NCBI RefSeq assembly: GCF_041146795.1
Contig: NC_135174.1
Span: 20,206,878 to 20,270,877 of the forward strand
DNA length: 64,000 bases
Direction of reading: 5' to 3'
Source of the DNA: Maylandia zebra
Lineage: Eukaryota; Chordata; Actinopteri; Cichliformes; Cichlidae
In this document: positions 1 to 64,000 of the stretch, piece after piece
How positions within the stretch are numbered: the first letter of the stretch is position 1
Layout: every line of letters starts with the position of its first letter
Made by a program: the position numbers and the translations under genes
The notes under the pieces: model-generated
Told to the model about the DNA's origin: nothing
Database searches by the model: none
What the model saw: the letters and a program-made list of their open reading frames with translations, nothing else

Positions 1-3000
1 GTACATATTTATTTTATTTTTTATGTCTATTTTCTACCTTTAATGGTTTCATGAGTTAGTTCAACTTCACTGATATTGTGAGTTGTTGTATATTTGTACA
101 ACTGTATTTGTAACATCAGTGAATATAATTTAGTGTATACACTTAAATATCCTGTTAGTTTGAGTACATAAACTATGAGGTATGTTAAACTGCAAACTGA
201 CAAAACAGATTTGTTTCCTTTAGCCAGACACTAACTATGTGACTCCACTGGAGAGACCTCGTTGCCACAGTTACAGCTTCTACTGTTTAAACCTATTTCT
301 GTCGGATTATCAGCCGTAGGGTAACATGTCAGTCTGCCAGAGATTAGCAGCATCTGTGAAAGACGAAAGTCAGGGGTGAGCATGGGTGCTGACTTATCTG
401 CCTGTGAGAAACTGGTCATTTTCAAGCCATCTGGGAGGTCAGTGTGTCCAGAGTTAGAGCTTTGTTTAGTTTTCTTATGATGTAATTTAACCACACATCT
501 CCTAAATTACTGTATGAGATATATTCATTATTGCCACTGCAAAAACCCAAAAAACCCCAAAACAAAAACACATTAAAATACAGTTTGTTTATAATTTATT
601 ATCGATCAGAGTCTCCTTTGTACATTTAGAAAGATTTTGTGAACCTTGGATCTAAACTAAATTGGTGTTTTACTATCAAGATCAACTGTGACAAATTACT
701 TAGAAAGAGGAACAAGGGGTTCCATCATCTTAAGCTCAGCTTCTGCCATTGGAAAAGTAAAGAGAGATGTGTGTTTTCCCTCAGAGAGGCCTCTTTCCTG
801 CACAAACGTACCAAGTAAATAGGGAAAAGCAACTCTTGAACTTTCTGTGGCCAAAGGACCACAGATATGAAGGTAGGAATGGCTGTTGGTCAGGTAGAAA
901 AGAGAGTGAATTAGTGACTTGATTCCTAATCTCTAATTTAGGAACCGAGAATCAGGTTCCTAAATTGTTAAAGTGTACACAATAAATCACTTCCGAAGAG
1001 TGCTTGTTTAAAATTCCCATTTATCAATGCTCTGGTAGCTCATGAATTTAGAACCTTTAAAGTGAGCATTTTTTTTAATGGTTTAGATAATGTAACAAAA
1101 AACCCTGCACTGTCTGTCATCTCAAGAGGCTAATCACACTGGTGCTTATCTGTCATCAGGCATTAATGAAGGGTCCTAGCCTTACCACCTGTTCTGCTTA
1201 TTCTATTGCTGCGCAGATGTTTTTGTATTTCAAGGGGCATTGCTTTGCCCAGTATGTGTAGCACTTGTCCAGTTTGCTAATAATCAATGTAACTATAAGA
1301 GACTTATGTGTTTAAAAGTGTGCACACCTGAATCTGTCCTCGCAGGGACATTTATGTGCACCACAGCAAACACCTGCCTTTTATACTTCTCTACAACAGA
1401 GGTAGAGAGGTGCTTCCAAGTGGACTGGCAAACTGCATGTCATATAGTTTATGATGTTCAGTGCTTTTATTTTCATGACTTTGTGGGTTTATTATTTTAT
1501 CCCCAAGAGAATTAACAGCATAGGACCCACGTACATATTGCATATAAAATTCTGATAATTCAGACAATGACAAATGCACTTTCTAAATTTTCTTTCAGCT
1601 CTCTATTTTACATATTATAATATAGTGTTAAACATACAGTAGTATAATCCATTACACTTTGCTATGGTATCATAACTTAAAATTATGAAATTCATTTTTA
1701 AAGAGTTTTAAGACAAAAATGAATCGAACATGTTTTAAATTACTTCAGAAAAATACATTTCAAATATGAAATGTCAGTCAAACTCAGACGATTTGAACAC
1801 CAGAGGCCAATTTGGCAGCAATCGACTGCTTTAGTTAAGAGTTCTTTAGCTTGGAAAAAACTTCATGATTCAAAGTAGCAACAACCTTTTTAAGCTGCAG
1901 AATAATTAACTGAACCAAGTATGTAATTTTATCAAAAACAATGTTTTCATTAATAAATAACAGCCAAGGAATGGTCACTAACTAAATTTAGTTTTAGCTG
2001 TTGCAAGTGCTAAGTGCCTATATATAGTTAAGAAAGGGTCTTTGTTATTTTATGAGTGGTGCCACCTTACTGACTGAGAACAACCATGCAGCACTAGCAA
2101 TGGTGTCACATTATTTAAAGTTAGCATAGAGTATAGCTGCTGTTGACTGGCACTGTATGAAAACATATCTTTTGTCAATTTTTTACTAACTCTTGCCCTT
2201 TGTAAAGGATACAGTGTAGCGTATACATGCAGCGCAGCAGTTCTGCTGCACTATTGTTACTGTAAACCACTTTGGCTTATGTAAGGCAAGCTTACTTCTT
2301 GCGGTGGGAATAATGTCAGTAAATCTTTCCAATGTCCTGTTCACAGAGCACTTCAATTTTTTGATAAGAATCTTTCAATAAAAGAAGGTAAATGTTGGCT
2401 CACTCAAAGCACTGGCTCTCCCTATATATAGCATGTTTTTCTCAAGTGGGTATTTTACCCAGCTTTATCGTCACCGACATACCATATAAGACCACAGTCC
2501 TTTGCACTAGAAATAGGGTGGCTTTGTGTGTGAAAAGTGGCAGAGGGAAAGGTATGAAAATGTTCTTTTCCTGCTCCTGCAATCAGTGAGTAACCACTTT
2601 GTATAAGGCTGGCTTGTTTTCTCCCGTGTTGAGTCCTCAAACAGTTTAAGAGAGGGTATATTTAGAGGGGCAGAGATAGAACAGGACAAAAGACGGCTGT
2701 CTGTCTGCAATAAAGCTTCCTTTGCAATTTTATTGTTTGGATTTTATTTGATTGGATGTCCTGAAATTACCTGTCGTGATTGCAGGTGGTTTGCTTTCTT
2801 GCCATAAATACACAAAATTTTGAATATAAAACCTTTTAGACTTCATTCTTATTCCAAAGTTTCACATTTTCTAGTAGTGAGAATGTATAGTCCCTGTCTG
2901 GCCCTTGTGGTTATTTTGGTCTGTTGGGCAAACTTCTAAGGAAACCATGCAGTAGAATCACATGGGTCTTGCACACATGACGTGTGGTTTGTCAAAACAT

Positions 3001-6000
3001 ACCTGTCTTTGCACTGCTGAAGCTGGAGATTAATCTGTACGTGGTAAATGCATCAGCACCACTTCTTATAGGAAATGAGGAGATTCGGGGATGCATAATG
3101 TTTCTCATTAGCCACCCCTGCTCCTTATAAAACCTCAACTGTAATGCCTGTTTTATTGTGACTAGTAGTGGCAGTAGAAAGGCGCTTTGTGTTTGGAGCA
3201 AAGCCAGCAGAGTGGGACAAATGGAGTGACCCATTCAGTAGCTCTAAATTCTTTTTAAAGACCTCCTCGTTCTAGCTTGGTGCAGGCACAAAAGGAGGTA
3301 TTGATGTAAGGAAAGACTGAAGCTTTGTGGCATAGGAAGCCATTCTTTCGCAAACATGAATTCAAAATGCAAATGGTAGCACTTACAGTGGGTGCATTTT
3401 ACTTTAGCTCTGCTGCGTTTCAAGAACAAAAAGTAGACTTGTAAGAAATGACAGTGTTTTTTGTGATTTTTGATGTTGATTGATCTAGTGAATGATTAAA
3501 TTCTGCTCCTGTTGGCAGTTCTCATAATTTAACTATTATGTTATGTTAATGTCCCCCACACAGTCCTGTTCTCCAACAGTGTTTATGGCGTAAACTTATC
3601 CTCTGTGAAGCCTAAAGAAACAAAGTATATTGAAGGAAGGAAAAGTGAACACTCGGTGTTTTCCACATGTTTTCCACAAGTTAGTTTTGTGGTTTTAAAT
3701 TATATTTAAAAGCCATGTTTCATAGTAAGTGCAACAAAAAAAGAATGCACAAGTATTAGCATGATACTTACTCACAGAAAAACCAAAGCATAGCTTTGTC
3801 AGCTTCTTTTCTTTGCACCACCTGCAGACCTCACCCCAAGTATTTGCTTTAAATCTCCCCTCACCCACAAACCCATTGTTTGTGTTGCAGGGGCCCAACT
3901 GAAAGTAAATGCCACACTAGTTTGACATATCCATGAAATGTTTAAGCTATTCTAAACTAGAATGGATATCTAAATTTGAAATGAGAGCCATGTTTTATGT
4001 TTTCCTATGGGAACGGGTAAGGGTTGGCAGTACGGTGCATAAATACTGAGGTCACAATTAAATGATAAAGGGTGTTCCAGTGAAAACAAATGCAAAGAAA
4101 AGAAAACTAAATGAGGGAGTCAAAGATTGTACTGTATTTGGAAAGAAAACCCCTGGTGTTCATCACCTGTCACATTGCCTATAACAAATGTAACCAAATG
4201 TTTTGGCAGCCAAGGGGTCATTCAACCAAAAAAAAAAAAACCCAACCAAGCATAAAAAAATGTATTAGTCAAAACACCAAAACACAACCCAAAATTGTCT
4301 TCTGCTTTGATTTTTTTATGAATTCATTTGTTGTCAGAGTATTTTTACATTTATGAAAACACATCAGAGAAAGAAACTAGACACTTTACTGTTTTGAAAA
4401 CTGGGTACTGCATTTTTTAAGCTGCCACAATTCATCACAATTATTGTAATTTTCTGCCTTTATACATTCTGTTGACCATAATGGTCAGACAGTGCGAGCT
4501 CATGCCCACATCTCTCAGTCACTTTTCACATGTTTTGTAGAGTCTAAATCCAGAGAAAATGGGCATTAATTTCCGTTCTGTCAAAGGCTTTTATGTTGTG
4601 GTCAGCCACAATGGAGTTCCTGAAAAACAAACTAAAAAAAAAAAGCTGAAAAATGTTATGTCACGCAGAAATTTGAAAATGTTGCTCAGTAGTTCAGTAC
4701 ATTGTGATTTCACAAGTCTTCCATGACACGGCTTGATAAAGCATTTCCTACCATCTTACTGGAAGATCAATGGACACGTACATAGATGCAAGTGAAAAAA
4801 ATGTGTAATGTATGTATGTAAGTGAGAGAAAAAGGTCTTTCTTTTCATTTTGACATTGCTTTTAGAAACATTGCTAACAGCAGACACACCAGTGCAGCTG
4901 TGGTGCAACCACAGATCTCTGTTGTCTGTCCCTGGCCGTATGTTGTGGGAAAAAAAGAAATGAAAGCAGTTAGCGCCCAGGTTAGCGCACAAAAAAGGAA
5001 AATGTCTGGCTTTGGAGTGTCAATAAATGACAGATAAACCTTCCAGCTTTGCTCTTAACAGCTAGTAAGTTGTGTACTGGATGAGTTCTTGAGTGAAATT
5101 CTGCTCTCACTTCACGTAGTCACTCATTATCACATGCAACAACCTGAGTTTTATGAATTGCATTCCTCAGTGTGAGATAATTTGCTGTGTATTTAGATTT
5201 ATGTCTCCTGCTAAACCATCATTATCGCCTACAGCAGTTTTATATGTCGCTCTGAGACATGTCTGAATTACCTCAATTTTGTGTCTGTTTGTCGCAGATC
5301 GTACAACACACTATCATTCGGATCAACGGCGCAGGGTTGTTTTGCATATTTCAAACCCCTCATGGTTGATGTGGCAAAGCACCATATAACAGAGTGCGAG
5401 GGTGTGGTTACCTAAATGCCCTTATTTAACTGCTGAGGAGGGGGGCTGAGAAGGCTTTAATTCACTGGAAAGTGGTTATTCTATATTTGCCCCAACCATA
5501 CAGTGACTCCACCCTCCACACATCCCACATAAAGTCACTCCACTAAAAGAGTTTATGAATACTGAACCCATTAGGTTTGGACTCAGATGCTGCAGACCTG
5601 GCAGCTCTTTATTACTCAAATAGAACGACCAAAATAACCAGATAATGACCTGTTAATATGAGTGAATGCACTTGCATTGAGGTGGCTTAGCTCAACAGTA
5701 GAGGAGGAATGGATAATGAATGATCCTTTTTTATAAAATCTCTCTATTTAATATAAAAAAGATAGAGAGTCTTTATAAACTGTCTCTCTGCATTTCTGTA
5801 AGAGGGTGTGGTCAGGTGGACAAAAATGACTTGGACCACATTATATGTAAAGTTCGGGTAATTACTAGGTTGAAAGACTTAAATAGCTGGGCCCACAGTG
5901 GTAAACACACTGGAAGTCAAGGCAGCTGTCACTGCAGTATCCTTCCTCCTTGCCTCCTTAAAGACAAACATAATGTACCAAAAGCTTAAATATTTAGATA

Positions 6001-6469
6001 TGACAACAAAGCAATGGTCACTTTAGATAACCACTCATACGGGAAATAAGTGAGTGGTCATGTTTCACAACTAAAACAATGAAATTAACTGTGAATGTTT
6101 ACTGACTGTTTTTTTTTCTCTGTGGATTACTTTCATGTACAGATTTCTAATTTTTTAAAAAAGCTTTCCAAACTCAAAAGAAAAGGAGCATTGGAAGGCA
6201 ATTGCTAGAAGTGCTGTGAGGAATTCAAGCAACACTCTGCCAAAGTACCACTGGAAGAAATAAAAGGTGAAAGAATGAAGCCAAATTAACTTGAATCTGC
6301 TCACTGAGATATAGCGCAGTATCATTTATAAGTCACTCTTGCTTGGTTCTTATTTATATCTCAAGTGCTGATTGTTTCAGAGATAAAAGGGCCAGACATA
6401 AACAACAACAATAAAAACTGAGTTGAGACTGAAATGAGACAAAGGCATTTTCAACTAGAAAAACTTGCA
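1..6469. other. No gene seen; possible 3'UTR sequence
   Basis: AT-rich sequence with only short, unconvincing open frames. Plus-strand AATAAA signals lie at 2377-2382 and 2709-2714, the latter in a run that reads like the end of a transcript. In the human genome the gene convergent with CHST3 is SPOCK2, so this stretch could hold the 3'UTR of a plus-strand neighbour that starts outside the window, and also the long 3'UTR of chst3 coming from the right. Both ideas are inference; no coding exon was found. Confidence 0.3.
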
Positions 6470-7000
6470 TTTCCTGCGAAAATGCAGTGTGAATGCTGTG
6501 TAGTGGAATCTGCTGAAAACAGCTGAAGAACTATCTGCTGAAAAGAGGTGAAGAAGCTGAAATCTGTGCTGACAAGAGGTGAAAAAGCTGAATTTTCTGC
6601 TGAAAAGAGGTGAAGAAGCTGAAAGTTTTGGTTGAAAAGAGTTTAAAAAATTAACCTGTATACTGAAAAAAATGTTGCCATGAGTGGGATTCGAACACAG
6701 CTCACCCTGGCAAGCTAAATCAGCGAACACACTTCTAATGTGGTCCTATTCATCTACTGTAAATGGGTCAAACATGGCATAAAAAGCTTACTATTTATAG
6801 TGTTGTATAGTATAAAAGTTACTAGCACCAACAAATATAGGAGGCATTAGCAGAAAGAGCAGAACAGTTTAAAATTTGAATGGTGAAAATCAGATGAAAA
6901 CTGGGGGAGTAGTTAACCAGCAAAGAACTGAGCAACTAGAATAATAAGGTAGAAGGTAGAAGATAGAATAAAGAGAAACAGGATCTCAATAGTGTGAATG
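6470..7000. repeat. Unclassified transposon-like repeat with 31-bp tandem units
   Basis: A block starting near a GTGTGAATGC-like motif (about 6488) and ending near AGTGTGAATGC (about 6990). About four copies of a 31-32 bp unit built on GCTGAAAAGAGGTGAAGAAG lie at 6505-6655. At 6672-6728 the minus strand reads like the 3' half of a tRNA, with a T-arm-like GTTCGAATCCC. From memory, similar sequence is interspersed in cichlid and other percomorph genomes as a non-autonomous DNA element. Family and exact ends are uncertain. Confidence 0.45.
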
Positions 7001-8690
7001 CTTCATGGTTAAAAAAGGATACATTTTTATTTCATTTTCATATTTTTATCTATTGGTATGACTTGTTCTGTCCCTTATATCCACAGATATCTGTACCATA
7101 TATGCACTTGACATTGAACCTGACATTGGGTGGCACCATCGTGATAAATGCTTTGATTTTTCATTTAGCCCCAACATCTGGTCAAAGTTTCAATCAGTCC
7201 AACTGTGCCCACTGTACCCACGCAAAGTCTCTTCAGATGTTAGAGTATTGTCGGAAACCATCTGGAAAACACCGATTTCACTGTGATCTTTTTCTAAAGA
7301 CTGCAAAGAATCTTTCAGTGTCCACTTGTGTCCATCCTTCATCACTCTTTGCTAAATTAATGTTGCTACATAAGCAAATACAGGATGTAGCTACAAGCAA
7401 ACCCCCGCTAACACTGATTGAAGTGGGATTCTACAGGAGAGCTGTTTACTGTGTTTGTTTTATTTTACGCCATCTGTGTTGTTTTATTTTACACCATCTG
7501 TGTATGTATGGCTGTGATGTGCCATATTTGCTTCCTGTTACACTGTCATTGTTTAGCCTCTTTTTAAAAAATATCTGACAAAGATGACAAAATGGGATGT
7601 GCTCATGCTCAATATGCTCCTGTCAGCAGAATGTAAAATTTTTTCAGACAATTTATTGAATTTGAACACTCCTGGATGGAGTGCTTTCATGTGAAAAATA
7701 TGTCCTCTTCAGAAATAAAGCGTTTTTCAACTGTAAAGATTTATTGCAACAAGCTTTTTCTTTTCAAAAATAAAAAAAAGAACAGGTTCTGTGTCAACAA
7801 ATCGCCTGACAGGCCAGAGCGTCAAGGCCTGTTACCAAAAGCCAAGAGGCTTGTTTCAAAAGACAGAGACCTCCTGACAAACTTTGCACGATTCTGCAAA
7901 CCAGCTGCAGTTGGAATGTTAACATAAAGTAGCACTGTTACAGTCTGTTTTACAGGATGGGTGCTTATATTCCTGAACACATTTTCATGTACAAAAAACT
8001 ACAGCATACATGTGCAAAAACACCCCTGCATAGTGGGGGTAGAACCTGTGGGGCACATTCAGACACTTTGTCATAATGACTGTTTAGCAAATGGAACAAA
8101 TAAATAAATCATCATGGGACATTACCTATAAATGACGAAGGTGAAGTTGCCTGGCAAGACACTGGTATTTCCTCTCAAGTATATGAGCATTGCTATACAA
8201 AGCGGTTTCTGCAAGGTTCTTTGGCATAAGAGCAGCATATGTTGCTAAGGAGTGACTTTACAAAAATAACTAATTGAGGTTCCTGGAAATGTTTGAAACA
8301 GCTCATTGTTGCTCAAAAGCTCTCCCTAATAACTTTCTATATTTGCTAAGGAACAAATATGGGAGTGGTTTGCAGGACGAGCTGAAAGCACCATTTGTGT
8401 AAGACAGGAAAAGAAATTGTGCAGAGTGCAAAAACAAAGATGTGCTCTATGTGAAGATTTTATCAAAACTCCAGACTGTTGCTTTCATAGTTAAACGTTT
8501 CATGTGTATTTTCTGCTCAACAGTCTATTCTTTGTCAAATTGTTTTAAATAGTAAAAAAAACTTTAAATAGGACATTATCAGAAAATATATCACTCTGTA
8601 TCAGGATCTTCATAAAAATAATTTATCACAGAGGCTTTAGAAAGGTTGAAATTTTCTGCATCAAGTGTTGGAGTTAACATTTTTTAAAAT
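7001..8690. other. No gene seen; probably chst3 3'UTR in part
   Basis: This lies directly downstream of the chst3 stop codon (chst3 is on the minus strand). A minus-strand AATAAA (plus TTTATT) lies near 7651. A 194-codon open frame at 6994-7578 has no recognisable domain and begins inside a repeat, so it is not called as a gene. Confidence 0.3.
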
Positions 8691-10130
8691 CTATAAAAAG
8701 CTGAACACTTTGTCCTCAATGAGACTGATAGATTTATCTGTTAGCATTTCCTCACTGCTCACAAATTTGTACCCAAAAAGCTTCATTGTTGGTCCACAAA
8801 CTCTCTGTACCACTTGGGCTATCTTGAATGGAAGCTTGAACCTCCATTTCTCCACTTGTTCAGATGAGTTTTTCTGTGTAGAGTAAACTCCGCTTGTCTC
8901 CTTCGAGGCCTGGGTGTTCTTCAGAATCCAGGATTTCACTTGTGGAGTGAATGGGATTCCAGTAAACTTGTACATCTCGGTTGCTTTCTTCATGGGGAAC
9001 CGAGCAATGTCCTCATACCGCACCAGCATGTATCGCCTGCGCAGCCAAAATGGCTGTCTGAGGCCGAACTCGGCAGACATTTTGATATTGTCGCAATTTC
9101 CTTTTAACTTCCTCACCTCGTCATCGTCAATAGGAACATTTCCACCCATGGCCCACTCCTTCCAGTTCTTGTATTTGGCTGCAAAGGCCACCATACGTGA
9201 TGCCAAGATAGCCCGGGGATCGCGAACCAGCTGGATGAATTTTACATCAAGACGTGTGTCCTCAGCCAAAGGACGCAGAGTCTCGAGCTGGCGCACTCGT
9301 ACCGACTTGATGGCAATGTGCTCTTTCTTAAGGCAGGATTCAGATGCCATTGTCAGGTTCAGGGGACCACAGCGTCTGGTCTTACAGTGATATCGTTCAA
9401 AAACCCCTTTGACAACAGGGCTGCAGACAGACTTCTCACACAGAGAGCTGCTGGACTCCCTGCGAAACAGGGCTGGGGTGATGTGGTCCACGGGAAGGGG
9501 GTCGATGAAGGTTTCTAGCAAAGAAAAGTCACACAGGAAGAGTTTTTGGAGCACATCACGGTATGCTTTGGCTGCCGCTGTAGCATTGGTGCCTCCAGTG
9601 TCCAAAGTCAACATCTTTTCCACGTGCCACAGAGGCTCAAACAGGTAAAACATGTTTTCTCCCTGCTGGTTGAAAAACTCGCCCACAAATGAAGAGCCTG
9701 TCCTAGTCGTGGTTAGCAGGAGAATGTGTTTTCTACCCCTTCTCAATGCCCCTCGGTGCTCGCTGTAGTCCTCCACCCGCGGCTTCATCAGCGTGACATT
9801 CCTCTTGCTGATTGACAGACGGAAACTACTGTGCTTCAGCAGTACGTTGGACAAACTGCTGGGTTGTTGAGAGGTTTGAGGGGTCTGCTTTAGCTTATCT
9901 GACACCCTGAAAGCATGAGAGAAACCAAACGCATGTTACATTTCAGGTTAACATAGAGTCAGAGCCTTGACGTCTAAAGCATTTTTTTAATATCTAATAT
10001 CTCGCTCAGAAAAGAATTCAATCCTCCTTTCGTGATTGAAATTGACTTACCTTGAGATAATGTTGTTTTCTTTCTCAATGATAACAAGTGCCATAAAAAA
10101 GACAATGGGTAGAGTGTATTTGATCTTCAT
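8691..10130 (-). CDS. chst3: Carbohydrate sulfotransferase 3 (chondroitin 6-O-sulfotransferase 1)
   Basis: Golgi type II membrane enzyme that moves sulfate from PAPS to carbon 6 of GalNAc in chondroitin. There are two coding exons: 10130-10051 and 9906-8691, 431 residues against about 479 in human. Exon 1 encodes [18 protein letters not shown], a short cytoplasmic tip and membrane anchor, then EKENNIIS. The phase-2 junction restores an Arg, giving [11 protein letters not shown], almost as in human CHST3. The PAPS 5'-phosphosulfate loop [16 protein letters not shown] is near residues 91-107 and the 3'-phosphate motif [13 protein letters not shown] near 253. The start is the first in-frame ATG after an upstream stop; human has about 20 more residues, so a further 5' exon is possible. 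The stem region is shorter than in human. Fish have two copies (a and b); which one this is was not determined. Confidence 0.95.
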
Positions 10131-13100
10131 TCTTGGATGTGGCTGAGCCTGGATATGCTTTTACAGACTGCTTCTTAATAGCTTCTGCCAATCTCGCCAA
10201 GTCACCAGTTGCGTTCTTAAAGAGCCATCCAGTTATTTGTGTTCCCTGTTGTAGAAAATGTTTTATCCTGCAAATGAAATGAACATCAAACTGTCAGCTA
10301 CAAATTTTACACATTTGAGCAAGGCTGTGGTAGAACACTATTTTTGTAAATGGGGAACCTAACAATGCACTGTGATGCTGAGTCACAGAGGTTCCGCTCT
10401 TCTTTTATTTCTGAATTTGTTAGTTGCATACAGCACCACTGTGTTCTGCAAAACTATGATGAGAGTCACTTACTAAAGAAAAAAACCCACCTATAAGAAG
10501 ATGCTAAAAATACAAAAAGGTATAACACATTGTTTCCCATTGGAATTTAAGCTAGTCCTTGCCATGAGGAAGTACTTGTTATCTTTAAGTGCAGCAGTGC
10601 GTTTCAGGTACATGCCCACCCACCACTGCAAGTCTGAGGGATGGTGCAAACTGTATTTATGAGTTAGTCTTTGTAGAAGTTGCTTTCAAAAATGAGTGGA
10701 TAAACAACTATTAGGGCACAAAGAAATGTGGGTACAGACTGCAATCAAGGACAATTTTGTCAATTAAACTGCAATCCCACAGCTGTCAAGCTGCTTGCCA
10801 AAAAAACTCCAGAGTTGTCTGGCTTGGAGTGAGATCCTTTACCTCCCACTGATGTAGATAACAGAACAGTCCAAATTGCCAGCTACTCCTCCTCAACACC
10901 AGGAGGATATCTTACACAAGGACTAATAGAAGTCCAAATGCTAACAGGACTGCAGAGTCGTGGAATTGAAAGGGGAAATCCTGCTTGTCACTGAACCATA
11001 AATTGCCGTGCTCTGAGCCTGGAGGCCATTCAGTTGTTTTATAAGTCTGCAGAGGGCAAGTGGTGGGTAATCAAATGAAGATAAGGGTGGATTTAATGGG
11101 GACTATTTGTGAATGTCTTGCACATTCTTGAAAGATTAATATTGGTTCACTTTTAAGATAATGGCAGCTTGACTCAGATCCCTGACTAATCTTGAGAATT
11201 AAGCATAATCCTGCTTACCTTGTCTGCTAGTGTTGGGTCAATACCACAGCAAGAGCAAATGAGGCAGCCTCCACCTGGAGGATATTTGCAAAGCATCATC
11301 AAACTGCTGTTTTTTGGGAGGTTGTGGGGTGGAGGTGGGGGTTAAGATCCATAAGTAACAGGCCAACCTTTTCATTTAACTGCATCAGGCTACGATAAGA
11401 TGCCAAATCCTGTTGGAAACCCAGTTGGATGACCACTGTTTTCTCAATTCTTTAATGTCTTTGCCTTTCTGTGTTTCACACCTGGAGGTCCGCTTCTCAC
11501 ATCCTGTTACAACTTCTGTCCAGGGCCATGTTTGAGAACAGAAGCCAGTTCAGATGACTGCAGTCTAAACACGGGGAATGGTTAGACACTCCCTGTGAAA
11601 TTCTCTGAGTGGGAATGGGAAGTTTACAGCTCCAATAGAGCACTGTTGACGTGGAACGGCACGTAATGAAAAGGTGAACAGCCTGTATACTGAGACACGT
11701 TTTCACTGGAAGGAAAACTCAGCGCTGTCTTGCACCACCTTGCCGCATGCCACAACCACAAAGGCCTCTTTACACATGGAGTGAGTTTAAACCTTCCTTT
11801 GGGTAGAGATTGCAGAACATAAACTTTCAGGTCATTCAGACGTCACAGGGTCAGTGACTAAGCTCGTGGATGTTCCAAGTCATCTAGAACTGGTCAGATA
11901 AGACAACTGCACCAAATTAAATGAGTGAGTCTTCAAACCCATGGGAGTTTTTAAAGTGAGCAAATGAATTTCCAATGTCTGACCAAGCCAACAGATATTT
12001 AGCACATGGAAAGATAGAGTACAGCTGTTGTGCACTCTGTGTAATACTGTTGTGCATTAACAAATTACGACATATAGCAAAAACGATTTAGCTTAATAAA
12101 TAAGACACAAGAGGATGATTAGCAACAAAAATGTCTCTTTCTGTAACACTTACAGTTCTATGGGATTGAGTGTGTAGTTCTCCTCATATATGATTCAAAA
12201 TAAACAAAAATATTCAACATCAACCATTCATCAAGAAAATAAGTAGTCTGATGTTTTGTCATTTATATGGTAAATTAGATGTACACCAATTATCTCAGCC
12301 TATTGCATCTGCTGGGTAAAGCAGAAAAAAAGAAGCTGACATTCTTGAATATTCACAAACCACTGAGGCATATGACACGTTTGATCATCTGCTCATAACA
12401 AAACTGCCACTGCACCATTTATCATCTTGTTACAAATGCTTTTAATAGCTGCCTCTTATTTAATGTAAATCTTATGTGGAGACAAATTAAACACCAGCCA
12501 ACCAAACCCATCTTGCTCGAGATTGCATTGCAAATGTGCACTGCGGTGTCCAACACATTTTTCTGATAGATAAAAAAAGATAAAGGGATTACAGTGGGGA
12601 ATTTTTTGTATATATTTAGTTGCATTAAGTCATTATGGGAAGATTTTTATAATCATCGGAGGAAATATTGTACTCTAAGTTATTTACTCAGTCACTAAAA
12701 ACTTTTCCAATAGTTTATTGAATTAATAGTGAATGAGTTTGGGCTACAAACCTGTAGAAACTGCTAAAATCATTCGAGTTGTATGGACGCAGCCCTAACT
12801 GGTTTTAGTTTAAGGGTAAAGGTCTGAGTAAAATAGACATAGAATAGACAAGAATGAAACAACCCATTTTCCCCACGATATGACCTATACCCCATTAATT
12901 AAGATTATGCTGGGGGATATGCATGTGTGTTTAGTCATTGTGGTTATTTCAGAGCAGCTGTGGGGGTCATGCAACACATCTGTTCGCCATAAACATATGC
13001 ATGCAGTTGTTTATGCAGAGGGCAGGTTTTTACTGTAAATAAATTGTGCTAATTTTCCGGCAACTTTATCTGTTAGTTTATAAAGATGCCACACTAAAAG

Positions 13101-13369
13101 ACAGAAGGGCAAAGGGGGGAGGAAGTCAGACTGAAGCAGCAGTCTCTCTGGAGATCATGTGCCGCATTAAAGGGTCACAAGGACAAACCGAAATCATGCT
13201 TTCTTAATAAAAAAAAGAAAAAAAACTGAATGAAAAGTCACGAGTCACTTGGAGTGATGTCGTTGTAGCCAAGTGTTATTAATGACGTGTTAGTTTTTCT
13301 TTATTCATTTCTAAAATATCATGCGAATATGTAAAGAACAGCTTGTCCGCTCTCTGTACCCACCATTAT
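10131..13369. other. chst3 upstream region, no gene seen
   Basis: Sequence 5' of the chst3 start codon. Only short open frames, none with a recognisable domain. It probably contains a 5'UTR intron of chst3, because a CpG-richer candidate first exon lies 3 kb away at 13.4-13.7 kb. No clear repeat was recognised. Confidence 0.3.
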
Positions 13370-13710
13370 AAATGAACTGCGGTCTCTGAAGGCGTCCCGC
13401 TTTTCATCCACTTGATCAGCCTTCCCTCAAAGAGCGACTCCGGAGAGAAATTAATTCCATTACTTTGCCAAGACTGCTTCACTTGTATGACAGAAAACAA
13501 TCGAATTCAAAAGGAGAGGCTGGCCTAGTTTCAGTGAGCAAAACTCGTAGATGAGATGAAATCATGTTTGAGGGGGCTGCAGGTCAGGCTGCTCGCTGAT
13601 CTGAATGACAAATCTATCCAACAGTTGCGAGTCACTGAATCACACGGGAAACTTTGGTCCAAAGGAGCGGAGCTTCAGGGAGCACTGGCGCACTGCCACG
13701 GCCCCTCACG
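13370..13710 (-). promoter_or_regulatory. Candidate chst3 promoter / first non-coding exon
   Basis: A patch visibly richer in GC and CpG than its AT-rich surroundings (for example GAGCGACTCCGGAGAG and GGAGCGGAGC). It lies upstream of chst3 in the minus orientation and far from the ghitm start. Its placement suits a 5'UTR exon and promoter. No splice donor was firmly identified, so this rests on composition and position only. Confidence 0.3.
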
Positions 13711-15140
13711 GACCATTTCTTTAAAGTAAAAAGCTGACTTTGCACACATAAACGACATGGTAAACAATATAGGTTAAATATAGCGGTGCTACCTAAATAA
13801 TAGCCTATGTGTTCCTTTTGGGGGTCAGTTTTAGGTTTTACTTTTTAGTTTTTAAAGTCGTCGCAAAAAAAAGGGCGAGCACTCCACCTAGTGGAGAAAC
13901 GTATAACATAGAGGTTACAGAGAGAACAAGGTGGTCTGCAAATAAACATGGTTTTCTTTTACATGATATGATATCATAATAGCGTCGTTAAAGATAGGCT
14001 GGGTCAATCTTACTTTACATTTTTACTTTAGTGTAACCTAAAGAGCAATTTTGTATGGCTTCTTTGCAGGATGATATTGTTTTTGCATACATGGATAACG
14101 TAATAATTCAACATATGACCTTTTAAAAGTGGTTTGAGTACACAACAGTATGGAAGTGTCAATTTAATGTCAGTTTTATTTATATGACACATTTCATTAC
14201 ATTTAAACTTAACATGGTTAATATCAAGATAAAAAAAACTTAAAATGTACAGTAACATTAAAGTAAAAACAAAAAACCCCAGAGGAATATAAGTTTACAA
14301 AAAAATAAATGTAAACACGCACACACAGTTATGTGTATCATCCGCATTGGATATTTTATTCTTCTTTATTTATTATTCTTTATGATAGGGCCAAGAGAGA
14401 GCAGGAAGATTCGAGAGTAATGGACCAAGAACAGACATTTGAGGGACCACTGATTGAATTTTTAAATTTGTGCTGATCTCAAACTATTAATCGAAATGTA
14501 GAAACCTCTACCCTTTAGACATGATGACATATCTAAATCAACAAAATCATAAAGACTTTGAATTAAGAAGTCAAGAGTCAGTGTCGATCATGAGTCTTCT
14601 AATTACTGGTGATCTTTAGGTCTTTAGGTTGTTGATGGGTTTAATTGGTGATGAAATCTGATTGGTACTCATCATAATGAGTTGTTAGGTATGCATTCAG
14701 TTGTTTATAAAGGTTTTTTAAAAAAATATTTTTCTGAGAAAAGATGATAAACAGTTTTTTGGTAGCAGTGTGATTAGAGCACATCAGAGATAAACACTGA
14801 AAATGCCACCCTCTAAAGAACTGTTGACAATAATTACTAAACAAAATGCATTGTTTTAATTAACTGTTCTTTGATCGGTTAAAAACAACATAACACATTT
14901 TTGCTATTACTCTCTCAGTAGTAAACTTTAAAAAACAATGATGTAATAATGCAAATTATATAACACTGTCATGCCATGGAGACTTAACCTCTGATAGGTT
15001 GTTGAATAAACTCTTGCAGCCGCAGGTTGTTTACGGGAAATTTTACATGTACTTTATTCGCATTAAGATCATTTTCTCTTTATCAGCCGAATGCTTTAAA
15101 AGGTATAACGTCTTTAACGCAATATTGAGGATCACTGCGT
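13711..15140. other. Intergenic, AT-rich, no gene seen
   Basis: Between the candidate chst3 promoter and the ghitm promoter. Open frames on either strand are short and low-complexity. A near-match to the CTCF core on the minus strand lies at 13880-13894 (ending CCACCTAGTGG, with one base off in the conserved GCC). Confidence 0.3.
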
Positions 15141-15144
15141 TAGA

Positions 15145-15156
15145 ACTACAATTCCC
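15145..15156 (+). promoter_or_regulatory. Staf/ZNF143-type motif in ghitm promoter
   Basis: ACTACAATTCCC is a perfect copy of the core of the Staf/ZNF143 binding element found in many housekeeping promoters. It lies about 100 bases upstream of the likely ghitm first exon, whose splice donor is GGTATGT at 15261-15267. A widely expressed mitochondrial gene fits this promoter class. Binding itself is inferred. Confidence 0.6.
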
Positions 15157-15564
15157 ATCAAATCTGTCGCTTAGTGATGACGCATAAGTAAAGAATTTTC
15201 AGGAAGGTTACAAAACCGTGGCGTCTTGTTTCTGGAAAGGTGATAGACGACATTTCTCTCGGTATGTAACATTTACTTTCTATTTAGTATTTTGAACGTT
15301 GTAATCATATAACAGATAAGACATATTTAGTCTGTAGTTAAATATGTGTTTGTTCAGCGGTCGTTAGGCTAAGGGTTAGTCGCATGATATTACGGCATTA
15401 GCTAGCTCAATTTTTGTGGCGTTTTTTAGTGCAAGAGCACATTTTACACTGTTTTTGTGACTCTTAGCTCAAAGTTCAGCTTTCTGTCACACGAATTCCT
15501 CTCAAAAAAATTCTTCTCCGTGTTTGTGTTTTAGAGTGACACGGGACAGTAATATATCGTGACA

Positions 15565-15745
15565 ATGTTGGTGGCGAGGCTAACGTGCCTGAAGGCTCTC
15601 CCGCTTGCTGGGCTCCGACCACTGCTCACTCAGGGCTCCCCAGCCATGCGGTCACCCATCCTGAAGACCTGTTCACCCTTGCTCAGGCCCCAGCAGGTAC
15701 TGTAAACTTTGTCGCCAGGCTCTCTCTCACTCACTCACTCACTCA

Positions 15746-15788
<43 letters not shown>

Positions 15789-18700
15789 CTTTTTTGGCAT
15801 TTCTATGCTTTGTGGCATTTCTATGCTTCATTAGCCAGACTTTTTAGCAGTGTTTCCCAAATATAGTGCCTCCTGGCAAGTATTTGGGCTTTCGTCTCAG
15901 CTATACACCAATTAATACATAGTGAAGTAAAATAAAGGAAAAATGTCAGTAGAAAATATACCATCACATTTGGGCCTAATCTTTGTTGTGTGGTCCAAAT
16001 GTCATGAGTCAGGCTTTTTACACGGGTTATTACATGTGCTGGTTTTGACAGCTGTGATAAACTGTATGTTTAGGCACACCTGCCATCTGGACCACATATA
16101 TGGCTGAGTTGTAGCAGTAATGCTGACACCTGAGTCAGTGCTTTTAATATCAATTGTGGGTTGCACTTGGGCCACATTTTCATTGTTTTGCATGTTATGG
16201 CTTCAGCTGCTTCACAGATGTCAGCGTTGTTTATTGGGAGGTGTTTACGATTGTTGCCAATCAAGCCAAAGAAAAACCTAGAAAGTAAACATATGTGCTT
16301 TAAGAAAATTGTGGCCTTCAAAATAGTATTGGAACTGAGTTTTATGGACTTCTACCGACTTTATGAAGCTGTCTGATAAGGTGGTAGAGGCAAGCTATAA
16401 TCAAGTTGAGTGGACGGCAAAGCAACACGCAATCGGTTCAGATGGTCAATAATGCCTTTCTTAACCAATACAATAAAAAAAAAAAAATTTAGGATGCTTT
16501 TTTGTACAGGTCAATGCACGTATGGGCAAAACATGCCTAAAAACCATTGCTTTGTAAAGTACTAAAAATGCAGCTATGCTTAATTTTTCATCTTGGATAA
16601 TATTGGTAGAACACCTTAGAAATTTTAGTCATAAGTTTGTAATGATCACAGGGGGTGCAACTTGCAGCTGGACTAGAAACAGTGCAAATGTCAGATTGCC
16701 ACTGCTCTAATTTGTTATGTAAACATGGTATTTTTTTGAAACTGGGTATTTGCTGCTTCCCTACTTTTGATTGATGGTGGGTGTGAAACCCTAACTCATG
16801 TTCAACATTTGAAGAGTCATGTAAAGCTGCTGCTTCTTCTTTCAGGGTTATTCCTCAAAGGCCAGGTTTGGGTTTCGCCGTGCAAAGACAACCAGAGACC
16901 AGCTAAAGGAAGCAGCTTTTGAACCAGCCACTGATACAGCCATCAAAAGTAAATGCTTTGATACATACTTCATTTGGCACCGTTACATATTTTCTACTCG
17001 TATATAGCCTGAATTCTATGCTGTCTACTGACTTAAGGGTGACCTGTTAAGCTTTCACATATTTTTTGTTATTCATGTCTATGGATAGATAAGTAAAATT
17101 TTATTTGTATAGCACCTTTCAAGACAAAGATGACTTAATTTATTAATGTTTCTTAAGTAATAAAAGCAAGACTGAACCTGAGATTTGACATGAACATCCA
17201 AAGTGAGAGTGGAATCAAAAGTTAGCCCAAGGTTTCTGATAGATGATTTAACAAGTGTTGAAAGGGGACCAAGAGATTTCATTATCACATACTGTTTACA
17301 CCATATGTCATACATTCAGGTGAGAAAAAAAACTGTCTTACCTGTGATTAATTGGCTGGGGGTGGGACTCAAAACCCAGTATTAGATAAATAACAAGTAT
17401 TTTAAAATGTAAATCCTGCAATGCAACTTCATTTTTAGAAAAATGTGAGATTTCATGGTTTGAAATGGTTTTGTTATAGTAAATCTTTTTTCCTCTGAGG
17501 CAAAAATGTAAACTGTGTCTCAAATGATTTTTGTGTCGTGTCTGAAGTCGATAGCATGGGGAGAATGATACTGGCTGGAGGTGCAGCAGTTGGCCTTGGA
17601 GCTCTGTGCTATTATGGACTTGGCATGGCTAATGATATCGGTGCCATAGAGAAAGCAATGTGAGTAACAGATTTATTTTACCAACAGCACTTGAATTTTA
17701 TTTTGAAATGCAGACCAGTAGAAAAGTGATGGTATCATACAAACTAAAGGCTTCTTTTCATCTTTGTACAGGATCTGGCCTCAGTATGTGAAGGACAGGA
17801 TCCACTCTACCTACATGTACTTTGCAGGCAGTGTTGGGCTGACGGCTCTGTCAGCTGTAGCTGTGAGTAGGACCCCAGCTTTAATGGGTCTGATGATGAG
17901 AGGATCCTGGCTGGTAAGCTTTACAATACTTGCTTGCTTTTTTGTTTTTTAATGGTCTTCACTCCACTGCACCATTATTATTTTAACCTTAGAATTACAT
18001 ATTACAGAGCTTGTTTAGTCAAATACCAATTTTTAAACCGTAGTTTATCTGATGTGCTTGAATTTTTCCGTTGAACTTATTAATATGATGATTTGTTTGT
18101 TCCCACCTAGGCAATTGGAGCAACTTTTGCTGCTGTGATTGGTGCGGGCATGCTGGTCAGGTCAATTTCATATGAGCACAGCCCAGTGCCAAAACATCTT
18201 GCTTGGATGCTCCACGCAGGTTTGTGTTTTTAAATATCTTTTAAGAAATTTCTCAGCCCTGTTGTCTCTGGTATGTAGTTGCCTTGGGTGAACACTAGAA
18301 GGCAGGCTTAGAACAGGTTAGAGGAAAAAGCTGCTTCAACGATACACTAGTTGATGGCACTAATATCATTTGTTTTTTAAAAGAAATCGTTTTGTTTTGT
18401 TTTTAACTGGTTTTTTTTTTTTTTTCAATAATTGATAAGGCGTGATGGGTGCTGTGATTGCCCCCCTCACTCTCCTGGGAGGGCCTCTGATGGTGAGGGC
18501 TGCCTGGTACACCGCGGGCATCGTGGGAGGTCTGTCTACTGTTGCAATGTGTGCCCCAAGTGAGAAGTTCCTCAATATGGGAGGGCCATTGGCTGTTGGA
18601 CTTGGAGTGGTGTTTGCCTCCTCTCTTGGTTAGTATAAAGCACTTTTATTTCATCAATCTTGTTTATAGATAGCCATGAGTATTACAAGCTAGTGAACAT

Positions 18701-20146
18701 TCAGGCTGAAAATGTTCCTGATAATATCATCTTTGTATTTCACTCTGTGGTTTCATTGAAAAGTATAAGGGAGCGGCTGCTTTTTTGTTGTTGTTGTGTT
18801 TTTTGTCATTGTTGAAAGTCTGATCTCCAACCTAATGCAATGCACTCTATTTATAGGGTGTCACATATTTAAACAGCAGTGTCCTTTTTGCATCAAAGTG
18901 GTTCTGTGCTGAAGTACTTATATTATGATAAACAATTTCTAAATGCATATCATTCCACTAAATGCTTTAAGACTAAAGCAAAGTATTGAATGCAGGATTT
19001 TGACTGTATTTATTGTGTTTTTGTTCCTGTAGAACCACACAAAGCTTGACATTTTCATAATGACAATATAAATACAGCTTAAAAACCTAATCTGATAAGT
19101 AAATTAGTTTTTCTTTCTTCATCCAAATGATTTTTGATTCCCATGAGATTACAGTAGATATCATTTTTGTGTAGAAATGCATTTTAATACTATACAGTAA
19201 TTAAATGCTAAAAAGTAATACATAGCACAGTGTTTGTGTGTTGTCAGGGGTAACGCATATGTTCAAATTAAACCGTAGTGGAGTCGGTGAAGTGAAATGT
19301 ATATTGGGAAATGTACCTGTAAAAGGGCTTTCTCAGTCTTCTCCGTATCTTCTTATTGGATACTTTGTAAGAGAAGGTGTACACCTACGGTGTAGTTTGG
19401 GTATAAGAAGTAAATAGAAAATGGGGTGGATAGTGTGCGTCTCTGTCCAGAAAAGCAAAACAGAAGTTATTTCAAAATTCAGTTCACTTTGCAGTTGAGA
19501 CATATTTATGAATTAATATAAATGTATAAATAACTGCAAGGTGGTTAACAATTGAATCTCCCAAGTTAACGTCTGTGACAGCCAGCTACAAGTTTCAAAT
19601 GTTTTTACAGAAGCTACAGCCAAACATCAGATTCATACTCGCATATGTGTGTTGTGCAGTATTAGAGCTGTATCATTACCTACTTATTAGTTTTCTATAT
19701 TGTAACTTTTAGTTGACAGCTGCACAGAAATTGTACTTGTCAGACTCAATTTGAACTTTCTTTTGTCTTCTTCAGGATCAATGTTCCTGCCACCCACCTC
19801 AGCATTTGGAGCAGGGCTCTACTCCATTGCTATCTATGGAGGCCTGGTCCTGTTCAGTATGTTCCTCCTCTATGATACACAGAAGGTTATCAAGAAGGCA
19901 GAGACACACCCACTCTATGGCGTACAGAAATATGACCCTATCAATGCGTAAGTCACTTCAGGAATTAAAGTACACTAAAAATAACTGGTTTTGAAGATTA
20001 TTGTTGGTAATCTACTTGTACCGATATGTGGATCTGATACATTTATTTAATCTTACAGGTGTATGGGGATTTACATGGACACACTGAATATTTTCATCAG
20101 GCTGGTGATGATTCTAGCTAACGGCGGTAGCGGCAGGAGGAAGTAA
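15565..20146 (+). CDS. ghitm: Growth hormone-inducible transmembrane protein (TMBIM5)
   Basis: Inner-mitochondrial-membrane member of the Bax-inhibitor-1/TMBIM family, linked to cristae structure and calcium/proton exchange. Eight coding exons: 15565-15696, 16846-16948, 17548-17659, 17772-17913, 18111-18219, 18440-18628, 19776-19947, 20059-20146, giving 348 residues (human 345). The N-terminus MLVARLTCLKALPLAGLRPL is a basic, Leu-rich mitochondrial presequence. IWPQYVKDRIHSTYMY, MRGSW, AAWYTAGIVGGLSTVAMCA and MFLLYDTQKVIKKAE are family signatures within seven or eight hydrophobic helices; the protein ends GGSGRRK. A 5'UTR exon likely ends at 15260, and the start-codon exon opens at about 15535 after TTTTAG. 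Intron 1 carries a CTCA/CA microsatellite and intron 2 an L2-like fragment. A poly(A) signal AATAAA is at 20588-20593. Confidence 0.97.
15725..15787. repeat. Microsatellite (CTCA)n(CA)n
   Basis: A run of CTCA units passes into about 20 CA units inside ghitm intron 1, 30 bases after the splice donor. Likely length-polymorphic. Confidence 0.95.
17085..17330 (-). mobile_element. L2/CR1-like LINE fragment
   Basis: The minus strand encodes LGPLSTLVKSSIRNLGLTFD followed by FYYLRNINKL, a pattern from the C-terminal part of L2/CR1 reverse transcriptase proteins. At the plus-strand left edge ATTTTATTTGTATAGCACCTT is a typical 3' tail. Short, degenerate and 5'-truncated; it sits in ghitm intron 2. Confidence 0.65.
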
Positions 20147-23100
20147 ACACCATCATGACTCGAGCTTCACTTTTATCTTCCACGGAGCCTGAGACAGCAT
20201 GTTTACTGCTAGCAGCATAAACCAGATGTTATCTTATAGAGACAAATCCTATCTAACTGCTAGATCAACATGAATGCTTTGAAAGCATGTAAAGATGTGG
20301 ATTGCACTGTGTGGTACAAGATACCTGTCAAAGTAAAGAAGATAACACAGAGATCTTACTTTGATTTTTGAAAGTATCTGGTTTATCCTGGGGCGCTTTA
20401 ACAGATGAGTTAAATCTGTCAGTTTAATTTTGCATCCCTCAGAAGTCATTTGTATTATTCTCTGGTTTCTATTTATTTCCACTTGGTGGTGTTTCAGGTT
20501 TTATTTGGAGTGAAAATACAGAAAAATGTCACAAAACAACCAAAAGGCCACATATGTCAACCATAGATTGGTCCACATTCACAGTACAATAAACAGACTG
20601 TGCTGGATGTAATTGCTGAAGAAATTCTCTGGTATAGCGCTTATGTAATGGGTTAAAGAGGTTCGTAATGTGTTTTTTTTTTTGGGGGGGGGGGGGGGGA
20701 ATAAAAGTAATTTAAACAAAGTAAATATGTCCATGTGATGTTTTTGGCACATGTTGCTGATGGAGATTTTTTGGAATTTTGTCTGCACTGGATAACGTAT
20801 TGGGAATGATAACTTAGTTAAGTGACATGAAATACTGCCCACAGTCAAATAACTATACTTGTGCTGTATATGCATTATAATAATGCATATTAATAAACTG
20901 TTTTGATCAAGTAATTATGAGTTAATTATGATCGATTAATGGATATGTGGTTTATATTTCAGGGTATGATACTGAAAAAGGACATTCTACAGGAGTGCTT
21001 CTACTTCCGTTGCTGTACACACTGTCATGGCAGTTTGTAAAATTGTCATGACCTCTAATCTGTTGATTGCTCATTCAGAACATGAATTTCATGGCATGTT
21101 CCATATTTCAAACATTCATTGTATTTTATATTTATTTATTCCAAATATGTTAGTTGGGGCACTGAAAACAACTTGGTTCAGTTTAAACATTAACAAAGAA
21201 CTTGGTTAGTGTTGGGAAATGGCTTTGTGGAGTTTTGGAATTAAAAGCTACTCATTTAGGTTTAGAAAAAGATCAGATTGGGTTAAAATACAACAGTTTT
21301 TCTACAGCTGTGGTTTCTTGGTTGTCACAGTGACATGTCCCTCCTTTGGACAGCATGCAAATTCATGCGGCTATGAAAAATATGGGGGGAGAGAGTCATG
21401 AACATGCACAGATAGATCTTTTGCTGTGTGACTGTTTCAAATTTTGCAGCCCTTAAGATTAGACCATTCTAAAACTTGCTCTTCTTAAGTAGGATTATAG
21501 TTTCTATTTAAGGTTCCAAAATACATGTTCTGTCACTTGACTAAAGTTATTAGATAGCAAAGCAAATTTTGGGATCCAGTGCAATGAAAATCATATTCAG
21601 TTTTACATTTTACAGAAACACTGGGATAAATAGTAGAACCGTGGTTGAATTCTTTCTAGAAGTTTCTGTTACTGTTACAGCCCACAGGTGCACTCGTACA
21701 CAATGAAATGCTGCTATTCTTAGTAACACCTGTGCTTACGTGCCGTGTCGACGGTGCAGTAAAAATATCTGCTCTGGCCAGTAAGTCAGAGCGATAAAGT
21801 TCAGTGACCTGTAAAACAAGCTTAGGGCACCTTGTAAATTTAATTGGTGTAAACTGTGGTCTAAAAAAATTGCAACTAAATAACCTCAAACTTAAATATT
21901 TTTATGTTTATTTAGCTCTCCCCACTTCAGACCAGACTGAGACCAGCGGGAGTCCACCTTGTATTTCCCTATAAACAGTCAGCGTGTTGCAGCAGATGAC
22001 AAAGGCTTAGTGTAGTAATCCTCTTGTGTACCATCTGGCTGTTCATCTAAAATTAAACCTTCAAACCAGGGCACTTGCAACAGATGCTAACATCTGTAAA
22101 TATGCAGGTGTTTCATTAAAGCACATGCACGTGGCGCACGCAGCTGTCAGGCATGGTTTTAAATCTCACATAATGTTCACGTTTAGGACACGTATGATTC
22201 ATATATACTGTGTATTGAAAAATCCCACAGATGGGAGGGATAAAGAGGGCAATAATGGATGAGCCTGCACAAAGCTCCAGTTTGCAGAAACCTGCCATTA
22301 CTGGGGATATGTGACTGCCAGTCATTTTCAGATTGATGACCAATATTTGGTAGAGTTCCAAGGCTGTTGCTGCATAAAATAGGCATGAAGCAGTTTGTGA
22401 TTAAAAGTTCAGATGACAGTAATCTGTGCTGGACGTTTTGTCACTTCAACCCGTGACACGGTAGAAACTGATGCGTCATCAGTGCTATTTTTATTCTGTT
22501 GTCAGTGTTTTGTTTTTAAAAAACATGATTGTTCAAGCAAGCAGCATGACTCTAAGGATGGCATCTGTTAGGTCTATTGCTCTCTAAGCAGGGGCTATGT
22601 CCAGGGGTGTGGCATGGGGTGGTATAGCCCCTCCCCAGTTATCTCCTCTGCAAAAGCCACTGGACAAGACTACTGTGAATTGTTCAATACTCAGCACCAC
22701 CGGATAAGATAGATAACTTACTTAACAGAAGTTACAGCTTTAACAGAAGTTACCGAAGTTACTGACATTTTTAAGTGCTTTTATTTAATGTTAGTTGTTT
22801 GAATGTTTGATTCACATTTTTAACTCCATCGAATTTATTTTAAAGCTTTATTTACTAATTATTCTACCATTTATTTAATAAAAGGCCTCTATGCTGTATT
22901 ATTAGTATTATTATAAGCTATGCACAAAATGAGTAAATAAAATCATATTCAGCTACATTAGAATGACAAACTAATTCATTATAAATAATAATGATCCAGT
23001 AATATAATGCAGTATAGGGCATATGCATATTGATCTTTTCTTTCATATTATATTATTTTGGTATTTGACAGTGGTACTTATCAGAATAATTTTTTTATGT

Positions 23101-24274
23101 TTTTCTACTGGTTAATCCACCTCAAGCTCTTTAATCAAAATGTTAAAATAGAAAAATATAATTAAAAAAATTATATAATGCTACTGTACATCTATTATTG
23201 TGAATGTAGGAGATCTAATTAATAATGCTGAGTTTCTATGCTTGTGCTCTAACATTTTTCTGCCTTAAATGAAAATGTTCAGCCAGGGACTATTTTTATA
23301 CCTGTGAATACAGGAAGTGCACACTCTACACCTTGGAATACAGTTAACACGGTAGCTCAAATGACAGGCAAACGTGCAGTCACATGACATGAAATGGTGC
23401 AAAACTCTCTCTTTAACTGTTGTCAAGGTTGCAAGCTCAAAACGTCATACTTGATTTTTCCACTCTGCTCTTCAGAGTGTCAATTTTTTTTTCTTTCATA
23501 AAATCAGCTCTTCTTAATCGAGCATTATGCTTTGTCTTTCGCCTGATTTGTCTGCTGGTAATTCATACCGGAAGGACATATTACAGTTTAAATTTTGTAT
23601 TATTTATTTTATTTTTTATTTGTTCTTGTTTTTGTTTTTTGTTCGCCCACATGGTGTGATTGGCTTCTCTCCTTTTTATTTATAGGGTTTTAACAAGCCC
23701 ATTAGTCACATATAGCCAAGGTGGCCTAAACTGCCCGCTGTTGCCAACCTTGCCTGCTCATTTACCAACACTAGCCTTAGCTGCACTCATGCACTTACAG
23801 CCAATAAGCTTTCTTTAGATCTTGCAGTCTACTTTCCCCAGGAAACCTAGTGACCTGCCAGGTGGCCCGTCTCAGCACAAAAAAACATGACAAAACAAAC
23901 CGCTGATAATAACAACCAAACAAAAATCTGAGCTGCAAACATTTCCTATCAATGTTTCCAGACTAAACATGGATTCTGTGCCTCATGTGTGCGCCTGTCA
24001 TATGTGTGGCGAGGTGCGATGATCACACCATATTGTGTGAAACTTGAACTCTCGTCTCTCAATGATCCAGGAGAATTTGGAGTGAGAGCAATGTGGTAGA
24101 AGATGTGTGCAGAGAGAAGGGATGCGTCACTGGATTAGTGCCTGAGACGCTGTCCCAGCCTCTTCCTACTTCTGAGCCTACTGAGACGCTTCAAGAAGGG
24201 CACGACACTCACTGCTCGCTTTCCCTCCACCAAGCCTTCCACATGAGCCAGCCAAGCCTTACCTCCCCACCAGG
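20147..24274. other. ghitm 3'UTR and ghitm-cdhr1 intergenic region
   Basis: ghitm 3'UTR runs to a likely AATAAA at 20588-20593, with another AATAAA near 20892. Beyond that is AT-rich intergenic sequence with no supported gene. A T11-G16 homopolymer pair lies at 20673-20699. The last part, about 24060-24274, is the cdhr1 promoter and 5'UTR; a GGATTA (OTX/CRX core) is at 24132-24137. Confidence 0.4.
20673..20699. repeat. Homopolymer T11-G16
   Basis: Eleven T directly followed by sixteen G, about 80 bases after the proposed ghitm poly(A) signal. G16 can stack into a quadruplex and is also error-prone in sequencing. Confidence 0.95.
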
Positions 24275-27200
24275 ATGAAGAAAGAAAAGAAAACGCATGC
24301 TTTACTGTTTCTCCTTATGCTTCACTTCACCTCGGGTAAGGCTCTGCTTTTCTTTTACTGTCTTTGTTGTGTGTGGTTAAGACTTCTTGCCTCGCACTTA
24401 TCTGGTTAATCCTCTAACACAGAGAGGGCATGTCTGTCTTAGTGTGGACTTTCATGTTGCTTGTACTTCATAAATTTCAACATGCAATGCCGTTTTTGTC
24501 TGGGTCTTAATACTACAGCCTTATTATTTCTAATTTAACTCTTTTCTCCTCCCTGCTTTCAATTCCTGCCCTTGTTAGCAAGTGAGTGCAACTCTTCTCA
24601 CTGTAAAATAATAATTAAGGAGAAAAATAATTTGATGTGGTGAGAGACATTTGTGGGGTTTGTACAGTGTGTGGAGCAGCTTCCTTTTAGATTAGGTCAT
24701 TGTTTTTCTTTTATATCTCTCTTCTGCTCAAATAATGTGAATCGTCTTTTTCTTTCTTATTTTTTTTTTATCACAAAGGGCAATCAGACTATGCTCCATA
24801 TTTTTACGATAATGGTCCCAGCAGTACAAATGGAAATATGGCCTTGTTCAGCATCTCTGAGGATACACCCGTTGGTAAGGCTCCCGTAAAATTACATTTT
24901 TTTTAAAAATTATTATTGTTATAATTTAATATTTTTAAGTTTGGTATAATTTGAGCATGTTTTTACATTTAGTGTAGTTTGAGATGTGTGTTTTAAGTGC
25001 CTAAGTGTTGTATGAAATGATCTCACATGGTGCTAAGGCTCCAGCTAATCGCTATAAGATCTTTTGGATTGTGACGTACATCACAGTCTTACGGGAAGAA
25101 AACATTATGGGTAGAGGCTCATCTGACCTAACCTGTCAAACGTGCCTTTTACACTAGTGCTGCATATAGACATGTCACGTTTCTGCCCCATTTCAAAGGT
25201 TTTGTCCCTGTATGTGTTCTTTTCTCATAGGAACACAGATATATGTCTTGAATGGCACAGATCCGGAGGAAGATCCAGTACGATATGGTCTTGCTTTTGA
25301 AAAGGGCTCTACAGAATATTTTAGAGTGGACCCAAAGTCAGGAAATGTGACTCTAATTCAGGAGCTCGACAGAGAGGTGAGCATTTTAATAAAGACTCCT
25401 GGTTTGGAAACACACAAAAAAAAAACCCACTTTGGCTCAAAGTGATGTGACATCTTTATTTTTCATAGAAACAAGATGAAATCTCAGTGCACGTGAGCAT
25501 AACGGATGGCCGTAATAAAGTAAGCTCTATAAGCTACAGTGCAATTCAGTTTACAGTCACATTTTAATACTGCAATTTAACTGGAAACTCTATCATAAAT
25601 ATTAGGATTAAATAGTACTTCAAAAAAGTGCCATGACAGCCTGTAAAATCTATTTAACTGTGCATCATGACATTTTCTCTGATCGCTATTTAGATTATTT
25701 CTCTGCAAACAATGTCATTTTTTTAATAAGCTGTAGCAAAAGCAGCTGTTTTGGAAATTTGTAATTGCTTTTCACATGTGTTTCAGGTTGTTGAGACAGT
25801 GAGAGTCTTTGTCACGGATACCAATGACGAGCCACCTGAATTTCTAAATTTGCCTTTTATTATTGATATTCCAGAGGTATATTATATAAAATAACTATAC
25901 AGTTACATGCATGCATTCTAGAGTGTTTTTTCCTGAATGTAATAAAAGTGTTAAACTAATTAAATAATCAAAATTCAATAATGTTTGAAAATTATTGAAC
26001 TTTTTGCTCCTTTCCCAGGACACTGCTCCAGGAAGTAGCATCTACAGAGTCCAAGCAGTGGATAAAGATATGGGCTCAGGAGGAAGTGTTTCCTATTATC
26101 TACAGGTAACTTCACAGCCTCACTGTAATGTGCTTTTGTTACCATGGCAACTTCAAAACAACTTGAGTAGTAACTCCCAAATTGCAAATATTTTTGAAGT
26201 TGAATTGAAGTAAAGATGCACAAAGTCACCAGTAAAATTCAGGCACGTTAAAGAAGCTGTTGTGAATTTTAAGAAGTTTTGTTTAAACTCAGGTGAAAAA
26301 TGCCAGCCACATATCACAAATTAGAAACTATATAATGCACAAAGATCCAAATATCATACTTGATTAATTCTGGCTACTGCATCTATGTTTACTGAGCCAT
26401 CAGTCAGAAAAAAGCACTCTCCAAAATATAGCAGCTAGGCTTCTACGGCAGCACGTGCGCTGAAAAGTGACCCAGTGTAACCTAGGCTAAAGTTGAAGCT
26501 TTTTTTAGCCGCGTTGCACATGGCGTCCAGATGAATACTGAGTTGATTGTAAGAGAGTACTAATCACACAGAGGGCTCTTTATAGCTTTACACCTCTTTA
26601 CATCTTCAGCTCTCTTAACTCTCACATCCTGGAATACTCCCTGAAGTCTGCCAACACCTTTATCCTCTTAGAGCCCAAAATGTATTTAAAACTGTTAACA
26701 AGTTGGGTTTTTTTCATAATTTTAGCATTTCATTTTTTTCATATCTTAATTTTTCTGTTTGTTCTAGGTTTTTTTTTTAAGCTCTTCTATGGTTTGATTC
26801 AATTTCTGCTTTGCAATCCATTTAAAAATCAGTTACATTTTTTATTACCAAGACTGCAATGCAAAATAAGCAAATAGCAACACTTTTAACTAGCGTTGTA
26901 TGACCCTAACACTCAGGGATAACCAGAGGTCGACCTGACATCACGAGCATTGCGCGTGATGGAGGGAGGAAAAGGGCATATGAGTGATGGGACAGTGATG
27001 CAGGGAAAGATTAATCTCATACCATAGAGCAGTCTGGAAATCGTGTTACTTTAGTGGATTAAATTTCAATTACATTTGAGCATGGCATTGAAAGCTTAAT
27101 AGGGGCTTAGGTTTGGTCTGGGCCAACAGCTGACAGCACAGTGGTTGTTAGTCTCCATGTGTCAATTGTGAGACAAAGCTACCCTGAAATGCCAAGGTTA

Positions 27201-30200
27201 AAATGAGCCAGGCTAAAATTGATCGGTACCATATCAGAATTAGCTTTATTGGTTTTCATTGCTAAATTTAAGTCGAAATAAAGCACTCCTACTATCTTTA
27301 TTAACTGTGACTGTTATATTACCAGACCTCCCCATTCACCAAGTTCACCATTGATGGACACAGTGGGATCCTCAGAGTTAAACCTGGTGAGACTTTGGAC
27401 TTTGAGACCACACCAACGCATTTTGTGACAGTAGTTGCAAAGGTGAGAGGTCACTGTGACACTTTTACATTTGGGTTGTGCCTTTATTTGCTTAATCAAA
27501 TGGTCTTAATACATGTAAACACAGTAAGTAGCTTAGTTTGCAGGTATTTCTGTCCTCAAATGTAAAGGATTTTCAACTTTAAAGTCATGTATTTTTGACA
27601 TGCAATTGCATCAATCATGGGGTTTAAAAAAGATAAATGAAATTGCAGTTTAAAATTATTTAATTCTAAGTAGAAAATTACATAAAATCTAAAAATTAGT
27701 TATTGGAGTTTATCAATAACATTCCTTCTGATACAATTTGTTCATATAGAACCAAATCCTGCATATTGTAAAAAAACAACAACAACAAAACAACAACAAC
27801 AAAAACAAAAACAACATTATACTAAATACACACATAACATAATTATGTTCTATGAGCAACCCATTGCAGTAACTGAGAGGAAAACTTCCTTTTAATATGA
27901 AAAAAGAAACCTGCTGCAGAACTAGATTCAGAGTAAAAGTTGTTTTACCTTCACTGATTTGGGTGAGAGAAAAGCAAAGAGTGAAAAAGGGGAACAGGGA
28001 GCTAAAAAAAAAATCTGTTGGGAAGTGGTGAGATTTTAAGTTGCTGGTCTGCTGACGCACTGAAAGTCCTGCTCCCAAAAATAAGTATAATTTATCACTG
28101 TGAATAATAGTTGGTGGTGAAAGCTAGTTTATTTTTTGTAGCCTCGGCTCTGGCTACTTAAATACCTGGCTGTGTAACATTTAGTAGATAATCCAGTTAT
28201 TAAAAAGGTAAAGCTATGATGTATAAAAATATTATATTATAGTGTTCCCAATTAAAAATGAATTTCATTGCCTAACTTTTGATTTTTATTAAGGTGCAAG
28301 TTTTTCCTAGGTTTTTTTGGCCTTTTTCAACTTTAGTCGATAGACACAGTGAAGATAGGACAGGAGAACAGAGGCAGAGAAAGAGGGGAAGACATGCAGC
28401 AAAGGACCTTGGGTTGAACTCGAACCCGGGCCAGCAGATCTCAGTTGTATGGCACGTGGTCACAAGCTCAATGCACTGAACTAAAGTGGCAAATCAGACA
28501 ATAATTGCTTCTAAAATTATACTAAACCATGAACATGTATCTAAAATCTTATGCATGTTCTTTCTGCAGTTTGTGATTTTTAGCAAGTTAAGAAAAAACA
28601 AACTCTTAACTTTTTCAAGCAAGACATCTCTTTAAAGTGCAAGTAACATAGCATTTAGGTTAGAATACTAAAAAAATGTATATTTTTGGTTAAACTAAAT
28701 TTTTAGTGTTTTTTGTGAGCTGGCTTCAAGCTGTTGTGACAGATAACATGTAGCAGAGATCCCATAATCCCAACATGGCCGAATGTAAAATAAACTTAAC
28801 CATGTCTTTGATTAAATATAAAGGGTTAACTAATTATGCCATGTGGTAACTTTGCTTTTACCTTGTTGTTGTCACAGGATGGAGGTGGAAAGTACAAGGG
28901 GAAGCATCAGGTGTTGACTTCCACAGCCACAGTAACAATTAATGTTATTGATTCCCAAGACATGCCTCCATACTTTGTAGGAACACCATATTTTGGATAC
29001 ATCTATGAGGTCTCTGTTCCTGTAAGTTCTTGTCGCATTCACTGAATTAAATTTGATTTCAGTTATTGCTTTTGTCTCCATTGTGTTGATGTACTTTTTT
29101 ACTTCTAGGGCTCTGAAATATACACAGTGTACGCTAAAGATGGTGACCAAGGCAATCCTAACCCGATACATTATTCCATTATTAATGGTAAGAACAATAG
29201 CAAAAAGAGAAAAGTGCAAGATTTAGTTGCTTGTTTGTAAGGCAAAAGTGTGTTACTGTGTCTTCTTTTAGATTATGATCAGATTTCAAACAAAACTTCT
29301 ATCAACACCTTTCAGGTAGTGATGGTGTGTTCGACATAAATAGCACAAGTGGTTGCATCACCCTGACAACTTTTCCATCTTTGCTGAAAAATGAGCTGTA
29401 TGAAATCAAAGTCAAGGTAACAAGTTATTTTCTACTTATCTTCATTTTTAAAAGAAACTTTTCACCGCAGTAGCTTTTGAAACCACCTTCAGCAGCCATA
29501 AGTTGAACGGATAGATTTTTTTCTTTGTACGACTTTATTAGTCTCTCACATGGTTGTGGATAAAGTTTGGTCCACTCTTTACAATATTGCTTCAGTTCAT
29601 TGAGGTTTGCAGGTATTTGTTTATGCACAGCTCTCTTAAGTGCCAATCAAAGTATCTTAATCAGTTTTAGGTCTGGCCTTTGAGTGGGCCATTACAGCAC
29701 CTTGATTCTTTACCTTTTCAGCCATTCTGTTGTAGATTTATTGCTGTGCTTAGAATCATCATCGTGGTCCATGACCCAAGTTTGGCCAAGCTTTGTCTGT
29801 CAGGCAGCTGGGCTCACATTTGACTCTAGAAAGTATAGAAAGGAGTTCATGGTTGACTCAATAATTGCAAGGTGTCCCAGTCCTGTGGCTGCAAAACAAG
29901 TCCAAATCATGACCCCTCCACCACCGTGTTTCACAGTATGAGGTGTTTGTGATGATATGCTGTGTTTGATTTTCACCAGATGTAGTGCTGTGGATTAAGG
30001 CCAAACATTCACTTTGATCTTGTCTAGCCAAGGGACATTGTTCCAGAAGTCTTGGAGTTTCTTCAGACACAACTTTGCGAACCTAAGCTGTTCTGCTATA
30101 TTCTTTTTAGACAGAAGAGACTTTCCTCTGGCAAACCTTCTAAAACATGTTTGTCAGGTTTTGCCCGGCCTTGGGGCGTATTTTCTGGGATGTCCACTCC

Positions 30201-33200
30201 TAGGAAAGTTGCTACATTGTGTTAACATACACCTGAATGCTCCAGACCAGCAAAATTCCAAAACTTGTTATCGTACAGAGGTGGTCTCGCTGATGATCGG
30301 TTAAATAAATGCATTTGATTAGAATCATCTTGCTGCTTCTTCTTCTGCTTCTGGAATAGTTTTTAACAGGACTGCATAGAGTCCCATGAAAACCTTTTTT
30401 CACCGGTGCTTCTTACTCTCATTGACTATAATTTTATTTACTTGTGTATTTTTTAAACTGAAGGCATCTGAGATAGGCCCAAACAATGAGCTCCAGGACT
30501 ATGATGTTACCACAGTGACTGTCCGTGTGGTTGATCTCAACAACCATCCCCCAACCTTTTATGGAGAAAATGGGCCACAGAACAAATTTGAAGTCACCAT
30601 GTATGAGCATCCACCTGCAGGGGAGATCCTCCGTGGCTTCAAGATCACAGTCAACGACTCTGATCAGGTACATGAATTCCAAATTGCAAATATCTGATTC
30701 ATTCCTTGGACATGCAGCAGTGTGCTATTACTAATCAATAACTGTGATCAAAGGTGGTGCAATAATATTAAAATTTAAAGAATATTAGCCAGTTGACAGA
30801 TCCATTTAAAGAAATTACGTACAAAGTTAACTAAATATGTGAAAACAAACGTGTTGTGCAATAATGCCGCCCCAAAGTTGCAAATATCCAGCAAAAGTAT
30901 TGAAAGTAAAAATGTCACTCACTATGCCACCATGGTTAGTCTCCTCTACCTGTTTATAATAGCTCATGTAGCATTACATGACACTCTTATACTCTTATTT
31001 ATGTGGTGGCAACAGCTCAGGAGGTAGCACAAGTTATGTTATAATGTTAATAATAAGTTGGTGGTTGCTCCAGTCTGCATGCGAAATCCTTGGGCTAACT
31101 GCAAACCCCAAGTTGCATCTAATGGCGTGTGAGTGTGTATGAATGTATGTCAGAAAGCACTTAAGCATAAAAAAGTGTTTGTGTGAATGGGTGAATAAGA
31201 CATGTTGTATAAAGCGCTTTTAGTGCTTAGGTAGAGTAGAAAAGCGTTCTAAAAGAACCAGTGAGTTTATGTAATGGATTTCTGTATTGTGCTGACATTT
31301 TTAGGGAGCAAATGCCAAATTTAAACTGAGGCTAGTTGGGCCGAGCCGAGTGCTTCGTGTGGTTCCCCAGACAGTCCTGAATGAAGCACAGGTGACCATC
31401 ATTGTGGAAGACACATCCGGCATCGACTATGAAAAGGGGCCAACTCTCTCTTTTAAGGTGAGGCGCCGTATGGGCAATATTACAACATTACAATACGTTA
31501 TTATTAACAAGTGTCGAAGAAATAATCCTGTTAGTTATTTTACTGGGTGGGTAATCTCTTTTGGTTACTAGGAAATATGATTTTGATTAATGGCTTTAGC
31601 CCATGAATTAACTGCATTTTCATTAACTTAAGCTTTGCCTGTATACTAATACTTTGTGAATGTTGCAACATAAATACATAGCTCACCTTTTGTAAACTGC
31701 CACAAAGATAATTTACTCCAATCATTTGTGCTTTGTAAAGGACCCAGGCTAGAAATCCATCTATCAATATGACTGTAGATAAGCAATAACAACATGAGCG
31801 CCCTAGCAAGTCTCTGATTTATTTCACTGACTGCAGTGACATTAATTTTAAAAATCATAAATCAAATCTGAAAATATTTTCTTTGCTTGGTTTACAGTTT
31901 CACAGAGTAGCCAGTGTGGCTTTAGATATCTGTATATCCATGAACTCATTGATTATTCATTCATTTATTTGTTCATTTTCAGGCACAACAAATACCTATA
32001 TTGAACATAAAATGCACAAAACAAAAAACAAAAATTGCCTGAAAAAATTATGAGTTGACTAAAGCTTTCAGCACTAATTTAATCACTCTGAGTGTGTCTT
32101 CCTGCAGCTCCTGGCAGTGGAGATTGACACTCCCGAACGGTTCAGCGCAACAGCGGACATAGTGATCAACCTGCTGGACACAAATGACAACATCCCTAAA
32201 TTCACATCTGAGTATTACATCGCCAGGGTCCCTGAGAACTCTCCTGGAGGCTCCAGTGTTTCATCTGTAATAGTGAGTCAATCACAGTTAAACTCAGCTT
32301 TAACCTGATCAAAGTGATTATATAATCCATCTTTCCTCTATTAAATGCATATTGCTCAGCACAGTTCATTAGATAAAAGCAGATTGGTGCCAGACAAAAA
32401 CAGGCTTAGCGCTCTCTTGCTTCAGTTTGCTACTCCTGGTTATGAAATTTGTTATCTCCATGTCACAATCTGGCATATGTCCTATGTTACTCCTCATCGA
32501 GGGAGATTATTAAAAAATATATTGGCACATTTGTCCCTTGCTTGTCATCATACTGTAGAAACCCTGCAACCAGGCAATGTGTCCAAGTTAAGCAGTGAGA
32601 AGTAAAAAGCTTAATTTTGCTTCAAGGTTAATCATGTTGACCGATGCTTGCTGAACATCCCCTCGCAACACACTGTATATGAGCTTAAGACTCTATCTAG
32701 TTGTCCACAGGGGGTTTTAGTAAAAATAAATGACACAATAAATTATTTTCAGTCACCTTAAAGTAATCATATTTATTTAAGTTACATATCTATACACTAT
32801 TATGATGTAATTTTCCAAATAAGTAATTAAAAAATTTTAAAGTGTAATTTTTTAATATTTTGTTGTGTAAGCATGAGTATGTATGTGTGGTATGTAGGAG
32901 TATGTAGGTGTATAATCGCCTTCCTTTTTTTCTCTGTAGGCAAACGATCCAGATTCCGGGTCTTGGGGTGAAGTCAAATATACGATTTATGGATCAGGAT
33001 CTGATTTGTGAGTATAAACCTTTCATTGCTGCCAATTTAGGTTCATTCTGATCAGATCTTTAATTCTGGCATTTCCACAAAATGCATTTCACAGCCTAAA
33101 GTTATTTTGAAAGTATGAGTCAAAAATGCTCAGAGGCTCAGGGTGTTTAGTGCCAGCAGGACACTAGTCTTGAGTCATCTTTGTGTCTTTGATGAAAGAG

Positions 33201-36200
33201 GTAAGCGGGAAACTGGTTTGATCGGCCCCTCTGCTGCACAAACAGCTCGCTCTAAAATGGCTGTAAGATGCTGGCTAATCTCCTAATTGGATTGGTAGGT
33301 TAAAAATAGAGAGCCTGGCCCATCTCACATAGGCAGAGCCAATTAATATGCAATGTGACAGCTGGAGCCACAGAAACGGCAGCTTTGAGAAGCAAGGCAA
33401 CATACAGCGAAGGGAAAGTGAGAATTTATGCCTGTCTGCAGGCTGCAACCTGAGTTAATTGTGTGAAAGTTATCAGTTCCAAGAAAACTTGTGAAATTTC
33501 ACAGCGAAAAACAAGACAGAAAAGTCTGCTGAATAAAATGGCTGCATGCCCAATGTTGAACTAGAAGGCACTCAGAAAGCTCCTGGCAAGCTTTAAAATG
33601 AGTAAACCTGCTGTGTGTACGAGCAAGTATTTATTCCTTATTGTATCCCTGAAATTGTTATGAATGTGTTTTTAGGTTAGAGAAATATAACAGGTGGTAA
33701 AAAAAATTAAGCCCTACAGGGTATAGTCAAGCTCTCCTGATTAGTGATCACTTTAAAACAACCTCTGGAAAGTCTGAAAATCTCAAATATACATTCACAA
33801 TGTTTGAAATGACAAAATAGTTAGAAGCTTTGTGGTTCCAGATCCTCAGAAAACACAAACAGTGTATAACAATAAGAACAAAATTGAAAAAAAAAACTTG
33901 GCAATTATTGTGTAAATCAATATTTCTCTACAGATGTACATATGCATTTCATATGCTGGAGATCTGTCTTTAAGGAAGCAACTCATTAAACATATTCTCC
34001 CTGCAAATCAGGGTTCAGGATTTTTCACCCAAACAAATAAGCATAAGCAGCAAAAATGTACAAGTTTGTTTTTCCTACACGTTTTTTAAATCAACTGGAT
34101 TAACATCTGAAGCCTTACAGTACAACACGTCTGTCCAACGATGGCTGTAAAGTTGTTTTTTATAGCAAAGTGTGTCATGTAGAGATTCACAGGGAGCAAT
34201 GAAAATCTGTCACTTGAGCTGTGAATTACGATGCCTGTATTAGAAACGCCTGGTTAGTTGAGATGAAGCTAAATGGACATCTGTGGTTGTGACTCATGCA
34301 CTGTGTGATCTGAACTGCAGGTTTTCCATTAACGCTTCATCAGGCCTCATCACCACACAGCCCTGGACCAGCCTGGATGCAGAGGTCAGGTCAAAGTACA
34401 ACTTTTATGTCAAGGCTGAAGATTCAGAGGGGAAGTACAGCTTGGCTGAAGTCTTTGTCACAGTCACTGACATGAACGACCACGCGCCAGAATTTGATGA
34501 AGTGCTCGTGGAGAAGACGATGATTATTGGCACGCCTGTCAAAATAGAGGTACATTTTGCTTTGAAATTGATCTATCTCGTCTCTTTTAGCTTAATCTGT
34601 GATTCTACTTTCACCAAGTTTCAGCTTTTTTGTTGTAAACTGAATGTTTTGGGAGCTTAGATAACAGTAAACATTCAATGTATTGAGCTTTGGTTCTAGA
34701 AAAGTTATGATTGCATAATTTGGCATCAAAAGACTAAGATTTTGGTGTGTAGAGCTTTCTAAATTTGTTAATATTCCATGGCTATAAATACAAAAAACAC
34801 TATTTGCGCCTTTCTGATAAAGACTACAAAAAACAGCTGTTTAAAATGTATTCAGTTGTGTGGATTAACTAGAAACGTGTAACTAAATTAAATAAAATTT
34901 GATTTCAAATCTAAGGAAAATCTGAAGCCTGCAGTGGATATTCTGCATTAATACCTGGTTTAAAACACTTCTTATAAAGTAATCAGTGTGACTAATTAAA
35001 ATTATTAATAGGGAAACAACAATTCCATAGCCAAGTATACGGATGATAAATTGACTCATCTTAAAATGTATGCATATATGTGCCAAAGCTAGGTTAAAGA
35101 ACGACATATTGCATGCAATATGTCAAATCTAATGCATTTTACAGAAACATCACAGCCTAAGAATAAAGATTTATTCGTTTACATTTTAACTAAACGCTAT
35201 TGATGCATGATGCTTTTTACAGGCCGTGGATGAAGATGCGGAGTCTCCAAACAACGTCATTGAATACTCCATCATGACCGCAGATCCTGACAATGCATTT
35301 GACATCAATGCTGACACTGGCGAGATCAAGCTGAAGCCTTATATTAAGTCTATGGAGATTGTACAGAACATCACCAAGCAGAAGGACTGCAAGTGGTCTG
35401 TGGTGGTCGAAGCCAGGGACCGAGGCTCTCCGTCCTTCAGCACAACAGCTGTGGTCAACATCGATATCACAGAGGCGGTAAGACTTGTTCCGACTCGGAG
35501 CATGCTTGCAGTGCTTCCTGTCCCAGAGCTGAGCTGTAGACGTGCATTTTAACATGAGTCAATAGGGACTGTTGCCATGCTACTATATGCTTCTGCTAAA
35601 TCAGCGTCCTTGTTTCAGCTAGTCACATTTCACTAAGTTCATCTACTTTAAAGGATAACACTGGTAATTTCTTATAGTTTATTTAAAGATCAGAACTAAC
35701 AATAAAGTTTCCTACTAAGAAGTGAAAAAAAATCCATTAATACTAACTGGACTATCAGGTTCTGAATGCAATCTAATTTGTGGCTTTAAATATGAATTAT
35801 TACAGAGTTTTAAAACCAATTAACTCTAAATTTGTAGCTTTCCCTTTCAGAACAAAGTTTTATCATAAAAAATTATTTGGACAAAAAAACAGTTTTAACC
35901 ATTCTGGGATTGATCCACTGAACAGTCAAAGGCCACTTCATTAGTTACACTTTTTCATTTACTGGTTAACACAAATATTTAATCAGCCAATCATTTGGGC
36001 TCACCAAATAAGACAAGAGGAGACTCAAAAATGTTGCCTAAACTGATGAGTCACAATTGTTGCTGCAGCATCCAGATGGTGGGTCAGAATTTGGCTTGGG
36101 CAACATGAATGCATCAATCCATCCTGCCTTGTCAGCAGTTCAGGCTGGTGGTGGTGATGGTGGTGTAATCATGTGGGGAAATTTTTTGGCATACTTTGGG

Positions 36201-38022
36201 TCCCTCAGTACCAAGTGAGCATTGTTTAAACACCACAGCCTATCCGAGTAATGTTACTGCGCATGTCCATCCCTTTATGGCCAATATGTACCCATCTTCT
36301 GATGGCTGTTTCCAGCAGGATAATGTGCCATGTCACAAACCTCAAATCATCTCAAACTGGTTTCTTGGTCATGACCTCCACAGTCATTCAATAGAGAACC
36401 TTTGGGATATAGTGGAGCAGAAGATTTGCATCTTGGATTTGACACCAACAAATCAGCAGTAACTGTGTGACGCTATCAAATCAATACTTAGCTCTGAGGA
36501 ATGTTTCCAGCACCTTTTTGAATGTATGCTTTGGATTATTACAACAATTATGAAGGCAAAAGAGCCAAAGCCAACCTAGTGCTGGCAAGGTGTGACTAAT
36601 GATGTGGCCAGTGAGTATATATGGTCATGGCTACACATTTTACTTGTTGATGGAAAAATTCACACTCATTTTGATCTTTGAAATATTGATATAAACATTA
36701 GCATTATCCTTTGAAGTTTTTGCTCATTTGCATTGATCCATATTTTTCTAATACTTTTTGTGTTTTCATCCTGAATCCATTATTTCACTCTCCATGATGT
36801 TTTTGGTTCTGTTTGTGTGTTGTGTATCGTGCTTTTCAGATAAAAGGTCGAGTTGTTTCATACTTCATGGGCCTCAGCAAGCGTCCGCTGACTGTTTTTG
36901 GAATTTTTTTGAGCATTCTCACGTCCCTTGTTTTACTAACAATCTGCATATCCACCATCCTGTACTGTAACGCAGTGAAAAAGTCCAGAATCAACCCTGA
37001 GAGTAACTACATTAAAGTGGTCCGCAGAGTCAAGTGAGAAATAACCAATGCCTCTCCTTCATTTTCATTCATGAACATTAAAATAATGTTTACTGGCTGG
37101 GTTAGGTCTGTAAAAGAGTACCGGTGTACATTGAAAGAAAAGTCTTTTTTATTATTTACTATTTTTACTTCCACAAACTTTTTTGGTCCCATGAACTGGT
37201 CATTATTATTGTTTAGCCCTCGTCAGTCAAAGAGAAATCCTAATGCATCGCACTGCCAGACGCATTCCTAAACATTAGAGACATATGTAGTTGCTAGCTT
37301 TCCTGTATTGTAGGGCAGAAGATGGATGTCTGGGTGCGAGTGTGAAAGTGCTAGAGTGTTCATAGACATGTTGTTTGGGCCTCCTCTGTCAGTGCTTTGG
37401 CATCCAATTTCATGTTTGCATGCTTTTGACAAATACTTGGAATTCAGGTTCAAACTGTTTTATTTTTGCTCTTTTACAGACTCCTCTCAAGGGGCCTATG
37501 GCAGCCTTTTTAATGAAAAGTAGGGACAATCCTTTAAAAGCTCTAGGCATGGTCACTTTTATCATTAGTGTTTTGGTAGGAGGGACTGTCTTGATCTCTA
37601 CGGCTATGTACATGCGCAACTCAAAGTCCAACAGGATCATGCCAGCACGCCGCATCATTAAGAGGCGACCCAGGGACCAGCAGCCTTGGACCTTCAAGAT
37701 ACCTGTTATCAAATTCACCAACCCTGGAGAAAAGTTCCTCATAACCAACCCGGAGAGCAGCCTCCAGCAGGAGACAGGTAGCCCCCGGCTGAAGCCTCCA
37801 CCTCCCATTGCTCCCTGTCTTCCGCCTCCACCTCCCTCTAACGTGCGGCCCAATGAAAGGCTGCGTGCAGTCCCAACAATATCTGGCGCACTGGCATCCA
37901 AAGGCTCCAAGAAAGCTAAGTCCAGCCGCCGTAAGGAGGGAAACATCAGCTCTGCTTTAGTGTCGGAGCTTAAAATGAAGCTTGAGCAGAAAATACACGA
38001 GAACAACCAAGGTTATTATTAA
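24275..38022 (+). CDS. cdhr1: Cadherin-related family member 1 (photoreceptor cadherin, protocadherin-21), long form
   Basis: Single-pass cadherin at the base of photoreceptor outer segments, needed for disc formation; human mutations cause cone-rod dystrophy. Seventeen coding exons: 24275-24335, 24779-24874, 25231-25376, 25469-25519, 25787-25876, 26019-26105, 27326-27442, 28878-29021, 29109-29187, 29316-29416, 30464-30667, 31305-31457, 32108-32272, 32940-33007, 34321-34549, 35223-35477, 37480-38022. All phases fit, giving 862 residues (human 859). Residues 1-21 are a signal peptide. Six cadherin repeats follow, with calcium-site linkers [36 protein letters not shown] and DMNDHAPEF. The membrane segment is about residues 703-727. 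The tail is basic, then proline-rich, and ends in a coiled-coil-like piece and NNQGYY. Poly(A) signal at 38884-38889. A second last exon at 36840 gives a shorter form (separate entry). Confidence 0.97.
27770..27816. repeat. AAC-rich microsatellite
   Basis: Imperfect AAC/AAAAC repeats in cdhr1 intron 7. Confidence 0.8.
28300..28490 (-). repeat. tRNA-like SINE-type repeat fragment
   Basis: Contains GGGGAAGACATGCAGCAAAG and, in inverse orientation, GGGTTCGAGTTC, close to a pol III B box. This combination is, from memory, a common teleost interspersed repeat. It is in cdhr1 intron 7. Family name not certain. Confidence 0.5.
29455..30397 (-). mobile_element. Tc1-like DNA transposon, degenerate (cdhr1 intron 10)
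   Basis: Read on the minus strand, the stretch gives pieces of a Tc1 transposase: [20 protein letters not shown], then GPGHLAIIE, then [20 protein letters not shown] at the C-terminus (29425-29646). The reading frame is interrupted and about a third of the gene (N-terminal DNA-binding part) is missing, so it is dead. The right edge, TGCATAGAGTCCCATGAAAAC in inverse orientation, matches the left edge of the copy at 54.2 kb, so the two are one family. It lies between cdhr1 exons 10 and 11. Confidence 0.85.
31005..31265 (+). repeat. tRNA-like SINE-type repeat fragment
   Basis: Begins with an A-box-like CAGCTCAGGAGGTAG, then GTTGGTGGTTGCTCCAGTCTG, where a B box is expected but worn. It ends in GTGTGAATGGGTGAATAAGA, TAAAGCGCTTTTAGTG and AGAAAAGCGTTCTA. 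The body matches a widespread teleost SINE-type repeat from memory. It lies in cdhr1 intron 11. Confidence 0.6.
35916..36617 (+). mobile_element. Internally deleted Tc1-like transposon (cdhr1 intron 16)
   Basis: Degenerate inverted ends built on GGCCACTTCATTAG (left, near 35931) and CTAATGATGTGGCCAGTGAG (right, near 36597) are followed on the right by TA. The interior gives Tc1 transposase pieces on the plus strand: WSDESQF-like, QAGGG-like, [17 protein letters not shown] and [12 protein letters not shown]. The 5' half, including the DNA-binding domain, is gone: the left end jumps straight to the catalytic region after AATCAGCCAATC. About 0.7 kb remains of the 1.2 kb or more expected. Confidence 0.85.
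36840..37037 (+). CDS. cdhr1: cdhr1 alternative last exon (short cytoplasmic tail)
   Basis: After a good acceptor (GCTTTTCAG) this open exon encodes 65 residues: [17 protein letters not shown], a membrane helix, then a short basic tail ending VKVVRRVK-like and a TGA at 37035. It joins exon 16 (ending 35477) in phase 0, as does the long-tail exon at 37480. Ungapped, it matches that exon at KG, M, PL, G, I, LV, T, IST and Y, 14 of the first 41 positions, so the two look like tandem copies. Using it gives a 747-residue protein with a cytoplasmic tail of about 20 residues and none of the proline-rich region. Transcript use is inferred. Confidence 0.75.
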   Translation: MKGRVVSYFMGLSKRPLTVFGIFLSILTSLVLLTICISTILYCNAVKKSRINPESNYIKVVRRVK

Positions 38023-39469
38023 CTTTAATGCAAAAATATCTTCTTTGATGGCTCTTAACTCACTTCATCCGAGTTCTGTGTGATGATGAGGTTACGTGAG
38101 CCTACCTTTATGTTATTTACAAGCAAACAAAAGAAGAGAGTGGTTTACATAATTATGTCTTAAGACAAGATAGAAGTGGGCTGCAGTGTATTCTCAGTTG
38201 ACCTGCTTTAGATAAAAACAGGAGACAGCTTGAGTCAGCAGTACAGTACTAGATAATTCACCACACTGCCATCTTGAGGAGGATTATCATTTTAACATTA
38301 AGAAGCATTACAAGAAATTGAAAGCTGAGAAGTTGCTCTTTTGTATGATGAAAATGTGCCACTGTAGGTTTTCACAGTAAGAGCATCTTGCTTTTATTTT
38401 GTTGAGTGAGTAACTGTAGAAAATGCTTTTATATAAGTGGATGTGGATCTATTTTAATTGTACAGCACTGTAAACATGGCAAAACCGCAGCTGTATCATG
38501 ATGCAGTAAATACAGCAAAGTCAAAATTAGACCGTCTAACTCCTCTTGAAGGATGTTGTTGATAAAAATCAGTCATATGCTTGAAATTTTTAAGCTCAGA
38601 TTACTATTTATATAAGCTGCTTGGACACTTAATTCATATGGGTATTTAAATGTAGTGTCAAAAATGTAGGGTCTTTGCACTGCTACTTTCCAGGTTACTT
38701 TTAAATGCCTTCAAATGTAGGCAAATACAGTGTCATCACTGCAAGAAATATGATGTTCTTGATTCTATCTTAGCTTACTATTGTAAATAAGTTTAGAAAA
38801 ACTATATATGTTACATATAAATAACACTTGCCTGGTATTTCAAAGTAACATATTTGTACTGTCTTTGTACTGTCTTGATTTTGAATAAATATTCAAAAAT
38901 ATCTTGGTCTGTGCTCAATTTCGTCCTGGTGGTTTGATGTAGTTTTTTAGTTTTTTGGGGTTGTGGTAAAGACACAAAAACTAAGACACTGATTAAAATA
39001 AAGAAAACAATACATACATTATTTTTACACAGCAACACTGTCCCCATAGTTGAAAAGTTCACTGCAAATAATGCATTGGCTTAAGTGGACTGGCTTAAGT
39101 ACAGCGCTTAATTTTGATGTTTTGGTACTTAGAGTTTTTATGGTTAATCTTGCCTTATGAAGATCATAGCAATGCAAGGGGAGGGATCACTAGTGCAAAC
39201 AAGCGTGGGACTAATGTCAGTCTGTTATGTAATGTAAATCACAATGTTATAGCAGCTGTGCTTTGTTAGTCTCTTGTTGTTGTTGTGAATTTCTAATGTA
39301 AATGTCACTGTTTTCATGGCTGAGGGTGGAACTCAACCTGGCTATCGATGAACCACCATGACTAATACTACAGCAGTAAGTGGTAACATGTGGCCACCCT
39401 TTCCATGTCCAAATTCCAGTACAGTTGTAGCCATGGGTTTGACCAGTGCATAGAAGTCTTTACCTTCTT
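38023..39469 (+). other. cdhr1 3'UTR and downstream flank
   Basis: About 860 bases of 3'UTR end at a likely AATAAA (38884-38889) followed by a T/G-rich stretch. From about 38910 to 39469 no gene or repeat was recognised. Confidence 0.6.
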
Positions 39470-39473
39470 TTAA

Positions 39474-41085
39474 CCCTTGTATGGTGTTCGGGTCTGTGAG
39501 ACCCGTTTTCAGTTTTTCTCAAAAGAAAAATTAAACAATTAATTATTTTTTCAACCTGAAATTCATTGGCTTTGGCTTATTTTCTGTGAAGAACATGAAT
39601 CCGAACTAATTTTCAATGACCTCATACTGTACCTCCCCCCACGCATTTACATTACATACAAGGTGTTCGGGTCCACTGGACCCAGGCCTAATAAAAGTGT
39701 CGAAAGTGCAGGTCCTGTGTTCCCACACTCTGTCTTCCTCCTTTCTGGTGCTGCTGATGGTGTTTTCTTCCCCTCCTGCTCCGCACAAAGTTGCAACATT
39801 GTTGAAAATTCAACTATCAACACCGTCTGCTCTTACATTTCCACACATTTTACCCTCTTTCTTGAGGGATCCAAATTTTCTCATCCCCTGTCCCACCTGC
39901 AAATTAGGGGCATAATACTATAAATAAGACTTTGCCAGTGTGGTTCTTTATCACAACTGATCAAGATGGCAAAAGATTATCTGCTGCGAGGGCCATCCAA
40001 TTGATTTTGGAAGAGAGAGTGGCTTCGGATGATGATGTTGACAAAGAGGTTTCAGAATATTTCACATTTCTGAAAATTTAGAGTCTGACAGTGACTTTGA
40101 AGAAGAGGATGAGGTTGAGCACCATTTAGTAACAAAACGAAGACGAGCACCCCATCTGCAGCCAGCTCCAGGACCAGAACAAGCCCACCAGACAGCAAGT
40201 GAAGAAATATGGATGTCAATAACTGGTGAAATTGAATGGTCTTCTTGCCCAAGAAATGAGCCACCCTGCAGAGCTGTTACTGTGATAAGCCAGGGCCAAC
40301 ACGGCTGACAGTTACTCATGTGCAGGACATCAAGTCTTCATTTGAGCTTTTCATCCCAGATTACATCCAGAAAATTATTCTGGATTGCAGTAATCTAGAA
40401 GGAAGGTGTGTTTTTGGAGAGAGGTGGAAGGAGATGGACCAAATTGATCTGCAGGCCTACTTTGGGGTTCTTATCCTTGCAGGAGTTTTCAGGTCCAAAG
40501 GGGAATCCACAGAATCCTGTGGGATGCAGAAACCGGCAAGAACCTTTCCGTGCATCAATGTCTCTGGAAAACTTCCACAAAATTTCCAGGATTATCCGTT
40601 TTGATAGCCGAGACGACAGACCAGCTCGACGGCAGAGAGACAAGCTAGCTGCCATCAGGACAGTGTGGGATAAGTGTGTGCACCACCTACCCCTGTTTTA
40701 CATCCCTGGGCCTAATGTCGCCATTGATGAGCAGCTGATCCCATTTAGTTGTGAAACATATTGCTTCACGTGTAAATGTGTTGTCTTTCCACTCACTCCA
40801 CTTGATTATAACTGATTTATGTTTTTATAACATTTTATAAAAAATAAAAAAAATAAAAAAAACGAGAAGCACATTAATTCATAAATGTGATCTAACAAAG
40901 GTAAAGGGAAAAAATTAACCATGTTTACTGTTCATATGGCTTGTAATTGGGATGAAGTAAACATCTGTTGAGTAATTTAACATAAAATTGTTTGATAGTG
41001 TTAATTTGGAAAGCCAAAACTCTAGCGGGTCCACCAGACCCATGAACACTGGCTGAGTAACAAAAATATGAACACCACACAAGGG
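39474..41085 (+). mobile_element. Internally deleted piggyBac transposon
   Basis: Flanked on both sides by TTAA (39470-39473 and 41086-41089), the piggyBac target duplication. The 16-bp ends CCCTTGTATGGTGTTC and, inverted, CCCTTGTGTGGTGTTC differ at one base. Inside, from an ATG near 39966, are an acidic N-terminus and PGBD-type pieces: FELFIPDYIQ, DLQAYFGVLILAGVFRSKGE, FRASMSLENFHKISRIIRFD, DRPARRQRDKLA and VAIDEQLIPF, the first catalytic Asp block. The sequence stops about ten residues later, so the rest of the DDD domain is deleted. Frame breaks also separate the pieces. Non-autonomous, but its ends look mobilisable. Confidence 0.93.
39970..40815 (+). pseudogene. Truncated piggyBac transposase remnant
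   Basis: Covers the acidic N-terminal region and the first part of the DDE_Tnp_1_7 domain. It is read in at least two frames, which meet near 40500 (one frame gives VLILAGVFRSKGE, the next gives PQNPVGCRNRQEPF onward). It ends shortly after VAIDEQLIPF, against about 550-600 residues in full-length relatives. It lacks the second and third catalytic Asp and the C-terminal zinc finger. Confidence 0.85.
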
Positions 41086-41109
41086 TTAATTGTTGAGCTT
41101 ATTGGGGTT

Positions 41110-41655
41110 ATGATGGTAGGTTGTCTACCTCCATCCTATCCCTAGCACTCTCTGACATGCCAATCATGAGTATGTTCTCCTCCACTCTATGGTCTTCTTC
41201 TGTTCCTTCTGTCTAACCTTTGCTCAATATCTCCAGTATCCCTCCTCTGCACATGTCCAAATCATCTCAGCCTTGCCTCTCTAACTTTGTCTCCAAACTG
41301 CTCAACCTGAGCTGTCCCTCTGATGGACTTGTTTCTAATCTTGTCCGTTCTAGTCACTCTCAACTAAAGTCTAAGCATCTTCAGCCTCACCACCTGTCTT
41401 CTTGTCAGGGTCACTGTCTCCAAACCAAACATCATAGCAGGTCTCACACCCCTCTTGTAAACATTCCCTTTCATTCTTGCTGCTATCACAATTCACCCCT
41501 GACACTCATCTCCACCGGCTTCATGGTGCCTACACTGTCTTCTTTATCTCTCGTGTGCACTGTCCATTGCTTTGAATAGCCGATCCCAGGTATTTAAACT
41601 CATCCAACTTCACTATCTCGATTCCTTGCGTCTTTACCTTTCTACCAGCCTACCA
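41110..41655 (-). mobile_element. RTE-like LINE fragment, C-terminal part
   Basis: The minus strand reads RPAMMFGLETVTLTRRQ, KMLRLSVRVTRTDKIRN and EARLRWFGHVQRR-like pieces, which form the familiar C-terminal end of a fish non-LTR element. Interrupted and degenerate. The fragment at 42755-43115 carries the upstream RT part in the same orientation, so this is one LINE cut by the mariner-superfamily insertion between them. Confidence 0.7.
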
Positions 41656-42754
41656 GGTTTCAACGTAACTTTATTCTTTCATGAGTTATTTACAAGTTTC
41701 TGACCACTTATAAAATGTGTTCAATGTGCTGCCCATTGTGTTGGATTGTCAATGCAACCCTCTTCTCCCACTGATAGCAACACCGCAGGAGAAATGCCAG
41801 CACAGGCATCCAGTATCCGTAGTTTCAGGTGCTGCACATCTCGTATCTTCACACCATAGACAATCGCCTTCAGATGACCCCAAAGATAAAAGTCTAAGGG
41901 GGTCAGATCAGGAGACCTTGGGGGCCATCCAACTGGCCCACGACGAACAATCCACTTTCCAGGAAACTGTTCATCTAGGAATGCTCGGACCTGGCACCCA
42001 TAATGTGGTGGTGCACCATCTTGCTGGAAAAACTCAGGAAACGTGCCAGCTTCAGTGCATAAAGAGGGAAACACATCATCATGTAGCAATTTCAAATATC
42101 CAGTGGCCTTGAGGTTTCCATTGATGAAGAATGGACCCACTATTGTTGTACCCTATATACCACACCAAACCACTCTCCAGTGACGTGCAGCGAGTGCTAC
42201 GCTGTGGGTTCTTGCTGAATGAAGCTAGGACAGCCACTGATGTTTCTTCATTAGTGACAGTTTTCTTGCGTCCACATTTTGGCAAATCCAACACTGAACC
42301 AGTTTCACGAAACTTAGCAAGCAGTTTGCTAACTGTGGTGGTCTCGTCGGGTGTCTTGCATTGAAATCTGCTGCAATGACCCGGTTATTGCATTCACCAG
42401 ATATCAACACAATTTTGATCCGCTCCTCACGTGTTAACCTCTTCGACATGTCAATGGCTGTGAACAAAGAGAAACTTGTAAATAACTCATGAAAGAATAA
42501 AGTTACGTTGAAACCAAGCACACCATTGTTTTTCTTGTGACATTACCAATAAGTTTGATGTGTCACATGGCCCTCTTCCTATTGAAAAAACAAAAGTTGT
42601 ATCCAAGATGGCCGACTTCTAAATGGCCACCATGGTCACCACCCATCTTGAGGAGTTTGCCCCCTCACATATACTAATGTGCCACAAACAGGACTTTAAT
42701 ATCACCAAACATTCCCATGTTATTACGGTGTATCCATATAAATGGCCCACCCTG
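41656..42754 (-). mobile_element. Tc1/mariner-superfamily transposon, internally deleted
   Basis: A perfect 45-bp inverted repeat lies at 41656-41700 and 42471-42515. On the right, the element continues beyond it to the terminus CAGGGTGGGCCATTTATATGG (minus strand, ending 42754) followed by TA; the left side has no matching outer 240 bases. The minus-strand transposase starts MSKRLTREERIKIVLISGE at 42450 and ends with FFQQDGAPPHYGCQVRAFLD and RSPDLTPLDFYLWGHLK at 41721-42140. The middle, with the first catalytic Asp, is missing. I recall close relatives in many arthropods as well as fish. Confidence 0.9.
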
Positions 42755-43115
42755 TACTTCTCCAGGCTTTCTTGCACCTGCTCCCTACTCTCACTACAGA
42801 TCATAGTCTCATCTGTGAACATCACAGTCCACAGAAACTCCTGCCTGATCTCATCGGTCAACCTGTCCATCACCACTGCAAACAAGGTGCTCAGGGATGA
42901 TCCCTGATGTAATCCTACCTCCATCTGTTACTCCAATAGCACCTTTCCTCACAGTCTTGCTACCCTCATGTATGTTCTAAAAACCATGTCTTCACTCACT
43001 AGTATATTTGCATCTCTAACCTTATTCACTTAATCTACTGCACATCCTTTCCAGCTCGATTTCTGCCTCTAGCCAACTAGTACAAGTCCTTTTCAAGACT
43101 TTCTTGGCTTGGTTT
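42755..43115 (-). mobile_element. RTE-like LINE fragment, reverse-transcriptase part
   Basis: The minus strand encodes VGLHQGSSLS, AVVMDRLTDEIRQE and MFTDETMICSESREQVQESL. The RT active-site box FADD is changed to FTDE, so the copy is dead. It continues in the fragment at 41110-41655 on the other side of the inserted DNA transposon. Confidence 0.75.
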
Positions 43116-43129
43116 TTTCTCAATCTTTC

Positions 43130-44995
43130 CAGAATGTCTGGAATGTGAACAATTTCTAAAATACTTTACTGATAAAATTCTATCTCTCAAATCCTCACTC
43201 CCCCCAGTGGTGAGCCTTGCTTTCACTGGAGAATGTGCTTCTACTTTTCATCAGTTTGAGCCAGTGTCACTCTGTACACTTAAGCAAATTGTCAAGCAAC
43301 TGAAAATTACTAGTTCTGCATATGAACCTCTTCCGTCTCGCATTGTGAAGGACGGCTTTGATGTAATTGGGCCCAGTATTCTATTTTTAATGAACTCATC
43401 ATTGTCTTCTGGCTATGTTCCCTCTGTTTTTAAACATGCTATAGTGCAACCTGCTCTCAAAAAAAGGTGTCTTGACCATTGTGATTTTGTTAATTATAGG
43501 CCGATATCCAAACTTCCATTCCTCTCCAAAATCCTAGAGAACATAGTTCTCTCGCAACTCCAGGCTTACCTGGATGCGCATGACATCTGTGATAAATTTC
43601 AGTCTGGTTTTAAACCACGCCACAGCACCGAAACAGCTTTGCTGAGAGTCCTTAATGATCTTCTCTTAATTACTGATTCAGGGCATTCTGTTGTATTAGT
43701 CTTATTGGATTTGTCCTCAGCTTTTGATATGGTTGACCATAATATCTTATTAACGAGGTTAGAACGCACTGTGGGCATTCGGTGTGAAGCCCTTAACTGG
43801 TTCAAATCATACCTTTTGAACAGGTCTTTCTCCGTTACCTTGGGTACTTATTCTTCCTCAACTGCATCCTTATGCTGTGGTGTGCCCCAAGGCTCTGTAC
43901 TTGGCCCAGTGTTATTCTCATTATATATGCTCCCCCTAGGCTTAATCTTTCTCGAGTGCATGAGAGAAGTCAGAGAATGGCTTTCAGGCAATTCCCTTAT
44001 CCTGAATGATAAGAAAACGGAAATTGTGGTGTTTGGCAACCATATCCCTTGGGGCCTATTAGCTGATACCTTTGGTTCCTTTGCCACTTCTTTCTCTGAC
44101 TCAGTTAGTGACCTAGGTGTCCTGCTGGATAGCTCTTTCAAATTTAACAAACAAGTGTCCTCAGTAATCAAATCTAGCTTTTACCAACTGCGCCTTATTG
44201 CTAAGGCTAAGCACTATGTTCCTCATAAAGATCTTGAAAGGCTCATTCATGCTTTTGTGACTTCTAGATTGGATTACTGTAATTCTCTCTCCTTTGGTCT
44301 TCACTCCGCTCTCCTTCACAGACTCCAGCTTGTCCAAAATGCGGCGGCTCGCCTCCTGACTGGCACTAGAAAGCATCACCCCTGTTGTTATTGATTTGCA
44401 TTGGCTACCCATAAAATATTGCATTGAATTTAAAATATTGTTGCTCACCTTTAAAATTATAAATAATTTAGCCCCTCGTTATCTTGTCGATCTTCTTAGT
44501 CTATATGTCCCTGGGCGAGCCCTCAGGTCTTCAGCCCAATTACTCTTGACTCAGCTTAGATCTAGACTTAAATCTAGGGGTGACCGTGCTTTTGCCCTGG
44601 TTGCACCTAATCTGTGGAATAACCTTCATCGCTATCTGTGCGTCAGACTCCATTTTATCTTTTAAATCCCGTTTAAAAACTCACTTATTCAACATAGCTT
44701 TTCCATCTAGTTAGTGTACTTATTTTATATTTGGTTTAATTTTTATTTATGTACTTTACCTTTTAGCTTTATCTGTTCTTAGTAACTTTGTTCTTATATT
44801 CCCTTTTATTGCTGTATAATTAGTGCCCTCAACCTGATGACATATGTGGTACTTTGTAAATAGTCTTTTATTTAATCATGTCTTAATTTACCTGTTTTTA
44901 TTGTAAAGCACTTTGGTGTACCGCTGGTTTTTTAAACGTGCTATACAAATAAAGTTGTATTGTATTGTATTGTATTGTATCTTTCCATAATACAC
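43130..44995 (+). mobile_element. L2/CR1-like LINE, 5'-truncated
   Basis: Reverse-transcriptase pieces in order: VNYRPISKLPFLSKILE, FQSGFKPRHSTETALLRV, LLDLSSAFDMVDH, CCGVPQGSVLGPVLFSLYML. Further on are LNDKKTEIVVFG and LHWLPIKYCIEFKILLLTFK-like, then RSSAQLLL and DRAFALVAPNLWNNL. A single frame stays open for 395 codons (43207-44394), yet the piece between SLYMLPLG and REVREWLSGNS, which should hold YADD, is missing. The 3' end has AAAGCACTTTGGTG and a terminal TATTG pentamer array (44965-44990), as expected for this clade. The endonuclease domain is absent. Confidence 0.88.
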
Positions 44996-46479
44996 AAAAT
45001 CAGTCTTTTTCTTTGTTTTTTTTTTAGCCAACTCCTACAACAGGATCAAGAGTTGGCATCTTAGGCTCCTGCAGGTACTTATGAAGATCCAATATTATAA
45101 TGTTATTTTGACACCTAACAACCACCAAAAAAATACAAATCACAAAGTTTCTATAGCTTGGACAAGTACTAGCTGCTATAATGAACGTACATTAGGGTTC
45201 CCATTGTTCTTCTAAAATAAGCAAAACCTTCACTAAAATTGATCAAAGCTGAATTAACCTTGTTTTTTTTTTATTTAGAAATACATTTATTTGGAATAAT
45301 TTGCTATACTGAAAGAAACAGGTAACAAAAAAGAAGAAGAAAAAGAAAAGTCAGCATTACATAACTTTTCCAGTCTTTTACTACTACTGTCCCTACTTTT
45401 CATTTAACATCACTTTCTTTTTAACTGGGCTGTACATATTATATTAAATCAATTTATTAATCAATTAATCACCTTTCGGTGATTAACTTCTTGAAACAAC
45501 TATGTCTGGAAAAAGTACTATATATTAATATATTATCTAAATAATAGCCTTTTTCAATTGTTTTATTTATCTATTAAAACATAAAATTATTATAACATGC
45601 AGTAACTGATGCACATGTAAAAATCATGTGAAAATACAGTCACCGTGTGGACACGATCAGCTCAGAGGCATTAAATGGAAATATCATGTTCTACTGACTA
45701 GGATTCAGATAGAAAATCACTTTAATCTGCTTAGCAGTGTATGTATAAATTCATGGGAAAATACAGCTTACGTAACAAATCCTCTGAGTGATTGTGATAA
45801 AAAAATCTGAGTATGTCTCAGCATTTGTCTTTGACTTCTTTTTAATCCACATCAAACGCATTTCATTCAGTCATAATAAATCTGCAGTCCTTAAGAGAAA
45901 ACACAAAAAGATTAAAAACATTTTCAAGACAAAGTAAATCAAAGCAGGCCAGAAACACACGTACAATCCACAACATCATATTGCAGTACTGCATGATAAC
46001 TTAATTACACACGATTAATTTTTTTATTTCACAAAGTGACACTAAAATAGAAAATAAACCCTCCATTTAACAAGGAAGAAAGGCATCTCCATTTTCAGGT
46101 GACAGCTTGCAATATACATACATTCAAAGTGGATGTGTGCGTCTGAGTTTATATAAGCAGCAAAGTCAAAAAGAGGAATTATAACAAAAGTCCAACACTG
46201 AAAGGGAAAACATGTTTACCCCATGAACAAATGTGTTACTTTACCACATAATATATGTACAATTCAATTTTTTTTTAAAGTTTTATTTTAATGTTTTTAC
46301 TTACATGGTCACAAGAGTCTTCAAAGTGTGAACCAGAAAAATAATGGTGCATGTATTTTAGAAAATAGTATACTTAGCTTTGTAATTCAACTGTAACACA
46401 TACATTTAGAGGCACAAACTTAAACTACAAATAAACTTCATGTAGAAATGTATTATGAATGCAGTTCTTGACTTTGATG
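44996..46479. other. Intergenic and lrit2 3'UTR, no gene seen
   Basis: Very AT-rich. Open frames are short. The last few hundred bases before 46480 are likely the lrit2 3'UTR (minus strand). No repeat was recognised. Confidence 0.35.
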
Positions 46480-48581
46480 CTAGTACAGGTAAGCTGCACT
46501 TCCTCCTTTGGACTTATCCTCAGACCTCCGTCTCTTTGTTGGCTTTTCCATTGAACTTTTGCACAAAGCTTCATCGCTGGTTGCCTGCAGGCTGTCAAAA
46601 GTGCCCTGCCTCGCCCCCTCCTGCAGGTTTTCATCATGCATTCTGTGCATCCTCCACAGATCCACAAACCGGTCCACACAGCTGAACCTGGCCTCTGTGG
46701 TGCAGGCATACATGCCAACCGGCACAGCCAGCACCATTGCGCACACAATAACTATAATGTGGATTAACCTTTCTTTCTGCTCCATCTCACTAATGTCACT
46801 TCCTGTTACAAACACAATGCACTGACCTTCCCTTGGTGGGTGGTTCTTCAGGGTCACACACACCTCGTATTTGGTGACAGGAAGCAGATTACTGACCGAG
46901 TAACTGTTGATGCCCGGGCCAATGTAGATCATTTCCTTCTTTGGTGAATCATATTTGCCAAAGTGGATGGTGAACCAAGTTTCTGCAGGATTTTCAGTTG
47001 CTGCGTGCCACTCTAAGGTAATTCCATAAACTGTCTGTTTGGCTATGTGTATTTCAATGTAGGCATTCTCCTCAGATGACAGCATAGGGACAGGCGGGAG
47101 GAGAGGAAGGGAGGAATCAGAAGAGGCGATGTTAACTGTAATGTTGACAGAGGAGTTGCCAATGAAATTGTTGGCCGTGCAGGTGTAGAGTCCTCGGTCT
47201 GCCAGATGAAGAGAGGGGATCAGGAGCTGGGAAGAGAAGGTCTCCTCATCGATGTTTGTCTGTGATGCTGCAAGGTGAAAACAGCATCAGAGCAAATCAC
47301 AGGATTTTTTTCATCTGGTAATGACATGCTCAGGTATTCTGATATTATGCAGTAAGTATTGTCTCTTTCAAAACACTGCAGCCTGGGAGTTCACTATATA
47401 TACTTCGCTAAGTGCTCCAACAGCAGGTTCACAACAATTTAATGGATGGTAGTGATTAAAAAAAAATCTTACCAACAAATCCTCTTATAATCTTCAGACT
47501 GTACATCCACTGAATGGTCGGCTCTGGCCTGCCCTTCACTAAGCATGTTAGGGTTGCATTTGCTCCCAGAGGTAAAGTGATGTTGGTTTCTGGGGCAGAG
47601 GTCACTGGCCTCATGCATGATTTTAACTGAATCTCGTGGAAAAACTTGTGAGCTTTGAGAGCTGGACCTGAACACATCAGATAAGAGTTCATCAGGATGA
47701 TGGGAGGGCTGACTGCCCTGGTGAACTCCACAAAGCCTTTGAGGCGGCAGTCACACAACCAGGGATTATCATGCAGCCCCAAAACCACATTTGACACCAT
47801 CCCTTCTTTTGCCCAGGCTTTCTCAGCTATTTGAAAAAGGGGCCAATTAATGAAGACTTCTTTTGCTATGACACTAAGCTGATTGAAGGATAAATCTAAG
47901 TAGGTCAGTGCAGGTAAATATCTCAGAGCATGTTCGGGTAGCACATCCAGGTGATTGTGTTTTAGGTCCAAAATCTTGAGTTTTGGTGTATCCTGAAATG
48001 CTGTCCATGGTACTGAAGTCAGCTTGTTCCCTTGTAGCCTTAGCTCAGTCAAGTTAGCGAGCCTCTCTAGGCTTTTCATGTTCATCAGAGCGATCTCATT
48101 AAAATTTAGCCAGAGGAACTCCAAGGCAGGCACTTTTGAGAAGGATCCTCGAGGTAACTCAGTCAGATGGGATTTTTCAATTCGGATTTTAATGAAATCA
48201 TGTGGGATGTCCACTGGGATTTCTCCCATGGAGGTTTCCATACATAGTAAAGACCTAAAATGACAGACAAGAAAATTTGTGCTATACAAAGATAATGGTG
48301 TAGTACACTTAGCTTAAACGCAAATTTTGGATAGTGTTTATTTGGGCATTTCACACTAGTCATGCTATAAGTAATGTTTATTGTAGCACGTAACTTATTC
48401 AAAAGAGGACAGACTCATAGCAAATATACAACCGAGCTTTACAATGTAGCATATTTTTAGTGGCCACTTACCTTCCTAAGATATCATCTGTGCAGGAGCA
48501 ACCGAACAAACAAGTTGACGATCCAAAAGAGATGAACTGGAATACCAAAGTGATATGCAATGTGACATAAAAGGCGTCCAT
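46480..48581 (-). CDS. lrit2: Leucine-rich repeat, Ig and transmembrane domain protein 2
   Basis: Retinal type I membrane protein; its exact role is little known. Three coding exons: 48581-48472, 48254-47473, 47267-46480, giving 559 residues (human about 550). It begins with a signal peptide and a Cys-rich LRR N-cap (CLFGCSC). About five leucine-rich repeats follow ([44 protein letters not shown]), then an LRR C-cap with [15 protein letters not shown], an Ig domain ([11 protein letters not shown] to [10 protein letters not shown]), an FN3 domain, a membrane helix near residues 466-485 ([20 protein letters not shown]) and a basic tail ending GGSAAYLY. The lrit1 paralogue lies 1.6 kb upstream in the same orientation. 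Exon phases match lrit1, but the exon joining LRR and C-cap is unsplit. Confidence 0.95.
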
Positions 48582-50148
48582 GATCCTAGACACGCATATG
48601 AAATAGGCCTGTCAGGGCAGGACATGCTCATGGGCTGCGTGAAAGAAAGCCCATTACCTTAATCTCCCTTGACGTAACCCTTAAGAGGCCAAATGACATG
48701 TGAGACACAGGTGTATTTATAGCAATGGTCCACTTTTTCTAAACACAATGTTAGATCTTTTCAAAAGGACATAAAGAGTTAACATTCACAAGTGTTTTTC
48801 AGTCGAGAGCTATGAGTTCGGCTTGATAGTAGTTCTTGTCTCAGATATGACCCCAAAATGCTTCGCATCAGATTAATTTAATTTATTTGTTCCCCACTAA
48901 AGCAGCAGCATTGACATGACAGGAGGCCCATCTGTGTTAAGTGGGCCGGAGCCCGTCAGGCTTAGCAACACTGAGAGGGAGGGCTGCACAGAGACAGAGA
49001 CAGATGTCTGGAGAGGACTGACCTCAATAATCTAAACACTGTTTGTCTCTCAGGTTGATAAAGGCCAAATCAGCATATACCAAAGCGAGTGCGAAAACAA
49101 ACATCTACACTATAGCTCTGCAGTTTCACATCCTTTAATACCCACGCTTTTTATACATGCGCATTATAATTTAACAGATAAACAGATTAGCCACATGTTC
49201 AGCATTTCAGGAAATGTCTTTTACATAAGGCATATCATAATCGTCGTTTATTGCTACAGTTTGCTTGAATGCTGAGTTAATCATACAGAGACTGTACTAG
49301 TAGGTAATTTAGATGCTGGAGCACCCATAATCAAAATGATAAAGACTGATCCAATGGAAAATATGAATATTAGTCCAAATTTATGCCATTATATGTATCA
49401 ACTGTAGTGATTCATATATTAATGCTACAAAAACTGCCTTGGATTTGCCTACAGCTGTATTAATTGATTGTATTTACTTAGTTTAAGCATGTTTTGTAGC
49501 AGTTTATAGATACAGGGGATACGTGTGGGTGTTTTTAAGGAAAGTAAAGATGTAGGAAAAAAGTAAGCATAAATCAATATAAAAATATTTATTTTTATAC
49601 AGTACATTCATACATACACATATATTTTAGGTTACAAATATTTACACATTACAAAATGTACTGTATTTCAGGTTTTTCACCCAACAGTAAACCTGGCACA
49701 TTCACATCATACTGACATATAAAACAGGCTAAATAAACTATTGTTTCCCTAAATACGTGTAGAATAAAGATTTTCACACAAAGCATAAGTTACATCTTAG
49801 GAAAAAACAAAGAAAAGTGAATGTATTGGGTTTAAGAGAGTTTAGGGCATCGAGAGAGTTTTCTCTTATTCTTAAAAGTGCACGATGAATTAAAAAAAGT
49901 TATTTCTACACCACTTGTAAATTTACAACTGCGTTACTGTGTATATTTTCCCTTTTTGTTGTTTCCCACCAAATGAATGGTAGCTTTTACTCCCACAAGG
50001 CTGTAATTTATTTGAATAGATCCAGTCCTAAAAGAGCTACAAGTGTCCTCTGGATACCCCTTTAAAAAGAGGATCATTTGAATCTTTCTAACAGTGGAGC
50101 ACGGCGGTGCAAAGTGCATCCTTTGGGAACTGAGGCATATGTTTGGTT
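48582..50148 (-). other. lrit2 promoter region and lrit1 3'UTR
   Basis: Between the tandem genes. lrit1 3'UTR probably runs to a minus-strand AATAAA (plus TTTATT at 49588-49593). The rest is lrit2 upstream sequence. No gene or clear repeat was seen. Confidence 0.4.
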
Positions 50149-52815
50149 TTAACAGAAGTACTCATTAGGTAGCCCTTCAGTCCTGGCTGTGGCCTCTGAG
50201 TCAACACTAGATCTCGCTGAGAGCAGCCTGTTGGATTCGTCAGGATTTAGCCTCGTTAGATACTCGCCTTCCATCCCCTTAGCTTTGGTCCCAGGGCCGA
50301 GGGTCTCAAACGTGACGTACGAGTCCTGTATTTCTTTGGATTGCTTCCCCAGCAGCTTTTGGCAACGTTTCTTTATTGCCCCACAGCACACAATCAGTGT
50401 AAGAGGAACAGCAATCACGCATGCCACCGTTATCACCACCACATTAATGAGCTTCTGAGTGCCACTGGCACTGGCTGCTTCATCGGTTGAGAAGATTACA
50501 CACTGCTCCTTTTTTGGGATCAGGCCTTTGACGCAAACACAGGCAATGTACTTTGTCTTTGGCACAAGGCCGTCAATTGTGATTCTGTTTCTTCCAGAGC
50601 CCACATTGATTCGACGCATGTCTCTCTCACCAAATATAGCATATAGGACGCTAAACTCGGTGGTATTTGTGGCTGTAGGGGCTCGCCAGTTCAGAGAGAC
50701 AGTATGGTCAGTGTCACCAATCACCTTTACAGAACGCACTATCCTTTTCTCAGGAGCTTGCTGTAACGATGAGGCATTGGCCGATAGGTTACTTAAAGCA
50801 TCCTGTTGCACGTCCAGTGGCTTCTGTGCATCCGAACCTTTGCCTCGTCCCTGAGAAACACCATCAGAGATGCTGTAGCTCTCAATCTCATACTTCCCAG
50901 TCACCCCCTTGCCATTAAGAGGTTCAATGATGGGCTGTGCAGCTGTAGATGTAGGTGGAGGAACGTATCTGGCAATAAGCTTTTCCTGGTATGCCGCTCT
51001 GCCAATGCCACCATTTTTCTTCCCCCTTGATCTCTTAGAAGTACCACCACCGCCACCTCCTGCTTCTTCTGACCGAAAGGAATCTGTGATCACCAAGGAG
51101 ATGACAGCGTCTGCCGTGCCCACAAAGTTGGTCGCCTTGCAAACATATTTCCCAGAATCCCGGTAAGAGACAGCAGGCACGCTCAGAATCGACCAAATGA
51201 TGCCTTCCTTTGAGATCTCTTGCTGAACTGAAAAAACAAAAAGGTAGAGATCCACAGAGATAAGCAGATTGATAAAAAAAGAATAACTTTAATGTAATTG
51301 ACACGTGTGCAGAAATAAATCAAATCTAAGCACATCTGGAACAAATGCAACAAAACTCACTGGTGCCGTTCATTTTCTTGCCATCAGCACGGCTCCAGAA
51401 CAGCTCTGGGATGGGGACTCCAACTGTGCCGCAACGCAGCAGCACGTTGTTGCCCAGTGAGCTCCGAACACGAGCCACAGCCGTATGCACTCGAGGGCCT
51501 TGGCACCTCTGCAGCTCTGCTTCAGTGAAAAGAACCCCTGATAGGCTCTCAGGATCAGCGCATCTTAGTCGAGTGTCAATGAGAGCCACGGAGGACGAGG
51601 GGGACTTCTGAAACTGAACCAGATCATAGAGTCGACAGTCACACAGCCACGGGTTATCATGAAGACCTGCAGAGGAATGTATGGAAAGACTTTATTAGTG
51701 AAAACAATAAATTAAGTTGTTTTACCCAACACTGAGTCATTTTAAGACCAGACCATTACCTGGGATTGAGTATAAATAAACATAATTAGCCTAACAAGTT
51801 GACACACTGCACACACAGTATATTTAGACTAATCCCTAACTGAGCTTTAAAGAAGTAGCTCTCATACAAGGCAGATTACAAAGAAATCTTAATACATTAA
51901 CATTCAATCCTCACCAAGTATTAGTTTAGAAGAATCAGCGTCCTGGGGTGGCTTCACACTTAGCCACATTGTGAGAATTTCACCAGGAACGGTTGTGAGA
52001 CTGTTGCTAGACAAGTCCAGGTAGGTTATGTTCTGTATATACATGATGGCTTCTGCAGGCATGCTGGAGATCTTGTTGTTGTGTAAGTCGAGGAGCCTCA
52101 GGTTTGGCATGTCTGTCAGAGACTCCCAGGGGAAGGAGGTAAGGGAGTTGCCATCCAGCCTGAGCTCATTAAGGTTGTAAAGACCCCGGAAACTGTCAGG
52201 AGTCAGGGAGTTCAGGGAATTGAAAGACATCCAGAGAAACTCCAGACTGTTGAGGTAGTGGAAGGTGCTGCTAGAAATCCGTGTGATTGCCGTCTTCTCA
52301 ACGCGGAGCTTTGCCGTGTCAGTTGGGAAATTTTGAGGAACCACAGTGATTTCCGGATCATTGCAAAGAACACTCCTGCAAGAAAATAACAATAAAAAAA
52401 TATGACTACCTCTACAGAACATGTAGCAGTAACAATATTAAAGATACTTTTAAATTCAAGATGAAAGCATATTTTATACGTTAGTTTTAAATAAAAAAAT
52501 AAGTTTAAAAAGTTCAGTTTATTAAAGAAAAAACGTAGCAGACTATTTTTGAGTTATACGCAAATGGGATTAAGGAACAAATCCAAGTTAATTCCAGCAC
52601 ACGGAGTCACTGAATATAGCAAAGCTATATTCTCACTTTTATGGCAAAGCATAATAATACAATTGTGCTCTGAATTCAATTCACAGAGCTTACCTCGCTT
52701 TTGATCCGTCGCTTAGTTTGTGAAAGAAGCAGCTGCACTGGGCAGGACACGGACTGCTCATCAGAGGAAGAAAAACTAAAGCCAAACAAAAAGCTGCAGG
52801 AAAATGTCGACTCAT
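50149..52815 (-). CDS. lrit1: Leucine-rich repeat, Ig and transmembrane domain protein 1
   Basis: Photoreceptor synaptic membrane protein that tunes cone-to-bipolar signalling through mGluR6 partners in mouse. Four coding exons: 52815-52694, 52375-51915, 51666-51361, 51227-50149, giving 655 residues (human 623). Signal peptide, then Cys-rich N-cap (PAQCSCFF) and GSKARSVLCNDPEI, very close to human. Leucine-rich repeats include LEFLWMSFNSL, LNELRLDGNSL, LRLLDLHNNKI and ITYLDLSSNSL; then the C-cap ([17 protein letters not shown]), Ig domain (VLLRCGTVGVPIPE to GKYVCKATNF), a linker with six Gly and KRSRGKK (about 351-374), FN3 (VRSVKVIGDTDHTVSLNW, KTKYIACVCVKGL), a membrane helix near 557-578 and a tail with RLLSARSSVD ending NEYFC, as in human. 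The start is the only ATG giving a signal peptide. Confidence 0.97.
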
Positions 52816-54204
52816 TTTGCAAGCTACTGAACACTATGCAACTAAACTACAGTTACAAAGCATGCGCCGCTACTCGGTCTAACGGGACGCGGGATGCATC
52901 GTGGTGTTTTGCACGCTCACAGATCCACTCTGCTCCGACTGGTCTGAATCCTGAGATAAAAAGGATAGGCAGGGATTAGAGAAGGACTTGGGTTATTTTC
53001 ATTCACACGATTAGGCTATTGCTTCCTGGAAGCTGATAGGTTACCGCGTTTTTACTTTCATTCTTAGACATACTTTCCAAGCAATGATTGGATGGACAGT
53101 TATGTCACAACTACCTGCAATTATAGGACATAAAGAAGTAGCAGGTGGACGAACTACAATCGCTAAATCTACCATACCTGAGTGAGCATTTGCTTCTTTT
53201 TTTTTCTTCGAGTAAAAGGGGAAATATCTGAACACATTTAAAACGTTATTCTTATCTTATCATTTTTATCCGTCTCTAGGCTTTCTGCTCCACGTAAATT
53301 GACCAAGTTTCACCAAAAACAAACAAACTGAATAAATTCTGATATGAAACACAAGACGATAAAAACTCCTCTCGATTAGGTTTAAATGTCCTCAAACCGT
53401 CGTTTTTGTTAGAAACTTCATTTACAGACTGTAGTTAAATAGTAGCAGTGAGCGACCACTAGATGGCAGTGGGAAGTCACTGAGTGTAAACAATTGTTAA
53501 ACACTTACACTGCTTGTCTCCGTCCAGGTAATCAGTGGGTTTGAATACAATTTTAAAACAGTTTTTCTTATGGAGAGAATTTCTAATCTCTGCAAGACTG
53601 CATGAATCTACTTCCCCCCAAAAAGAACATTAATAAAAACTTGGATTTCATCATGCTTTGTGATTTTTTTTCTGTGCTATTAACACATGTACATTCATAC
53701 ATCATCATATGCAGGCTATCTGAGTATGACATACTTTGTGGATGACAGATGTATTGTCACAGTCTGAGGGGTTTTTTTTCACAGGTAAAGAGGTTTAAAG
53801 ACATGGCTGCTCGGCAGGGTTTTCAAATCCTTTAATCCAGTCATCTCTCAGTCTCTTGATAATACAACTTTGTTCCATTTCTTTCAAGAGGGCTGTCCCA
53901 GACAGGAAAACCTCCAACCCCGCATCTGTCCCTATAACATTTCCCCATATGACCCCACATCTTGAATTGGGGTGTAAGGCGCATCTTTTAATAATGCCTT
54001 TATAGCAATTAAGATTTATTTACAAGAATAAATGATCTATCAACGGGAAAGTGTTATAATAATGAAAGAAACTGATGCAAAATGACATTTTTCATTTTTA
54101 ATTACCAAAAATATACATTTTAAATAAATACAATTATTAATTTAAAAAATATTAAGTCAAAATAGAAGCAATTCTCTACATTATGAAAAAAAAAAACATG
54201 TATC
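52816..54204. other. lrit1 upstream region with candidate sites
   Basis: 5' flank of lrit1 (minus strand). TAATCC on the minus strand (plus GGATTA, 52973-52978) is about 160 bases from the start codon and fits an OTX/CRX core. A perfect CTCF core is at 53456-53470. No gene seen. Confidence 0.4.
53456..53470 (+). promoter_or_regulatory. Perfect CTCF core motif
   Basis: CCACTAGATGGCAGT fits every position of the CTCF core consensus CCASYAGRKGGCRSY. It lies 640 bases upstream of lrit1 (minus) and 3.8 kb upstream of rgr (plus), between two divergent retinal genes with different cell types. Occupancy is inferred. Confidence 0.65.
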
Positions 54205-54821
54205 GCTTTCACAGGACTCTATGCATAGATTTTTTTTGAAAACAAAAGAATTAAGAAGGCAAGTAGCAGCAAGGGGCTGACAGTCAAACACGGCAGCCTG
54301 CACACTAAAGAAATAATAAGACTTCTAAAACAATATCCTTTGGACAGGGAAGGAAAGATATTTGCCAAAATGCACAGTTCATGAAATCCTGTCCTTGACC
54401 AGTTCATGAACTCCTCTGTCTACCAAGCAATACAAAGTATTCTACAGTCAAATTTGGGGCCATCTGTCCGACAGCTGAAGCTTGGCTGAAATTGGGTCAT
54501 GCAGTAGGACAATGATCCCAAGCACACGAGCAAATCTACAACAGAATGAGTGAAAAAGAAAAGAATCAAGATGCTGCAATAGCCCAGTCAAAGTGAAATG
54601 CTGTGTTAGGACCTCAAGAAAGCTGTGAAGAAATTAATGTCTGCAGGCCTCAGTGAGCTGAAGCATTGTTTTGAAGAGGGGTGGGATAAAATTCCTCCAC
54701 AATAACATGAGAGATTCATAAAATCACACAGAAAACTATTACTATTATTGTTTATAACGGTGGTTCTACAAGCTCTTGCTCACTGGGTGTTCTTAGTTTT
54801 TCACAGGAGTCCTGTGAAAAC
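54205..54821 (+). mobile_element. Tc1-like transposon remnant, same family as in cdhr1 intron 10
   Basis: The left end TTTCACAGGACTCTATGCA and right end (inverse) GTTTTCACAGGACTC form terminal inverted repeats and match the right edge of the 29.5-30.4 kb copy. The interior carries transposase pieces: CAATGATCCCAAGCACACGA (the DNDPKHT block), and the C-terminal region with AAAGTGAAATGCTG and GGTGGTTCTACAAGCTCT. The DNA-binding half is missing and the frame is broken. The right end is itself a near-perfect palindrome. Confidence 0.8.
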
Positions 54822-55895
54822 TTTTCTTTTCACATGCCTGAAAGTACAATACCTAAAGTAGGTGCTGTATGTAAACACAGTATATTGGCGCCTGTATGTG
54901 CACTGGGGTGGGGGCATTTCCATCTGAGCTGTTTATGAGAAAAAGGTAGAAAAAGACCAGTGTCTAGAAAATGGGAGTTATCCCATTTAACTGCTTCTAG
55001 TTTTAAATTAGGAAATATATTTTTAAAAATGCTTTCAGTTCCTGGTCATTTGTTCAAATGGAGTTTCAACAATAAAGCCTTTGTTTCATTGCAAAACCAA
55101 CAGATTATGCTGCAGTAATTAACTATTTGTCAACGGATCAATGTTTAGCCTTTGTAGGGAGTTGTAGCCTTGTGTTTTATGCCACAGTTTCATTTGTGTG
55201 TGGCTAAACACGACGAATTCTCTCTGACTGAGATGATGTTAATTAAACAGTTAAATTAAAGAAAGCTACAGTCCTGATCTCTGGCATTATGTTAAGTCTG
55301 GCAGTGCAGGTCATAGTGCAGCTGTTGGACTAAAACTTATTCAACCTCAAAACGCTCTTTAGTTACTTCAATGCTCATATTTTAATCCTATTTTCTTCAC
55401 ACTCAGCCCCAGCAGATTAACAGATTGTGCTATTAAATATTTTGAAATTGAGAAACTGGCATTGCTTTATGTTCCTGAATGGCATCACACTGCTCCACCA
55501 GTTTCTAACAAACACCTCGCTAGGCCTTTTGTTGGGATTGAGGGCACCACACAAATATTCTGCGATGTGATTCAGATGCTCCAACTTGTCAATTTATCTG
55601 TGAAATATTGGCATTTTTACCGCCCCAAATGTTCCAGAGCAGCAGATGCCAGCAGATGACAAGTACACATGTCATAGCTTTTTTGTGTGTGTGGATTGAA
55701 CACAGAGCTTACAGAAAAGACAATATGGACAGTTTAGAAAAGGGTATTATAAGTCCATTGGGACAATTCATTACTTCATAGTTAATGAGGTTGTGGTAAT
55801 CTGTGGCAAGCTTAGTGGTGCAATCAGACTCTACCCAAATGTTACATTTTAAAAGGTTTAAGCAGCCACAATAGCCAAAGGTAACTTAGGACAGC
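54822..55895. other. Intergenic, no gene seen
   Basis: Between two Tc1 remnants. Only short open frames. Confidence 0.35.
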
Positions 55896-56230
55896 TGTGA
55901 CATGGGATGACAACATGCCATGTCACAGATCCTCAAATCCTCGCAAACTGCCTTCTTGAACATGACAGCAAGTACGTAACAGCAAGTATCCAAATGGCCT
56001 CCACACTCACCAGATCTCAATACAATCACAGACCTTTGGGATGTGGTGGAACAGGATGTAATCCCACACGTGCAACCAATAAATCTGCAACAACTATGAT
56101 GCTATCTTGTCAATATGGACCACAATCTCTTAGGATTTTTTCCAGTACCGTGCTGAATCTATGCCAAAAGGAAATAAAACAGTTCTGAAGGTAAAAGAGG
56201 TCTACTTCCTGAAAGTGATGTGTAGGCTGG
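55896..56230 (+). mobile_element. Tc1-like transposon fragment, same family as in cdhr1 intron 16
   Basis: Matches the C-terminal third of the 36 kb element: GCCATGTCACAGATCCTCAA, AAATGGCCTCCACACTCACC, CTTTGGGATGTGGTGGAACA and GTCAATATGGACCACAATCT. The 5' part and a clear right terminus are lost. Confidence 0.8.
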
Positions 56231-56284
56231 TCTGGAAAACATTTCGTTCTTACAGCAGAAAGAAAAGAGATAGCCTGATGTAGT

Positions 56285-56670
56285 CATGAAAGTGAGTACT
56301 GGCTCTTGACATTAAGTAACTTACGGTTGTTCCCAAAGTTGCCTGAAAAGCCTCCAATTAATCCAAAACTCAACAGTGACTCCCTGTTAAACCCAGAATT
56401 GAATTTAAGATCCTTCTTCTCAGATACAAGGTCTTGAACACCTCCCTTGTTATCGTAACAGAGCACTTGTGATTTTTGAAAAGAGCTAAAAGTAGAATTG
56501 GAGGAAAGCCTTCAGCTTTTAGGCTCCTGTGGAGCCAGCTCCCAGTTTTAACTCAGGAGAAAGACACCTTCTCTACTAGTTTTTTGGAAACCTGGAATGT
56601 AAAGGTCTCTTTTTCTAAAGCACTTTGGGTCAACGTCTGTAATTTGAATATGCTATTTACTATAAATAAA
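56285..56670 (+). mobile_element. LINE 3' fragment (L2/CR1/Rex-like)
   Basis: The plus strand reads IEFKILLLRYKVL, then a GALRSS-type region, and an SGSQLPVLTQEKDTFSTS stretch like the C-terminus of fish L2/CR1-type ORF2. It ends with AAAGCACTTTGGGTCAACGT, a typical tail. Frame interrupted; 5'-truncated. Confidence 0.6.
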
Positions 56671-57272
56671 ATAGACAGGACGGTCAACACAAAAAGTGCA
56701 TGTTCGAGGTATATTTTTTTTTCATTTGCAAAAATTTCATAGATCCGCCCACCTCTATTCTCCATTCCCCATGTGTTTATACACCATTATTACATTAGTC
56801 TGTGCTTCATCTTGTCTTCTTATGCCCACCCCAATCGGTGGGGTGAGCCCTAAAGTGCATTTAAGAGTTGTAACTGTCCAGACTGCCGGTCAAAGTCTGC
56901 TTAAGAGTCCAACACTCTTTTAAGTTAAAAGACAACATTTCCCATGTTTCCTTTCTCTTATCGCTTACAAAGCTGTAGGTTGGTTTCGCCACAGAATGTT
57001 CGGCAATAAACTTTCAGAGCCTTTAGATGACAGAATTGCGCAGAATACTCGCAAAGTGTTTGCAACCACTCACTTGCAGAATGTGTGCAGGAAGTCTGCT
57101 TGTTAGGACATTCTTCGGGGGATTGTAAAGAGGGCTTTGCTAAGATTAGCGCATTCGTGCTTTTTCACGTGAAAGCACCTTTATAAGGCCTTATTGTGGC
57201 ACAGACTGTGGGTGGCTACGCTGCAGGAAAACGACTCGTCTTCTTTGCAAAGTCTAATTTGTGTGCTTCATC
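56671..57272 (+). other. rgr upstream region
   Basis: 5' flank of rgr. No TAATCC core seen. The likely transcript start is within about 100 bases of the ATG at 57273, but no TATA box is clear. Confidence 0.35.
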
Positions 57273-57452
57273 ATGGCAACATATACGTTACCGGAGGGAT
57301 TCACAGAGTTTGACATGTTTACATTCGGTTCAGCACTCCTTGTTGGCGGTAAGTGAAGCGCGCTGTATGGTTATACAAGAAGGAAGGACCCAGATAACCA
57401 TGAATAAATTTGGAAGAGCTGTATTTTTAGCGGGATTCCTTGTTTTTGTTTG

Positions 57453-57486
<34 letters not shown>

Positions 57487-60400
57487 AATGCTTGGAGATG
57501 AGTTAGATGAGTTAGATGTTACCAAAACTACTTAAATTGCATTTTGTTTGTTTGCACACTTTGTGGGCCAAAAAACCAATAAGATCGGCCATGCAGACAA
57601 ATACAGCTAGAGGTTAAATGTGAAACCAAATAATAGAAACGTAATTTATTCTTTGTTTTCACTTTTAGGGATGCTGGGATTCTTCCTCAATGCCATCAGC
57701 ATCCTTTCTTTCCTCAGGGTGAGGGAGATGCGCAATCCCAGCAACTTCCTGGTGTTCAACCTTGCTGTAGCTGACCTCAGTTTGAATATTAATGGACTCA
57801 CTGCAGCCTATGCAAGCTATCTCAGGTAACAAACAGGGCATGCTCTGTTAGAAATGTATTTTCTGGCCTTCTACAGTCACTTTATATCTGAATCTTTCAG
57901 CAGAAGTTTTCATATTAAGCTGTCCAGCACAAGCTGACTAAGTCTCGGGGTTTCATAATAAAATCCACAATCTACTTTGTTCACATTTGGCAAGAAAATA
58001 TGTTGAAAGTGACCAAACAGCCCAAAGTTTATAAAACTTAATGTGCACTGATGTTGTGAGACATTTCCAGCTTGACCTATTAAGAAAGCTGATTTTTCCT
58101 TAAAATTATTATGTAAAGTGTTACGCAAGACAGTTGTTTTTGTACAAACTACAGTGGGGGTTTTTAATTAATACATTTATTTAAGTAAAATCAACTTGGT
58201 TTTTGCATTTCTCTTCTCATTTTTTGCTTATTGTAAAAATGTCCACGTGTTTAATTGGAATCCAGTTATCAAGCTAACCACTTTTTCAAATTTTAGACTC
58301 AATTGTTTAAGTTTAAGTGGGATCATTTGTAAGTACACCTTCATGAACCCAGCAGCCCACTGCACTCGTAGTGTCACAGCTATCATAAAATGAAGTTAAA
58401 CTTTATTTAGTTTGTGCAGTTGAACATAATGAAACACAAAAACAACAACTTATTATGATACAGATGTGTATACTGACCCATCATATGATATTTCATATGC
58501 TTGTTGTCTGCTGCTTTTAATATGTGGCAAAGCATCCATCCATTCACAATTCAAAGACTTCTCCTTCTAGAGAATCGATCCTATTTTAGTGACACGTGCA
58601 TACAACGATAACCTATTGATGCTTCACCCAAATTCTGCTCAAGGTCAGAGACACATTTGGTGTTACATTGGGACTTTTCCCTTTTCACAACATAAGCTTT
58701 ATGGATTTTATTTACAGTTTGAATTTAGTGTGCACAAAATGATAAAGAAAACTGCATGAAATACCAAATGAGGTGATAGCTTGACTTTTTGCTTTGCCTC
58801 ACATGTGCCCTACATGGTGATAATGACGTTATTGTTCATAATTATGGAGGGAGTGATCCTACTGGTTGACTCCCAGTTAGGGCCTTTCTGTCACCACTGT
58901 CTTAACATCAGTGATATGGTCACATATATTTATGCCGTTTACTGAATGGCGATGGTTACTGCTGACCATGTAGTCATAACACTCCTCAACTTAAACACTT
59001 TTATTTTGTGTTGATCTACATTAATATGTCCTGTATATGACTATTTGTGAAACTTTTTGACTTCTTTCAATTTAAATTCTCATTAGAGAACTCAATGACG
59101 AAAAAACTTTTTGTGCTTCACAAATTACAACAACCTATGAATTATGATGGGTTGTGATCAGAATAGCCTCCACATCAATGAGTTTCTGGTTATTTTATTT
59201 TATTTTATTGAGCTGTATACCTTTATACCTAAGCACTTTGTTTTTATATATAAGTTTGTGTAACTTTAGGTGCATTTTTCTGCAAGTTGTAGTATGACAC
59301 ATGTTTCTTTGTCTTCTTCAGATACTGGCCATTTGGTCAAGATGGTTGTGCCTATCATGGTTTCCAGGGGATGATATCCATACTGGCATCCATCAGTTTC
59401 TTAGCTGCAATCGCTTGGGACAGATATCACCAGTACTGCACCAGTGAGTAAAGGCACTACAAATAGGTGTTCAAAATGTTAGTTAATGCAGTTTTATACA
59501 CAATTGAAATGAGATATTCAGAGAAAGTCAGTCTTAAAAAAAACTGAAACATGCATATTTTATCTGCCCCTGGGAAATGGTATAACTTTTTATTTATTCA
59601 TTTTTTGTTTCATGTTGGGCAGGGGATAAGCCGCTTTATAAGCCGCTTTGTAAACCATGTGGAGCAACTCTTAAACGTTTACATTTTATATTTCTTCATG
59701 TTTTTGTCAACTGAATCGACTTTATATTTTGTCGGCGATAACCTTGTGATATTTAGTCAACTTAAAATAAAAGCATTTCGATTCCCAAAATAAGACTAAA
59801 ACTAAGTTGTGCTCACGTCAAAAGTTTGTGACTAAAACTAAATCAGATTTTTCTGTTAAAAAATGAACACTGTGTAGGACAGAAGCTTTTCTGGACCACA
59901 TCTATCACGATCAGCAGCATCATCTGGATTCTCTCCATCTTCTGGTCTGCTGTTCCTCTACTGGGATGGGGCGTCTATGACTTTGAGCCCATGAGGACGT
60001 GCTGCACGCTGGACTACACCAAAGGGGACAGGTAAATGGGTAAATATTAAAAGATAATCTTACCATGAACAATAGTTTTCTGTTTTCATACCTGCCAGTT
60101 CACATGGAAAACGGGTACATAGACTTTTACAGCTGTTGTTGTTGTTCATGGTTATTTTTCTAACAGGGACTACATCACCTACATGCTAAGTCTGGTGGTG
60201 CTCTACCTGATGCTCCCAGCTTTTAACATGTACTCGTGTTATGATTTGATCTACAAGCATTTCAAGAAGATCCATCACCACCGGGTAATACATGCTGCAG
60301 TCTTACTAAAAATCATTGTGTATTAGCACATCCAATTGTGCCTTCAAAATATTTTGTTTTGTTAAGTATTGGACAGTCGTACAAAAGAGTCTGATCACTG

Positions 60401-62502
60401 GCTGTGTAGAAGAAAGCAGCTTAAATGTTATTCTGCTCTAATCAAAGGGGCTCTAATCAAACCACGAGTTTAAGAAGATTAATTTTACGCATAATGAAAC
60501 ACAACCTTTAAACCTGCTGGTGAGTGCTTTTCTTTTTCTTCTTTATTTTATTTAATCTTTAACAGGCTTATTATTTCTCCATTCTTCTATTTGCATGCCA
60601 CTCTTTATTGTAGTTTTTTCATGCTGAGCATAGAAGTGAGACCGGTTGCAATATTAGGGCCATTGTAGGTAAAAATAGTCATTATTATTATTAAAGCACT
60701 CAGGTACAAAAGGATAATAAACTCAGGCAAAAAAGTAATTTCCAAGAATAAGGTTATGAATAAAATAAAATAAAAACAGGGCAATTTACAGAGGAAAAGT
60801 CAAGAAAAACATTCTCTGAAAAAATATTCTGTATTTATTTATTTTTTCTGTTAATTTCCAAAATTGTATTATTTTGCTTAAAGTCCACAGACAATGAACT
60901 GAAGCAAAGTTGTAAAGAAGAAAATCCTCCAAAAATGTGAGATAATGATTCATTTGTATAGAAAATGAAAATTATGGCTTGATAAAGGCACGGCACTTAT
61001 CTTAGACAGCAGTCTAAGCAAATAAGCCCAGATTTCCCTCACCCTAGCCACTTCCTCCTGCCCATCTAGGGGTATTAAGCCCAGAAAACCTCACCTAGGA
61101 GGTGTCCGGGAGGCATCCTAGTCTGCCCAAACCACCTCAACCGGCTCCCTTTGATGTGGAGGTGCTGCGGCTCTATTCCAAATCCCTGTTGAATGATCAA
61201 GCTCCTCACCAACCCTGAGAGAAAGCTCAGATGGCAGCCCTGGCATTGTCCAACACTAATCAGAATTAAGTCCGACTTACACTTGGTCAGCATTCTGGTG
61301 GAGTGCTGGAGAGGGTTTCACCAAGGGACTCTAAGAAGGCTGGGCCCTCTGAACTGTCATTTGGCATATAGGCACAAACAACGGTCTGGATCTAATCTAA
61401 ACCCCAAAACACAGGCAGCAAAAAACAGGGATACAAGTATAAAAAACAACATTAAGCCTGACCATAGCTTCTCACCGAAACTCCAGAATGGAACAGAGTC
61501 AAACCCCTCAGTGAGAAGGAAACTGGTTCCATACCCCAAGTTGTACGTTGAGTGAGTCAGACTATATCTATATCAGCTTGGACTCGTCCCTCATAAGTGA
61601 GGTGATATTGAATCTACCACAAACCAGTTTTGGAAGCCAGGGATCAGAGTACCAGGACCTCTGCTCTGACTGCCAGTCAATCCACTAAGCACTGAACACC
61701 TCCTGTGGGCCCCTCCTGTGGGTGGTCAACAGGAGGATGGACCTATGTTGCTTTTTCAAGCTGACACCAGCTGGGCCCCATTGTCTTAAGGCCTGGCCAT
61801 CAGACAATTGTCCTCGAGACTGTACCCCAGGCCTGGCTCCAGGGTAAGACCCCTGGAAGTGCATCTCTACTTCATCTCTTGTTTCAGCAACTACACACAA
61901 GCTTGATAAGATCATTATCACTATCATTATTAGACTAATTGTGACACACTCTTTCTGTTTTTGAAGCCTTGTTGTATGTAACACAATGGATTTTATTTTA
62001 CAGTTTAACACCAGTTTGCCTGTGAGGGTACTGCTGATGTGCTGGGGCCCATATGTCATCATGTGTGTCTATGCCTGCTTTGACAATGTGAAGCTCATCT
62101 CTCCAAAGCTAAGAATGGTATGTATTTATTTTGTTTTTTGCAACCTAACACTATGTGAAAATGAAACAGTTAAACACCTCTTTCTTCTTCTTATTGTTGA
62201 CTTTTAGTTTAACAGTTTCTTAGTTGCAGTTTCAGTCATCATTCTTGTGACTTATTCCACAAGCAAGACAATGAAAGGAGTCAATCATTTTAATGTCACA
62301 CTTGCCATAGTATGTGAGACAACTTAAACCTTTGCTTTTTTGTGTGCCTTTTCCCTTGTAGATGCTTCCAGTTATTGCAAAGACAAATCCTATATTTAAC
62401 GCTCTCCTCTACTCATTTGGAAATGAGTTCTACCGAGGGGGAGTTTGGAATTTCCTCACTGGACAGAAGATTGTTGAACCAGATATTAAGAAGTCAAAGT
62501 AA
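57273..62502 (+). CDS. rgr: Retinal G-protein-coupled receptor (RPE-retinal opsin)
   Basis: Non-visual opsin of RPE and Mueller cells that binds all-trans-retinal and helps regenerate 11-cis-retinal in light. Seven coding exons: 57273-57348, 57669-57825, 59322-59443, 59878-60031, 60167-60284, 62004-62117, 62362-62502, giving 293 residues (human 291), all in phase. Lys254 in VIAKTNPIFNALLYSFGNE is the Schiff-base lysine. Cys87 can pair with Cys160 or 161 (TCCTLDYTKGD). The residue three after Cys87, where visual pigments carry the Glu counterion, is His90, as in other RGRs. Helix 3 ends WDRYHQYC, so Asp stands where human RGR has Gly. A G31 run lies in intron 1, and intron 5 holds old repeats. 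AATAAA is at 62592-62597. Confidence 0.97.
57455..57485. repeat. G31 homopolymer in rgr intron 1
   Basis: Thirty-one consecutive G, 106 bases after exon 1 and 183 before exon 2. On the transcribed RNA it would be a G run able to form a quadruplex near both splice sites. Length may be a sequencing or assembly artefact. Confidence 0.95.
61045..61200 (-). mobile_element. LINE-like fragment (C-terminal end)
   Basis: The minus strand encodes SRLRWFGQTRMPPGHLLGEV, the familiar C-terminal signature of a fish non-LTR element. Short and degenerate; in rgr intron 5. Confidence 0.55.
61201..61900. repeat. Unclassified degenerate repeat in rgr intron 5
   Basis: More GC-rich than the flanks. From memory, parts (for example CAGGCCTGGCTCCAGG at 61829-61844) resemble a repeat common in fish genomes. 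Class not determined; no intact frame. Confidence 0.35.
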
Positions 62503-63504
62503 AAGAAAACCCAGTAAAATCGGGCAAAAATCCAAGATCATCAACTGCTTTCATGATAGGTTCCTCATTCAAACGTAGTAGGATGTTTTGAAATAAACAT
62601 TGCCAGGTCAGAGATGTACAGTTGTGTTATTTTCATATTTCATATTTGTACAGTACATGACATTACAGGACGGTCTGTTTGCTTGGAGCCACCATACCTC
62701 ATGTTGGACTTAGCTCAATCAACAAAAAAACATGCTGCAGGTAATCTGACCATTTTAAATGTTCATGCATTCTTTCTTTCAGCAGCTTGACTTTAACCTG
62801 CACTGCTCAAGCATCCACATGAATCCAGTGACAATAAACACAGATGTTGCTCCTCTTCTGCTGTTTGCGCTTTCTATTTTAATCCGATTAATGGAGATGC
62901 TTGTAAGCAAGAAGCCTAATTGCTGTAAGCAGAAATGTGCCTTTTATCACATGTCAGTGTCAAATCTAAAGTATTTTAATAAGCAGATTATTTAATAGTG
63001 GTTTTGTTTTGTAGACAGCTAAATAATACAGCCCCTCTGTACAGTGAGGAAATATTTACTGTGTTAAGCCCGTTGCGCAATTAAGCTCCTTCTTAGGCGA
63101 CGTGGACTTAATCTCATTTCAGGTACTTGTCTAAATTAGGAAATGCATACACTAAACTACACAGAGTTTGGTAGCGTTTTGTCTTCATTTCATATTAACT
63201 TACACTGAGCTAAATTTGATGACATATTCAGTTATATTTAAACATATTTAACAATTTTGTTTTTACTTTTCAGTGCGCCGAATAGTTCTAAAACAAATGC
63301 TGTAGTTTTTTTAGTAAATAGGCAAACGTTTGCATTTTCTGTCTGCATGCACATGAATAGATGCTTCAGAGCAGGAACACAGTTACCCTTAAGCTATATT
63401 GGCTTAGCAATTTCATAATACCAGCAATGAAATGTCTTTGTGGGTTGAGTTACTAAGCCACGTATATTCCAAAGATCACCACAGAAGGGGCACATACTGT
63501 AGAG
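62503..63504. other. rgr 3'UTR and flank, no gene seen
   Basis: rgr 3'UTR to a likely AATAAA at 62592-62597, then AT-rich intergenic sequence with short open frames only. Confidence 0.4.
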
Positions 63505-63954
63505 CAGGGCTGTCAAACATAAGGCCTGGGGGCCAGATTTGGCTCATGGAGGACTCTATTCCGGCCCACTTGATGACTTTGGAAAATGTGAAGGAGGGCA
63601 TAGATTTTGGATTTTTAACTGTTTTACAGTTTTTCCTACTAATAAGGAACCTCCTTTACTGTCATTCATACTACATCAAAGTAATTAAGTAATAGATAAA
63701 CAATAACAAAACACAAAAAAACGGTTTTATCGCAATCTACTAAAGAAATTTATGTTAAGCTTTAGAGTAAATTTAGATTTAGCTTTTTCTGTCATTTTAG
63801 ACATGCTCACAGATGTCAGCATTTCTTTATTGTGTAGAAAAACTTGAGTTGTACTGCTGAAATTGCACTTCTTTTTCTTGGATTAAATTGGATTAAATGT
63901 CTATATAAACTTCTTTACACTGACAAATAGAGGGGTTTCCCTGCTTCGGCCCAC
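63505..63954 (+). mobile_element. hAT-like non-autonomous repeat (tentative)
   Basis: The left edge CAGGGCTGTCAAACATAAGG followed by CCTGGGGGCCAGATTTGGCT matches, from memory, the ends of common fish hAT-type elements. A GGCCCAC motif recurs near 63945. No transposase. The right terminus is unclear because another repeat adjoins it. Confidence 0.45.
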
Positions 63955-64000
63955 TTCAATTCAATTCAATTTTATTTATATAACGCCAAATCACAACAAA
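63955..64000 (+). repeat. Start of a common teleost repeat, cut by the window edge
   Basis: AATTCAATTCAATTTTATTT then ATAACGCCAAATCACAACAA is the start of a very common teleost interspersed repeat, from memory. Its family is not determined. Confidence 0.5.

Follow-up and report, generated by a model that had tools for sequence, protein, structure and literature searches.

In the cichlid Maylandia zebra, the photoreceptor cadherin gene cdhr1 very probably ends in two tandem copies of an ancestral last coding exon, to either of which the last exon common to all transcripts, exon 16, would be spliced. We refer to the copies as exon A and exon B. In the explanation that we favor, the use of exon A is regulated, and A would anchor the protein in the membrane differently from B without being a replacement for it. 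The evidence comes from the DNA sequence of the window, a stretch of 64,000 nucleotides of contig NC_135174.1, and from published descriptions of the human gene.

The cdhr1 gene and its surroundings

The coding part of cdhr1, on the forward strand, was rebuilt from splice sites and reading frames. Sixteen shared exons, located between 24275 and 35477, amount to 2,046 nt, or 682 codons, which encode a signal peptide and cadherin repeats; the smallest, of 51 nt (25469-25519), is needed to reach the total of 682 codons. All 16 donors are GT, all 15 acceptors of the shared exons are AG, as are those of exons A and B, and the phases are consistent. Coordinates are collected in Table 1.

Table 1. 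Features of cdhr1 and of the sequence around its alternative C-terminal exons (positions in the window; a slash marks the exon boundary)
Feature	Position	Strand	Remarks
cdhr1 shared exons 1-8	24275-24335, 24779-24874, 25231-25376, 25469-25519, 25787-25876, 26019-26105, 27326-27442, 28878-29021	+	
cdhr1 shared exons 9-16	29109-29187, 29316-29416, 30464-30667, 31305-31457, 32108-32272, 32940-33007, 34321-34549, 35223-35477	+	
Exon 16, last shared exon	35223-35477	+	85 codons, phase 0, donor GCG/GTAAGA; Pfam Cadherin E = 8.7e-10
AG exclusion zone before acceptor A	36717-36837	+	121 nt without AG
Branch-point-like CTAAT	A at 36751	+	89 nt upstream of exon A; by pattern, one of five candidates
Exon A, putative alternative last coding exon	36840-37037	+	65 codons + TGA, own transmembrane helix, 22-residue basic tail
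Donor-like CAA/GTGAGA overlapping TGA of exon A	37031-37039	+	7.45 bits; candidate A-to-B route
ATTAAA, candidate poly(A) signal of A	37077-37082	+	40 nt past exon A stop
Exon B, final coding exon of the 862-residue form	37480-38022	+	180 codons + TAA, transmembrane helix and a proline-rich tail of 135 residues
AATAAA, candidate poly(A) signal of B transcript	38884-38889	+	

The Pfam Cadherin family matched the shared part of the protein with an expect score of 1e-67; five stretches passed individually, and the sixth repeat was not among them. Six cadherin repeats are reported for CDHR1 (PCDH21, prCAD), PMC5539332 being among the sources. The long form predicted here has 862 residues, one helix and a divergent tail, and human CDHR1 has 859 residues. 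Spot checks against the human protein agree with the model: exon 16 encodes 85 residues here and 86 in human, and a glycine is found 23 residues past the junction in both. The identification of the gene as the orthologue of CDHR1 draws on the architecture, the length, the human spot checks and the neighboring genes, which were named by eye.

GHITM-like exons, named by eye, are located upstream of cdhr1 at about 17.5-20 kb. Downstream, on the minus strand, leucine-rich LRIT-like ORFs were recognized by eye at 46480-48313 and 50149-52437, and the minus-strand interval 46480-52437 appears to hold two genes for leucine-rich-repeat membrane proteins, one LRIT2-like and one LRIT1-like. GHITM, LRIT2 and LRIT1 are the neighbors of CDHR1 on human 10q23.1; the succession of GHITM-like, cdhr1 and LRIT-like genes in the window appears to resemble that order.

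Homology of exons A and B

Exon 16 can join exon A or exon B, in phase 0 in each case, which would give a protein of 747 residues (682 + 65 codons) or 862 residues (682 + 180 codons). An initial annotation of the window had proposed these two products, with a stop codon and a membrane helix in each exon, a short basic tail in A and a proline-rich tail in B. The reconstruction confirms the coordinates, the phases, the stops and both lengths. It also agrees on the protein ends: one strongly hydrophobic stretch is present in A and one in B, with best 21-residue Kyte-Doolittle means of 2.53 and 2.13, respectively, and the tail of A has 22 residues with a net charge of +6, that of B 135 residues with 19 prolines. 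From 14 ungapped identities in the first 41 positions counted from a shared KG, a count that we reproduced exactly, the annotation had further suggested that the last coding exon is duplicated. An ungapped match over 65 residues and the distribution of matches over codon positions, described below, both support that suggestion.

The similarity between A and B continues into the tail. Aligned without gaps at an offset of two, the copies are identical at 21 of 65 residues over the whole of A; the helix contributes 9 identities in 25 residues and the rest of A 12 in 40. A BLASTP comparison of the two copies returned a gap-free alignment with 20 of 59 residues identical (34.7 bits; E = 2e-8, a value that applies to a single comparison). 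These numbers were compared with 20,000 shuffles that preserved composition separately for the juxtamembrane, helix and tail parts of the protein. The shuffles gave a mean of 5.9 identities in 65 and a maximum of 16. The BLOSUM62 score of the observed alignment was 77, compared with -31 ± 17 for the shuffles, the highest of which scored 45. The Smith-Waterman score of A against B was 82, and no score above 63 was obtained in the 45 pairs formed by 10 further frames of the window that contain a helix, those with the helices of both LRIT-like genes among them. Judged by these comparisons, the last coding exon of cdhr1 is duplicated in tandem, and the copies are homologous along all 65 residues of A.

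Selection and age of the duplication

Nucleotide matches between A and B are not evenly distributed over the codon. At codon positions 1, 2 and 3 the copies match at 33, 35 and 17 of 65 sites, and the corresponding means in shuffles are 18.9, 20.2 and 17.4. For positions 1 and 2 combined, 68 of 130 sites are identical, compared with 39 ± 4.9 in 20,000 shuffles of whole codons within regions, none of which reached 68. The third positions, with 17 of 65 sites identical, are at the chance level, and the same codon is used at 4 of the 21 residues that are identical between the copies. An excess of matches at positions 1 and 2, with none at position 3, is the signature of an old duplication whose copies were maintained by selection on the protein, although the pattern gives no date for the last selection on A. 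The initial annotation had made an ancient origin conditional on a human isoform that would use the counterpart of exon A. The chance-level third positions and the length and junction of a human tail, presented below, support this view, and the duplication is probably ancient.

The codon composition of A was also compared with that of the introns, using a measure trained on the remainder of the gene. When B was included in the training set, and the tested introns in the background, the codon likeness of A was 8.87 bits; when B was left out of training and the tested intron was held out of the background, it was 4.76 bits. In both tests the value for A was unreached by any of 171 open windows, drawn from 6,398 windows in the 15 introns between shared exons; the best of these had 2.44 bits with B in training and 1.64 bits with B left out. 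The sequence scanned outside the gene supplied 45,050 windows, of which 2,107 were open; 456 of the open ones reach 8.87 bits, but the sequence there contains exons of other genes. Stops are present in the other two forward frames of A and in all three of its reverse frames.

Splice signals and a candidate poly(A) signal of exon A

The initial annotation had described both acceptors as good, which is generous in the case of A. On a matrix made from the gene's 16 other acceptors, B included, acceptor A has a middling score of 5.96; B scores 6.62, and the leave-one-out scores of the 16 range from -0.99 to 11.92. Among 617 intronic AGs, 25 equal or exceed acceptor A in score, and five of these belong to the 93 that were examined in the interval from exon 16 to B. 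Acceptor A is thus plausible but ordinary, and its score alone would not pick it out.

The sequence in front of acceptor A is free of AG for 121 nt, compared with 30 nt for B and 13-81 nt for the 15 acceptors of shared exons. None of 506 intronic AGs, a set that omits the real acceptors and any AG within the initial 150 nt of an intron, has an AG-free zone of this length. Human exons with AG exclusion zones of at least 100 nt are enriched for alternative splicing and often have distant branch points, and between one-fifth and one-half of such zones are estimated to mark a distant branch point (PMC1431707); with 121 nt, the zone of exon A falls within that length class. Candidate branch points, identified by pattern, are found 114, 104, 89, 72 and 53 nt upstream of exon A. 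The long AG-free zone may point to a distant branch point, and through it to controlled use of A.

Two features at the end of exon A bear on how its transcript might end. The donor-like site that overlaps the stop codon is equaled or exceeded in score by 7 of 544 intronic GTs and is above 10 of the 16 real donors of the gene, which range from 3.34 to 9.54 bits in leave-one-out scoring. The ATTAAA at 37077 is weak as a poly(A) signal and may be due to chance, because an identical motif occurs inside exon A (37011). Control by Musashi through UAG motifs downstream of A was considered as well and gained no support: 400 nt contain 8 TAG, compared with a mean of 5.7, and 12% of 93 overlapping intron windows reach that count.

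A probable human counterpart of exon A

Two isoforms of human CDHR1, of 859 residues (isoform 1) and 745 residues (isoform 2, NP_001165442.1), are identical over their first 680 residues (PMC6201214). Human exon 16 ends at c.2040, which is codon 680, in phase 0, and its skipping deletes 86 residues in frame (PMC5539332). By subtraction, the private ends of the human isoforms have 65 residues (isoform 2) and 179 residues (isoform 1), compared with 65 and 180 in Maylandia zebra, and the isoforms differ in length by 114 residues in human and by 115 here. Human G703, placed at the start of the membrane helix (PMC5539332), comes 23 residues past codon 680; exon B likewise has a glycine as its 23rd residue.

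Human isoform 2 therefore resembles the A form in leaving the main form where exon 16 ends, in phase 0, and in adding 65 private residues, for a total of 745 compared with 747 residues; its tail and exon A were compared through length and junction. These agreements lead us to infer strongly that the exon used by isoform 2 is the counterpart of A, and that the duplication is older than the split between ray-finned fish and tetrapods. The human isoform itself is already annotated. Its accessions, that of the protein and that of the transcript, each appear in one paper. Among the CDHR1 literature matches listed we found no link between the same exon in fish and human through duplication of the exon that anchors the protein: none describes isoform 2 as arising from a duplicated last exon, or mentions its occurrence in fish.

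Alternative explanations

Exon A could be internal, splicing on to B through the CAA/GTGAGA site over its stop codon and turning B into 3' untranslated sequence. Translation would continue for 10 residues of B, out of frame, before reaching a stop in the last exon. The anchor would still be of the A type, but its end would be slightly changed and the private part would have 75 residues. The quality of the donor-like site, at 7.45 bits better than most real donors of the gene and rarely equaled in its introns, argues for such a route. However, the private tail of the human isoform has 65 residues, the length set by the TGA of A, and not 75, so that we judge a terminal exon A more likely and its internal use unlikely. 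The two accounts depart from each other only at the 3' end of the A transcript, and their odds overlap. The human comparison, one of length and junction, can itself be questioned: isoform 2 might have another origin, such as read-through into intron 16 or an unrelated exon, in which case A would be found in fish only and the equal length would be a coincidence. Such an origin is very unlikely given that the junction is identical (codon 680, phase 0), that 65 private residues are present in both species and that the chance-level third positions of A and B already demand great age.

A further view is that A is a dead duplicate or a pseudo-exon, out of use in Maylandia zebra. Its middling acceptor, which 5 of the 93 AGs examined from exon 16 to B outscore, speaks for this view, but A combines an open frame containing a helix with coding-like codons, an excess of matches at positions 1 and 2 only, an intact phase, a long AG-free zone and a human private tail of equal length, which makes its death highly improbable. 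Nor do we find it credible, except as the barest chance, that A and B are unrelated and owe their likeness to the few residue types used in helices. Helix composition does raise the number of chance matches, to the mean of 5.9 in 65 given above, but no shuffle exceeded 16 identities where 21 were observed, 12 of the 40 residues outside the helix are identical, and the helix-bearing control frames score lower. A pair of homologous exons, with A used as a regulated alternative end, is the explanation that we carry forward.

Database searches and other elements in the window

No relatives of exon A were found in IMG/VR or in GTDB contigs, which is expected for a vertebrate exon and thus uninformative, and none of exon B in IMG/VR. 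Pfam returned no match for exon A, and two matches for exon B, to DUF1129 (E = 0.068) and to PRIMA1 (E = 9.1), neither of which reached its cut-off. The best PDB match of exon A was to a stretch of the adhesion GPCR L2 (E = 0.0065), which we take as chance, and that of exon B had an expect score of 0.16. Across the window no Rfam family reached its gathering score. A pattern search of exon B for the Siah degron motif (PMC7719784) was negative, the only resemblance being VRP at residue 804, and we base no conclusion on it.

Intron 16 contains a degraded DNA-transposon stretch at 35931-36612, with the inverted ends GGCCACTTCATTAGTTACAC and GTGTGACTAATGATGTGGCC. Its frames resemble a transposase of the Tc1/mariner type by eye, and Pfam gave no match in the three frames of three that were tried. 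Derivation of exon A from this remnant was judged unlikely; the remnant, delimited by eye at approximately these positions, is upstream of A. Other elements were also named by eye. An ORF of 437 aa on the plus strand (43081-44394), between cdhr1 and the LRIT-like genes, resembles a LINE-type reverse transcriptase. Frames at 41721-42542 on the minus strand are like a Tc1/mariner-type transposase in pieces, and frames at 40260-40815 on the plus strand are like a piggyBac-type transposase. At 8691-9935, on the minus strand, an ORF of 414 aa resembles a carbohydrate sulfotransferase.

Proposed function of the two ends

Whichever copy exon 16 is spliced to, the protein would gain a juxtamembrane stretch, one helix, a basic patch and a stop. 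The ectodomain is common to the two forms; what distinguishes them is the stretch of 16-18 residues just outside the membrane, the helix and the tail. Exon A would act as a regulated alternative last exon, most likely with a poly(A) site of its own. The A form would adhere on the outside but, having hardly any cytoplasmic tail, would present almost nothing to the interior of the cell and would miss any partners of the long, proline-rich B tail, and it may be a differently anchored or differently shed form rather than a replacement for B.

Cleavage of CDHR1 releases the ectodomain, and it is described as unclear whether rods and cones both carry it out (PMC13090022). A changed juxtamembrane stretch and helix could alter this cleavage. 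That the alternative helix exons of Drosophila N-cadherin did not differ in targeting (PMC2655722) counts against this functional part of our explanation. A broader proposal is that the choice between A and B might be a conserved vertebrate switch for ectodomain anchoring, in which B would tie the ectodomain to a long tail and allow regulated shedding and A would hold or release the ectodomain differently, with use depending on cell type (for example, rods and cones; retina, olfactory bulb and skin). We consider the broader proposal doubtful. If the switch were real, it would provide a direct genetic handle on the rod-versus-cone question of CDHR1 cleavage raised in PMC13090022.

Human disease variants

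Recessive variants of CDHR1 cause retinal dystrophy in human (PMC5539332). Two of them, p.I841Sfs*119 and p.Thr804ProfsTer12, are beyond codon 680 of isoform 1 and spare isoform 2. The variant p.I841Sfs*119 was homozygous and segregated in one family, where it was classed as pathogenic (PMC5539332), and three further patients had it together with another variant (PMC9140808). The variant p.Thr804ProfsTer12 is listed as likely pathogenic, in cases marked as partially solved (PMC9368980). A third, p.G703D, is rated as being of uncertain significance by the paper that reports it (PMC5539332). The numbering of all three follows the long form; if the exon pair is ancient, this suggests a need for B in photoreceptors. 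Because recessive disease alleles fall in exon B and leave isoform 2 intact, photoreceptors probably cannot use A in place of B. Either these cells do not make A, or A is incapable of the work of B, or the foreign tail created by a frameshift is itself harmful. Since p.I841Sfs*119 adds such a tail, the disease may stem from that tail and not from the loss of B.

If the exon pair is ancient, clinical variants past codon 680 would affect a single isoform, and which of the two tails is used may matter when disease variants are interpreted. Variants in exon A could then escape tests that use the main transcript NM_033100 alone, and the absence of known A variants consequently says little. By the same reasoning, a gene-replacement construct made from a single cDNA would carry one form only. 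In two zebrafish papers on cdhr1a, one dealing with Siah1 turnover and one with pcdh15b, the word "isoform" is absent from the main text, and the forms were seemingly not distinguished there.

Comparison with known systems

A survey of tandem duplicated exon substitution in human catalogues 236 events, which affect 214 genes and include 77 swaps at the C-terminus (PMC9741552). The events in that survey likewise exchange homologous tandem exons; they are ancient and enriched in membrane proteins, and the authors report teleost counterparts for >90%. CDHR1 does not occur in the main text of that paper, though the supplementary list may include it. The cdhr1 exons are homologous, stand in tandem and can join the same neighboring exon in frame, and on this evidence exons A and B are probably a pair of tandem duplicated, alternative C-terminal exons.

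Exons 18a and 18b of arthropod N-cadherin (PMC2655722) also belong to a cadherin and are duplicated exons, of 68-70 residues, each encoding part of a helix. They are internal and mutually exclusive, and the cytoplasmic domain that follows is common to both forms, whereas each cdhr1 copy ends the protein, so that the tail differs as well. Exons 17.1 and 17.2 of Drosophila Dscam, as cited in the same paper, are alternative transmembrane exons of a protein that, unlike CDHR1, is not a cadherin, and the choice between them is reported to change the location of the protein in neurons.
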